In this document: one piece after another, positions 1 to 64,000 of the stretch
Layout: each line of letters opens with the position of its first letter
How positions within the stretch are numbered: the stretch's first letter is position 1
Translations under genes and position numbers: made by a program
From: Tetraselmis striata
Taxonomy: Eukaryota; Chlorophyta; Chlorodendrophyceae; Chlorodendrales; Chlorodendraceae
Assembly: GCA_006384855.1 (NCBI GenBank)
Contig: VCJN01000871.1
Span: 24,673 to 88,672, forward strand
Length of the DNA stretch: 64,000 nt
Direction: 5' to 3'
The notes under the pieces: generated by a model
The model's input: only the letters and a program-made list of their open reading frames with translations
The model's database searches: none
What the model was told of the DNA's origin: nothing

Positions 1-3000
1 CATGCACAAACTCCTGGTGAGCGACCCATTCTCCTATATAATTATTAAGCTGACCGTGGGAGCAAATATGCGTAAAGTGTGACAAAAGTCGTTATGTGGT
101 CAGCGGGTTAAAAATATGTCTGTCAGTGGGACGAAACGGTTTGTCATCAGTGGGACGAATCGGTCTGTCATCAGTGGGACGAAACGGTTTGTAATCGGCG
201 GGACGAAACGGTTTGTCATCATTGGGACGAAACGGTTAGCATCAGTGGGACGAAACGGTATGTCATCAGTGGGGCGAAACGGTTTGTCATCAGTGGGACG
301 AAACGGTTTGTCATCATGGGGACGAACCGGTATATCATCAGTGGGACGAAACGGTTTGTCATCAGTGGGACGAAACGGTCTGTCATCAGTGGGACGAAAC
401 GGTTTGTCATCAGTGGGACGAAACGGTAGGTATGTCGTTAGTGGGACGAAACGTTCTGTCATCAGTGGGACGAAACGGTATGTCATCAGTGGGACGAAAC
501 GGTTTGTCATCAGTGGGACGAAACGGTCTGTCATCAGTGGGACGAAACGGTCTGTCATCAATGGGACGGAACGGTCTGTCATCAGTGGGACGAAACGGTT
601 AGCATCAGCGGGACGAAACGGTTTGTCAGCAGTGGGACGAAACGGTATGTCAGAGGTACAATCGTTCGGAATTTTGAAATCGGTGCAATTGTTTATGCAT
701 AACCTTCGCAGATGTTTCGAGAGCTGGTATGCAGATAAGGTTGCAACTCGCCCCGGCTTTTGGGCACTTCCGCAAATTAGAGTCTTGAAGGCGTTCACGA
801 AGTCTGAAGTTCTTCCAAGTTGAACTAGAGAAGATTGGCATCAAAGATGAGAAGAATAGCGAGTTCTCAAATTTGATTGACCTTTGCTCGCGCCCACAAC
901 GGTAAGCTGCGTACATGATGAAAATTTATCTTGTTGTTAATGATGCTAGATTTTGACAATTGATTTGCGCAGTGTTGTTGAGCCCCTTTAGCAGATTTCT
1001 GAAGCCTACCGGCATGTGGACCTCGGGGTTCGAGGATGGGACGAAGCCAGAACCAAACTCGGAGACCTATTTGTGTTCGTTACTACCAGCAAGAACTCGA
1101 TAGACTCGAGCGTCTCAATTACGGCGGGCAACTCACCCAGAAGGAAGTGAAGAAGGTTTACGAAGCAATTCGGAAGCCTATCAATGCCATCCTCGATAAC
1201 AAGAAGTACGGCTTCGGCAAAGACAGAGCTCACTTCCGAGTCGCCCTCATGGAGGTATGTTGTGACCTACCCCAATGTCTTAATCACATGGAGTACTAAC
1301 ATTCCTTTCTCCGCACTGAAGTTTGTTTTTCGACCCAGGATGTTGGCTTTGGACACCATGCGCACTGGCTAGACGAGCCGTCTCTTGCCAAGCAGAGCGA
1401 CAGCGCGGATCTCCCTGTGGGCCAGATGTACCTGGTGGTTGGACTGCTCATCCAAGGCGAGCACAGTGTGACCCCGAGCCTCTACGAGCTGGTGGATGAC
1501 ATAAAGCATGCCGGCGACAATGGCCCCATGGTTGTTACGCACACCAACGCGGAGTGGCTCGCGATGATTGATACCTGGAGGTTTCGCGATCTCTTGCGTC
1601 GAGCAAGCATCAAGCTCATGAATGCCATTGACACGGCAAAGGGCATAGAGGCACTCCAACTGCTGACGCCGGACGAACCGGCCAGGAACTGGGAGAAATA
1701 TCCCTCGGACCACATCATCGAATGGGATGTGGAAGACGAAGTGTCCGACCAGCAAGCGGCCGCTCGCCTTGACGCCATCACCAAGTTCCGAGCCAAGGTT
1801 GATGACCTCGGCCCAACAGGCTTCCCCAGAAAGTTCCAGGATTTGTTCAAAGGTGCTCATCGCTCCGGCCCTTTGATGGTCTTGTTGACCCCTCCGCCCA
1901 CATGGGGGGACATGAAATCCGCCGATTGTCTCACACCACTACCGGTCCGAGAGCATATCGCGGCCACCAACACCACCATCAAGAGTGAGGCGTATCGCAT
2001 CAAGAATCAGATGCCGGACTTGGTCATCTCCTTCTTCACAGAGTTTGCTCTTCTGGCATGTGCGCCGGAGCTTATCGCGGTTTCCGCTCCGAATGTTTCT
2101 AATCAGCTATGGATATCGATGAAGGTAACTAAGATCTTGTGCAACCACAAATGCTCCTGAATTTTCATGTGAGCTATTAACTACCCGAAACTGTTTGCTA
2201 ATTCACACCTCATGCAGAGGGACTTCCGGTGATGCCCAAGGGATAAGAGGTCGGCAAGGATGATAAGGTCTGGTTGAACACGGAGCTTTGCAAGACTTGC
2301 ATTGTGGAGGGGGACTTCAAGGCTCCCGCGACAAAACAAGCCGTCGCGGACGCCATGTCGGCAGTTCGTGCAAGAAAGGCAACAGTCTTCATTGCCGACG
2401 CGCTTTTCGGAGCTGGTTCGCACACGTGGGACTCGAAGGATGATGCGTGGGGTACGGACGACTTCAACGACGTGTTTGCTTTTGCCAGGCAAGACACCCC
2501 CCACAACCCGGGTGCGTAGATGACTGTGCTTTCATTTATCTCATTCCCGATTTTCCCCGCGCAGGCAGTTGAATATCCTGACTGGATCTTTTGACGTCCA
2601 CACTGCTCTTGATGGGTGCCATTTCTTTATTCACCTCTCGGACCAGCAACTTGGATCCGCAACCACAGCCGTACAAAAAACAAGCTGAGGACCTCATCTA
2701 TCACGTCCTGACTTGGGCCAAGGAATGCGGGATGAAGATGGGCAGTTCTCTGCGTCACGACGCTGAGTACTACCTCTACGTCAGGAAGCCCCCGCCAAGC
2801 ATCATAGCTGACAACATCCGTTTCGATGATCCCCGAAGGTTAGATTTGATCCGTGGAAAATAGCCGGCTTGTACTTATTTACTCGCTAAGCCGGTTGTGC
2901 CTTTCCAGATTCTCTACATCCATCATGTTGGGTCACTTCAAAGACAGTTCGAAATTGAAGGACGAGAACAGGCAGACGGTGAACAAGCACCAAAAGCCTA

Positions 3001-3338
3001 TCGCTCTCTTCGCCAAGCACCTTAAGATGGCGGCAACAGACGGGGCAACAATCGTCGACGTCACAGCCGGAACCGGGACAACCGCGGTCCGTGAGGGGCG
3101 CAACCCGGGTGAGTGACAATGGGATCAACATTAAAAATTAACGCCTTGTGCGGTTTGCCACGCCTTTTCCAGGTCGCTGCGGCCTTTTCCGTGTGGTGGG
3201 ACCATATGTATCCGAGCTACTCGTTCACACACATGAACTTGAAGACGATCCTCATTGACAACCAGAAGACGCAAATCGCTGGGATGAAGTCCGGGATGAC
3301 CTCATGGTTCAAAGAGAAGCCATGGCACGAGACTCCAG
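1..3338 (+). pseudogene. Copy 1 of the transposon methyltransferase-like gene, partial and decayed
   Basis: Collinear with 51,742-54,840 of the main copy, from the last 16 bases of its exon 7 (bases 1-16, then GTGAGC) to within the final exon, where homology stops near 3,338. Sampled coding stretches differ at about 2-3% of positions. It retains the long central exon (1,340-2,126), the exon with ADALFG (2,217-2,512), the exon with [13 protein letters not shown] (2,569-2,839) and the TAGTGTTA motif exon (about 2,911-3,090). It cannot make the full protein. The intron 7 acceptor reads TGCAT instead of TGCAG near 697-701; an extra C frameshifts the next exon near 814; there are stops in the following exon (CCCTTTAGCAG, about 985) and in the exon after the central one (GGATAAGAGG, about 2,240). 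The 5' half lies outside the window. Inference: a recently duplicated, now dead copy. Confidence 0.85.
116..655. repeat. 24-bp minisatellite array 1, intron 7 of copy 1
   Basis: About 22 tandem units of roughly 24 bp with core GGGACGAAACGG followed by TTTGTCATCAGT-type sequence. The array lies where array 5 lies in the main gene copy. Because 24 is a multiple of 3 and the unit lacks stops, several frames are open on both strands (repeating VISGTKRF or RFVPLMTN peptides). These ORFs are a consequence of the repeat and are not treated as genes. Confidence 0.97.
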
Positions 3339-4379
3339 AAAAGGCCAAAACGCGAGCAAAAATGTACTGTACCGCGAGGTCCTAGTTTTGCTGCTGTTTT
3401 TCGAGCCAAATCACGTTGCCCGATCAGGGTTTACTGTTCTGCCTTAATATACTATTTTCCCCGCCGATTGTGCGGGAATATGAGGCTCGAAGATGTGCAC
3501 GACGGCTGCCGTAACGAGCTACAACCACCTCCCCCTCGGCACCCACCCACACTCCTCGGCACGCCACTCAGTCAGTGGTCACCCTTGCTAGCCGTGCTAG
3601 CCGTCGGAGTGAAGCGCGGGCCACTAGACACCCTTATGACCAAGCCGTACCTACGACGTTCAATGCGCAATGTCGCTTGTGGGGCGGGGGGGGGGGGGGG
3701 GGGGGGGGGTTAAGCCACCGGGTTTCAGGGCCGATGAAGGAACCCCCAGACGCTCGGCGGCGGCGGACGCCTACTCCGCAGGCCGAAGGCACGGCTCCTA
3801 CCCCAGTACCATAGTCATAGCCAGCCGCACCGACTTGGCGATCCTTGCGGTGGGTGCGGCGGCAGCCGCCCGCTTTGTACCGTCCTTAACTGGGGTTTTT
3901 CGCCGAGCCGGATGTGGATATATCCGGTACAACTCGGCGCCCGTCCGGCTGACAGACGTGGCGGAGGCGTCGTCTACGGGTAGGCTGCGATCTGACCGCA
4001 ACCTCACTACAATCTCGGGGCGCAGTACCGGCAGATTGCTATTCGCGATGTTGCTGCCAGTGGGTTTTCGCTACGGTTGACGGCGCCGCGGTTGCGTGAA
4101 CGGCGGCGGGCAACCCCGCGCGCGTTCAGCCGTGGCGCCGTCGCCGGCGGTTATCTAGCAGTGGCTAGGGCCGGCCTATACGCGGGTTCCCGTAGCTGCA
4201 GGGGACGGCAAGCCGAAGGGAAATCGTGTGCAATGAGTAGGGCTGATTTATTCTTTTCAGCCGCCGACATTGTGCGCGAGCCCGGTCGCGACTCGTCGAT
4301 TGTCGGCGGGTCTAGCGTGCAAATCCAGTAGGTCCAGTACCGGTACTGGTAGCGACTGCTTGCAGCTCTACAATCCCCC
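3339..4379. other. No gene seen; includes a G24 run
   Basis: Sequence after the end of copy 1 shows no convincing exon. A run of 24 G lies at 3,686-3,709. From about 4,009 to 4,230 the sequence is a diverged direct repeat of parts of 6,093-6,605 (shared GTGGCTAGGGCCGG and GGGGACGGCAAGC blocks), so it belongs to the repeat block to the right. Confidence 0.6.
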
Positions 4380-6605
4380 CGGTACTAGCCACTACATTCT
4401 TGGGGCGCGGCACTGGCAGACCTGCGAGTTTGCTAGTATTCTAAGATATACTACGCCACAATTGATGGCGCCACGAGGTGAGCGGGTGTAGGGTGCATAT
4501 ATGAGATGTGATATGCAGGTAGGCTACTACGATCTGACCACAACAGCGAGTAAGGACAATTGCGTTAGGCATGCGGTAACTGCCTACCTGGCTGAAACAC
4601 CTTCCCTGTCCGGGTATTTTTAAAACCCATACTTGCATGACAAAAGCGCATATGCTTGACGAGAAAGTACGACTGCTAGCGAGGCGCTCGCCCGAGAACT
4701 TCAGTTTGGCTTACTAAAAGCCCTAGACTGGTGGGCCCCGCCGCAGATTGTTGCCTTAGGAAGATTTTAAATCCATGCACGGCTGCACGCCTTGCAGTAT
4801 GGATAATGCGGCATACAGAAGTATTATGCATGCGCGTGGGCTCGACGATAAGACACAGATAAATAGCCACACCCTCATGTACTAACATCATATTCGCAAC
4901 GGCGAGCCCTAGATTGTTGCGCCCCGCCGCAGATTGTTGCCTTCGGCAGGCGGTAACTGCCTACACGGCTGAAACACCTTCCATGTCTGGGTATTAGTTG
5001 CATACTTGTATGACAAAAGCGCACGGCTGAAACACCTTCCATGTCTGGGTATTTGTTGCATACTTGTATGACAAAAGCGCATATGCTAGACGAGAAAGTA
5101 CGACTGCTAGCGAGGTGCTCGCCTGAGAACTTCACTTTGGCTTGCGGAAAGCCCTAGATTGTTGCGCCCCGCCGCAGATTGTTGCCTTAGGCATGTTCTA
5201 AATCCATACACGGCTGCAAGCCTTACGGTACCCGGATAATGCGGCATATAGAAGTATTATGTATGCGCATGGGCTCGACGACACGACACAGGTAGATAGC
5301 CTCACCCTCATGTGCATAATATTCGCGACGGCGAGCCCTAGATTGCTGCGCTACACAACAGATTGTTGCCTTCGGTAGGCGGAAACTGCCTACCTAGGTG
5401 AAACACTTTCCTTGTTCGTGTTTTTGTTGCATACTTGTATGACAAAATCCAATATTGTACGACTGCTAGCGAGGTGCTCGCCTGAGAACTTCACTTTGGG
5501 TTACGTAAAGCCCCAGATTGTTGCGCCCCGCCGCAGATTGTTGCCTTAGGCATGTTTTAAATCCATACACGGCTGCTTACATTACCCGGATAATGCGGCA
5601 TATAGAAGTAGTATGCATGCGCATGGGCTCGGCGACAAGACGCAGGTGGATAGTTACACCCCTAGGTACACCATATTCGCGACGGCGAGCCCTATCATGC
5701 TGCGCTGGGATTGTTGTTGCATTCGGCAGGCGGTAACTGCCTACCTGGCTGAAATACTTTCCATGTCTGGGGTATTTGTTGCATACTTGTATGAAAAAAT
5801 CCGAGAAAGTACGACTGATAGCAAGATGCTCGCCCGAGAACTTCACTTCGGCTTGCGGAAAGCCCTAGATTGTTGCGCCCCGCCGCAGATTCTTGCCTCA
5901 GGCATGTTCTAAATCCATACACGGCTGCAAGCCTTACAGTACCCGGATAATGCGACAAAGAAGTATTATGCATGCGTATGGGCTCGACGACAAGACACAG
6001 GTAGATAGCTACACCCCCAGGTACACCATATTCGCGACGGCGAGCCCTAGATTGCTGCACTGCACAACAGATTGTTGGCTTCGGCAGGCCGGAACGGCCT
6101 TATCTCGGGGCGCGGTACCGACAGATTGGTATTTGCGATGTTGATGCCCGAAGTATGACGCTACGATTGACGGCGCCATGGCTGCGTGAGTAGCAGCGGT
6201 GGGCACTCCCGCGCGCGTGCATACAACCACAAGGCCGTCAATTGCAGCGTAATACCACTGGCAGCATCGCAAATAAGAATTATCTCCCGGTACCGCGCCC
6301 CGAGTTTGTAGTCAGATTGTAGCCAGATTGTAGCCATCCCGTATATCTCAGACCATATATGCACGCTGCACCCACTCACCTCAAGGCGCCATGAATCGTA
6401 GCGTAGTAGTAATTGTTAAGAAAACTAGCAATCTCGCTATAGTCTGCCGGTACCGCGACCCAAAATTGTAGTGAACAACGGGCGGGGAGTTTGTAGATGC
6501 AAAAACCCCGCGTGTGCAACCGTGGCGCAGTCGCGAGCGGCCATCAAGCAGTGGCTAGGGCCGGGGTAATACGCGGGTACCCGTATCAACCGGGGACGGC
6601 AAGCT
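4380..6605. repeat. Satellite-like block: four ~355-430-bp units within imperfect inverted repeats
   Basis: Four diverged tandem units recur at about 4,743, 5,170, 5,530 and 5,885 (landmark CGCAGATTGTTGCCTTAGG), each with a GCGAGCCCTAGATTG block and a GAAACACCTTCCATGTCTGG block. The first unit holds an extra ~55-bp internal duplication (about 4,966 and 5,021). The array is flanked by an inverted pair: 4,380-4,510 matches the reverse complement of 6,350-6,480 (shared GATGGCGCC and GGTGAG blocks). A smaller inverted pair with a GGTACCGCGCCCCGAG arm lies at 6,100-6,305. No coding potential is recognisable. Inference: a non-autonomous element with internal tandem repeats, or a satellite derived from one. 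Confidence 0.75.
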
Positions 6606-8400
6606 TGGAATTTAGTCGTCGGCCATAGAAAATTGTTGTGTACGGGCTCGGCAACTCGCAATCTAGCCGCGCGGGTGTGGTATACGCTCCGTATGTGCTT
6701 TACGACTGCGGCATTTCCACATACACCGCAGAAACTTCATCGAAAACGCGTGATGCCCTTGCCGGTGCCGGCCCGTGGCGCTTACACTTGCGGCGACCCC
6801 CTCTCTATGTCAAACGACTCCTCCGCTTTTATGTTGCAAGCTGCGCACCATGGCCGTCGGCCGTGTAATTAAAGCATATTTGGGGGTCGGCATATTTCAG
6901 AATCTAGTCGTCGGCCATAGAAGATTGTTATATACGGGCTCGGCAACTCGCAATCTAGCCGCACGGGTGTGGTATTCGGCTCCGTATGTGCTTTACGACT
7001 GCGGCATTTCCACATACACCGCAGTAACTTCATTTAAAACGCATGGATACTTTTGGCGGTGCCGGCCCGCGGCCCTTATACTTGCGGCTTTGCGGATCCC
7101 CTCTCTGTGTCACACGACTCATCGTCCGCTTTTATGTTGCAAGCTACGCACCATAGCCGTCGGCCGTACACTTTTGCTATATGCAAGCATATAGCAAGGT
7201 CAAGAGCTGAGAATATAATCGTCGGCCATAAAAGATTTCTGTATACGGGCTCGGCAACTCGAAATCTAGCCGCACGGTGTGGCGGGATTCGGCTCCGTAT
7301 GTGCTTTGAGAATGCGGCACTACCATAGACCCCGCAGTAACTTTCTCTAAAACCCATGATGCCATGTGTGGTGCCGGCTTCCCATAACGTGCTATGGCGT
7401 TGTATCTGGACTACGATAACGAAGTGCGTTGCACTCTGCACGGTGCGCAAGATTGTTCAACCCTGACTAGGGTATACTTCTTACCCTAATTCGGTTTGTA
7501 ATAATGAGCCAAATCTCGAGGTCCCACAGACCCACGCTGCTTGGTGCCGGACTCAAGGGGGGCTGCAGTAGGCACTTGGATGCGCAACTCCCCTAGAGGC
7601 TCGGAGCTATACTTCTTGTATATATGCGAGGTCGGCAACTGACAATATAGCCGAACGGGTATAGTATTCGGCTCCATATATGCTTTACGACTGCGGCACT
7701 TCCACATTATAAACGCTTTATGCTCTTGTTTGTGCCGGCCCGCGACGCTTATTATATACTCGCGGTTTTGCGGACCTCTTCTGTATCACACTATTTTTAC
7801 GTCTCCTCTGTTATTTTACAAGTGGCACATGAGGCCTGTCGGTGGTGTAATATTCATATATAAACATATATGGGGGTCGGCAGCTAAGAATCTCGTCGCC
7901 GACGACCATCTAAGTTTGTTGTATGAGGGGTCGATAGCTGACAATCTAGGTGCCACACCGGTGTGGTATACGGCTTTCAATATAGTTTATACGACTGCGG
8001 CACTGCCACCTACACCGCAGTAACTTTGTCGTAAGGGAATACACGGCACTACTGCATACATTGCAGTGACTGTATATGAAGTAACGCATGACGCGCTTGG
8101 TGGTGCCGGCCCGCCGCTGCTCATACTCGCGGCTTTGCGGAACCCCTCTCTGTCACATGACTCCCCCGCTTTTATTTTGGAAGTCGCGCATCACGGGACC
8201 TCGTCGCCCGTGTAATCTTGCCATGTATAAGCGCATATATTGGGGAGGGGGTGGCAGCTGAGAATATGGTCGGCCAGGAGATTAGAATGTCGTATATATA
8301 CTAGGCCGGCAGTCTACACTCTAGCCGAACGGCTATGTTATTCGACTCCGTATATGCATTGAGACTGCGACACTACCACATAGACCGTAGTAACTTCATC
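6606..8400. repeat. Degenerate tandem repeat, ~300-375-bp units
   Basis: A unit with landmark GGGCTCGGCAACTCGCAATC and the block CGTATGTGCTTTACGACTGC recurs near 6,640, 6,930, 7,240, 7,620, 7,920 and 8,300. The first two or three copies are clear and later ones are progressively diverged. No gene is seen. Confidence 0.75.
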
Positions 8401-8870
8401 ATGCTGCTGCCCTGCGGCACATGTATCAGTTTATACAGCGATCATGTTGTTGCCCTGATGGAGCTGTATCAGTTTATACAGCCATCATGTTGTTGCCTTG
8501 CTGCAGCTGGATCCGCTTATAGAGCGAGCATGCTGCTGCCCTGCCGCAGCTATATCATTTTTTTGAGCGATCATGTTGCTGCCCTGCGGCACATGTATCA
8601 GGTTAAACAACGATCATGCTGTTGCCCTGATGGAGTTGTATCAGTTTATACAGCGATCATGTTGTTGCCTTGCTGCAGCTGGATCCGTTTATAGAGCGAG
8701 CATGCTGCTGCCCTGCCGCAGCTGTACCATTTTTTGAGCGATCATGTAACAGTTTATACAGCGAGCATGTTGTTGCCCTGATGGAGCTGTATCAGTTTAT
8801 ACAGCGATCATGTTGTTGCCTTGCTGCAGCTGGATCTCTTTATAGAGCGAGCATGGTGCTGCTCTGGTGC
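8400..8870. repeat. Minisatellite of ~43-46-bp subunits in a ~172-bp higher-order repeat
   Basis: Subunits built on AGCGATCATGTTGTTGCC and GTATCAGTTTATACAG alternate with variants (GCTGCAGCTGGATCCG, CTGCCCTGCCGCAGC). The block with CATTTTTTGAGCGATCATG recurs about 171 bp apart (about 8,550 and 8,725), which gives the higher-order period. No gene is assigned. Confidence 0.8.
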
Positions 8871-9441
8871 AACTATCCGGTGGTTTGGCAAGATTTGATG
8901 ATGTGGGCAGGGAAAGTGGATTACAATTGTTGCGGAACTCCTCCGGCAAGATCTCGGCCTCGCCACCCGCCAGATGCTCACCGTTGTCGACATAATCAAG
9001 ATGCCACTGCGTGAACTCAGGGCGCCTACGGGGGGAGGCACCTCCTTGCGCGCTGACGTACCGAACGCGAGTCCTCCTCCGAGTAGTCGCAGCATGGGCA
9101 GGTCCCCGTCCGCGCTCGGCATCGAGAGCTTGACGCGCGCGAGCCTTGTCGCGCCGTTTCTTCACAAGCGCGACGGCGGCAATGCCCGCCACAATGGCAG
9201 CCATTACACGGTGGCCATCGGCCAACGCGAGCTTGGAGTATATGGGCATGTTGAGGCAGTTTGAGTTTCCCGAGCAGGCTGCGCTGGGATACACACGGGA
9301 CGATGATCGTCCCAGTGCTGGTGGGGCGGGAGAGGGGGGGAGATCTGACCAGCTGCCCGTCCACCCGCGCCTTTTGTTTTCATAAAATTCAAAAACGAAT
9401 CGCCGCCGACTCTGCGGTTGCGGCAGATAATGGGATGTCAA
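8797..9441 (-). CDS. Hypothetical ORF, possibly a transposase N-terminal fragment
   Basis: An open frame of 214 codons on the minus strand. A more natural start is an internal Met about 66 codons in (MPIYSKLALADGHRV, near 9,245). After it come a hydrophobic stretch (AAIVAGIAAVALV), a basic segment (KKRRDKARAR), then a segment ending EILPEEFRNN (about 8,940). The last part runs into the adjacent minisatellite, so its end is probably not original. The acidic-plus-FR pattern is faintly reminiscent of the region before the nuclease domain in PIF/Harbinger-type transposases, but no catalytic residues are present. It could equally be non-coding. Confidence 0.22.
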   Translation of the reverse strand: MTSHYLPQPQSRRRFVFEFYENKRRGWTGSWSDLPPSPAPPALGRSSSRVYPSAACSGNSNCLNMPIYSKLALADGHRVMAAIVAGIAAVALVKKRRDKARARQALDAERGRGPAHAATTRRRTRVRYVSAQGGASPRRRPEFTQWHLDYVDNGEHLAGGEAEILPEEFRNNCNPLSLPTSSNLAKPPDSCTRAAPCSLYKEIQLQQGNNMIAV

Positions 9442-9911
9442 ATTTCACGGTGCCGGCCGCAACCGTAAACGTGCCGAATTTGCGGTTCCTACGGGATTTT
9501 TAGTACCCGTACGATTATTTGCGACTACGGTTACGGCCGAAAATGAAATGCAGCCTAACAGATCCTTTCGCGACTACCCATTCCCCAGTATGCTGTAACT
9601 ACGGACGAATTACGACCACGGAGCACATGATCTGTGTCATCCGGCGTCATATGATCCTCGTGTACACGCTAAATACGCAGAAATACGGTCGCAATACCGG
9701 ATATGGCTCAGTACTTAACACAATTACGCGAATATTACGCTATGGATACGCAGCAAGCCGGGTAAAACACGATTGCTACGACCTGCGCTATATATATAAT
9801 AGCGGAGCGCGATTCGTCGTCCAGGCGCTGCGCCGGACTACTTGCTTTTTTTGAAAGCAACAGCTACGCCTACCTGACGCACACTCGCACACCCGCCCGA
9901 CAGTATCGTAG

Positions 9912-11650
9912 ATGCTCGTCCCCGAGCACGCCAAGCAACATCCATCCACCCCCGCCGTGGGCCAAGCAGTGAGGCATGGAGGCATGCCCATACCACTCGG
10001 CGGTGGTATGTGCAAGACGGGCCGAATCTTTGAGGACGTGCAACATGCATTGTTCCACGGCCATTATCAGGCGACCAAGTGTCATATCCACGTTCACCTA
10101 CTAGCGCAATCCAAGGGCGAGGACGAGGCTTTCGGCTTTGCTTTCGCGGACATAGTGGACAGGCTGGACAATTTTATTGAGCGGAAGCAATACAAGGAAG
10201 CCGAGAAGGATAACCTGCTTGCTACAGGTTTTCAAGTGTCCGATGAGGGTGTCGTCTCGCTGTATTGTACCTCGTAGTGCGTACCCGACGCGTTGCGTGC
10301 CATGATCTTGAACATAGCAACCGAGGTGGCGCCCCCCCCCCCCCCCCCCCCCGCGAGATCTGACATGGACACTAGCATTTAGAACGCCTCCGTCGACGGT
10401 CCATGCCATATTCCTACGAGCCGGAGGCTGGAGTCCACCCTAAAAGGTACAGTGAGTCGGCGGGTGGCTGACATGACTGCGTAGATGATTTGAATTTCAC
10501 AGGGGTTGACCGCCCCGTGCTACGTTTTGTTGTTGCTCCTGCAACTCAGAACAATAAGGCGATGCTGTCGGTTGTCTTTGCCAAATGTTGGCCGCGCGAC
10601 ACTAAGATGGGGATTCTTACCCTCTAAAGAAGACGCCGAGGTTTCCCATCGCCGCGCCTCCGTACACCAAGCGGATATGCCACGCTACCATCAAACTACC
10701 TTGCCGCCTATATAACCGAAAACCAATGCTACGCCACGGAGACCGTCAGTGCCGCGTTCCGATAGTACACCTTCCTCCCCTTCCTCCCAACCCCACTGCT
10801 GCGATCATCCTTGTGGGTTGTGCTGACGGTGGACCTTGTGCTATCCAGGAAGCATGGGAACATGAGGAACTGCCTCGCTCGGTACTACTTCCCTGATGAG
10901 GGCAAGGACTCCCAATGTAGGGAGAAGGGACCATTGCCGAGCGAGGACCGACTCGCGAAGGCCCTCGACCTTGCAGAGGCTTGGCGGCATAGCGCGTTGG
11001 GGAGGTACTACCAAGCCGGCAAGTATCCACCATTTCCAACGTGATGTTCAAGGGCGAGGAGGAGGCCTGCGAGGTGACGCCGCACTCGGAAGCCGCAGGT
11101 GATGAGTCGCGTTTGTTTTCGCACAGCTTTTCGACTACACAACCACCGCCGCGACAAGCAATCAACACGCATACTGACTTTCGCAATTGTTGTGCCAGAC
11201 CCCCGCCCAACAGTCCCTACGTTTGGCGGTAAACCGATCGCATCGAGTGTTCAACGTAACAAGGTCGCGGCGCTACCGCTGGCGGGCACCGCTGCGTCGC
11301 CAAAGCTCAACGAAACGCATGGCATGCTGAAGTAGCAGCGGAAGAGGGCGGGCGGCATCACCAAGCACACCACCAACGCGGTAAATAACATGGTCGCCAC
11401 GCAAGCCTTCCCCGGTGACAACGTCGACGAGGGCAGTAGTCCGGAGCCCCCGGCCAAGAACGCCAAGCAGCCCACCAAGCCGGCGGCTGGAGTGCCGGCC
11501 CGGGGCCGGGGTGGTGCTCGTGTCAGGGCGGGCGGTGGGCCATTCGGGTCGCGGGCTGGCCGCCAGGCCGCCGTGGCAACTATAGCCGTTGCTGCCACTC
11601 GCAATCAGCAGGCCCGCCGCCGTGGCGGTCCCGGCCGAAACCGGGTGTAA
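9912..11650 (+). pseudogene. Hypothetical multi-exon gene remnant
   Basis: Three open stretches on the same strand look protein-coding in composition. At 9,912-10,277 there is a 121-codon frame ending with DNFIERKQYKEAEKDN and a short tail. At 10,848-11,099 there is a frame with LARYYFPDEGKD and EAWRHSALGRYYQAG that continues into EEEACEVTPHSEAAG only after a one-base frame change near 11,040. At 11,335-11,650 there is a basic, Gly/Arg/Ala-rich C-terminus ending PGRNRV before TAA, preceded by a possible acceptor (GAAGTAG). A C21 run lies at 10,332-10,352 between the first two. No family is recognised. Its position opposite the 8,797-9,441 ORF would fit a two-gene transposon, which is only inference. 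Confidence 0.3.
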
Positions 11651-14528
11651 ATAATCTATTCCGCCCGCCCACTGCCGCGCGCCGGCCCACTAGCACTGCC
11701 GCGCGCCCACTGTCGCGCGCTGTTGCGGATTATACCAATAGCAACGAGATTTTCGGGCTTCTAGAGCCAAAAGCCAAAATAGTCCACCGCAGATATAGCG
11801 TCGCGATGACGTGTGATAATATGCGCAAGATGAAGTTTATTACGAGTACGATTGTCACGGAATATGACTACATACGAGTGTGATTATATATAATGGAACG
11901 ATTATGGGGTGATTAAATGGAATTACATGCTAATTACGATGCGGTCCGGTAGACTAGTGTAGCCACCCCTATCTAGTAGTCACACAATGAATACGATGGC
12001 GTATGGAGGACATATATGCAATCACGACATCTAGTATTGCTGGCTGAAGTGCCACATATTGCCGGATGTAAATGCGTTCCATCGCATGTACGCGGTATGC
12101 ATCTAGGGTTATATAGGGTATCTCTATGCTTTACTCTGAGAACATGCGAGGTGATGTTACGGCTATCTTGCGTCCCGAGCCCATGGCCGCGCTTGGCGTA
12201 TGCACTTAAAAAAACAGCAATACCCCCCCGCTTGTGCGCGCAGGGAAAAACGGAATATGCCGGCTAGCAACAAAATGCGCAAAATCGCAATATAAGCGCG
12301 CAGTACATAAGATCACAGTGCGGATGTAAACTGTGTGCGGCACTTCAACGCACCCTCACCCGCGCCCGCTTCGTCTGCGCACCGTGGTTCGCGCTCGGTG
12401 GGCCCGCCTCACTATGAGAAAATCTGCCCACTACGAGAATCGTGCCCGCGCACGGGCGTGCGCGCGTTCGGATGAGAGCGCCGCTTACTAATAAACGCTC
12501 AGGCAGCAGCCCGAAAATAACAAGAACGTTCTGTTTTGATCTTAATCTGCATATGGGGTTTCCCAGCAATGTTGCATGTCCTAGTGCAACCCGTACGGTA
12601 TGTTGGTGGTTTCAACCGGTTCAGTTACCGGTACGACTGCCATTATGGTTTAGTACGGGCTGTCCCATCGCCCGTGCGTGAGCCCATTGTTCCCGGCCGA
12701 GGAGCTACTTTGGACAGCCACGACCAGCTCACCTGCCATCTTTCAGCTCGCTGCCTTCGGCAGCGGCTTCGCGTATTTGTGCGCGCGAGGGCCGGAGAGG
12801 CTGATCAAGTCGGCACCGAGGTTCCTTTTCCCGGTAGTGAGTTGTCGTGCCACGCACATGCGTCACATCATCAAGCAGGGATAGACATCCCCTCGCCGGT
12901 AGTGTGGTTTTCAGACTCGTGCGCACGAGATCGCTTTCCGTTCTTGCCATCGCTTTGCAGCTGGGAAGCTTTCGGGTGGCGATGCGCACGGTATGGATTT
13001 AGAGCCGGGGGTCCCTGTAGTTGGGGGGGGGGGGGGGGGGGGTTAAACCTCAACACCCGAAGCCGAGTTGTAGTACGGGCTTTCATGGGCTCCCGTAGTG
13101 GAGCACCCTCTCGCGGGAATCAACTCTTGAGGTTAGGCCGGGCGGATGCGCTCGGTACCATGGCCGCTGCTCATCACGGTTGTCAACGACGACAATTTCG
13201 CCTACCGCAGGAATAAGATGATAGCGGTGTGGACGGAGAAGGCCGTTTGCCGTCCTGCAACAAGACACTTCAGCCCGGTCCGGGCGTCCGCGCAGGTCCA
13301 CGGTCAGGGCACCGTGGCATCACGGTGGTTGCGCGTTGTGGGTTTTCGGAATCGCGTAATTGATCCGTTTCGAGGATGGCGCCGCCCATGCGCCTGTATT
13401 TTGAGAGAGCTTGTTGCCCTACCCCTAACTACCGGGCTTCAGCAACGTTTGCTGTGGTTGCAGCACGAAGCGTTTGCATGGCTCGGTCCGTCGCATTTCC
13501 GACGTTTTTATTTCAGCGTCGTCGTCACATGGACAACGACAACACGGAGCTGCCCGCCGGGGGCAGCTCGACCGCACGGCGTGTTCGACATTCCATAGTT
13601 CCCGTAACTACCGTTTTTTAATTTTTTGCGGGCTCCGGGTTTTGAATCTCGGCGGACGTCGCTGGTGCAGCAACGGCGGGCGCCTCGTCATTACCCTCGT
13701 CCCGACAACAATGGCATCATTACCAAACAGAAAAAGACTCGATTGCATGTTTGAAATGATCTAAACTTGTTTAAGGGGCTTTCCAGCAAGGTGATATGTC
13801 CTAGTCACCTGGTGTAACCCATACGGTCTGCTGGTTGTTTCAACCGGTTAACTTACCGGTACCACCATATGTTTCAGTATTGGCTGCCCCATCGAAGGTG
13901 AGCCTTGCGTTCCTGGCCGGGGACACTTATCAACTTGTGGCTTAGGACAACCATCACCAGCTTGCATGCCATCTTCCTGCTCGCCGCTGTCGGCAGCGCC
14001 CTCCCGTTTTCCGCCGTTTGCGCCTTGCATGCTCCACCTCCAACTCCCCCCCCCCCCCCCCCCCCCCCCTCCCCTTTCGCGGAGCCTTCCTAGCCATAAG
14101 ATGGCACTTCTACCTTCGCACCTTTTCTGGCAAAACCAGACTCGATTGCATATTTGAAATGTTCTAGCGACTAAACACCCGATACCGAACGGCTCGCTGC
14201 GCCGCGGGGCCCCGGGCGGGGCGCCAGAAGTTGACCTGCCAAAAATCCGTTCAAGACTTTTGACGCCTGTAGTACTTGTCGCCATGTCATCGAAACTACC
14301 AGTACTGGTGTGAATTACAAAAATCCAACATGGTTTTGTTGTATCTTCATTCCTGGGCCGGTACGGTAAATAGGGGAATTTCTGTTAAAGGTAATCCTTA
14401 GGTACGCGACTGTACCGGTACAGCTAAGAGCGCGCTGCGGGCGGGATCTACAGAGCACACCCGCCCACCACATCAGCCAGCCAGCCAGGATATAGGCTCA
14501 TACACCATCCCGCGGCCAGTGGCTCGGG
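11651..14528. repeat. Repeat-rich stretch without a recognisable gene
   Basis: A direct repeat of about 230 bp is seen at about 12,553-12,780 and 13,773-14,010 (shared TTTCAACCGGTT and CTTACCGGTAC-type blocks and a common tail with GCCATCTT and TCGGCAGCG). A G20 run (13,023-13,042) follows the first copy and a C24 run (14,046-14,069) follows the second. A shorter block (ACTCGATTGCAT then TTTGAAATG) occurs at about 13,737 and 14,141. ORFs here are GC-rich overlapping frames with no recognisable domain. Confidence 0.55.
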
Positions 14529-14590
14529 TCAACTACGGGGATGGGAGTCTAAGGGCGGCATCCGGGGCGGCGGACTTGGGGTGTGCCGCC

Positions 14591-15130
14591 CTAGCCGGCG
14601 TGGGCGTGCTTTAGGCGGCGGATGGCGGTCTCGTCGTAGTGGAGATTGTGCTCCAAGCAGTCCCGGCTGTGCACCGAGCTGGGCATGCACAAGGTTATGC
14701 TGCACTGAACGCAGTAGCACGAGTTCCAGTGCTCCTCACCCTCGTCACGGTAGCAATGGCAGCACCTCGACTGCTTGCTGCGGCCGTTCCTGTATCGCCC
14801 GTGGTTGCCAGGGGCGTGCTGGTCGTTGGTGTCCAGGTAGCACTTGGGCGCGATGGGGAGGCGCTGGCCGGCGTGACGGGATGGCGCCAGGTGTCCCTCC
14901 AGCCCTGGCTGGATGTCTTGCAACTCGGCAGACATGCCAAGGTTTTCGGCAGGCAGGGACTCGGTCGCTGGGATAGAGACTCCGGAAAGAGGTCGCAAGG
15001 ATGGATGGGATCTCGGTGGGGGTGCTGCCGTGCCGGTGCCGGAAACGACACTGCCTGTAACAATCGTTCCACGACTGCCACCCAGCGCACTCGCACTCGC
15101 ATCAGCAGCAGCGGCAGGACGGGGCGGCAC
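14591..15130 (-). pseudogene. Possible piggyBac-type transposase C-terminal remnant
   Basis: A minus-strand frame of 179 codons. Its last 70 residues form a Cys/His-rich module (SRCCHCYRDEGEE, then CYCVQCSITLC, then CLEHNLH) preceded by a basic Gly/Arg stretch. This spacing of CxxC, CxxC and C...H pairs resembles the C-terminal cysteine-rich zinc-binding domain of piggyBac-family transposases. The N-terminal two thirds are Ser/Pro/Ala-rich and show no DDD catalytic core, and no inverted repeats with TTAA flanks were found nearby. It could be another zinc-ribbon protein. Confidence 0.3.
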
Positions 15131-15676
15131 AAAGGGCCGACGGCAGTCACTTGACCTCGTGGCGCAGAGGCCGCCGAGGGAGGGGTGCGACCAGCAGTAG
15201 CTTGCTCGCGGCGGAGTGTCTGGCCGGGCTCTTTGACATCGGCCGGGGCGTCATCCCAGCGGACCATCCTTTTGCCATCACCGATGAACTCGGCAACGTT
15301 GCCGAACAGCCGAGCACGCTGGCACCGACGCTGGTCGACACTCAGGGGTTAACATGGGGCCTCGGCGGGCTCATACACGAGCGCCTTTGGCGACGGAGGT
15401 CCTCAGAGCGGCGGGTGGGTGGCTGGACAGGTGGGTGAGCGAGTTAAAATATTTTTAAAAGTTTGAAAACGGCAAAAACGGTGTTGACGACTTTTTGGCG
15501 GCCGGTATGCTTTACATACCCCGGGGGATATCAAGACAGGCCCTGTGGCCGCCCCGTAGGCCGGTGTAAATGCTCCAACTATGTTTGGCATTATGCCTTT
15601 ATCTCAAATTTGTGTGATACGTACAACAAATGTTGGATATATCTAACCCATGATGTTTGCTGTTGAAGGCGTTCTA

Positions 15677-17023
15677 CACCCCTCCACATAAGTTTGCGTT
15701 TTGCAGTTTTGTTCGACATGCGCATGTCATGTAGAAAATACGGCGTGGGCAATTGCATGCAAGTGACTAAGGGCGAGGTCGACTTGGGAAAAAATGGGGG
15801 CGCGCTCTAGGCCTAACCGTGCGACATGGCATGCGTCGTTCTGCGCCCCTCGAGAAATGGCAAATCAATGCGTGTAAAACTTGCACTGCAAAATAACAAG
15901 TTGCGCCATCCCTTCGTACGCATACATCAAACGCGCAAATCCACGCCGTACTGACATGCTGCCATCTTAAGTGTAAGTTTCACCTGCAACATGTGTGGGG
16001 CACCAAGATTAGGTCACTAAGGGTATTGCACAAGCCCTAAATTACAGTTTCACCACTACATGGCGTGATTTTCGGCCAAAAATGGTGATGTTATTGTTGC
16101 CTACTCACGCATGAAAGGCTTATTGAGCCCTCCTTGGCTTAGGCGAGAGCGCATCAATGGGGGTCACGTGCACGCATGGCAATTGCGCCGAATCACAAGT
16201 AGAATGCCACATAGCAACGCGCTATTAAATGCTTGAATATCAGCAAAAGTAATATGTTGAAAACATCACAATGTTGTTGGCCATCCAGGACATGGCTAGA
16301 GAGGGAGCATGTGGCAAGTTTGCGCCGCCCGTGTGCATCTACATTCATAATACTGTCACACAAATGCGTATGGAGCAAGGGGACACACATAGCGCAAAGC
16401 TACGCCCCCATGTTGAGGCTGAGTGTTGCGAAATGATGCCGTGATCGATGTATTTTATGTTCATCGCTAGAAAGTGGTCAAAACGTGCAAATTAGGTGCT
16501 CAAAAACCACAAATCACCTCTCGCGTTTGACGCAAGGATTTTGTTGCGCATTTTTTTAGAGTTTTTGGAGCACTCCCTGAGCCGCTATAAGCGTTTGAAG
16601 TCAAGGGGGTGTCGCTTGCAGTGGGCAGAACTGCACTGGTCTTAGCATCGTCACACGCACGTGTGCCCACTCTGCCTTACGTGACTATGCCCACCCAAAC
16701 CCACCCAACCCGCGAGCTACTATGTTTCCTCACACATCTACGGGCATTGCACCATACAATGCTCTATGCATGTGGGCCATCATATATGTGCCAATAACAT
16801 ATATTGTTGTGCATCACTGCGTCATGCCCTTTGAGCCCCGCGCGAGATCGCAATACCCTATTCTTAGGGTACTAGGTTATAATTCAGACCATATCAAGCA
16901 AAAGGTTTTATAACAACCTAAAACATTCCCGGGTTCCAGCCCTAAAGCCCTACGTTTAGATACCCTAGTATTTTTCATTTCATATTCAGCCAAAAAAGGA
17001 CCCCGAACTTATGTGGAGGGGTG
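15677..17023. mobile_element. TA-flanked inverted-repeat element A (1,347 bp, non-autonomous)
   Basis: Begins CACCCCTCCACATAAGTT after TA (15,675-15,676) and ends with the exact reverse complement before TA (17,024-17,025). A sister element of 1,345 bp with the same ends and related interior lies at 33,541-34,885. Shared internal landmarks near the right end include GTTTTTGGAGCACTCCCTGAG versus its counterpart, AAGGGGGTGTCGC, and a TACCCTAG block. No ORF of convincing length is present. TA flanks and short inverted repeats fit a Tc1/mariner-like non-autonomous element, but the superfamily is not proven because TA could also be counted as part of the repeat. Confidence 0.85.
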
Positions 17024-17025
17024 TA

Positions 17026-17370
17026 CGTTTGGCGGAAGGGACGCGCCGACCGAGCTGGCGGCGGATTTGGCGCTGGGTCTGTTGCACGCCCGTGGCCCCC
17101 CGTTCCGGGTTGGACCCCCCACTTCCGCTCCTTGCTGCGAGACCTCTACTTCGAAGCCCCTTTCCTGTCGGCGCCTTCGCATCACATTCGGCCTAGTGCC
17201 GCTATTGGAGTGCTGAGGAGAGCGTCCCTACTGCGTGGAGCGGCGGCTGATTGGTGGCGATGCCTGGTCGGTGGCTGTCATGGCGGTTCCCGCCTCTTGT
17301 GGCCCGTAGCAGCTGGATTTTCTTCTGGATTTCTGCATGGATTTCTTGAATTTGCAGCTAGCACATGTTC
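17026..17370. repeat. Fragment related to the internal repeats of element C, inverted
   Basis: Matches the reverse complement of about 55,510-55,870: shared CGGCCTAGTGCCGCTATTGG, CTGCGTGGAGCGGCGGCTG and GGATTTTCTTCTGGATTTC-type blocks. It abuts the right end of TA element A. The open frames here match frames of the related copy only because the DNA is repeated. Confidence 0.7.
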
Positions 17371-18790
17371 CCCTACCTCTTGGGTTGAGCGGAGGAAAAG
17401 GAGAGCCGCGTCCGAAATATCCTGGAATACGAGAGAATCGATACCGGTCAAAATACGGTTTTATCACGGACTTTTAGGCGTCCGTCCATCCGTCCTCCTG
17501 TGCTGCGTCTTCGTGTATGAACCGTCATACGTTCGATCTTTGATCGTTTGATTTCTAGGCACTGGTCCGTGTGCGGCAAGATTCTGAATGGATGCGCGTG
17601 TATTCTAGCCCAGGCACGTCATATATTCGTCTGAAACGCCAAAATAACGCGGTACCGCAGCGCGTTTTTACTGCTGAATCAGCAAGCGAGACTATTCCTT
17701 ACGACTATTCCTTACCTATACGGTAGTCCAAGTATGGTGCTGTAAAAAGGGGTCGCCGCGGTGCGGGGGCAGTCCGCCGACCCGGGGCCCGGCGTCCGTC
17801 GACGGACGGGCGACGGTCGAACGACGGCGTCCGGCGTCCGGTGCCGGTACAGGCGGCGGGCGTGGCGATTCGCGCCGTGCCCGCCCCGTAGACCTGACGA
17901 CCGGCCCGACCTGCGCGGCCTCGTGCGGGATGCGGGCCGCCTGTGGGCGGCTTGTACTGTATTGCTGATCTTGTAGTGCTGCTGTTTTTTTGGGGGGGGG
18001 GGTAATACAACTTTTGGCGGTGGGTTGGGTACCGGCCTTTTGGTAATGCACACCAGTAGTGGTCAGCGGCCCGCTTTTACGCGGCTTGCAGATTTAATCT
18101 GTTTTACAAAATAATACGTCTCTTTTGAAAAATAAATTACTGACAAATCTAACGCTAATAAAAGCATTATTACCCGGAAACAACAGTATTAGAAGATCGA
18201 CACTGCAAACCGGCTAAAAGCGGCCCGCATCCCGCACCACGCTCAACCCAAGAGGTAGGGGCACCTCCACAAATCCCCGGCGCGAAGCGCCGCTAAGTAA
18301 TCACATGTATATGACAAATATCCCCGAGGCACTGGAAGTAGTAGTACCAAAAAATCAACACTGGTACTGGTATGGAGATACTGGAACCGCCGCCGCGCCT
18401 GTGCGCTGGACTGCTACCTGTACTGGCGCGGCCGCCGCGGTGCGCGGCTCGCGGCGCCGAGTTGTCATTATGGCAGTCAGGGTCTGCTGGTCATATGGTT
18501 TTATGGTTTGGCCAGCGCAAGCATCATTAATAAAAAAGAGGACATGTGCATTATACGCATACTACATCCTGTATGCAGAATCAGGTGCATAGACGAGTAC
18601 CTGTACGTGTACGGTAAACTCAGCATATCCGCGCCCGCCCTCACGCGCGCCCCAGCAGCACCCCCATTCCATCCTCATGAACCTGCCGTACAGCACACGC
18701 ACAGTAAGATTCCGGACTACAGTTGTTGCATATCCGGTGCTTGCCGACGGCCCTGCCCCGGTTCGGAAACGTCCCAGGGTCCTCTGAGGA
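17371..18790. other. No gene seen
   Basis: GC-rich and AT-rich patches without recognisable exons. Three overlapping minus-strand frames at 17,705-18,053 are Pro/Arg-rich and reflect GC composition. A G run lies at 17,991-18,001. Confidence 0.5.
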
Positions 18791-19230
18791 TGAAGTCCAC
18801 TCATGGCGTACTCAAGTTTGGGTCGTCATCCCCTGGAGGGCGGCGGCTTCCGGTCCTGCACAGCGCGAAAGTGGCGGCTACGATCGGTCTTGAGCTAGCC
18901 GCCGAACGGACGAACGACCACTGGGCGACGGGCCACGAGCCTCGCTTCATCAAAACGGAGACCGAGCTACGGGAGCTGAATCGCAAGGCCGCGCGGCTGA
19001 CCAGCGCGGGTAGTGAAGTTACCGGCAGTGATGGTTTGCGGTTGGCGTACGACGCCTTCCTGAGCCACTCCTTCCGCCGCGCGGACACCCAGGAGCTGAA
19101 ACGCAGGCTTATCTCCGAGCTGTCCCGCGTTCGGGAGGTGAAGCCCAAACGTCTCTTGCAGCTGGCACTGCCACAGTCCGCTTCAGGGCTGCTTAGGCTC
19201 GCAGGCGGAAGATATTCTAACCATCGTTAG
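18791..19230 (+). CDS. Hypothetical protein ORF
   Basis: Open frame from ATG at 18,791 to TAG at 19,230 (about 146 codons; the frame is open further upstream to 18,508). The protein is charged, with a possible helical region (TETELRELNRKAARL) and then YDAFLSHSFRRADTQELKRR. The YDAFLSHS string resembles the first box of TIR domains, and a TIR gene lies 0.8 kb downstream. However, the residues after it do not continue as a TIR fold and a C30 run lies between, so I do not join them. No family recognised. Confidence 0.3.
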
Positions 19231-19546
19231 AACCTCGTCTCCTCATCCGCAAGTTGAGGCCATGCCGACACACCGGCGTTGCAGGTGCTACTGTAGGTGG
19301 TGGGCCACATACCGCAGGAATAGCGACTAAAAAATCGCGACTATCCATATATATATTATATATATCCATCAATATATTATAATATCGCTCATATCGAGGG
19401 GCACGTGGTGAAGAGGAAGTGGCAGCCCTACTGGTACCCACCGTAAGTGCGCACTGGTACTAACAGCCTTTCGGTTCGGGTATTAATCAACACGGCGCGG
19501 GAGATACCTTAAATGCAACGCGGCGCAAGCAATACAGATGCCGTAG

Positions 19547-19576
19547 CCCCCCCCCCCCCCCCCCCCCCCCCCCCCC
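19547..19576. repeat. C30 homopolymer
   Basis: Thirty consecutive C in the gene-poor stretch 19,231-20,025, which also holds an AT-rich near-palindrome at about 19,343-19,385. No exon is seen in that stretch. Confidence 0.95.
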
Positions 19577-20025
19577 AGGCTCAGCAGACATCGACAGTCT
19601 ACTGCCGGTTGGGCCATGATTGCGTCATTCTACAAGCTGTTATAGTGAAGTACTACGCTTCTCCCACTGACCAGCAATTTCGCGTGTGACAACAACCTGC
19701 GGTAACGACGTCTCCCCTAGTGAACGCTGTCCAACAAGGCGAGTTGCTTGGGCACACGAGATATCGTGTTGCCTGTTGGGGTAGTCTTACCTACCTTAGT
19801 CATGCCTGGCGGGCTGAAAACATCATATATACGCAGATACATCATACATGTTGCGCAGACATACTGTATTTTACAAGGTCGGAGCGATGTCCGCGCCGCT
19901 AAGCTGCATTGGCGGTGAAAACTTTCTTACAGTTGGGTCGCCCTCAAAAGCCACCACTCTGCCTTCATCAACGGCCAAAGTCATCACGGGCTTCTCATCT
20001 CCTGAGATTGTATGAGTAAGAACAC

Positions 20026-23000
20026 ATGTTTGTATATGGCAGCAGAGGCACTGAAGTCCGCAACTATGTGCTCCTTGTTGCAAGGGCGGCAAAAAAGCTG
20101 GACTGGTGTACTGGGCTGATTTCCTCGACCTGGCCAATCGCGGCCCGGTGCCATGGCGCCGAGAGATAGAGGAGGGCATACAGAGCTCGTCCAAGTTCCT
20201 GGCATTCATTGACGGCGGATTTCTCACAAGCTTCAATTGCGTCATGGTGCGCGCCATCTGCACGCAGCCGGTGGTCTGCGGATACTCTGGATGTCAAGTG
20301 CGCCGACTATGCTGCTGCTGACCGCGTACCATGTGATCTGTGGTTGCCAAATCCTGCAGGAAGTAGCTGCGGCGTTTAAGATGCAGAAGCCCGTGGTCCC
20401 CATCATCCTGGACCAGGAGGTGAGTCAGCTGATCTGCCGGCAGCATGCGGTGCGATGTGCATGATCGTGCCAACACACGACCGCAGCGTGGCTGATTTTC
20501 CAGCAGGAGGGTTTGAAGTGCGCACTCTAATGCGCAGGCCTGGTCGCTGCTAACCACTCCCAATGGCGCTGACCGTTCGTGGGATGCCTCGGAGGAGCTC
20601 CGCAGCTACGATGTGCGTTTTGCCCCCGTTTTGCGCTTCCCTGCAGTGCATGCAACATGTAATCCTCCGTAAAACGGCCGGTTTCCCGGGCTTCAAAGTC
20701 ACGCGCTGACGCATTGCTGCGAATATCCGCCAAGCACAGGGACAAGAGTTTCTGGGCGGCGCGCTCTTCAGTAAAGCGACGCTACGCACCGTGTTTCAGC
20801 GCCTGTCCAATATCAACTTCTGCAGCTGCCGCGGCCACGATGTGCAGCATTGGGGACTTGAACACGTTATCAAGCGCTTCCAGGCTGATGTCAACAAGGA
20901 TCTCCCCTATCTCAAGGCACTGCCTAGGGCCTGGGTCCCTCCTATGGCACTGATGAAGCCGGGCTAAAGCAATGCGCGTTTACCTCACCCACTGGACTAC
21001 TATCCTGGAAAATGACTATTTTGTATGCCCCGGTCAATGGCATGATTAGGAATGGACCCAGCTGAATGAGCAGGCTCTCAAGTGGCACTCAACTGGCAGG
21101 GCCCACTCATCCCTCCTGAGCAGCGACGCTCTCGAGAAGTGGAAGGCCTGGTGCGGGCAGGCGCTCAAGTACAACATGGAGCCGCCGCCAACGCGAATTC
21201 ACAAAGACTACATTAGCGACTCGGAGCGCTTTTCCATACGCCGGAAGCGTGTGTTGTGTGCCCTTGGCGTATTCATCCTGCTCCTTATCCTGGGTGGAGG
21301 TGTGGGCTCAGCAATCATGGGATTCCAGGCCAGATGGGTAAATCCTGCCGCACTGCACAAGTTGGAAAGTGAGCCCTGTTGTGGATGAGATTAACAGTGT
21401 TGTGGCACTCGCCTCACTTTCAATTTCTGCTGCATCCACTACAGGCTGCTGCAGAGGCCAGAGACAACGCGGCCATTGCCGAGGAAAAGAGTCAGCTTGC
21501 GCTCGCAAACCAACTGCTGGCAGAACGCAATGTCAACCTGGCGGCCATCCTGCTGCTGAGCAGCAATCGAACACCTGCCACGGGCCGTGAGAGACGGACT
21601 CTGCTCCAGGCACTCAAGATCGCCCACAAGCTCGACCGCCTAGACATGGTCATGCCACAGTTGCAGTCAGCTGTTCGCTATATGGCGTACGAGCCCTACT
21701 GGCAGTATGAGCTTGAAGGCCACATTCGGTCGTCCGCCATCAAATTCTCTATCGACGGCAGCCACCTCGTTAGCGGGGGGTCTGACTTCGCCTGGCGTGT
21801 GTGGAGGCTGGAATTCCAGGAAGGCTCTCTCATGCCTGTGCCTCACAAGCCATCCACCCTGAGCTGCCTCGAGAATGGCGAGAGCGTTTCAGTGGACTGG
21901 GGCAGCGATGGAATGATTAGCACCATTGCTGGTGGCACCATCAACCTTACTATCTGCCTTTGGAGAAAGTACGAAGATATGTGGAAGTTGCATGACAAGA
22001 TTGTGCCAGAGGACCCAATTGATGAGGAGGTCACAGCTCTCGCGTTCTCCCCCAGTGGCAGGCTGCTCGCCTCAGGCGCCAGCGACGGCGCCCTCCGTGT
22101 TTGGGACGTTTCCAGCCGCCCTGCCTCCTTGCATGCTATCATGCACTTGAACACGTCGGAATCTGTGGGCATCCGCTCGTTGGCCTGGACTCCGGACAGC
22201 AACTTCCTTCTTGCGGGGGGTGTGGACCGGGTTCTCAGTGTCATTGACATGGCCACTGGCACCACAGTGGCCAACTACTCATCACATGCCGACTTGAACG
22301 ACATCAGCACCTATGTGGATGCTGGTGAAGGCGCTGCCTGGAGCCGTCTGCGGGTGTTGGTTGCAACGGACTATATTGTCCCGGTTGCCTATGTGCTGCT
22401 TTTCACCCTGGAGCGTCCCGCTGCTGGTGGTGAGCAGCCTTCCCCTCCACCCATCTTCAGTGCTTAGGATCATAAAATAGGCGGCGTAGATCGATATCAA
22501 CATGTTTATGAAGCCGCTTACCTGCCATCATAATGCCTGAAGTCTGGTATTGCATCTGCCCCTCTGCTGGACAACTACAAGTAGCTCTGCATCTACCAAC
22601 TTTGCGTGCATCCCCAACGCTGCGCGCCCGCAGATTGCAGCGTGGTGCTCACGCTGGAGCACACAATTCCCAAGACCAATGATATTATGTCAGTGGCGTG
22701 GTCACCCGTCAATGGCGATGTGGTGGCTACGACAGAGTCCAATGTCAACCTTCTCCAGATGTGGGACTTCAATGAAAGCTTGAACTCCACCACAGGCGAG
22801 GAAATCCTTTCATTGACTGAGTCTGCAAAGCCATTTCCACTTGAGTCCCGGCCGATCGCAATGAGTTGGGGAAAACACGCGCATGTGCCGGGCTCTGATG
22901 GCGGCCGTACCACGCTCGCGGTTGCAACTGCCGCTGGGCCAATCATAATGCTGCAAAGCGCCCCTGACCTGGGCCCTCAGGCCCCTCGAATGGACCGCGT

Positions 23001-24135
23001 GGACTGCACTCTGGCGACCGACGCAGGTATCAAGCACTCCGTACGCGGTGAAGCTGTCAACAGTCTCCTGACGCAGATGACAACAACCTCCTTTCATGGC
23101 AGCACGTGCCTGTATCGGCGCGACTCCCCCACTAGCGCCTGGGCCGCCACCCACCTGCTCCATGCCAACGACACCGAAGGCGATCAGGCCAAGCGCGTCG
23201 CCATGTACTCACCCGACGACAGCTTGCTGGCCATTGGCTGTGATGATGGCCGAGTCATTGTGTACAACGTGGCCGGCGATGACCCCGTCGAGCTGCACTC
23301 GCATGTGACTCATGAGGGTGTCACACGCGTACTCAGCTTCGACCCCAGCAGCACCTATGCAGCCAGCGCGGGGAGCGACGACGACCCCACGGTGCTCATC
23401 TGGCGCGTGGCTGACCCTGAGATTCAGTTGCGTCTGGCGGGTCAGCATACCAATGCAATCAGGACGATCGACTGGGTCGCGCCCTTCGACAGCGCTAGCC
23501 GCACAACCGTCGTCAGCGCTGGGGATGACGGCGCCATTGTGCTGTGGGCGGTGCGTCTTGAGCAAGGCAACGCCCTTGTCGCGGAAGGGAGTACCGTTAT
23601 AGGGCAGCTGGAAGAGGGCGCACGGTACAACCACATCCAGATGGGTGCCAACGGCCTTCTTGCAGCAGGAGACACGGATGGCGTGGTGAGCTTGTGGGGT
23701 GTGGACGCCGGCAGCGGCACCTGGGAGCTTGTTCACCGGCAGCAGAATCACGCAGTCAAAGTGCAGGCGGTGATCTGGGTGGGCAACACGCTGGTCTCAG
23801 GCGCCGGAGCCAGCACGGTGCATCACATCCAGGTGGAACCCGGCAGCCGTACAGTGCTCCGCCACTACAGGACCAGCTTACAGTGCTCCAAGTTTTCCAG
23901 CATCGGGGGCGGTGCCCACACGCAGCGCGTGCTGTGCATACGCACCAGGGGTGACGCTGTGGGCCACCAGCGCTCCGACCCGGACCATGAGCCCACAATT
24001 GAGGTGGAGACGGTGCCCGTGGGCTTCGACAACAACTTCCAGCTGTTCCAGCAGATGGTGTACGGCCGCCTCAATGTTGCCGATTTGGCTGCCCTGGGCT
24101 TCCAGGACCTGGCTCGTCTGGTGGAGAATGAATAG
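20026..24135 (+). CDS. TIR domain - transmembrane segment - WD40 repeat protein
   Basis: Predicted exons: about 20,026-20,246, 20,360-20,419, 20,538-20,612, 20,740-20,916, 21,050-21,337, 21,445-22,429 and 22,634-24,135. The N-terminus reads as a TIR domain: a box-1-like FVYGSRG, then YWADFLDL with PWRREIEEGIQSS, then SKFLAFIDGGFLTS, C-x-x-E (CVMEV), and KPVVPIILDQE. The Glu in C-x-x-E sits where NAD-cleaving TIR domains keep their catalytic Glu (inference). A linker with EWTQLNEQALKWHSTGRAHS and a basic segment precede one membrane helix (VLCALGVFILLLILGGGVG, about 21,248-21,310). Then come an Ala/Glu-rich helix (AAAEARDNAAIAEEKS) and about nine WD40-like blades to the end. Known TIR-WD40 proteins of bacteria and algae share this order. 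Oddities: the TIR frame changes at an A6 run (20,091-20,096), one intron would need a GC donor at 20,917, and the true start may lie upstream. Confidence 0.8.
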
Positions 24136-24265
24136 AAAAAAAATTCTTCAAGTATGCCAGTGTGCGTTCCAGAGCCGGCGCAACAAATTGCTTTATTTAG
24201 AAAAATGTGTTTTTTGCGTTTTTCTGCTCTATTTCCTAATCCTTAATAGTTAAAGACAAGTGCAA

Positions 24266-24270
24266 TGTAA
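24266..24270 (+). promoter_or_regulatory. TGTAA polyadenylation signal of the TIR-WD40 gene
   Basis: TGTAA 131 bases after the stop codon in an AT-rich 3' region. TGTAA is the usual polyadenylation signal of green algal nuclear genes. Confidence 0.6.
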
Positions 24271-24272
24271 TA

Positions 24273-26755
24273 ATGTCTATCAATTTATCAACCCCACCGC
24301 CACTCTCACCTGCGCCCCACCGCCGCCGCCGCATCCGCCTGCCCACCCCACCCCCAGGCAACCTGACCGCCTGTGCCTCACCATGGCGGACCAGCAGGAA
24401 TAGTCAAGGACCTATTCCGCGGCTGTGTCCGCCGACGTGTCCAATCCGGGCTCTGGCCCGCTACTGGGGCCCCATTGGATGGCCATTTCCACCCCCGTAT
24501 GGCAAAGCGAGGGCAAATTTTCCCACTTCCCGCCTGCATTGCGGCTCGGCCCTACCCCGCCCGCTCGCTGAGAAGGCCCACGCCACGATCACATGCCTCC
24601 CAGCCGGTTCAGTCCCCAACAAACCGGTAACCCTCACCCATTTTGTGCACTGTGCCGCCCGGCAAGCAGCTGGACGCGGCAGCACAGTGCGCACTCACCA
24701 CAGCAGTGCACTGTGCTGGACTACAACTAATTGCAAGAGCATGGAAGCTGGAGCTGTAGCCCGACTAGATCTTTGTGGGCGCCCGTGTGGTTTTGCGCAC
24801 TGGGGAGAGCAGTCGCGCTCAGGGCAGAGGTATCGAAGGCGGCGCACATGGTTGCGGCCACGGCAGTGGGCGGGGCCAGACAAGGCTCCGCACCACAGGG
24901 GATCCCAAGATCTGTGTCTCCCGGCGCACTGGCCGGTCCATCATGCTGCTGCAGCAGCAGCACGGCCCTCCCCCCTCCGGTCGTGAGATCCTCATTGACC
25001 TGAGAGGGGAGCCTTGCGCTGTTCAACCCCTCTTGCCTCCCATCTCAGCGGAGGAGGCGCTTTGCGCAACTGGTTGTGCTGGTGGCAGCGGCACTGCAAC
25101 CCCACATAGGTTTGCACATATAGCGCGCCCTCGCTGATGAGGGACTAGATCCTTCTTACACTGCGTTGTGGACGCTCGAGCCGGGAGCGTTTGCAGCGCG
25201 CCTGGAGGCATAGGTTGCCCCTGCAGCATGGCTCCCATACCAAGAGGAATGCGATGAAGCGGATGACGCCTCGGATGCGGGGGCGGGGGGGGGGGAGGGG
25301 GGGGGGGGGAAGGGAGGGGGGGGGGGGGGTGGGGGAGGGGGGGGGGGGGGGGGGACAGGGAGTCCACCTCCGGCGGTATTCCGCCTTTCGGATACCCTCC
25401 TCTTGCAGTAAGGGTTTTTCAGGAGGTACTTGCCTTCGCCCGGCCACCTAAGAGTGGTCGGGTGCCGCTTCGCTGCCCCGGGTGCCGGTGTGCTACTAGT
25501 GGCGCTCGACGGTGTCGGACCGGATGGGCTGGGTGCCATAGACGGCGGCACCGGGAGTGAGATGTTTTGCAAGTCACACCACCCGATCCTCGCCCTCGCC
25601 CTCGCCACTCGCATGACGCAAGTACTATGCGTCATGTTGGGGCGCATCACTATGTACCTTACACCGACACATGGCTACGAGGGCATGCTCCGTCCGGTCC
25701 CCAGTGGTGGTGAAGGAGACCCCGGCCCACGAGCGGTCATCGCCGGACCCGCAAGGCGGAGGAGGCGGTTGCGCGCCGCCAACGTGTGGCTGCCATGCGC
25801 AAGGGCCTCACTACAGAATGCGCCACTATGGCTGTGTTTCCCCAGATGGAGGATTGCCGACTGGAGCATATCCACCTCGAGCATTAGCTCCAGCTTCCCA
25901 CCCAACATGAGGCAACCGTGGCGGAAGGGCGGAAACTCATGCCGGCTGCCCATCCATGACGCTGTCAATGGCACGGCGCAAGCTGGTGCCCTTCGCTCCA
26001 CCTTGACGCAGGAGGGAGCTGCGCTGCAGGAGCTCCGAAACCAGCTCACTCTTGGATCCGCCCCCTTAACCACAAAGGCGGAAGCAAGCGGAAGGCCCAA
26101 CTGGAGGCGGCGTTCCGGACATCAACTTACTCCTAGGGTGAACGGCACGTCTTGGACGCGCCAGTGGGGCCGCCTGCTACACGACGATGGCGAGGCAGTC
26201 TCCCGCCTGGTAGCTAATCAACGTGCAACGCTTTCCGCGGGGACGGCTGCAGAGGCCCATGGGCCATGGTTACGAGTGCATGTCAGCAACAGGAAGCTTT
26301 CCTCCAGAGGCAGCAGCGTGAGCTCACAAAGGTGTTGCGGACGACGCCAACGCTTCTCCGCCGACGCCAACGCTTCTAAGGCGGACACGGAGACCCGCAT
26401 CCGGCAAGCATTGGCTCCCCCATCCTCTGCTCCACCCCGCCCAGGCTCCCCCAAGAGAGTGCGAGCTGTTGTACCCGGCATTGTCGCTTCGACAACTCAT
26501 GCAGCTGAGGGCAGCCTCACTTATGTGTGCGCCGCCAACTGCTTGGTGGAGCCACACCCCCAGTCTGTCCTAGGGGGCTATGTCCGCCAGAGGGGGTAGC
26601 CGCTCCGTGCTTGCAGTCGTTATGCAGGCCGCACTTGGGTAGAGGCTGGCATGGAGCGCATCGCCGTTTCTCTTGCCACCGCCGTCACCCACGGTGGTCG
26701 CCGCAACCGAGGTAATGAGATTGCCTGAGGGGCGGCTTGTCACGAGGACGCGCTT
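24273..26755 (+). other. Weak plus-strand ORFs around a G-rich tract; no assigned gene
   Basis: Long frames occur at 24,273-24,986 (Pro/Arg-rich) and 25,430-26,599 (389 codons), but composition is uneven, reading frames compete, and no domain is recognised. A 78-bp almost pure G tract with A/T interruptions lies at 25,278-25,355. Short segments in another frame around 25,720-25,900 and 26,290-26,345 look helical and charged (RKAEEAVARRQRVAAMRK, LQRQQRELTKVLRTT) but are interrupted by stops. This may be the decayed body of the gene whose last exon is at 26,756. Confidence 0.3.
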
Positions 26756-27082
26756 GTGGGAGCCACCCCCTCGACATCGCCCACATCAAAGGCGCCCTCC
26801 TCTGCGACGAACAAAGACATGCTGTCGCTTGCTGCCGCAGCCCCACCCCCTGCGGTGGCGGCATTCGACAAGCGCCGCCAGGAGCGCGCCCTTGATGTGG
26901 CGAGCCGCGCAGCGCGCCCGGCTGACAGCAACAGCTATGAGAGCCAGATATATGAGCCCGGGGAGTCCTCCTCGGGTGGCGAGTCGTCCCAACCCGCGTC
27001 GGGGGATGATGTAGACAACGTCGGTAAGGACGACGACATGGAAGACAGGGAGCTGAACCCGGCCGACAGTACTGTGGCCTGA
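26756..27082 (+). CDS. Hypothetical acidic C-terminal exon
   Basis: A frame of about 108 codons ending in TGA at 27,080-27,082. It runs from an Ala/Pro-rich start through a helical FDKRRQERALDVASRAARP segment to a Ser/Gly-rich and then acidic tail (DDDMEDRELNPADST). Codon use and the acidic end look protein-coding, unlike the flanks. It ends about 50 bases before homology to element copy 2 begins. Family unknown. Confidence 0.4.
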   Translation: MGATPSTSPTSKAPSSATNKDMLSLAAAAPPPAVAAFDKRRQERALDVASRAARPADSNSYESQIYEPGESSSGGESSQPASGDDVDNVGKDDDMEDRELNPADSTVA

Positions 27083-27584
27083 GGGGTTACTCAAGGGGTG
27101 GGGGGTTGAGCGGTTGACGGTCGACCGACACCCCCGGGATTTCGCACGGCGCACCAGTTATTCCCTATCAGTACGACGCTCTCTCAACTTCAAGAAGCAA
27201 GTTGCCACATTCGAAGGCGGGGAGAAGCCGAGGTTGGCGGATGCAAGTCCCTGCGAGCCCGAAGTCGACATCATTGTCAAGTACTTGGACTCCGTGGACG
27301 CACACCACGGCAAAACCAACGGCAGCCACAGACGGGAGGCGAATCGCATATTCAAGTTCAACTACCCAGAAACCTACTAAACCAACAAAGGCATCCGCTA
27401 CACTTCGGACAAGGTGTGCATCGGCCTCTCACCGGAAGTATGCCGTTACATGTCGATAAAGCTCAACGAGGCGGGTCACACCGTCGTGGGGAAAACATCC
27501 ATGCACAAATCTCTGGACGGTGAGTGACAATATTTAATACCTCCCACACCATTATCCAAGGTAAGCTTACTGGGGATAGCTTCT

Positions 27585-28235
27585 ATCAGCGAGACGAAAT
27601 AGTTACGTCATCAGCGGGACGAAATAGATCTGTCATCAGCGGGACGAAATCGTTATGCCATCAGCGGGACGAAATAGGTATATCATTAGCGGGACGAACT
27701 CAGTCTGTCATCAGTAGCGGGACGAAATTGATCCGTCATCATCAACGGGACGAAATCGTTATCTCATCAGCGGGACGAAAAAGGTATGTCATCAGTGAAA
27801 CGAAATCGTTCTATCATCAGTGGGACGAAATAGCTCCGTCATCAGCGGGACGAAATAGTTTGTCATTAGTGGGACTAAATAGTCATGACATCTGCAGGAC
27901 GAAATCGTCCTATCATCAGCGGGACGAAATTGGTAGGTCTTTAGCGGGACGAAATTGTTATGTCACCAGCGGGATGGAATCGGTCTATCATCGCTGGGAC
28001 GAAATCGTTCTGTCATCAACGGGACGGAAAAAGTCTGTCATCAGTGGGACGAAATCGTTCTATCATCAGTGGGACGAAATAGCTCCGTCATCAGCAAGAC
28101 GAAACAGTTTGTCATCAGTGGGACTAAATAGTCATGTCATCAGCATGACGAAATCGTTCTATCATCAGCGGGACGAAATTGGTATGTCTTTAGCGGGACA
28201 AAATTGTTATGTCATCAGCGGGACGAAATCGTTCA
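27585..28235. repeat. 25-bp minisatellite array 2, intron 7 of copy 2
   Basis: About 26 diverged units with core GGGACGAAAT followed by CGTT/AGTT and TGTCATCAGC. The period is 25 bp, one base longer than the 24-bp arrays elsewhere in the window. It lies at the same intron position as arrays 1 and 5, showing that an array was present there before the copies separated. Confidence 0.93.
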
Positions 28236-30866
28236 CTATATTTACAATCGGATTGTTTGTACATAACCTTCTCAGATGCTTCGAGAACTAGCACGCGCAT
28301 CTCGCTAAAGAGCAACATAGGTTTTTGGAGTCACAGTCGCACACTATAGTCGTGAAGGAGTTCAACAAGTCGGTACAACTCCAACTTGAGCTGGAGAAAA
28401 TCGGCATCACAGAAAAAAAATATCAGCGAGTTCGCAAATCTGATCGACCTCTGCTCGCGCCCCCTCCGATAAGTTGCAGTCATTGTATAATTTGTTTGTC
28501 TAGTTGCTCATTTCTAGTTCTGACTCAGTTGTGATGCGCAGTGCCTTCGAGCCACTTGAGAAGCTTTCTAAAGCCTACCGGTATGTGAAGCTTGGGGTTC
28601 GAGGATGGAAGAAATTCAGAGGTAAACTCCAAGAGTTATTGGCCGCACACTACGAGCAGATAGAGAGTCGCTAGTCGTGCGCAAGCCAACCACGGGAGAC
28701 CACTTTCTCCGAAGGAACTAGGAGCAGTTTGCGAAACCATTTGGAAGGCTATCAATGAAACCCTAGATAGCAAGAAGTACGGCTTCGGCAGAGACCGAGC
28801 TCACTTCCGACTCGCCGGCATGTATGTACGTTGCGACCTACCCCAATCCATTAACCCCCCATCCAATAATATCATTCCAATCTGATTATCGAAGCGGTGT
28901 TGCAACCCGTGATGCTTGGTTTGGCCCCAAGCTATGCCGTATCTTGACGAGCCATCGTCTATTGCGAGGCAGATCTTCCTGTGGGACAGATGTACGTGGT
29001 GGTTGGCTTGCTCATTCAATGAAGGTGAGTACTGTGCGACCCCAAACCCCAAACCCCTTGGTACAAAACGTCAAGGATGCCGGCGACGATGACCCCATGG
29101 TTGTTTCTCACACCAACTTGAAATGGCTGGCGAAGATTGAGACCTAAAGATTCCGCGATCTCCTGCGTCGGGCGGGCATCAAGCTCATGAATGCCATTGA
29201 CCCGACCAAGGGCAAGAAGGCAATCCAATTGCTTACGCCGGAAGAACCGGCCAGGAAGTGGGGGGGGGGGGGGGGGTACCTCTCGGACCACATCGTCGAT
29301 GTGGATGCGGTAGCCAATGTGTCGGATGAGCAAGCGGCCGCTCGTCTTGACGCACTCACCAAGTTACGAGTTAAGTTTGATGACCTCGGCTTAACAGGCT
29401 TTTCCCAAAAATTGTCCGATTTTTTCAAAGGTTCTCATCGCTCCGGTCCTTTGATGGTCTTGCCGATGATCCCTCCTACCACATGGGGGGCCATGAAATC
29501 CGCCGATTGCGTCGCCCCAGCACCGGTTCGAAAGCACATCGCGGCCACCAACACCAGAATAAAGAATAAAGAGTCAAGCGTACCACATCAAGAACAAGAT
29601 GCCGGACTTTTTGATCTCCTTCTTCACAGAGTTTTCTCGTTTGGCATGTGCTCCCGAGCTTCTCGTGATTTCCGCTCCATTTTTTCTGAGGAGCGGTGGA
29701 TATCGATGAAGGTAAAACATCGATCCCACAAATGATTTCTGAAAAAAAGGTTTCATTGTGTGACATGTTAACCCGAATCGGTCTTTTAACACCTCAGTAG
29801 GCCGATGAGTTTCCGGTGATGCTCAGGGCCGAAGGCTACCATAGTATAGATGATGCAGCCTATGGTAACATGGAGCTCTGCAAGAATTGCATCGTGGAGG
29901 GAGACTACAAGGCTTCTGCGATAAAACAATTCGTCGCGGAAGCCATGTCGGAAGTTGGTGCCCCCAAGTAGGCAAATGGCCACAGTATTCATTGCTGACA
30001 CGCTTTTCGGGGCTGGCTTGCATGCCTAGGACTCGAAGGATGATGCGGGGGGCATGGACGACTTCAACGACGTGTTTGCTTTCGCCGGGCAAGATACCCC
30101 CCCCCCTCACAACCATGGTGCGTATATGGATGTGCTTTCATTGACGACGTGATTTCCGAATTCCCCTGGCAGGCAGTTGAATATCCTGACTGGGTCTTCT
30201 GACATCTACACTACTCTAGATGGGTGCCATTTCTTCATTCACCTGTCGGACCAGCAGCTTGGATCCGCAATCACAACCGTTCAGAAACAAGCTAAGGGCC
30301 GTGTATGTCACGTCCTGACTCGGGCCAAAGATTACGGGATGAGGATGGTTTTTCTGTTCTCTACTGCGTCACGACGTTAAGTACCACCTCTAAGCCGGGA
30401 AGCCCCCGCTCAGTATCGGAGCTTGCAACATCTATGCCGATGATCCCCAAAGGTGAGATTTGATTCGTGGAACGTAGCCGGCTTGTTTTAGGCATCACTC
30501 TGAGCCGGTTTTGCCTTTCAGGTTCTCCACATCCATCATGCTCGGCCACTTCGAAGACACCGCGAAGTTGAAGAACGGGAACATACAGACCGTGAGCAAG
30601 TACCAAAGCCTATCACGCTCTTTTCCAAGCACATGAAGATGGCGGCAATGGACGGGACAACAATCGTCGACGTCACAGCCGGAACCGGGACAACTGCGGT
30701 GCATGAGGCTTGCAACCCGGATGAGTAACATATCATTGCTATAGAACATAACAAATAGCGCCACATGCGGTTTGCCACGCCTTCAGGTCACTGCGGCCTT
30801 TTGTCTATGGTGGGACTAGGTGCATCCGGACCACTTGTTCCCACACAAGAAGTTGAAGACGGTCCT

Positions 30867-31567
30867 TGTTATATACATACTCTACACTAATGTACTACGT
30901 ACTGTTGGAGCCGCCCAATGAGCGAATAGGAACTGACGATTGAGGCTTGCGAGAACGAGTACAAGCCAAGCGAAGTACTATAACGAGGACGACGAGGCGA
31001 CTGTGCGAGCGACTACAAGGGGACCCGTAAGTGCAGTCCTAATCCGCGGCCCGTCGGTATTTTAATAACACACAACTAACTACAGATATGATCCTAGCAC
31101 CTTCGTATCTCCGCATCACAACGGTAACATTCATTCGTTATGATGCACACACGAGAAGTTTCTCGCACATGCTATAGCGTTCTAAATGGTTCTAGTACCT
31201 ATTGCTAATACAGTAGTAAGGTAGCGCTCTATCTAACGCTAGGTGTCATCATCCGCTAGCATGTGACACCGGCGCGCACGACAATTGCGCTGCTGTTGGT
31301 AGGCAGGCGTGCGCACAAGTTACGCCCACGCTACGGGGACTCGTAATATTATTGTCATGCACTTACTGGTCCCCTCGCTCGGAGTCGTTCGTACTGTCAC
31401 CTCGTCGTCCTCGTACGAGTACTTTGCCTTCGCTTGTACTCGCACTCGCTGTGCTCGTACTTCGCTTGGCTTGTACTTGTTCTCGTACGCCTCAGCAGGC
31501 GTCCGTTCTTATTCGCTCATTTGTCGGCTCCAGCAGTACGTAGTACAACAGTGTAGAGTATATAACA
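30867..31567. mobile_element. 701-bp insertion with inverted ends and GTCCT target duplication
   Basis: Interrupts the final exon of copy 2. The ends read TGTTATATAC and GTATATAACA, and both flanks are GTCCT (30,862-30,866 and 31,568-31,572). The main copy has a single site at the matching position. Inverted similarity extends inward (CTCTACACT, GTACTACGTACTG and GGAGCCG on the left, their complements on the right). TG...CA ends and a 5-bp duplication suit a solo LTR, while the long inverted repeats suit a foldback element. No ORF of note. Confidence 0.8.
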
Positions 31568-31833
31568 GTCCTCATTGACAACCAGAAGACGCAAATCGCT
31601 GGGATGGAATCCATGATGAAGTCATGGTTCAAAGAGAAGCCATGGGACGAGACTTAGAGACTGCGTCCATATGACTTCGAGAAGTGGCCGGGGCTAGCCC
31701 GGCCGATGACCGCTGCAGAGGAGCAAGAAGAGCGTGCAGCGGCGGAGAAAAGGAGACTCCCGGCGGCAGAGCGCCGAGGGGATTATGTAGTCGAATAGTA
31801 CACTTTTCCACAAAATTAGCGGCTCGCATGTTT

Positions 31834-32196
31834 TGTTAGGGTTACCACCATAACCCTACCTGCATACCTATATCCGCACACCTATATAGTCATACTCGTA
31901 CCACTCACTTCCTTATATTAAACGCAACTACTACATGCAACTAAGCTGCTGATCCGCCCACACACATATGCCGCGTGCTTGCCACACGTCATGCCCTCGT
32001 CAGCCGTTATGCCCCGATGACTCCCTAATGACTCCAAGCCTAGATTGCATATCCAAGCCTAATGCCTGCATGCGAACGGCTGCCAAGCCGATAGTTGTAT
32101 AAAGCCGTGTACACCTCGGTACACTGTAACAAGATCCTTTGCTGCAAACCTCTTCCTTGTCTATGCTATGCTAAAGTCTCTCACCTAAAGCTTACA
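31834..32196 (+). repeat. 5' LTR (363 bp)
   Basis: Differs from the 3' LTR at only about two positions by eye (T/C in the CTATAYAGT block and C/T in the AATGYCTGC block). It contains TATAAAGCC-like promoter sequence (TTGTATAAAGCCG near 32,095). Confidence 0.95.
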
Positions 32197-33540
32197 CTGG
32201 TTTCGCTGAGCTCTGGTTAAGATCCCCCGCTGCGTTTCCACTGCGCATGCCCGTCCCCCGCCGCGCCTGCCACTGCTGCCGGTCACCCCCCCCCCCCCTC
32301 CCCGCACCTGCCATCGTGAACGACCAGCCTATCACCGCCGCCGCCGCCGCCGCTAACCAACGAAATACATATCGACACCACCCGGTGGCCCGTGTAATCC
32401 GGGCCGAGATGGCCAAACCCACGACCCGCGCCCTAGCCACGGACATCATCCACACATCGCCAGTGAACGTCACTTCGCCCCCCCCCCCCCCCACCCCCGG
32501 CCGCACGCTCCCCCACGCCGCCACGCATCCCACTGCCACTAACCCTCAGCACTGACCGAATATGACGGCATATGCGATGGATGTCGCCGAACGGGCGACT
32601 CCGTCAACAAATGCTCGTCGACGAGCAAGGCACAACAGTGGCACCAGACATTGGCTGCCAGAAGGCAGCTAAGGGAATTACCTAGCTGAACTCGCACCGC
32701 CTTCCCGGTTAACGACGGCTTGGGGCCAGCCTAGATTTGATTTCGAATTGAAAACCAATCGATAATCTGTCTGACTGGCCGTATTGTTCCCCATTCCCGA
32801 GACTATGCATGTTGGCTTGCCCCCAGTGAACGAGCTAACTCCTGAGAGCGCGGCCGAGCCCTGCGTGCCGGTGTCTGCGCATGACGGGGCCTCCTCTTCA
32901 GGCCCGTTGCCTGTCGAGTCGACACACTCGTTGCCCTCGCACGAGCTGTGCCGGTTCCTGCTAGCATCTGCCTGCTTGGCCATCCCAGCTGACACAGCTG
33001 CTGCACATGTTATCCGCAATAGCGAAACATGCTGCTACCAGAAAATATTGCCGACCCCCCTCCCCCGGCCCGGCACTGACAAAAACCCAAACCTGCCTGG
33101 CCAACTGCCTGCCACCACTGCTTCAGTCATCGTGACGACCCCACTTGCATCCGCCTATACCCGTAGTTATTATTAATTAACGACTGGCGACTGACCTATA
33201 CAACGACTACTGGTGTGAATTACAAAAAGGGCACTGACCGAACGACTACTGGTAGCGACTACAGTTCGCTTATCGTTAAATGTTTTTCTTCTGCGTTACC
33301 ACGGCCTATCCGAGTTTTTGTACGTGCGATAGTCAGTCTACTACATCGGATATCGGCCATACTGTGTTTATTCACCTCCCACATTACGCATTTGCGTTGC
33401 GCCATGTATGATAAATTAGGATTCGTGGTATGCTACTGTTCATGAGTTATAGTATCGACTAAATCACTGCTATACATACCCAGCATAATCAAAATATACT
33501 GGGCGGATTACAGCCACATGCCTCTCACATGCCATAAGTA

Positions 33541-34885
33541 CACCCCTCCACATAAGTCCGGGTTTTGCATTTTCGATCGCAAAGCGCATGCATGGGCGAG
33601 GATCACGCCGGCTGCATGTGCATACATGCTAACTACAGTGGGAATAGTTCGGGCGAACGCCTATTGTGCGGTTTATACCCACCCGCGCGACAACACGACC
33701 ATTTGTGGGCGCCCTTTCAAAAACGCGAAATCATTGCATGGTGCGTTGGCGCCATAAAGTTGTGGGTTGCGCCAACCGTCCAAACCTATGGAAATAGCGG
33801 CACTCGTCGCACCAAACTCGGTGGATACGGCCCTTGGCATAAGTTGCACACACCGTGCGTGTAGGCCACTGAAAGCATGTCGCTATAGGCACGACGTGAC
33901 ACCCCAACGTCAAGTTGGCCACTGTGGGGAGCAGTTTTGGGGTGAAAATGCTGCTGTTTCTGTGGCGAACGCACGTAGGAGAGGCGCTCGATGGCCCCCT
34001 TGGCGTAGGGCAATGCTCTACTATGGGGGCGCGTGGTGGAATGCCAGTTGCACCGTTTCGTGGGCGGGGTGGCGCGGTAGGGGCGTGGATTTTGATTAAT
34101 ATGACATTCCTTGAAAAATGCTGTGGAAAATGGCATTTTGGCTGGTAGATGTGTGTATCGCTAGGAGGTGGCACATGCCAAGTGTTGGTGGTACGTGGTC
34201 ATCCACATACATAACGCTCTCGCGCAACTGAGTATGGGGCTTAGACACGCACTTGGCGCAAAGCCACGCGCCCGATATGGGTGGGCACATGAGGCAGTGA
34301 GGGGCAACTTGGATGATCATCTTTGGGGATTTTTTCCGGAGACCCAAAAAATCGATTTTGTGATTATGGAAGAGTGTTCCCGACGCAAAATTAAACGAGG
34401 AATGGCGTGATATTTTTAAAAAGTTTTTCTGAGCAAACCCTGAGAAGTTATAGCGTTTTGAAGCCAAGGGGGTGTCGCCGCGCGTGGCCGACACTGATGC
34501 CATGCCAGTATCGCAACGCGACATGCACTGGCCGCCGCCCACACGGCTGCACCCCAACCAAATGCACCCGAGCCCCTCGCCAATATGTTTCCTCACGCGT
34601 TCATGGCCATCCCGCCGTTTGGTTGCCTATGCACGCGCGTCGGCGTGTGCGTGATACCGACCCCGGTTTTGGTGCAGTTGCAGGCGACGCCCATCCACGC
34701 ACCAAGTGCAGCGTGATTCCCTAGTCAAAGGTCATAAAGCTTCGGTTTGAGCCACTCGTCATGCAGGTTTTATAAAGCCCTCTGAGATTCCAGGGTTTCA
34801 TCTCATATACCCTACGTTCAGGTACCCTAGACTTGTGAAGTCTTGAGACTGCCGAAAAGGGACCCCAAACTTATGTGCAGGGGTG
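33541..34885. mobile_element. TA-flanked inverted-repeat element B (1,345 bp), nested in the LTR element
   Basis: Starts CACCCCTCCACATAAGT after TA (33,539-33,540) and ends with the near-complement (one mismatch, CTGCACATAAGT in the reverse direction) before TA (34,886-34,887). Length and interior match element A at 15,677-17,023. ORFs inside are unremarkable. It lies within the LTR retrotransposon and so inserted after it or travelled with it. Confidence 0.85.
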
Positions 34886-36308
34886 TATCTTCCCCCGCTA
34901 CAAATACAGGTAAGGATTAGCGACTACTAACTGTAGCGAGTAGCGCCTAATAACTGTAGCGAGTAGCGAGTTGAGTTACCTCGGGAAGTCCTAGCGCCCC
35001 ATCTAGTTCAAAACCGCCTCATCCCCTATTACCCTGAAGACGCATATTTCGGCCACATCGCCACATCTGCCACTGACAACCTGCCTATGCCACCGACCAA
35101 CTGGGTCGTCGATGCTTATCTTGCGGACAGCACTGTCGATACGCAGGCGACCACCGCGCACAGCCACAGTATGCGGTCTGAACACGTCAAGGCTCTTGAG
35201 CTTGAGCCTGAAGGTAAGACACATGTGCCCAATAATATTGCCATCAGCCCCGCTTTGCAGTCGAAAAACGCTTCGTAACGACCTCTACGTCCGATAATGA
35301 TTTACTACTATCAGGCATACTAATTTACTACTATCAGGCACTGCTAAAACACACATTACCCGACCGTCCACACTGTTTTATAAAATACTGTTAAACTCCG
35401 GCGGTGCGACACACTGTTTTGTAAATAACGCCTAGAGGCCCGCCTGCCCGCAAATGTTCAATGATACTGGTATACCGGTACATGTACCGCGCCACTGGGA
35501 AATTATCAAATTATCCCGTATACAGCCCTACACGTTACTACTGTACGGATGCCCGCCGCGGCCGTATTACGTACGCCTTTAGCGTCTGAGTCCTGCACAT
35601 TTCAGTTGCACATTTATAGCAGAGGTTAGTTTGACCAACTTGCAGAATAATTTCAACGTGTTCTCGTGTGTCATTTCTCATAATCACTACCTAGCCAATA
35701 GCTAAACTGCCGGCACCAAAAATACGCTTCCCGGCGGCCACACTGTCACCTATATCCGGCCGAACCTCGCTCTATTGATACACATGCCAACACCATTGAT
35801 GCGATATACATGCCAACACCATGGTTTTACAAGGATCCCTGTGATGTCTTCTCTTACGCCGTAATTCGTGAGTGCGACGCAACGGACGCACTGTTGCTCA
35901 ATCAATTAAATCGCGATTTTTCCGTTGTTACCACCGACTGATCTATTCTGCTCATCATGTACTATAACGAATTGAAATCTTTGTACTTAAACATATAAAC
36001 AAGCATGCCAGCCGTTAAAATTCCCTTCAAGCGATAGCGCCCCGGCTTCAACTTCGAAATGCCATTGCTCTAAGATGCCCACCTACCGCCGGCAAAACAC
36101 ATTGCCACTCAGCACCTGCCGAATTAGAAAACACACACAACGCAATTAAGCGCCCTTTTAGACACAGAATTTATTGGGTAATTGCCTCCGCGCCTTATGC
36201 TGCACTTATCCTATTTGTCCGAACATGCAATGCTGGCATGCGCATGTGCATTGACTCCCGACAGATATATATATATATATATATAACCGCCGAATACGAT
36301 TCCCATTA

Positions 36309-36620
36309 CCACACGCCACCATGCTCACAGTAGATATGCTATCCGGCTATATTGTATATATTCCGCCCTCGACAGAGTTTTAGGCTAACACCATCATGCA
36401 ATCAAACATATACGGATGTCCACACAGTATCGTTCAAATCTCAGTTCGGTCTTTTCGAATTCCAGGTCATGACATTTGGACCGTCCAATAGCCCATCGGC
36501 GATTCAACGCTTGATGCTGGGTAACGTTATTTTGCATCCGCATAACACCGCGTTTATTCCTGTCTAGTTTGACAACGTTTTGGTATTGGTATCTCCCTCA
36601 ATGAACACTACATACACCTG
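36309..36620 (+). pseudogene. Reverse transcriptase remnant of the LTR retrotransposon
   Basis: Two frames together show the Ty3/Gypsy reverse transcriptase order: LTVDMLSGY (the fold before the first catalytic Asp), then after a frame change SFKSQFGLFEFQVMTFG and SNSPSAIQRLM (the VMPFGLxNAPxTFQ-type block), then after a TAG stop FDNVLVLVSPS where an active enzyme has YxDD plus ILVFS. The catalytic Asp pair is reduced to D-N and at least two stops and one frameshift are present, so the enzyme is inactive. Confidence 0.75.
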
Positions 36621-38619
36621 AAAACCACACTTGTTTTGCTTGCCAAACATCACATGCTGCTGCAACTACCTTAACCAACAAGAATAGTTGGGCCATTACA
36701 TAGCGAACGGGGCACGCGCCCTTCCAAACATTGTGGCCATTCGCAATTGACCCCCGCACCACAATTAACGTTATTATTTTTTGAATACGGCAGTTTATAT
36801 CGTAAGGATGGAATGAATATACATACTATCGCATGACCACACCCCTTTCATAATATTTGTGGCTTACCTTTTACGCACTTACAGAAAATATATATGCTTA
36901 TGCATACGCCTTAATCGCTATCTTACTTTAGGTAACAACAAAGGGACACTTCCGACGGCACTGCGCCTATAATACCAAAGTTTCACGATATACCCACGCC
37001 AAGTATGGAACCTATGCCCAGTAAGAACTTTTTTCGCATTAATACGCTTTGACAATATGACGCTGCTTTATACAAAATGGTTCTTAGATCACGCTCAGAC
37101 CACACTATGCATACCACTCTCCGTCACCTGCCCGCCCAAGCCGCCGTCACTCACTACCATACATAGCAAACCACTGACCCCCGCCCACACCTGGAAGCCC
37201 GTGCTCGACATATTATATTGCAATAAAAAGCTCTTAGAATGAGGCCGATGCCCGGTCTCGTCGTCCGGATTTACGCCAATACTTAACAAAACACGACATT
37301 CAACTTCTTGACACAGACCTACCAACACGTTGCCCGATCTTCTCTCGTATTCACCATGCACTACTTCCACGTTCAAGTGAATCCCGAATTGATAATCGGC
37401 CATTCGCCACAACTATACCACCGAAGCAAACTACGACTATTGTAACCGTATTCGCAATCACGTAATAGAATTCCAGCAACGGGTTATGCTGGATAGTATA
37501 TATGCCTGCCCGCCTCGGACAAATCTTGTCTTGATTTGGTCATTCCGGAAGTACTGTACCCACGCTGCCGGCCACCTTGCTTGATGCCGCACTACTATTT
37601 GGAAAACATATGGTGACCCATTATGCGCAATAGGGCTTGCCCACAGACTTGCCTACCTGCCAACCTGCGATAATTTTCATAACAACCTATAGGCCCCGTG
37701 TCTCCCGTACATCCACACATCTGCCCCTAGGTATTTTTTCCCATAAAATTTGTTATCACTGGCCTGCCGCCATCTGCGAAATATCTTTGCCGCTACACCC
37801 ACACTTGTATACACATTTACAATACAAACCCACTTAATCCCTTGTCGTATCCACCTAGACGCTCCTCGGCTTGTGCGTTTTCTTATTTACAATATTTTCC
37901 GCCCCCACGACCTTTGTCGCATAATAATGGAAGACAGCACTCCCCGCTTCACCTCGGTTATGACAAAACATGATCCGCTCGTGCTCGTTACATAATGACG
38001 CCTGGCAAAATAACTTCTCCCTCGTCGGTTTCTACCAATCCGCAACTACATGCACTCCGCTTGACGCCCGCTACGGCACAAACCCGCTCACACCCGCTAA
38101 CTTCTTATAACATCAACACGTGGACTCTGCGGATTACATTGACATCGCCAAAATACCAGATGCAGAAATACATAACTAAAAGTTAGAACTCGCCAATACC
38201 TGAGTATTAAGCATATGTAGCATATGCCAACCGTTAAACTCGCCCCAGTACAGCATGGATATCAACGTCACACATATTGCTTCGCAGTCAGCTTGTCAAA
38301 TTCCGCCTGCCAACTCCGCTTGCCTTTTGCTATGGCAACGTCACACATATTGCTTTGCAGTCAGCTTGCCAAGTCCGCCTGCCAACTCCTGCCAACTCCG
38401 CTTGCCTTTTACTATGCACTGCCATCCCGTATTCCACGATTCCTGGGGGCCATATGCTAACCTGAAATTTCGTAGTGATATGCTCCATGGTTATGCCCGA
38501 CACAATCTTGTCCCTGTGGTTATGCTTACGCACACTGATCATCGTGCCCTGTCCGCCAAATACCCCGCCCGCTTCCCTTGCGTATCCCATGGGTCTACTT
38601 TTTTTGGGCCGGGATGGAA

Positions 38620-38982
38620 TGTTAGGGTTACCACCATAACCCTACCTGCATACCTATATCCGCACACCTATACAGTCATACTCGTACCACTCACTTCCTT
38701 ATATTAAACGCAACTACTACATGCAACTAAGCTGCTGATCCGCCCACACACATATGCCGCGTGCTTGCCACACGTCATGCCCTCGTCAGCCGTTATGCCC
38801 CGATGACTCCCTAATGACTCCAAGCCTAGATTGCATATCCAAGCCTAATGTCTGCATGCGAACGGCTGCCAAGCCGATAGTTGTATAAAGCCGTGTACAC
38901 CTCGGTACACTGTAACAAGATCCTTTGCTGCAAACCTCTTCCTTGTCTATGCTATGCTAAAGTCTCTCACCTAAAGCTTACA
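38620..38982 (+). repeat. 3' LTR (363 bp)
   Basis: Near-identical to the 5' LTR, same length, followed directly by the second TGTTT target duplication. Confidence 0.95.
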
Positions 38983-38987
38983 TGTTT

Positions 38988-39326
38988 TGTCCCAGCTTGG
39001 ACATAGTTTCAGTAGCCCCCGACGCCACAAACTACTTGTACCCATCACGTTCCCCTCGCACTTATGTCTTGTCCCAGCTTGGACAGAGTTTCAGCCCCCG
39101 AAGGAATAAACTACTTGCAACCATCACGTTTCCTGCATTCTTTTGATTTGCCCATGCTTGGACGGATTTGTTTTCCCGACTTGGCACAAATGATCCATGT
39201 TCCCTATCAATCATTACTACTCGGCATTCATGTTACCTATCAGTCCCACTGCTGACCCCAAACCAGAATCTAGACCTAACCACAATGCACCGCGTGTCTC
39301 GGTGCAAAATATGTTGCTTTAACGTA
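38988..39326 (+). repeat. 3' subterminal region and decayed right end of element copy 2
   Basis: Aligns with 55,019-55,328: tandem blocks of TTTTGTCCCAGCTTGGACA followed by GTTTCAG and an ACTACTTG-CCATCACG segment, then CTAACCACAATGCACCGCGTG and GTGCAAAATATGTTGC. The last ten bases correspond to the terminal repeat of the giant element with several mismatches. Only 132 bp separate it from the left end of the giant element at 39,459. Confidence 0.8.
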
Positions 39327-39458
39327 GGCACGTCATTGCGACTTCTCAGCCTAGCAGTAAGTCTGGCGATTACACGGTAGGTACGAGGATTACACGCCCA
39401 TTCCCTGGGAAAATCGCGATTACGTGCCGTTACGGTGTAATTACGAGAAATCCGGGAG

Positions 39459-39485
39459 AACAGTAATGTAACCTATTTTGCACCG
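39459..39485 (+). repeat. Left terminal inverted repeat of the giant element
   Basis: 27 bp; matches the reverse complement of 55,302-55,328 except at two positions. A nearby internal direct repeat of ATTTTGCACCG (about 39,475 and 39,493) extends the terminal pattern. Confidence 0.85.
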
Positions 39486-39709
39486 TGGAATTCATTTTGC
39501 ACCGTAGGGTTTTTTTATACCCTAGTTCCCGGGTCTACTATCAGTACTTAAGACTCACTGGTGATGTAGCTTGGGTTTGTAGACCTTGGGTGCAGTGCAA
39601 CATTCATCAGCATGAAGGCCAGCCGCGACGCATATCCAATGTTGGTTTTGGAGCATTTTGTCCAAAATGGGACAAGATGAGGCAATGAAATCAATATTTA
39701 TTATGATTA

Positions 39710-39714
39710 TTACA
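39710..39714 (-). promoter_or_regulatory. TGTAA polyadenylation signal of the DUF7869-type gene
   Basis: TGTAA on the minus strand about 38 bases after the stop codon at 39,752, in AT-rich sequence just inside the left end of the element. Confidence 0.6.
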
Positions 39715-39751
39715 TCCTGCGGCTAGCTAGCCACAAGACGTTGCTGATAGT

Positions 39752-42700
39752 TTATTCGTTGAGCATCTCCAACTCAAGCAAGTCCTTCTTCGTGGCTGCG
39801 TTAAACTTGACGACTCCGCCGGGTTTGCGTTGCGCTGGGGTGGTTGACATGACGTGGACGCAGTTGTTTCGTGGCTGGCTGATTTGCCACCCAGTTTGCG
39901 CATATGTCTTCACGACTTGGACGCTTTTACCGTACCACTTCTTTCTGCCCATTGTGCCGTCCTCGTTGAACACCTCTCGACTTCCCGACGCGTCGTGGAT
40001 GGCCTTTGCGTACGATAGGGGGACGGCTTCAACAAGCTTCCAAGGAAGCGTCAGGCACTTCTCCCAGCTTTTGTTAACTGGCTTCTTCCCTCCTTTTGTC
40101 TGCGCGTACAACCATAGGGGCATGAGGGGTTTGCCCTTTGCATCGGCATGGAAGGGCTCGTATACGGCCACGGTCAACGTGTCTTCGGTAGTCTCGCGCG
40201 ACTTCACAAGCCCGATGACGAATCTCGACTCCCAATCACCAAGAGTTTCGGGACACTTGTCTTCCTCATGCACCTAACGATGGCCAAGACCGCGAGCTAT
40301 GTTAGTCCCGAGCGAGACACCACGCCATTTTTGTCCCAGTTGGGACAAAATAACAAGCAAGGTAGATGAACCAAATTGTTTTGTCCCGTAAAGGACAAAA
40401 ATGACAAACAATGGGACTCACATCGCAGACGTCGATGACAACGAGGTTCGAGCCCTTTGCATCGCTGGGCGATGTGTTGTCATGAAGCCTCTCCTTGGCG
40501 CCGGCGTGAACTCCCCGGAAGGCGTTGTCATCTTGAAGCATTTGAGCACGAACCTCGGCTTCAACGCGAGCGGCTTCGGCATTGTTGAGGTCTGCGTTGG
40601 TAGCCATCGTGTGACGTGCCTCGGTGGGCGCGGTCTGCCCGTGCTCGCGCAAGAAGTCGTCAACTTCCTCTTTCCGTTGCGGCCAGAACCCGGAGAAAGC
40701 TGCCGAAGGAGCAGTTTGCATCTCATCCAAGTCGTCGAGCAGATTCTTCCAGCTCTGGCGCTCGACTGGGGAGAAGTGCCACTGGACCGCCAGGTCCGTG
40801 ATGTACGACCTGACCTTCTTGAAATCATCCAAGTACCTCTGGACCTTCACCGCGTCGGCCTTCTTTTTGTCGCGGAAGCGTACAAAAGGGGCCGGCCCGC
40901 ACGATTCTCGGGCGTCCTAGTTGGCGCGCTCTTCAAGATCTGCACGGGCTCAGAAAGCGGTGTGTTGGACCACAAGGCGGTGCGCAACGAGCCGCCAGAC
41001 GCGGCGGCGTCGTCACGGGTGAACTCGAATTTGTGCGGCTTACTGATGTCCTGAATGTGGTCTTGGAAATGGGGCCTTAACCACTCAGAGAAGTCGAGGG
41101 AGAATGAGAGCTCAGCAATCTCCGGAGTGGGCGAGAATGCCTTCGCCACCAAGTCAAGAAAGGCCTCGATTGTGTAGGCGGAGCTGCGAGATAGCGCAAG
41201 ACTGATGCGGCTGAAGATCTGGTCAACCCGTTCGTGAGTGTGCCCGACAGGCAAGAAGACCAAATGAATGACGTCGCAGATGCCGATAGACACAAGCCAA
41301 TTGCAGAGGGCCGCCACGTTCCTATTCTTGTTCTCCCTGACGGTGTTCACTGTGAGATTCAGATGTGACATACGGGTGACGAAGCACTACTACTAGCGAC
41401 TATTCTTCATCCGTGAAGGCTGCTGCTGGTGGCGGCACGTCCATCCAGTTACGTGCGAGTACATCCGGCGTTATTGCCTGCGGGCGATAAATCTTTTTTG
41501 TCATCATTTTGGAAGTCGTACTAGCCCGGTGAAGTGTTACATGGCACTGACGTATAAGGTACAAGGTTGTCCGTGTAGTACCGGGTAGTACGCGATATAT
41601 TTATTAAGCCGGTACCGGGTATCTAGTACGAAACCGGGCGCGATGACGAGTCGTCCTGTGGATAACTACGACTATTAGTACATGGGAGCGCAAATCGCAG
41701 CCGTACGTATTTGGTAACACTGGGGAATTTTGTGTACAATATAGCTAGTACTGCTGAACGGGCCTGCCAGCCGTCCGATCAAAGGTCATCAGATGGGCGG
41801 TTTGGCTGCCATGTTTTGCCAAAGAGTGCTCACGTTACATAAATATTCGCGAGGGGGAGGGCGGGGGCAGGCAGCGGTTTGCCGAAGAATGTTTGAATTA
41901 CAATATTCGCGACAGCTGCCGTCGGGGCATGTGGCGGGGGGCGGGGGGGGGGGGGGGGGGGAGGCGGGCGGGCGTGGTCCCCCCCCCCCCCCCCCCCCCC
42001 CCCCGCCGCCCGCCGCTCCCGCCGGGGGAGTGAGGGGAGGGGGGTAAGGGGGCGGGGGCTACTGCTTGTTCTTGTTCTTGCGTGCCCGGGGGACCCTCCG
42101 CTTCGACGATCTCGCTGCCTCCGCCTCCGCCTGCGCCTCCGACTCCGCCTCCGACTCCGCGACCGTCAGTTTCTTACCTCGGCGCTTCTTCACTGGCCTC
42201 TTCCGCTTCTTGTCATCCGTCAGTGTCTTCACCACCCCGGGAGGCTGTGCCGTCGACGACGCCGCCATGAGCTTCCTTACCTTGGCGTCGGGACGCCCCC
42301 TGTGCCCAGACGCCCACAACAAGGCACAATCGTTTCGCCTTTAAGCGGCTGAGGATGCGGCCTCCTCGGCCACCACGAGTTGCGCCGCTGGCACTGTGGA
42401 AGCCTTGGCGTTGAGGTGGGCCTTACGGCGCTCCCGGACGAACCTGCGCGCGGCACAAGTTAGCCACGAGTGGGTGCGTGCTAATGTGAAGGGTGGAGTG
42501 CTTGGTTGCGCGCCCACCTTGTCACGCGTTTCCTCATGTCTTTCTCGTCCTCCTCGATGCCGGCGGCGCGGACACGCGAGACAACAAGGCTCGCCGCCCA
42601 CTTTTGCCCGGGGGGCGAGGTCTGCCATGGCGCTGTGAGCGGTGAAGGGTTGCGGAGTGCATTGGCGGTGCATAGAATAGCGTGTTGCTGGGGTTTTGGC

Positions 42701-43936
42701 TGCATCGGACGCCGTATTCCCATCAATCCGGCACGGAATGTCCGGTTTTCACACATTTGTGTGTTAATATAGTGTGAATATTACGCGTCTTTTACGCCGG
42801 GTGGATGGGCATCCGGCGTCCGATGCACCCCAATTATTTGCAGCACGCTACTCTACGCACCCCCAACGCACTCCGCAAGCCCCGCCTCCATCCGCGTCGG
42901 AAGCGATAGTAAGTGTTGTTGTGTGCGCACATCGTGACAACATTACACGGTGGCAATTGCAATTAGCGGTGGATAATGTGAAGGCGTTTTCGAAATCGAC
43001 AGAGAATGGGGCGGGGGTTGCGGAGTGCATTGGCGGTGCATAGAATAGCGTGTTCCTGGGGTTCTGGCTGCATCGGACGCCGTATTCCCACCCATCCGGC
43101 ACGGAATGTCCGGTTTTCACACATTTGTGTGTTAATATAGTGTGAATATTACGCGTCTTTTACGCCGGGTGGATGGGCATCCGGCGTCCGATGCACCCCG
43201 AATCTCACCAACACGCTACTCTACGCACCCCCAACGCACTCCGCAAGCCCCGCCTCTTTCCGCGCAGGTCCTACGTTCCATTGTATGTATATACATACGT
43301 ACATGTACTGCTCCGAAACCAGCCCAAACTTAATGAGTGCACAAGTGTAAATGGGGGGGGGGGGGGGGGGGATGTGGCGGCGGGGCATCCACTCACACAT
43401 ACCCCGGCGATGCATGACAGATATTACATGCCGTGGCGGGTCGGCGGGCCGACCCGGCGGGCCGACCCGGCGGGGGGGGGGGGGGGGGGCGTCTATTCAA
43501 CTACACGTGCGACAGTGTCGTTTCGTGGAGCAGTATATGTGCCCGGCCTCATTTATACCGCCCCCTACCTGCGCTGCATGGTCCACCCCTACGAATTACT
43601 TAGCACAAACCGCCATTACTTAATAGGAACCTAGCACAGCCAGGCTTATATGCCCGCTTTGCCGATCAACTTCTACGCACTTTCCGTCCCTCAACCGCCG
43701 GACATGGGGGTTAAGCCGCCAGCCTCGGCAGTTGCTTAGCCAGACTTGGCATCCCGTACCGTGTCCATGGCTTCGCAGCTCTGTCGCCGGCACACGCCGA
43801 GTCCGGCGCTTGATGCCGCGGGGTTGCGCACGCATGCACGCACGGTAATACGCCGCCGACCCCGCCACGCTTACTTCCACCATCTTCGCCAGCCGCAGCT
43901 TCGCACGCCGTTCCGCCGACATACGAAACGCACGAA

Positions 43937-43969
<33 letters not shown>

Positions 43970-46900
43970 TCCCCGCGTCATGTATAATATATTCGAGGCG
44001 ACTATGCGGGGCGCAGCACACGCCGCGGCGTGGGTCGGCGGAGCGGCATGCGGCGGGAGCCCTAATGGCCGGGCAGTATCCACACCCACACAAGCACCGC
44101 CGCTCACCTCCGACGCGGATGAACCACCTCCCAAAGGAAACATGCCGGTTGGTGGTAAGCGCAGCAGGCGTAGGGTGCCGGCGCCGGTACCGGTGCGACG
44201 GAGCTGTCGCGTCAGGAACCGCATCGCATGTGGAGCAACACATGGCGGTGCCGGCCCCACCTATGTCTAGGGCCACCTCCTCACAACACCCCGCCACGAC
44301 GGCGTCGGCCACCGCCGACGGCGCCGTTGCGGGGGGGGACGCCCTGCCAGGCGACGATGATGCGCCTGGTGCGCCGCGTCAGGAGGCGGAGGAGGCCGTG
44401 GTCGAGGCGACTGATCGGGCTGAGGGGGTTGTCGATGCGAGCGAGGCGTGGTTATGAGCATGCGTTGTCCATCTGGATTCTGATGTACGGAATCTTTCTA
44501 CCACGGTGTTGAATTTCCTGCATCGCAGACCATATTTCATCAGTCCATGGCTACCGGACAACCACGGCGAACCTATCGGGAGGCTAACGAGCTCACCTTC
44601 ATGATCGTTATCCATATTAGAGTGCACGTCGTGGACGAATCGTGGGGGATGGTGTTGGTGTAGTAGTAGATGTCGTCCGGGCGGTATCCGTCGTACTTCA
44701 CACAGGTAAGGTGGTACTTGAGGAGCATGTTGGGCTTCACAGTCTTGGGGATGCGAACCCGGTGAGGCAGCAGGGTCTTCGCGGAGTCCATGCTATCAAT
44801 TTCGAAGAAGAAGAAGTTTCCATGGCCAAGGCGCGACTGGAAGACGGCGTTGTTCAGATCCCTTCGTTCCTGGCGCACTCTCTCGAGGTGTACCTTCTAC
44901 TCAGCTCTGACCTGACGCCTCACCAGTTGCTGATGTTGACGGTGCACTTGACGTCACACCGGTTCCCCGGGTACTCTCTAAATGAAATCCTCCCGGGGTT
45001 TAAGCTGTGTATAGCGGGGTCACAATCCTAAGATGCAACTACCGAAACGAGCGCGAATTGTGATTAGTATCCGGTTGATACAGTCAAATATAACGTCATT
45101 TGATGAAAACTCAGAGCCCACGTGACCACCCGTCTCGCCAACCCATCCCGCCCCACCGATGCCAATCGAACACACCGGCCGGCACCATCACGCGCATACC
45201 GCGGTAGCAGCGCGCTAACATAGGCATATGGTGGCGTTCAGGTGCCTCGTCTTGTGTGTCTCGGGCAGGGATGGGGCTGGCGGCGGGATGATGAGGGAGG
45301 AGCGCGAGCGGTCACGTGCTAATATTACGCACGTAGCGCGTGCCACGTCGCCAAAAAGAGTTGCCAGCTATACATCTCGGATTTGAGACCCGTTTTCGGT
45401 CTTCAGAAACGAGTACCTACGCGAACCGGTGTGGTTCCTCTGGCGTCATGTCCTTTGTGCAAATCTCGCGAGCTTGGTCTCTGAGTGCTTTGCCCGCCGC
45501 GCATATGGGACAGTGGCTGAATCGCTTCACCTTCGGCGTGGTGACATCCGGGAAGTCTTCCTTCCAAGTCCGGCGGAAAGTGTCGAACGATGCGAGCTTC
45601 ACTTCGCTCTCGGTAGCCAAATCTACAAAGGGGCAGGGGCATGATAGGTCGGTATACAAATAAGAACTCATAATGCGAGACAGAAAAGTTCGGTCTAAAG
45701 TGGGTCGAAATAATTATATCGATAGTGGGTGAATAATTATGTAATCAGCAGGGCGAAACAATCTGTCATCAGTGTGACGAAACGGTATGTCAATAGTGGG
45801 ACAAAACCGTCTCTTAGCAGTGGGACAAGACGTTCTCTCTGCAGTGGGACGATATCGGCTAATTATGTGGGACGAATACTTTTGTGGTCGGTGGGACGAA
45901 ACGGTATGCCATGAGCGGTGCGAAACGTTATGTCATCAGTGGGACGAAATCGGTCCGGCGTCGGTGGGACTAAACGTTCTAGCGATAGCGGGACTAAACG
46001 GTTTGTAAATAGAGGGACGAAACGGTTTGTCATCAGCGAGACAAAACGACCTGTCGTCAGTGGGACGAAACGGTTTGTCATCCGCGGGACAAAACGGTCT
46101 GTCATCAGTGGGACGAAACGGTTTGTCATCAGCGGGACAAAACGGTCTGTAATTAGCGGGACAAAACGGTTTGTCATCAGTGGGACGAAACGGTTTGTCA
46201 TCAGCGGGACAAAACGGTTTGTCATCAGTGGGACGAAACGGCTTGTCATCAGCGGGACAAAACGGTTTGTCATCAGCGGGACAAAACGGTCTGTCATCAG
46301 CGGGACGAAACGGTTTGTCATCAACGGGACGAAACGGTCTGTCATTAGTGGGACGAAACGGTTTGTCATCAGCGGGACAAAAACGGTATGTAATTAGCGG
46401 GACAAAACGGTTTGTCATCAGCGGGACAAAACGGTTTGTCATCAGCGGGACGAAACGGTTTGTCCTCAGTGGGACGAAACGGTTTGTCATCAGCGGGACG
46501 AAACGGTCTGTCGTCAGCGGGACAAAACGGTATGTCATCAGTGGAACAAAATGGGCCTCACCACGGAGAATGGCGTTGTCGTCTTTGGCCCACGACTTGT
46601 AGTAGTAGTAGACGCAAATCTTGGTCATCCAGGGAGGTAGGTGCTTCTTGAAGGTCTCGCTGTTTCCGTCATGAAAAGGCATGATCTCGACGTGACCGAG
46701 GTCATCCGAGAAGAAGTGCTCGAGAAACATGCGCACATGCTCCCCCGGTCCGGTTTGTCTGCTCTCGTATTGCTTGCGCTGCCTGATGTACGTGGGTTCG
46801 TTATCCACCACCGACCGCTAGATCACGAGACGTCTGTGTTTCGAGACCTGATGCAAGGCCTCCCACGCACGCCCACACGTGTAGATGGGGCCCCGATGGT

Positions 46901-47387
46901 CGAAAGAGCGCAAGTAGCCACCGTGATCAAACATGTAATCGAACTTGTCGGATGCCGACTCGTAGCCACCCCTGAGAACCTGCGCGAGCCGGTCAAAGGA
47001 GCGGTTCTGATTGCCAGAGTATACGGTCAACGCACGGTCCAACACGGCATCAACGCGGGCCTCTCGGCACTGTGTGTATAGCTTGTGCACGCACTTGCGC
47101 GAACAGCATGGCGACTGCTCGCTAGCCTCCTTGGCGAGCATGAGGCGGATACAATCGCGAGAGGTGCGCTTGCTGATCAGAGACGAGACCTTGCCATTAT
47201 CGCTTTCGGCGACCTCATCGGAGCCCTTGCCCCACGTGTACTTCCTTTTCTCAGGCTCCTTACGATCACTCGCACGCGCGTCGCACTCACACGAGTACCC
47301 GCTGCGGCACAAACACGGCGGTAATGTAACTGTAGTGTCCGACGCGCCGGATCCTGGAGAAGAGGCCATGCTTTCGACCGCCGCCAT
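39752..47387 (-). CDS. DUF7869-type transposon protein gene, probably disabled
   Basis: Predicted exons in coding order: 47,387-46,563; 45,622-45,421; 44,896-44,597; 41,386-40,422; 40,273-39,752. The N-terminal part has a Cys pair region (CRSGYSCEC, CCSRKCVHKL). Exon 2 has FDTFRRTWKEDFPDV and the Cys pair SHCPICAAGKAL. Exon 3 has IDSMDSAKTLLPH and ends IPHDSSTTCTL. Exon 4 has VRENKNRNVAALCNWL then FLPVGHTHERVDQIFSRIS. This order is typical of DUF7869 proteins, common in eukaryotic transposons, whose Asp/His residues suggest a nuclease-like fold (inference). Defects: TAG at about 46,813, a frame change between about 40,880 and 40,920, and a phase conflict at the exon 2/3 junction. The first two could be removed by GT...AG segments of 30 and 29 bases, which would be unusually short introns. 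Intron 3 is 3.2 kb and carries insertions. Confidence 0.75.
41943..42004. repeat. G19 run followed by a C26 run
   Basis: G at 41,943-41,961 and C at 41,979-42,004 separated by a GC-rich spacer; on one strand these could pair as a hairpin. Lies in intron 3 of the DUF7869-type gene. Confidence 0.9.
42061..42640 (-). CDS. Hypothetical basic, Lys/Arg-rich protein nested in intron 3 of the DUF7869-type gene
   Basis: Three minus-strand stretches look like exons. About 42,640-42,521 encodes a segment ending AAGIEEDEKDMRKRVTR before GTGGGC. About 42,450-42,370 follows an acceptor (GCGCGCAG) with VRERRKAHLNAKAS. About 42,301-42,061, after CTGGGCACAG, encodes GRPDAKVRKLMAAS and a tail of alternating Glu/Ala (AESEAESEAQAEAEA) between Lys-rich blocks (KKRKRPVKKRRGKK, RARKNKNKQ), ending in TAG. 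The Lys/Arg blocks suggest nuclear targeting. It lies on the same strand as the host gene, and the 5' part runs into a foldback repeat. No family recognised; it may be cargo of a separate insertion. Confidence 0.35.
42647..42883. repeat. Foldback repeat, first copy
   Basis: About 237 bp with arms of about 88 bp that are imperfect reverse complements. The left arm begins GGGTTGCGGAGTGCATTGG, the right arm ends CCAACGCACTCCGCAAGCCC, and the inner part of each arm reads GCATCGGACGCCG or its complement. The AT-richer loop has TTTTCACACATTTGTGTG. Confidence 0.88.
43013..43252. repeat. Foldback repeat, second copy
   Basis: Nearly identical to 42,647-42,883, same orientation, 130 bp further on. The loop and much of both arms are unchanged. 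Confidence 0.88.
43253..44590. other. Rest of the long intron 3: homopolymers and competing frames, no gene assigned
   Basis: G runs at 43,353-43,371 and about 43,473-43,489 and a C31 run at 43,938-43,968. Frames on both strands are open across 43,620-44,460. A plus-strand stretch with PPPKGNMPVGGKRSRRR (about 44,125-44,180) and an Ala/Glu-rich end (about 44,380-44,457) looks mildly coding-like, but neither strand gives a coherent exon set. Confidence 0.4.
45725..46560. repeat. 24-bp minisatellite array 3, intron 1 of the DUF7869-type gene
   Basis: About 34 units, the longest array here. Units alternate between GGGACGAAACGG and GGGACAAAACGG cores, most followed by TTTGTCATCAGY; the left third is more diverged. 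Absolute orientation is the same as in arrays 4 and 5, so it is antisense to its own gene. Confidence 0.95.
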
Positions 47388-47937
47388 GCTCCAGCGTGGG
47401 GCGAGTGGGGGAGGGGGGGGGGGGTGAAGGACTGTGATCTGTGGTGAGGAAGAGTGACGGCCGATGACCGTTCTCGGACGCGCCGTTGACCGGGGTGCAT
47501 AATATCCAGCTACGGGTCAAAATAATTGAACCTGATGACTCAAATACCGTATTATTTCGTGTTTCCTTCGTATGTCGGTAATAGTTCTATACTAGTAAGT
47601 ACACCCGAATCCAGTCCAAGGAATATATCATCCCATGAAGGAATATTATTGCCACGCCACTGTACTCTCGTACCGTTATGACTCTCGAGTAGGGAATATT
47701 TTATCTTCCTGTAATAGCAATATATAGTCGCAGTAGTTAGCCCTGTATATTCGTCGCGGTGCAAAATACATGAACATGATGACGACGACGAGGTACACTA
47801 TAGTGTGCGCACGCGCGCCGTTGGTCCAGCAGGGGTCAGAGCGGCGGCAGACAGAAACCACGTCATTTCCACCTCTCCCTCACCGCTTCCCACCAAGAAA
47901 CCCGCTCATCTACCGCGTCAACCTACCTACCGCCAGT
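47388..47937. promoter_or_regulatory. Divergent intergenic region between the two transposon genes
   Basis: 550 bp between the start codons of two genes transcribed away from each other. It holds a G-rich tract at 47,409-47,423 and an AT-rich centre (about 47,520-47,780) with several TATA-like strings (GTATATTCG, AATATATAG). A bidirectional promoter is inferred from geometry; no specific element can be proven. Confidence 0.45.
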
Positions 47938-50900
47938 ATGGCGCCGAAGAAGAACGAGCCTGCCAAGGACAAGGAAGACAAGGACGACGCCACCCCAGGT
48001 GAGTTGCGCGCGCGTACAGTAGCTGCCTGCCTGCTCGACGCGTGATACAGCCAGATCTAGCGAGTTCGGTTAGGGTTCCCTGTAGAAGCGGTGTAATCTA
48101 GGACCACTCGAGGTGTAGGCAGACGAGTGGGAGCGTACAATAGCCGCCTGCCTCCTCGACGCGTGATACGGCCAGATCTAGCGAGTTCGGTTAGGGTTCC
48201 CTGTAGAAGCGGTGTAATCTAGGACCACTCGAGGTGTAGGCAGACGAGTGGGAATAGAAACCCAAACGAGACGAGGGGCATCAGGGTCTTGCACGGTAGT
48301 ATTACGTCCCATCGAGGCAGCTGCGGCAAGTTCAGTAAGGATGCTAATTGGTGGTGGGAGGGGGTGGGGGTGAAGAGCGGCCAGGTGGAACCTGTGCATT
48401 TACTCCGCCGTAAGGAGTGGTTTAATATTAGTGTGAAGCGCAGTACTTAAAGACATTACATTATTAAACCGCGGTACATAATGTATTGAAAATATGTTTG
48501 TCATCAGTGGGACGAAACGGTTTGTCATCAGTGGGACGAAACGGTTTGTCATCAGTGGGACGAAACGTTCTGTCATCAGTGGGACGAAACGTTCTGTCAT
48601 CAGTGGGACGAAACGGTATGTCATCAATGGGACGAAACGGTCTGTCATCAGTGGGACGAAACGGTTTGTCATCAGTGGGACGAAACGGTTTGTAATCAGT
48701 GGGACGAAACGGTTTGTCATTAGTGGGACGAAACGGTATGTCATCAGTGAGACGAAACGGTCTGTCATTAGTGGGACGAAACGGTCTGTCATCAGTGGGA
48801 CGAAACAGTTTCTCATCAGTGGGACGAAATGGTCTGACAGAATATGATATTTATAGGTCGAAGATCCAAGCGGACATCAAAACCTACTGAGAAAGCAAAA
48901 GAATTCGATGCGCTCGGAGCGCTAGTCGGGAGAAAACACAAGGCGCCATCTTCTGTGCCCGAGCAGCCGGCGGCGAAGAAGAGCCGTATAGCCTCAGCTT
49001 CTGCAGCTAGAGCGGGCGATGAGGCATCAGGTAACCCCTGGAAACCGAGCATTTTAGGAGGTAGAGTGCCGGCTTACGGCACGCACTCGCAAGGAGAAAG
49101 ATCGGCCGCCGCTATTTTGACGGCCCGAATCAAAAGCGGCCAGGTCCTCTCAGATGCTCAAATGCAGACAGCGCGAAGGCGAATCGATTACGAAAAGCTC
49201 ATGCAAGCTTACTATCAATCAGGTCCTTGCCTCTCCAATCATATGATTTTTGTGAGTGCACTGTGTCATATCGACATTGTTTGAAATCATGTGTGTTGAC
49301 AGGTTCGAAAGGACGCGCACATGAGCCAGTAGCGACTAAAGCTTCAAAGGAATCCAAGGGAAAAGAAAAGTTTCAGAACGATTGTGACTCCAGGTAATTG
49401 TGACTGAAAGTATCAATCCCTGCCTTTGTGAGTGCACTGTGTCATATTTACATTGTTTGAAATCATGTGTGTTGACATGTTCGAAAGGACGCGCAAATGA
49501 GGACGCGCACATGAGCCATTAGCGACTCAAGCTCCAAAGGAATCCAAGGGAAAAGAAAAGGTTTCAGAGACGATTGTGACTCCAGGTAATTGTGATTGAA
49601 AGTATCAATCCCTGCCTTCTCACCCCCTTCGATTAATTTCTCGCCAACGAGTTATCTGACGTTCCAACAGGTCGTAAATTGGCGCAGGCAACCGCGTCGG
49701 AAGTAGCTGGTAAATCGGGATCCCCAGGTACAAAAATCACGTTTGACTTTGATGGTGTATGGCGATACCATTCAGTAGTTAATCTTGACGCCCATTGCAG
49801 GTGTGTTGAGTACTCTCTACTCATTCTTTATAGGTTCCCCGAATCAAGCCTCTTCTTTGTCTAAAGGCCCATCTCAAGTACCGGAAACAGAGCATGAGCC
49901 TGAAATAGAGCACACTGAGCCGGAGCCGGAGCCCGAGCCGGAGCCTGAAACAGATTCCAATGAGCCCGAGCCAGAGCCTCGGCATGAGCCTGAAACTGAG
50001 CCCACTCAGATGGAGCCGGAGCCGGAGCCCGAGCCGGAGCCCGAGCCCACTCGGCTTGACCCGGAGCCTGAACCGGAGCCAGAGGCCGAGCTCGAGACAT
50101 CAGCGCCGACTACCGGGCAAGCGTCCGGTTCTGGAGCCTCTGGTTCTCGAGCCCCTATTGCCGAGGCTCCGAGAAGGGTTCCTGAATTCCTCAGTATGTG
50201 CACGGATGAAGAGGTCTTCGGCACAGAGGAAGAACAGAGGCAACGGGCGGCAGAGAAGCGTAAGCAAGCTCTCGACATCACCGGCACTCCTGGACCCGAT
50301 AGGAAGACATAGCTGATGACGGTCGCCTCTTACGACGACTTCTTTGACGAGAGGGACGGATCCCAAGAACATGACTCCTACAGCGACTTCACTTCGCGGA
50401 GCTGGACTATCCACTGGTTCAAGAACACAAGTGCTGAGGTACAGATCTATTTGTACATCGAATTGCACAAGGCGAGCCTGCTGACTGGCAAGGACTTTTT
50501 CGATGATCCGGAGGGGCCATTTCTCGCGTGTATCGGAAAGATCAAGGACGTCGAGCTGGACTCGGCCGGAAACTACGGGGTGAGTAAAGCGTATATATAG
50601 TCTCTGAATTCGTGTCAATTTCGTGTATCAATAAGTATAAATATTCTTATGCTTGTTACCGCAGATATCTCTTGAACCTTATCGCTTGACACTGCACAAG
50701 GAGTTCAGGATCGATGTCAGCTTTGAGAGGTTGCTACTCCACGCGATCCAACCGCCACTCTTCTTCCAGCCGCGGTTCCAGTCTTACTACGCATGGACTT
50801 TGGTCGAGCGCAATGTGCTGTCGCAGGCGCTGACAGGTTTCGCGTCTGGTCAGATTGACATCGATGACTTGGCTAACATTGACAAGGATTTTAAGAACGC

Positions 50901-53900
50901 GCTTCCATTCGTCGACACGTTGGCCGTCCCGCCGGCCTTGAATGGCTTCCACCACACCGGTGCCGTCGACTGGATCTCTTACGGCCACCTCAGAGTCGAG
51001 ATTGCTGATCCAGAGGTGAAGACAACTCACGGTGGCGACATCAACATGTTATACGCCGACAGAGTCAACCTCGTCCTCGACAAGGATACGGGGCTGCCTT
51101 ACATTTTCAGCTTCCCATCCGATAACTTCGTCGCACCGCCGCCAAAATTTGAATTCCGTTCCCCAAAGCTGCAAGACTGCAATATGGTGGCGCAAAGCTA
51201 CAAGGTAAAAGCCTATCGCGACATGTTGTACCTATCCGGATCAAATATGTGTAGACAAATCTAAATCAATACACAATGCAACTTACTGACATCCATTTCT
51301 TGCATTTGTTATTCAGAGAAATCCTTCTCTATCCGCCGAGAATTTCTCAGTGTCCTTTCCAGTGGTTGCCAAGAGTATGACCTCAAATTTCCGCGTAGTG
51401 TATGAGCCCCTCGCTCTGACCATGGCCAACTTCAAGGAGCTAGTCGCAGCACACGAAGGCGGGGAGAAGCCGAGGTTGGCTGATTCAAGTTCCTACAAGC
51501 CAGAGATCGACGTAATCATCGAGTTTCTGGGCGCCCACGGCGTGCGTCAAACCAACATCGACGGCAGCCACAGACGGGAGGCGAAGCGCATGGTGAAAGA
51601 TAATTATCCGGATATCTACAAAGCCAACAAAGGCATCCACCTCACGTCGGACAAGATGTACATCGGCCTCTCGCCGGAAGTCTGCCGCTACATGTCTATG
51701 AAGCTCAACGAGGCGGGTCACACCGTCGTGGGAGACACGTCCATGCACAAACTCCTGGTGAGTGACCCATTCTCCCAAATTATTATTAAGCTGACCGTGG
51801 CAGCAAATAGGCGTAAAGTGTGACAAAAGTCGTTCTGTTGTCAGCGGTTTAAAAATATGTGTCAGTGGGACGAAACGGTCTGTCAGCAGTGGGACGAAAC
51901 GGTCTGTCATCAGTGGGACGAAACGGTCTGTCATCAGCGGGACAAAACGGTCTGTCATCAGCGGGACAAAACGGTATGTCATTAGTGGGACGAAACGGTT
52001 TGTCATCAGTGGGACGAAACGGTCTGTCATCAGTGGGACGAAACGGTTTGTCATTAATGGGACGAAACGGTCTGTCATCAGTGGGACGAAACGGTTTGTC
52101 ATTAATGGGACGAAACGCCTGTCATCAGTGGGACGAAACGGTTTGTCATCGAGGTACAATCGTTCGGAATTTTGAAATCGGTGCAATTGTTTCTGCAGAA
52201 CCTTCGCAGATGTTTCAAGAGCTGGTATGCAGAGCAGGATGCAAATCGCCCCGGCTTTAGGGCACTTCCGCAAATCAGAGTCGTGAAGGAGTTCAAGAAG
52301 TATGAAGTTCTTCAAGTTGAACTTGAGAAGATCGGCATCAAAGATGAGAAGAGCAGCGAGTTCTCAAATTTGATTGACCTCTGCTCGCGCCCACGACGGT
52401 AAGCTGCGTACATGATGAAAATTTATCGTGTTGTTAATGCTGCTAGATTCTGACAATTGATTTGCGCAGTGTTTTTGAGCCCCTTGAGCAGATTTCTGAA
52501 GCCTACCGGCATGTGGACCTCGGGGTTCGAGGATGGGACGAAGCCAGCACCAAACTCGGAGACCTATTTGTGTACTACCAGCAAGAACTCGATAGAGTCG
52601 AGCGTCTCAATTGCGGCAGGCAACTCACCCAGAAGGAAGTGAGGAAGGTTTACGAAGCAATTCGGAAGCCTATCAATGCAATCCTCGATAATAAGAAGTA
52701 CGGCTTCGGCAAAGACAGAGCTCACTTCCGAGTCGCCCTCATGGAGGTAAGTTGTGACCGACCCCAGTGTCAATCACATGGAATACTATCATTGATTCCT
52801 TTCTCCGTACTGAAGTTTGTTTTTCGACCCAGGATGTTGGCTTTGGACCACATGCGCCCTGGCTAGACGAGCCGTCTCTTGCCAAGCAGAGCGACAGCGC
52901 GGATCTCCCTGTGGGCCAGATGTACCTGGTGGTTGGACTGCTCATCCAAGGCGAGCACAGTGTGACCCCGAGCCTCTACGAGCTGGTGGATGACATAAAG
53001 CATGCCGGCGACAATGGCCCCATGGCTGTTACGCACACCAACGCGGAGTGGCTCGCGATGATTGAGACCTGGAGGTTTCGCGATCTCTTGCGTCGAGCAA
53101 GCATCAAGCTCATGAATGTCATTGACACGGCCAAGGGCAGGGAGACAATCCAACTGCTGACGCCGGACGAACCGGCCAGGAATTGGGGGAAATATCTCTC
53201 GGACCACATCATCGATTGGGATGTGCAAGACAAAGTGTCGGATGAGCAAGCGGCCGCTCGCCTTGACGCCATCACCAAGTTCCGAGCCAAGGTTGATGAC
53301 CTCGGCCCAACAGGCTTCCCCAAAAAGTTCCAGGATTTGTTCAAAGGTGCTCATCGCTCCGGTCCTTTGATGGTCTTGCTGACCCCTCCTGCCAGATGGG
53401 GGGACATGAAATCCGCCGATTGTCTCACACCACTACCGGTTCGAGAGCATATCGCGGCCATCAACACCACCATCAGGAGTGAGGCATATCGCATCAAGAA
53501 TCAGATGCCGGACTTGGTCATCTCCGTCTTCACAGAGTTTGCTCTTTTGGCATGTGCGCCGGAGCTTATCGCGGTTTCCGCTCCGAATGTTTCTGATGAG
53601 CTGTGGATATCGATGAAGGTAACTAAGATCTTGTGCAATCACAAATGCTCTTCAATCAAATTTTCGTTGTGAGCTATTAACCCGAATCTGTTTTCTAATA
53701 CACACAGGCCTCGGCACTTCCGGTGATGCCCAAGGGCCATGAGGTCGACAAGGATGACAAGGTGTGGTTGAACACGGAGCTTTGCAAGACTTGCATTGTG
53801 GAGGGGAACTTCAAGGCTCCCGCGACAAAACAAGCCGTCGCGGACGCCATGTCGGCAGTTCGTGCCAGAAAGGCAACAGTCTTCATTGCCGACGCGCTTT

Positions 53901-54985
53901 TCGGAGCTGGTTCGCACACATGGGACTCGAAGGATGCTGCGTGGGGTACGGACGACTTCAACGACGTGTTTGCTTTCGCCAGGCAAGACAACCCTCCACA
54001 ACCCCGGTGCGTAGATGACTGTGCTTTCATTTATCTCATTCCCGATTTTCCCCCGCGCAGGCAGTTGAATATCCTGACTGGATCTTCTGACGTCCACACT
54101 GGTCTCGATGGGTGCCATTTCTTCATTCACCTCTCGGACCAGCAACTTGGATCCGCAATCACAGCCCTTCAAAAACAAGCTGAGGACCTCATCTATCACG
54201 TCCTGACTTGGGCCAAGGATTGCGGGATGAAGATGGGCAGCTCTCTGCGTCACGACGCTGAGTACTACCTCTACGTCAGGAAGCCCCCGCCAAGCATCGT
54301 AGCTGACAACATCCGTTTCGATGATCCCCGAAGGTGAGATTTGATCCGTGGAAAATAGCCGGCTTGTATTTATTTACTCGCTAAGCCGGTTGTGCCTTTT
54401 CAGGTTCTCTACATCCATCATGTTGGGTCACTTCAAAGACAGTTCGAAATTGAAGGACGAGAACAGACAGACGGTGAACAAGTACCAAAAGCCTATCGCT
54501 CTCTTCGCCAAGCACCTTAAGATGGCGGCAACAGACGGGACAACAATCGTCGACGTCACAGCCGGAACCGGGACAACCGCGGTGCGTGAGGGGTGCAACC
54601 CGGGTGAGTGTCTTAATGGGATCAACATAAACAAATTAACGCCTTGTGCGGTTTGCCACGCCTTTTCCAGGTCGCTGCGGCCTTTTCCGTGTGGTGGGGC
54701 CATATGGATCATAGCTACTCGTTCACACACAGGAACTTGAAGACGATCCTCATTGACAACCAGAAGACGCAAATAGCTGGGATGAAGTCCAGGATGACCT
54801 CATGGTTCAAAGAGAAGCCATGGGACGAGACTCAAAGACTGCGTCCAAGTGACTTCGAGAAGTGGCCGGATCTACCCCTTCCAATGACCGAGTTAGAGGA
54901 GCGGGAAGAGCGTGCAGCGGCGGGGAAGAGGAGGCAAGAGGCGGCAGAGCGCCGAGGGGATTATGTGATCGAAGATGATATGTAG
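47938..54985 (+). CDS. Large transposon protein with C-terminal beta-class DNA methyltransferase-like domain
   Basis: Predicted exons: 47,938-47,998; 48,857-49,223; 49,303-49,393; 49,671-49,727; 49,834-50,580; 50,665-51,204; 51,317-51,757; 52,199-52,398; 52,470-52,746; 52,833-53,618; 53,708-54,006; 54,061-54,333; 54,404-54,581; 54,671-54,985. The start is an ATG before a Lys/Asp-rich [15 protein letters not shown]. Exon 5 has a Glu-Pro repeat tract (49,910-50,090). Exons 6-10 are unassigned. Exon 11 has [20 protein letters not shown], the place and context of methyltransferase motif IV (ADPPYG...WD). Exon 13 has [12 protein letters not shown], like motif I FxGxGTT, followed in exon 14 by [10 protein letters not shown], like the acidic end of the next strand. 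IV before I is the beta-class order. The catalytic PP-Y is replaced by A-L-F, so methyl transfer is doubtful; nucleic-acid or SAM binding may remain. One in-frame TAG lies at 50,310, and exon 3 may be out of phase. Ends [12 protein letters not shown]. Confidence 0.75.
48495..48840. repeat. 24-bp minisatellite array 4, intron 1 of the methyltransferase-like gene
   Basis: About 14 very regular units of GGGACGAAACGG plus TTTGTCATCAGT type. Upstream in the same intron, an approximately 110-bp direct repeat is present (about 48,025-48,130 and 48,140-48,250; shared GCCAGATCTAGCGAGTTCGG). Confidence 0.96.
49249..49600 (+). repeat. Tandem duplication covering a small exon, ~178-bp period
   Basis: The block starting TTGTGAGTGCACTGTGTCAT occurs at 49,249 and 49,427. 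Each copy has the Lys-rich SKGKEK exon. Copy one keeps the acceptor GACAG but has lost two bases near its end. Copy two has lost the acceptor (GACATG) but keeps a downstream frame ending VSETIVTP, with phase matching the next exon. Confidence 0.8.
51858..52155. repeat. 24-bp minisatellite array 5, intron 7 of the methyltransferase-like gene
   Basis: About 12 units mixing GGGACGAAACGG and GGGACAAAACGG cores. It ends about 45 bp before the acceptor TTTCTGCAG of exon 8 (52,198). Confidence 0.96.
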
Positions 54986-55018
54986 TACAATTCCGCAAAA
55001 TTAGCCGCTCATATGTTT

Positions 55019-55195
55019 TGTCCCGGTTTTGACAGAGTTTCAGCCCCGGACGGCACAAACTACTTGTAGCCATCACGGCCCCCGCTCTTTTTTGTCCCAG
55101 TTTGGACAGAGTTTCAACCCCCGATGGCGCAAACTTCTTGTAACCATCCCGTTTCCTTCACTCTTTTGATTTGTCCCTGCTTGGACGGAATTGGT
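55019..55195. repeat. Subterminal TTTTGTCCC repeats, right end of the giant element
   Basis: Three imperfect tandem blocks of about 60 bp: TTTTGTCCCGGTTTTGACAG, TTTTGTCCCAGTTTGGACAG and TTTGTCCCTGCTTGGACGG, the first two followed by GTTTCARCC and a CTTGTAACCATC-like segment. Related inverted units at the left end lie at 39,656-39,678 (TTGTCCAAAATGGGACAAG) and 40,328-40,400 (TTTTGTCCCAGTTGGGACAAA). Confidence 0.8.
55139..55143 (+). promoter_or_regulatory. TGTAA polyadenylation signal candidate of the methyltransferase-like gene
   Basis: TGTAA about 154 bases after the stop, within the second subterminal repeat block. The first block has TGTAG at the same place. Confidence 0.45.
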
Positions 55196-55301
55196 TTCCC
55201 CGACTTGGCACAAAATGAACCAACCGGCATTCATATTAGCTTTCAATCCCACTGCTGCCCCAAACCCTAATTTAGACCTAACCACAATGCACCGCGTGCC
55301 T

Positions 55302-55328
55302 CGGGGCAAAATAGGTTGCATTACTGTT
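55302..55328 (-). repeat. Right terminal inverted repeat of the giant element
   Basis: 27 bp ending CATTACTGTT; partner of 39,459-39,485. Only two bases (GG) separate it from the next inverted-repeat element at 55,331. Confidence 0.85.
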
Positions 55329-55330
55329 GG

Positions 55331-56745
55331 CGGCCGTTTAGGCAGCGATCCAGTAATAGAAAGCCATGGGTAGGCGACGTTCCGTTATATTCAACCAGCA
55401 AATTGCCGAACCATCAATTGCAGAATTCTGCAACAGTCATTGAAGGCCGGTTACGGAATTTCCAACCAGTTGTATATATAATTACATGAGCTAGACGGAA
55501 CATTCAAGAAATCCACACAGAAATCCAGAAGGAAATCCAGAAGGAAATCCAGCTACGGGCCAACAGAGGCAGGAACCGCCATGGTAGCCTCCGACCAGGC
55601 ATCGCCACCAGCCAGCCGCCGCTCCACGCAGTAGGGACGCTCTCCCCAGCACACAATCCCGGGCCACTCCAATAGCGGCACTAGGCCGAATGTAATGTGA
55701 AGGCGCCGACAGGAATGGAGCGTCGAAGTTGAGGTCTCGCAGCAAGGAGCGGAAGTGGGGGGGGTCCAACCCAGAACGGGGCGCCACGGGCGTGCAACAG
55801 ACGCATGCCACCCAACGCCAGATGCGTCGCCAGCTCGGTCGCGTCCTTTTCCGCCAAACGTAGAACGCCTTCCCCAGCACAACATCCCGGGCCACTCCAA
55901 TAGCGGCACTAGGCCGAATGTAATGTGGAGGCGCCGACATGACAGGAAGGGAGAGGGTGCTCAAAGAACAGCGAACATGGACTTGACCGGACCAGCAGCG
56001 ACGTAAGACGCCGGTGTCCAGCGCACGTTGTTCCGCCCAGCGCCAGATCCGCCGCCAGCTCGGCCGCGTCCCCTTCCGCCGAAAGTAGGACTCCCTTCCC
56101 AGCACAACATCCCGGGCCACTCCAATAGCGGCACTAGGCCGAATGTAATGTGGAGGCGCCGACAGGACAGGAAGGGAGAGGGTGCTCAAAGAACAGCGAA
56201 CATGGACTTGACCGGACCAGCAACGACGTAAGACGCCGGTGTCCAGCTCACACTGCTCCTCCGCGGCAGTGGCAGCACGGGCGGGGCCAAGGCAACCAAG
56301 GCGCCACCCGTGCACAATCCCCGCCCCCATCCCCAGCCGGGGGTGGAGGCGGAGGAAGGGCCCGCGATTCCGAGGGCCGAGGACGGTCGTCGGGCCCGCC
56401 CAGGCGGCGGTGGGTGGGTGGGCAAATCGAAGAGTCACCGTCTAAAACATTGCCATCAAACACCCGGGTTTGACCCCGGTCTGATTTCACTGTAACTCCG
56501 GCCTGATTTCACCACTCCGGTCATGTACCGGAGTGATGAATTACAAAAAAGGCCGGTAGTAATCCACCGAAGTCAGTGCCGGGTATTTTGATGGCAGTGT
56601 TTTAGACGGTGATCCAACAGTGTTGGAAATTCCGTCACTAGCCTTCAATTAGTTTTGCGAAATGCTTCGGCAATTTGCTTGATGACTATAACAGAGCGTC
56701 GCCTACCCAGGGCTTTCCGTAACTGGATTGCTGCCTAAACGGCCG
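55331..56745. mobile_element. Inverted-repeat element C (1,415 bp) with internal tandem repeats
   Basis: Ends CGGCCGTTTAGGCAGC and its exact complement, with imperfect inverted similarity for about 135 bp (left to about 55,470, right from about 56,609; shared GGGTAGGCGACG and AGCAAATTGCCGAA). The interior holds three copies of a ~221-bp unit (landmark CACTCCAATAGCGGCACTAG at about 55,676, 55,896 and 56,117). A related fragment is at 17,026-17,370 in the opposite direction. Minus-strand frames of 100-315 codons follow the repeat and are not taken as genes. Non-autonomous; superfamily unknown. Confidence 0.8.
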
Positions 56746-57734
56746 TCGTAGAGACGCTGCAAGGGTTTCACTGGTGCCAGTCCTGTCCCGGCGGCGGAAA
56801 AACAATCCACCGAAGAAGTAGTACTATATAAAAGCTGCACTGGTGCCATTCATGATGCTGTACTCCCGCGGTGGCTGGCGATTGCAGCAGGCCAGTACCG
56901 GTAGGCGATTGCCGGGCGGCAACGCGGGAGCAGCGGGCGGCTTTTATTTGTGATGACGGTGGATTGCCGACAGTAGCTGTGGCGATCCGGCCGGTCGCGG
57001 CCACCCGCTGACGACAGGCTGCTGCATCGTATCGGCAAACACGCACAGCTTCACATCCGCACTCCACTTCTACCAGGAGTTGGACGCTCCGCCTTGCTGC
57101 ACGAGCTGAAGGCCCGGCCGTGACGCAGCCGGGCTTCCCGCTCGGACTTCACCGCAACCAGGGCGCAAGGCCCCGAGGTTTGCACTCGTTTGTACTCGCC
57201 TCCCCCCCCCCCCCCCCCGGCCCCCGCCCCACTTCCCCCCTCTCTCTCCCTGCCCCTCTACCTCCGACCCTTTGCGAGGGGAATATATATTTTAGCCCTG
57301 AGGCGTGGTTCCCATCGCAGGCGGGGGGCCTTGGCTGCCGAGCGGGGTGTGCCCACGACTGATGCGACCCGCCCCATGGACCGAGGTCAAGCAGCTTTGG
57401 CCTGGGTGGGTCCCCCTGCCCCCAACCGCCACCCTTCTCCTTCCTCCACATTAACCCCGTCCTCATGCTTCCGTTCTATATACCACTGGCACCAGGTGCG
57501 ATTTGCATGCCCTGATGCTCCCTCTCCTGGCTCCCTGGCTCCAAGCCCATGCTCCTTCAGCATGGCAGCGTGGCTGCCTTTGTCCACGCCCCTGCGGAAG
57601 TGCCCCCCCCCCCCCCCCCCCCCCCCACATGATTCCATGTGGCTGCATGATGTTACTCGAGGCCTGCACTGATGTCGCGAGGCACCCGCTCACACCTGCT
57701 GCTGTTCTGCCACCCTTGTTATGACCCCCGGCGT
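56746..57734. other. Upstream flank of the UVRAG-like gene; no exon identified
   Basis: Contains C-rich runs at about 57,201-57,219 and 57,604-57,627. The first coding exon or exons of the downstream gene should lie here, but none could be singled out. Long Pro-rich frames reflect the C runs. Confidence 0.4.
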
Positions 57735-57739
57735 TGCAG

Positions 57740-60700
57740 CGCCCGCGGCGACGGCTCCGGCACCTACTCGCCATCAGCGTGAGCCCCCCCCCCCCCCCCC
57801 ACTGCCAACCCACGCCGAGGGAGGGATCGCATACCTGCCATGTGCATGATGGATTGCGGCTGCTGGCTTTAGACACTGTGGCCCCGGCACACCCCTCAAT
57901 CTCCCCGCATCCCCCCCCCCCCAGGCGCGAAACCTGGTGCCGTACGACGTGTCCCGCCTGGAGGCCACCTCGGTGTTCTTTGTGCTATGGAGCCTGGAGG
58001 CCATGCCGCGGCCCGAGTTTGAGGCCATCTCCGCTTGCCGCGGGCGCGACGGCGACGCCGCCAACCCGCCAGGCGGACTGCCGCCCAGCGAGCTGGAGCT
58101 CCGCCGCCGGGCGGAGTGGCTGTACAGCAGCGAGCAGGTGGTGTGCAGCCTGAACCCGGACTGGGTGGCGCTGGGCCGCGCGGGCGTGTCGCGGTGGCCC
58201 GAGCACAGCAGCACCAGCGGGCAGCTGCGCGCCTGCGTGTTTGTGCGCCACGCGGGCGGCCAGACTGCGTCGGACAACTGCCCGCACTGCGGCCGCGCGC
58301 GCTGCAGCTGTGCCCCCGGTGCGACGCCTCGCTCCGCCCTCGTTTGCTTCAGGGTGCATAATGGGGTTGACCTCGGGAGACAGAATCCTGCAGGCGAGCC
58401 GGGCCCTGTGGTGGCGGTCAGGTGGGAGGGATACCACGCTTGAGGGACCGCCAGCTCCCCCCCCCCCCCGGAGGCTGTGCCCTGTCCCGTGAAACGGCCG
58501 CTGTAACCTCACATGAGACCCCCCCCCCCCCCCCCCCCCCACCCCCCCCTCCCTCCGTTCCCCCCTGCCCTGCTATTTGGCCTGCAGATGCAGCGCAGGG
58601 CTCCGGGCCCCCCTCTACTCGAGGGTCCACGGACGGGGCGCAGGCGACCGGGGGACCTGTGGATGGAGGCGCAGGCAAGGCAGCCGCTCGGGGCGGCAGG
58701 GGCGAGGCAGGCCAGGCAGGTGAGGGTGCTGTCTTCGCGCCGCTTTGCCTGCGCGATGCCTGTCGGATGCGGGGTCAGGGGGGGCAGCCCCCTGCAGTGC
58801 GCCTGTTAGACGGAAGCTGGGTTGCTGTGTACGTCACAGGCCGAGAAATATCTGCGGGTATATGTATGCATGTCACCTCACCTGAGAAACACCCCGGGGT
58901 ATGTCTCCAAAGGGCCTGGTGTGGGCATCGAGGGGTGGGCATTGGCAGCGGTGGGATTGCAGGTTGTCATGGGGGTGGCTGTGTGGGGAGGCATATATGC
59001 CCAGGGTATCTGCCTAGGGTACACCTGCGCTGAGAAAGATACCATTGACAAGTATCCGGGAAACCCGGGACAAAACGGGGGAGGAGGGGGGGGCAAGGGC
59101 GCAGGGGGCCGCCCACGCATGCGTCTCTTGGAAGTGAGAGGACCATGCATGGGTGCGGAGTCAAGCCAGTGCAGAGGGTGCGCCAGGCGTTTTGGTCTCT
59201 CAGAGGGCTGCGGAGGCTGCCTAGCTGCAACGTACCAGGGCAGCAGCTGCCTGACGCGTCTCCGCTTGCGCCGTGTCAGCAGCGCCTGCGGCGGCCCACA
59301 CAGCGTATGGGTGCCGCCGCACCGATGATAGCCTCAAAGTGGGTTTCCATGCAACCTGTAAGAGCCCTCGGCATTTTTCCCCACCGTAGTTTCGTCTACA
59401 TTTAACTTCTGGCACGTACCTGTAGGGCAGATTTTTCTTCGCAGTGCTATTACTAGCATGCCGGCGCATGTAGGAGCGGCAGGAGTGATAATTGCTGCCG
59501 AAGATCGGCCCTGACTGGCAGCTGGGCGGCTGTGGTGGTGGTGGCGCGGGAGGTGGTGGTGGTGGTGGGGGGGGGCACTGACTGGAGCCCCCCGTGCGTG
59601 CCGGTCACAACAGGGGACCTGGGTGAGGGGGAGGAAGGCGCCAGCACGCCTTCGCGCGGGGATCCTGCCACGCTGGGCGGCCTCCTGCGCGAGCACGCGG
59701 CGCGGCAGGCAGGGGGGGAGTGGATGGAGATGGTGGCTGACGCGGCGTTTGACCTCGACAACCTCACCTACCTGGGGCCCAGCCCCCCGGAGGCTCGCGC
59801 CGACCGCGCGTTGCCGCCCAACAGTCTGCTGCTGCAGCTCACGGACGGCTACTACCTGTTCCCTACCACCCCAAGTCTGGCTGCGGAGCGTCCAGCCGGC
59901 GGCAGCGCTGGCCGCGCCTCGTCCGCGTCGCTCAAGGCGTACAGCGACGGGCACATCCGCGAGATGCTGACCGCCAAGATGCGGCGCAGCACGACCAACT
60001 TGGGCAATCTGGAGGGCGCGAGCGGCGCCGCCTCCAGCAGCGGAGGCTCGCTCAGCAGCAGCACCGCCCCTGCCTTCGCCTCTGCCTCTGCCGCCCCGGC
60101 GCAGCCTCCCTCTCCCGGGCCGTCGTCCTCCGCGCTGCCCAAGATACTGAGCGCAGCTGAGGCGTTTGAGGCAGCCAGCTGGCTGTGCTCGCAGCGCCGG
60201 CAGGTGCACGAGGTCCGGCAACGCCGCCTGCAGGCCCGTGCGGCGCTTGAGGAGGATGTGAAGGTCCGGCGACGCCGCCTTCACGCCCCATGCCCTCCTT
60301 GGCCCTGACTGGCACCCCGGGCTCTTTACTCTCCTATCTATCTACCGGCCCACCTGCACCGCAGGACAAGTGCCACCAAGCCTGGAGTTTGTGCTGGCCA
60401 CATTGCACACTGTTAAGCTCGGCCGTAGGTTGACGGGGAGGGGTGGGGGGGGAGTCCGGGGGGGTCCGGGGGGAAGAGGGGCGCAAATTGCTTGACCAAT
60501 GTGCTGTGAGAGCTGTGGTCTACGCAAGGGATCATCGACTGCATGTCGTTGCTGTCGCTGCAGCGCACTGACGCGAGGTCGCCTGATGCGCACAGGGGAG
60601 GCAGCTGTACGAGGACCAGCAGGCTGCGGTATTTGAGCAGCGCCGGAGCGCGGCAGCCTGCTCGGCGCGGGTGCAAAGCTCGAGGTGACACGCGTCCCCT

Positions 60701-62709
60701 TGCCAACGCCCCGCGCGGCCTTGATTAGTAGGGATCCTGAAACCTCCGGGCGCATTGTTATCAAAGCATTATTTTCGGGTTGAGCAGATCAGACTTTTAC
60801 TCTGGTTGCCTTGGGGTGGATCGGCACTGCTGCTGCCAAGCCGGATGTCAGAGCGCAAAGGGCACTTGGGTGCCGATGGCCAGCTTGCTGCAATGGCCGC
60901 CTTTAGCCATGCATTTCACACGGGCAGTAGCCCCTGGTAGTGCTGCCGAGAGGGGACGTGTCTCTGAGGGGAGTCCGGTGTCAATGCGCGTGGGCGCTCT
61001 GGATATATAATGACTGCACCTTGATGGGGCTGTTGAAGGGGCATCGACGGCTATTGTGCCTGTGGAATGATTCCGGCTTTGTGAAGCCTTGTCTTGCGCT
61101 TCGCTTACCCAATGTCCCTCTGAAGGCCGCACACCATGTCTGCCCCCAGCGAGAAGCTGCAGCGCGTGCAGAAGGCCAATGCGGATCAGCGCAGCGCGCT
61201 GCCAAAGCGGGTGTCGGCCCTGGCGTCTGCATGCGGGGAGATGCGCAATGCTGTCAGGCGGCTGAACGAGGCGTCGGCGCTGCTCATGGGCTCCGCGGGG
61301 ATGGGCCAGGTGGCGCAGCTCCAGAAAGCGCTCGTCGCGCGGCGCTGCCGGTGAACTTGACCCCCAACCTTTTGATTTCCCGCCTCCGCACCCGGCTTGT
61401 ATTGAATTGCACTCTAAGAGCGCAGCATTTTTCTTCGTGTCGGGGCCTGCCCAGCAAGGTGGTCTCGGCAAGCAGCGCTGAACGCCCGCGTTGCTGGCGC
61501 ATTGTCTACTCACTCCGCCATGCACGGCCCTGTCCTTTTCAGGCTGTGCTATGAGCTGGCGGCCATCTTTGCTGTTGGGCCCCGCACCGTGCCGGTCTGC
61601 AACACGAATCTCGGCGACATCGCCGCGCGGCTCGACGAGTCCTGGTGGAGCCACAGCATGGGGCCCGGCGCCAGCGACGGCGACTCGGACGCGGGCGCTT
61701 CGTCGGTGGACCTCACCCCGGGCTGGGGCAAGGACAAGATGATGCAGCGCGAGGTTGCGCGCCTGGAGATCTGTGCGCTGGAGATCGACCCACGGCTGGG
61801 GAGCCGCGGCATGGTGGGCAGCATGAGCTGGGACAGCCTGGAGGAGAAGCGCGCGGGCGCGGCGCTGGGGTATGTGGCGCAGGTGGTGTCGCTGCTGTCC
61901 TCCTACCTCGAGGTGGGTGGCCTGTGCTGCGCAGCCTCGAGCGACAGGCGGATAGTGCTGCTGCCTACCAGCAACAAGCAGCTCGCGTGATGACTTGCTG
62001 CTCCAGCTTCTGCTCTCAGCTTGTCCGACTAGCTACGCCCGATGACTAGCGGCTCTCAGGGGGCCGGAAGGCCGGTGCATGCAGTGCACTCTACCGCATT
62101 CTCAGCTTCCAGTTGCATCTGGCCTCCCATGCAGGGCTGTAGGCGGAGCTGAGCCGCATGCCCTGATTCCCCGCGATGACGCAGGTGCCGCTGAGATATC
62201 CGCTCGTGCCGTGCGGCTCGCGCTCCTTCGTCATGGACTTTGCCCCGACGCTGCCAAAAGCTCTCATGCACAACACCCAGGGCGGGAGACTCATGCTCAA
62301 GCAGAACCGCTTCAGTCTGCGAACGCTGCGCCGCGGGCTAGCCGGCAAGGTATGTGCTGACATGCGTACCGTGCCAACTGGACTGCTCATGATTCCACCC
62401 CGCGTCCCGGGCTGAGCAGACGCATACCATGTGGTTCTGCCTGCGGAAAGGGCTGTGCGGCAAACATGCCTGGGTCTACCTGTGCTCATGCACGCTAAAT
62501 GTGCTAAACCCACACACATGTCAGCAGCCATGGAAATGCCGCGACACGCCCCATGCATAATGGGATTCTGTTGATGAGTCGGTGTGCTGCTCACATAGTG
62601 TGGCTCCCTCCACGTTCAGGGTCCCAGTCAAGCCCCGACGGAGTTTCCGCTGTTCTACGCCGGCAATGAGCGCACACGCTTTGCGTACGCCATATTCCTG
62701 TTGAACAAG
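57740..62709 (+). CDS. UVRAG/VPS38-like protein, 3' end missing
   Basis: Predicted exons: about 57,740-57,779; 57,925-58,330; 58,588-58,719; 59,614-60,255; an uncertain one near 60,363-60,425; 60,596-60,684; 61,150-61,350; 61,543-61,912; 62,185-62,349; 62,620-62,709. The start reads RPRRRLRHLLAIS then ARNLV, followed by SSEQVVCSLNPDWVAL, as in the C2-like region of UVRAG. Next comes YLGPSPP with LLLQLTDGYYLFP, then a coiled-coil part (QRRQVHEVRQRRLQARAALEE; EKLQRVQKANADQRSALPKR), then CYELAAIFAVGP, GYVAQVVSLLSSYLE, VPLRYPLVPCGSRSFV, EFPLFYAGNERTRFAYAIFLLNK. UVRAG/VPS38 is a subunit of the class III PI3-kinase complex in endosome sorting and autophagosome maturation. The family continues past LLNK, but after the donor at 62,710 no following exon is visible, and beyond about 62,820 the sequence changes character. 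The first exon was not found. A conserved host-type gene, possibly truncated. Confidence 0.8.
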
Positions 62710-64000
62710 GTGTGGCTCCCTGCCAGAGGGTAGCATTCCATTTCTGTGGGACCCTGCTCCTGCCGAGTGCGTGGTTCCGAGGCACTGAGAGGCCCACCCA
62801 GTCGCCCGGAATCTCAACACGTCGGCCTCAGAATAGTTCCGAAGAGACGCAATGTATAGACATCACTACCCTAGCAATGTTTGGGTAACAGTTCGGCAGG
62901 TGATTGCGTCCGCAACGGCAAATACAAGTGGGGCCGCACGGCGCGCGGGCGCAAAAGTTACTCGGACGCGTTGCTATTCGTACCTTAATGTACTAGCTTT
63001 GCTCGTTTTAGTACCTATCGTACTCGCACAGGTCCCACACGCAGTCGTAGTGAGCGCGCGCACTCATCCCCCTGCATGGAAAGCAAGTTTGCGCCTCGTA
63101 CCGTGCACAGGTACGAGTCACGTGCCGTGCGCTGCAGCAGCTGGATTCGGACGACGGTGATGGATTTCCCGCGAATTCGCCGGTTCAACTAACCAGTATA
63201 TGCAGATGGAAGTTCGGCGATTGGGAATACAGTAGGACAAGAAATAGCATAGAATCGAAAACGAGTTGACAGCTTGGATTATTTTGAAAGAAAACCGACA
63301 TATGCATTTTAATCGTTTTGCGAATCGATTTCGGAGAGCATTGTTTGTGTTTGTATTGCCCATTTATTCAAGAAAAGTACTCGTAGTCGGTAGTCACATG
63401 CGTTGTTTGAAATTAGATAGCGGTACATGAATGCGGGCCGCTGCACAACGATAAGATAGCGTTAATCATAATGGCAGAATCACGCGTCATAATTTTATGC
63501 GTCAGGTTATCCTGATACGATATAACTAAACATGCACATATGTATACTGATAAGAAATATCAACTTACCCAGCGCGTTGGGTAAGGATATTGTAGACATG
63601 AAGGGTATATTGCAGGAATATTGAAGAGTTGATGGATGTCGTAGTCCTTACTATCGCGTAGAAATAGTGTATTACGATGGAACTTCAGCAATGGTAAGAA
63701 TAGAGTAGAATAAATAAGTGCCAGCATGGAATAGGAATAGTAGGAAACGCTAGAAGAGTGGCATAAGACGGCCAAGCACCGCCGTTAAAATTTTGCCACC
63801 TACGCGCTCGTATCAATTTATTGTGATGATTTTGGCACAGTGCGTTCGCAGAGCAGAACTACGTACTTTGCGGATGTTACAACATTTGATTTTTGGTGTT
63901 TTTCCTATATACCGCGGGCATTATCAATACCATGTATTATCTACGCGCGGTGTACCGCCGCGAACGTTTCGCGATCATGCGTTCATGCTCGACTTTATAT
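62710..64000. other. No gene seen; AT-richer right edge
   Basis: From about 62,820 composition shifts to AT-rich with scattered GTACGAGT-like strings (about 62,960-63,120). ORFs are at most about 100 codons and unremarkable. The missing 3' exon or exons of the UVRAG-like gene were looked for and not found. Confidence 0.5.

Follow-up and report, generated by a model that had tools for sequence, protein, structure and literature searches.

A contig of the green alga Tetraselmis striata carries two divergent genes, one of the DUF7869 type and one resembling a DNA methyltransferase, between a pair of short inverted repeats. This raises the question of whether the repeats and the two genes form a single mobile element and, if so, what a methyltransferase-like protein would do in it. 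We analyzed the 64,000-nucleotide stretch containing the locus (the window, to which all coordinates refer) and compared it with the 224-Mb genome assembly. The locus likely represents an autonomous-type class II family that combines a unit of about 12.5 kb, a 4-bp target duplication, a putative DDE-type DUF7869 transposase and a possible anti-silencing accessory protein.

Termini, unit length and insertion sites

The copy in the window (AACAG...CTGTT, 39459-55328) spans 15,870 bp and is a broken member of the family. Its left terminal inverted repeat at the DUF7869 end (39459-39485, plus strand) and its right one at the methyltransferase end (55302-55328, minus strand) agree at 25 of 27 positions, confirming what the initial annotation had described. 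The inverted ends of the family begin AACAGTAATG, and the left terminus sequence is also present at the DUF7869-end loci of other copies. Searching the assembly with a terminal 22-letter pattern (up to 3 mismatches) gave 664 matches, 339 forward and 325 reverse, while the reversed-pattern control gave 1 and 0. The 27-bp termini are the ends of a repeat family, far above chance. Within loci L001-L068, 63 ends were recorded at 61 distinct places, and 5 of the 68 loci had no end. Ends could be paired in 23 copies, with spans from 9.2 to 15.9 kb. Most spans (18 of 23) fell between 12.1 and 12.8 kb, so that the family unit is mostly ~12.5 kb. With its inserts, the window copy exceeds this length, and the 15.9 kb initially taken as the size of the unit had to be corrected.

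Both signs of mobility that the initial annotation had named as support, a target duplication of fixed length and empty sites, were present. An exact 4-bp duplication flanked 11 of the 23 copies with both ends, where about 0.1 would be expected by chance (1 in 256). The other 12 pairs had no exact duplication; three of them differed by a single base between the flanks, and the 12 include the window copy, with GGAG on one side and GGCG on the other. Joining the flanks of the 11 duplication-bearing copies identified empty sites for three of them, with matches of 99% and without length change. Among the 40 of 3742 candidates scored, 38 places corresponded to the C154 copy and one each to the C54 and C2772 copies. 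The median pairwise identity among 27 DUF7869-end loci was 99.4%. The family is recently mobile. As had been proposed, it is a large class II DNA transposon with terminal inverted repeats in a green alga, present in many copies, and a single pair of ends encloses both genes.

The two genes within the termini

Each of the two intron-containing, divergent genes ends just inside a terminus, in agreement with the initial annotation. The DUF7869 exons lie on the minus strand (39752-47387), with the stop codon ~0.3 kb inside the left end. Compared with C154, exon 1 (46562-47387) is 97.6% identical by blastn and the last exon (39752-40273) 98.3% identical. Exon 2 (44597-45622) aligns in two pieces, at 98% and 100%, and contains FEIDSMDSAK, which holds the first acidic motif. 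It is split by a 0.48-kb insert (44955-45433) that is absent from C154 and has CACACCGGTTC near one end and GAACCGGTGTG near the other. Exon 3 (40422-44517), also mapped in pieces from C154, contains the motifs DNTVRENKN and GHTHERVD and the core of PF25273 (E 5.6e-33 on 40850-41386). It is interrupted by a 3.1-kb insert (41348-44463), likewise absent from C154 and with GTT at both edges. Together with a 1-base gap relative to C154 in one DUF7869 exon, the two inserts break the probable transposase gene of the window copy.

C154 is a copy with both gene models open. Its DUF7869 protein has 956 aa and, when spliced, matches PF25273 with 149.5 bits (curated cut-off 26; E 1.1e-43); dN/dS between C154 and the window copy was 0.34 for this gene. 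In an alignment with a protein of Riccia sorocarpa and an ENA protein, the acidic residues were kept. The Riccia protein, P0051, has IDxMD, LDNTVRENKN and VGHTHxxVDQIF motifs as here and differs in an added reverse-transcriptase zinc-binding match. Two of 52 relatives came from outside Tetraselmis (7995 candidates scored). The protein searches rest on shared 5-residue words and a limited number of scored candidates and may overlook distant relatives. There were no convincing relatives in the PDB (one match at E 0.7), and none for the DUF7869 exon in IMG/VR at the sensitivity of the search tool. The predicted structure, from an 18-row alignment, had a mean pLDDT of 35.9, too low for reading a fold.

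The methyltransferase-like gene lies on the plus strand (47938-54985), with its stop ~0.34 kb inside the right end. Its 14 exons were mapped from the C154 gene model: 47938-47998, 48857-49251, 49516-49585, 49671-49727, 49834-50579, 50665-51204, 51317-51757, 52199-52398, 52470-52746, 52833-53618, 53708-53982 (first 8 bases extrapolated), 54061-54333, 54404-54581 and 54671-54985. The acceptor of the third exon was placed by reading frame, and the exon joins are predictions from sequence. A continuous frame at 53699-54334 was rejected as coding; it reads through an intron, and aligned copies differ in length over this part. We chose a GC-AG intron within it, while annotated models put the junction elsewhere. 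The CHFFIH stretch was absent from all 105 homologous proteins compared. Two further copies of this gene lie in the window on the plus strand, one cut by the window start (1-3334, with a 24-bp array at 123-652) and a more diverged one (27186-31795, with a 24-25-bp array at 27585-28233), which upholds the initial count of three in 64 kb.

In C154, the gene encodes an open 1516-aa protein with a C-terminal N6_N4_Mtase domain, encoded in the window by the exons at 53708-54985 (plus strand; PF01555; FIADALFG at the motif IV position). The PF01555 match reached 28.4 bits for the spliced C154 protein and 32.6 for the domain alone (cut-off 26.7), while the single window exon alone scored 22.1, below the cut-off. 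A glycine-rich motif I is present, inside both the PF01555 and the PHROGs matches. Active beta-class DNA methyltransferases have (D/N/S)PP(Y/F/W) at motif IV; here DALF stands in place of DPPY. As DALF is without the prolines, catalysis may be lost and activity is doubtful.

Inactive partners occur in methyltransferase heterodimers. The protein may be catalytically dead and assist the transposase solely by binding DNA or in a structural role, a reading that we hold to be somewhat short of probable. Of the 35 annotated proteins with flanking context, 34 have DALF at motif IV and one lacks the block; overall, 40 of 106 proteins compared have DALF there. Both prolines are missing in every annotated protein having the block. 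An alignment chain to a phage DPPY enzyme likewise puts DSNY and DALF at motif IV. However, the protein retains motif I together with the acidic and aromatic ends of motif IV, C154 has an open model of the long gene, and dN/dS between C154 and the window copy is below 1 for the whole gene (0.51). For the domain alone, this ratio was 0.91, on 26 differences, and comparisons with the two other window copies gave 0.55 and 0.57.

The phage comparison was made through a paralogue from a second methyltransferase family in the genome. Searching a phage collection with the paralogue returned 8 records, all ordinary methylases. The Dam of Synechococcus phage S-BM3 has the same motif order as the Tetraselmis protein, with IV first and I last; it has DPPY where the latter has DALF, and the latter has ~1200 extra residues ahead of the domain. 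Relatives of the methyltransferase-like protein outside Tetraselmis numbered 0 of 17 and 0 of 36 (7994 and 589 candidates scored), and the domain had no viral relatives in IMG/VR at the sensitivity of the search tool. The predicted structure (22-row alignment) had a mean pLDDT of 29.4, too low to read.

Linkage of the two genes

The initial annotation had allowed for two contrary outcomes, namely that the two genes are never linked elsewhere or that the termini occur without relation to either; we found neither. A DUF7869 match lay within 20 kb of 83 of the 150 scored methyltransferase-exon matches, where about 4 would be expected, and 78 of these 83 near pairs had the divergent layout. The scored matches were 150 of 704 methyltransferase-like and 150 of 634 DUF7869 candidates. 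At all 8 terminus loci examined, the methyltransferase-like gene was at the expected place, the terminal pattern favoring that end. Among 100 terminus places listed, 57 had a scored match of one gene inward within 20 kb, 50 of them adjoining the terminus, and 43 had no match of either gene among the scored matches. Public gene models pair up in the same way: TSEL_018301/018302, 010644/010645 and 043409/043410 have neighboring locus numbers, and by locus number 7 of 17 annotated methyltransferase-like proteins neighbor one of the 52 DUF7869 relatives.

These counts also bear on whether the methyltransferase-like gene came in as an element of its own, by a single insertion, and has since been carried along, leaving a transposon of ends and DUF7869 gene only. 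The more diverged third copy in the window has methyltransferase exons and no DUF7869 match in the window, and 67 of the 150 scored methyltransferase matches had no scored DUF7869 match within 20 kb, as such a history would suggest. However, this absence refers to the DUF7869 candidates scored, 150 of 634; the near pairs share one divergent layout, and the methyltransferase-like gene ends beside the terminus in every terminus locus examined. We consider a separate origin of this kind very improbable and treat both genes as parts of one transposon.

Intronic arrays, known relatives and a proposed mechanism

The introns of both genes contain arrays of a 24-bp repeat, all on the plus strand. They lie in DUF7869 intron 1 (45740-46541) and in introns 1 (48496-48833) and 7 (51862-52150) of the methyltransferase-like gene. 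The three arrays are co-oriented, with counts of 18/29/17 units and 0 units in the opposite orientation. The third, more diverged copy in the window retains the array core TGTCATCAGNGGGACGAAA. The alikeness of the arrays can also come from gene conversion. The second methyltransferase family has its own 25-bp array, located in the intron that follows the matching exon. Dyad symmetry reached P 0.006 for that 25-bp unit and was not significant for the 24-bp unit (P 0.69). Outside the arrays of C154, a related palindromic motif occurred 8 times, against 2.6 expected and at most 7 in 200 simulations, with two of the eight showing no likeness by eye; this enrichment is suggestive only.

The exon at 51317-51757 (plus strand) contains a candidate ParB-like stretch, GSHRREA/GNHRREA, which is common to the two methyltransferase families (a weak match to the paralogue, E 0.001). 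Its likeness to ParB is a presumed one, by motif. No ParB profile matched the methyltransferase-like protein in Pfam, NCBIfam or PHROGs; for the paralogue, Pfam gave none and PDB matches were at chance level. The second family combines a different protein sequence with its own array in the equivalent intron, which suggests that each protein may coevolve with its array. One can imagine a self-recognition system in which the self-encoded protein, with its ParB-like region and methyltransferase fold, binds or marks the arrays and the related palindromic sites near both ends, thereby evading host silencing or aiding synapsis; we regard this full version as rather unlikely.

In listings of the open-licence literature, we found no published description of this Tetraselmis family. 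Algal transposon accessory proteins combining ParB and methyltransferase domains are reportedly covered in a 2011 Elsevier chapter by Iyer et al. and by Petroll et al. in 2025, which PMC12477816 cites as its references 50 and 51. The partner gene had initially been thought to be without precedent. This is not supported: for Ectocarpus Sola1-1_Ec32, a ParB-like and methyltransferase gene opposite the transposase is reported (PMC12477816). Given this related pairing in other algae, the Tetraselmis pairing is a new variant and not a new type. Both are giant algal transposons with terminal inverted repeats, an accessory gene encoded opposite the transposase and a long product with an N4/N6 methyltransferase domain (1104 aa, against 1516 aa in C154). 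The Ectocarpus element differs in its length of 21.5 kb, in a named ParB-like domain where Tetraselmis has a weak candidate, and in a transposase filed as Sola1; the passages covered mention no repeat arrays (PMC12477816). TET/JBP-carrying DNA transposons of fungi likewise carry an accessory enzyme concerned with the modification of DNA bases, which is a dioxygenase and not a methyltransferase, and they have transposases of other superfamilies (PMC12730594).

The superfamily was considered from the duplication length and the encoded domains. Sola elements make 4-bp target duplications, which fits the present family. An accessory gene opposite the transposase, as in Sola1-1_Ec32 (PMC12477816), also fits. 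Membership in Sola (Sola1) is a tentative option that we hold to be somewhat short of probable. The 3- or 4-bp duplication of AcademX would fit as well; Academ lineages are tied to an encoded helicase or nuclease (PMC10045372). Neither spliced protein matched a helicase or nuclease in Pfam (E up to 1), and an Academ (AcademX) affiliation is improbable. Ginger1 has a retroviral-type integrase core. Its 4-bp duplication (PMC10045372) fits in length, but the DUF7869 protein had no integrase-core Pfam match, which speaks against Ginger1. For KDZ, PF18758 did not match the spliced DUF7869 protein (E up to 1); a genome search with PF18758 gave no match, nor any in the controls, and is silent on absence.

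We propose that the DUF7869 protein, as a putative DDE-type transposase, would cut at the ends and insert the element by 4-bp staggered joining. Less surely, the second protein may recognize the DNA of its own element through its middle region, with the 24-bp arrays as candidate sites, and its methyltransferase-fold domain might mark this DNA or hold it open to transcription or transposition. It could then be an anti-silencing accessory comparable to the TET enzymes that some fungal transposons carry. In Chlamydomonas and several other eukaryotes, 6mA is a mark of transcriptionally permissive chromatin (PMC12695648).

With its ends, gene models, empty sites and 4-bp duplication described, this recently mobile transposon connects DUF7869, an uncharacterized Pfam family, with a defined mobile element. 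It is also a further algal element whose accessory gene resembles one for base modification. The arrays suggest what such accessory proteins may recognize, concretely enough to be tested, and a high-copy family would allow testing whether transposons escape silencing by marking their own DNA.

Terminal repeats, target duplications and empty sites

The 27-bp termini of the element at 39459 and 55328 matched each other at 25 of 27 positions. We searched all 2903 contigs of the 224-Mb assembly with a 22-letter terminal pattern and obtained 664 matches, compared with 1 for a reversed-pattern control. Among the 68 genomic loci fetched (L001-L068), five had no end. The base preceding ACAG was A in 63 out of 63 end rows, representing 61 distinct places, which indicates that the element reads AACAG...CTGTT. 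Comparison of the end rows showed that the two ends diverge within the shared repeat: the DUF7869 end was mostly AATTTAACC..CCGTGGAATTCATTTTGCACCG and the methyltransferase end mostly AATGCAACC..CCGAGGCACGCGG.

Within the fetched loci, 23 contigs allowed the two ends to be paired. An identical 4-bp word flanked both sides in 11 of the 23 pairs (GTTA, GTTC, GCCA, TACT, ATAT, ATGT, GTAA, GTAC, ATAG, ACAT, and ATTT). No identical word was found in the other 12 pairs, including the window copy (GGAG/GGCG), and three of these 12 had a single-base mismatch. We then joined the flanks of the 11 duplications, with one 4-bp word removed, and searched for them in the same genome (40 of 3742 candidates scored). 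Uninterrupted 99% matches were found for 3 of the 11 joined flanks, those of the copies on contigs C154 (38 places, a high-copy host repeat), C54 (one place), and C2772 (one place). Each of these matches is an empty site in which the 4-bp target occurs once. The DUF7869-end loci (27 of 29 tried, L040-L068) had a median pairwise identity of 99.4% (range 98.4-100%), showing that the family spread recently. The element is real, present in high copy number, and recently mobile.

Some insertion contexts were also observed. The copy on contig C2683, judged by eye from its flank, lies next to a different, diverged copy, on the side of that copy's methyltransferase end. Three ends on contig C42 (L004, L005, and L023) have nearly identical flanks, pointing to duplication of a segment including the element rather than separate insertions. 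A 225-bp tandem repeat at 55811-56251 of the window resembles by eye the flank of the copy on contig C1721, and on this appearance is a host repeat serving elsewhere as a target.

Linkage of the two genes and the family unit

We searched the same genome with an exon of each gene, scoring 150 candidates out of 704 for the methyltransferase-like gene and 150 out of 634 for the DUF7869 gene. A DUF7869 match was located within 20 kb of 83 of the 150 scored methyltransferase matches, where about 4 were expected. The layout was divergent in 78 of these 83 pairs, and in 53 of the 78 the match starts were 9.1-10.1 kb apart. The remaining 67 methyltransferase matches, which had no scored DUF7869 partner within 20 kb, may have partners among the unscored candidates, lie at contig ends, or belong to decayed copies. 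In public gene models, 7 of 17 methyltransferase-like proteins neighbored, by locus number, one of 52 DUF7869 proteins. The methyltransferase-like gene was at the expected position in all eight terminus loci examined, a set found with a search pattern biased to the methyltransferase end. Of 100 places listed among the terminal-pattern matches, 57 had a scored gene match within 20 kb on the inner side (50 adjoining, 7 deeper), and 43 had no gene among the scored matches in that range. The initial annotation had proposed a transposon pairing these genes and had named, as support to look for, further copies sharing termini and both genes, plus empty sites showing a fixed-length target duplication; the observation was right, and it passed these tests.

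The size proposed for the element, 15.9 kb, did not hold for the family. We used the copy on C154 as the reference (12,574 bp, duplication GTTC), and 18 of the 23 paired copies spanned 12.1-12.8 kb. Relative to C154, DUF7869 exons of the window copy are interrupted by inserts of 3.1 kb (41348-44463) and 0.48 kb (44955-45433), and DUF7869 exon 3 has a 1-base gap. The window copy is thus damaged, and its apparent size exceeds that of the family unit. The first insert contains inverted and repeated blocks, with GTT at either edge. The second has CACACCGGTTC and GAACCGGTGTG near its opposite ends, and resembles a small TIR element.

About 114 bp to the left of the element, at 39300-39345, is a methyltransferase-type end that belongs to an older, diverged copy. 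The methyltransferase gene presumed to be its partner stops at 31795, and the intervening 7 kb or so, which shows a strong excess of C over much of its length, seems to have been inserted. In the element's own methyltransferase-like gene, tandem duplications of 121 bp (48012-48253) and about 180 bp (49249-49618) surround exon-intron borders. C154 shares the two duplications (4781-5020 and 6421-6778), which thus predate the split of these copies.

Encoded proteins and repeat arrays

The DUF7869 gene of C154 was modeled as 4 exons encoding 956 aa (PF25273, E 1.1e-43), and annotated models (EukProt, jgi Tetstr1) were 100% identical to the protein over searched residues 60-700; the assignment to Tetraselmis striata also rests on these matches. 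Aligned with one protein from Riccia and one from ENA, the DUF7869 protein retains three motifs that may form a DDE-type site: an acidic first motif, then DNTxxENKN and GHTHxxxD. The methyltransferase-like gene was modeled as 14 exons encoding 1516 aa, whose end matched PF01555 (28.4 bits, cut-off 26.7); the same annotated models disagree with these exons. Its 13 introns all end in AG, and 12 start with GT and one with GC. Two joins are less certain: the third-exon acceptor, which was placed to fit the reading frame, and the GC-AG intron that follows FAFAR.

Motif IV of active beta-class DNA methyltransferases follows the rule (D/N/S)PP(Y/F/W). Pfam and PHROGs matches to the methyltransferase domain extended from about strand GCHFFIH through motif I, and motif IV lay outside them. 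It was located through a second, paralogous family of the same genome with motif IV DSNY (L090/L091, G000:C761:87500-91300). The alignment of this family to residues 41-243 of the 291-residue domain (31%, E 2e-23) sets ADSNYG against the element's ADALFG, and its alignment to a phage Dam (24%, E 4e-10) sets ADSNY against TDPPY. DALF thus stands where DPPY would, with the acid and the aromatic residue kept and the prolines gone. DALF was found in 40 of 106 proteins compared; in the context KAT(V/F)F, 34 of 35 proteins read DALF and one (P0090) lacked the block. With DALF in this position, methyltransferase activity of the protein is doubtful.

Comparing C154 with the window copy and the two other window copies of the gene (1-3334 and 27186-31795), dN/dS was 0.51, 0.58, and 0.56 for the whole gene and 0.91 (26 differences), 0.55, and 0.57 for the domain alone, figures that include dead copies and imperfect alignments. 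The whole-gene values below 1 suggest that the protein sequence has mattered.

In the second family, at least nine loci agreed completely over 195 aa among the 150 scored of 483 candidates. For its 30 best matches, no scored DUF7869 match turned up inside 20 kb, so it seems to be part of another element or gene. Between its GNHRREA exon, the counterpart of the element's GSHRREA exon (a weak match, E 0.001), and the next long open frame is a 25-bp array of 10.8 units, unlike the element's 24-bp unit in sequence. Separately, with 150 of 259 candidates scored, the strongest N6_N4_Mtase match in the genome was in a 637-aa frame at G000:C1010:99804-100724. It covered profile positions 1-203, the only one of 104 matches listed to start at position 1, and may represent either a host gene or a contaminant.

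Introns of both genes hold three arrays of the element's 24-bp unit, GTTTGTCATCAGTGGGACGAAACG. The arrays of C154 have 18, 29, and 17 units in a single orientation, despite the divergent genes. A head-to-tail dimer of the unit had 7320 (overlapping) genome matches and a control had none. The core was retained in the third, more diverged window copy (coding dS ~0.59 relative to C154). Single sites of the related form TTTTGTCCC..GGGACAAAA were found near both C154 ends (8 compared with 2.6 expected; maximum 7 in 200 simulations). The arrays are candidate binding sites of the methyltransferase-like protein.

Relation to described elements

Sola transposons generate 4-bp duplications. Duplications of AcademX are reported as 3 or 4 bp long and those of Ginger1 as 4 bp (PMC10045372). 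TET/JBP genes have been described in fungal DNA transposons and discussed as countering silencing (PMC12730594), and 6mA has been tied to permissive chromatin in several eukaryotes (PMC12695648). Methyltransferase genes were noted in 2013 in two mariner elements, Mariner-2_PGv and Mariner-1_OLpv (PMC3627910). Among the open-licence papers searched, we found no mention of DUF7869, and none of those listed for Tetraselmis striata and repeats concerned this element family by its title or the start of its abstract. The methyltransferase partner had been regarded as unfamiliar, but the gene pairing has an algal precedent in Ectocarpus Sola1-1_Ec32, which is reported to have a combined ParB-like and methyltransferase gene opposite its transposase (PMC12477816). 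What appears new relative to this precedent is the combination of a probable DUF7869 transposase, the DALF motif, and conserved arrays, which we have not seen described.
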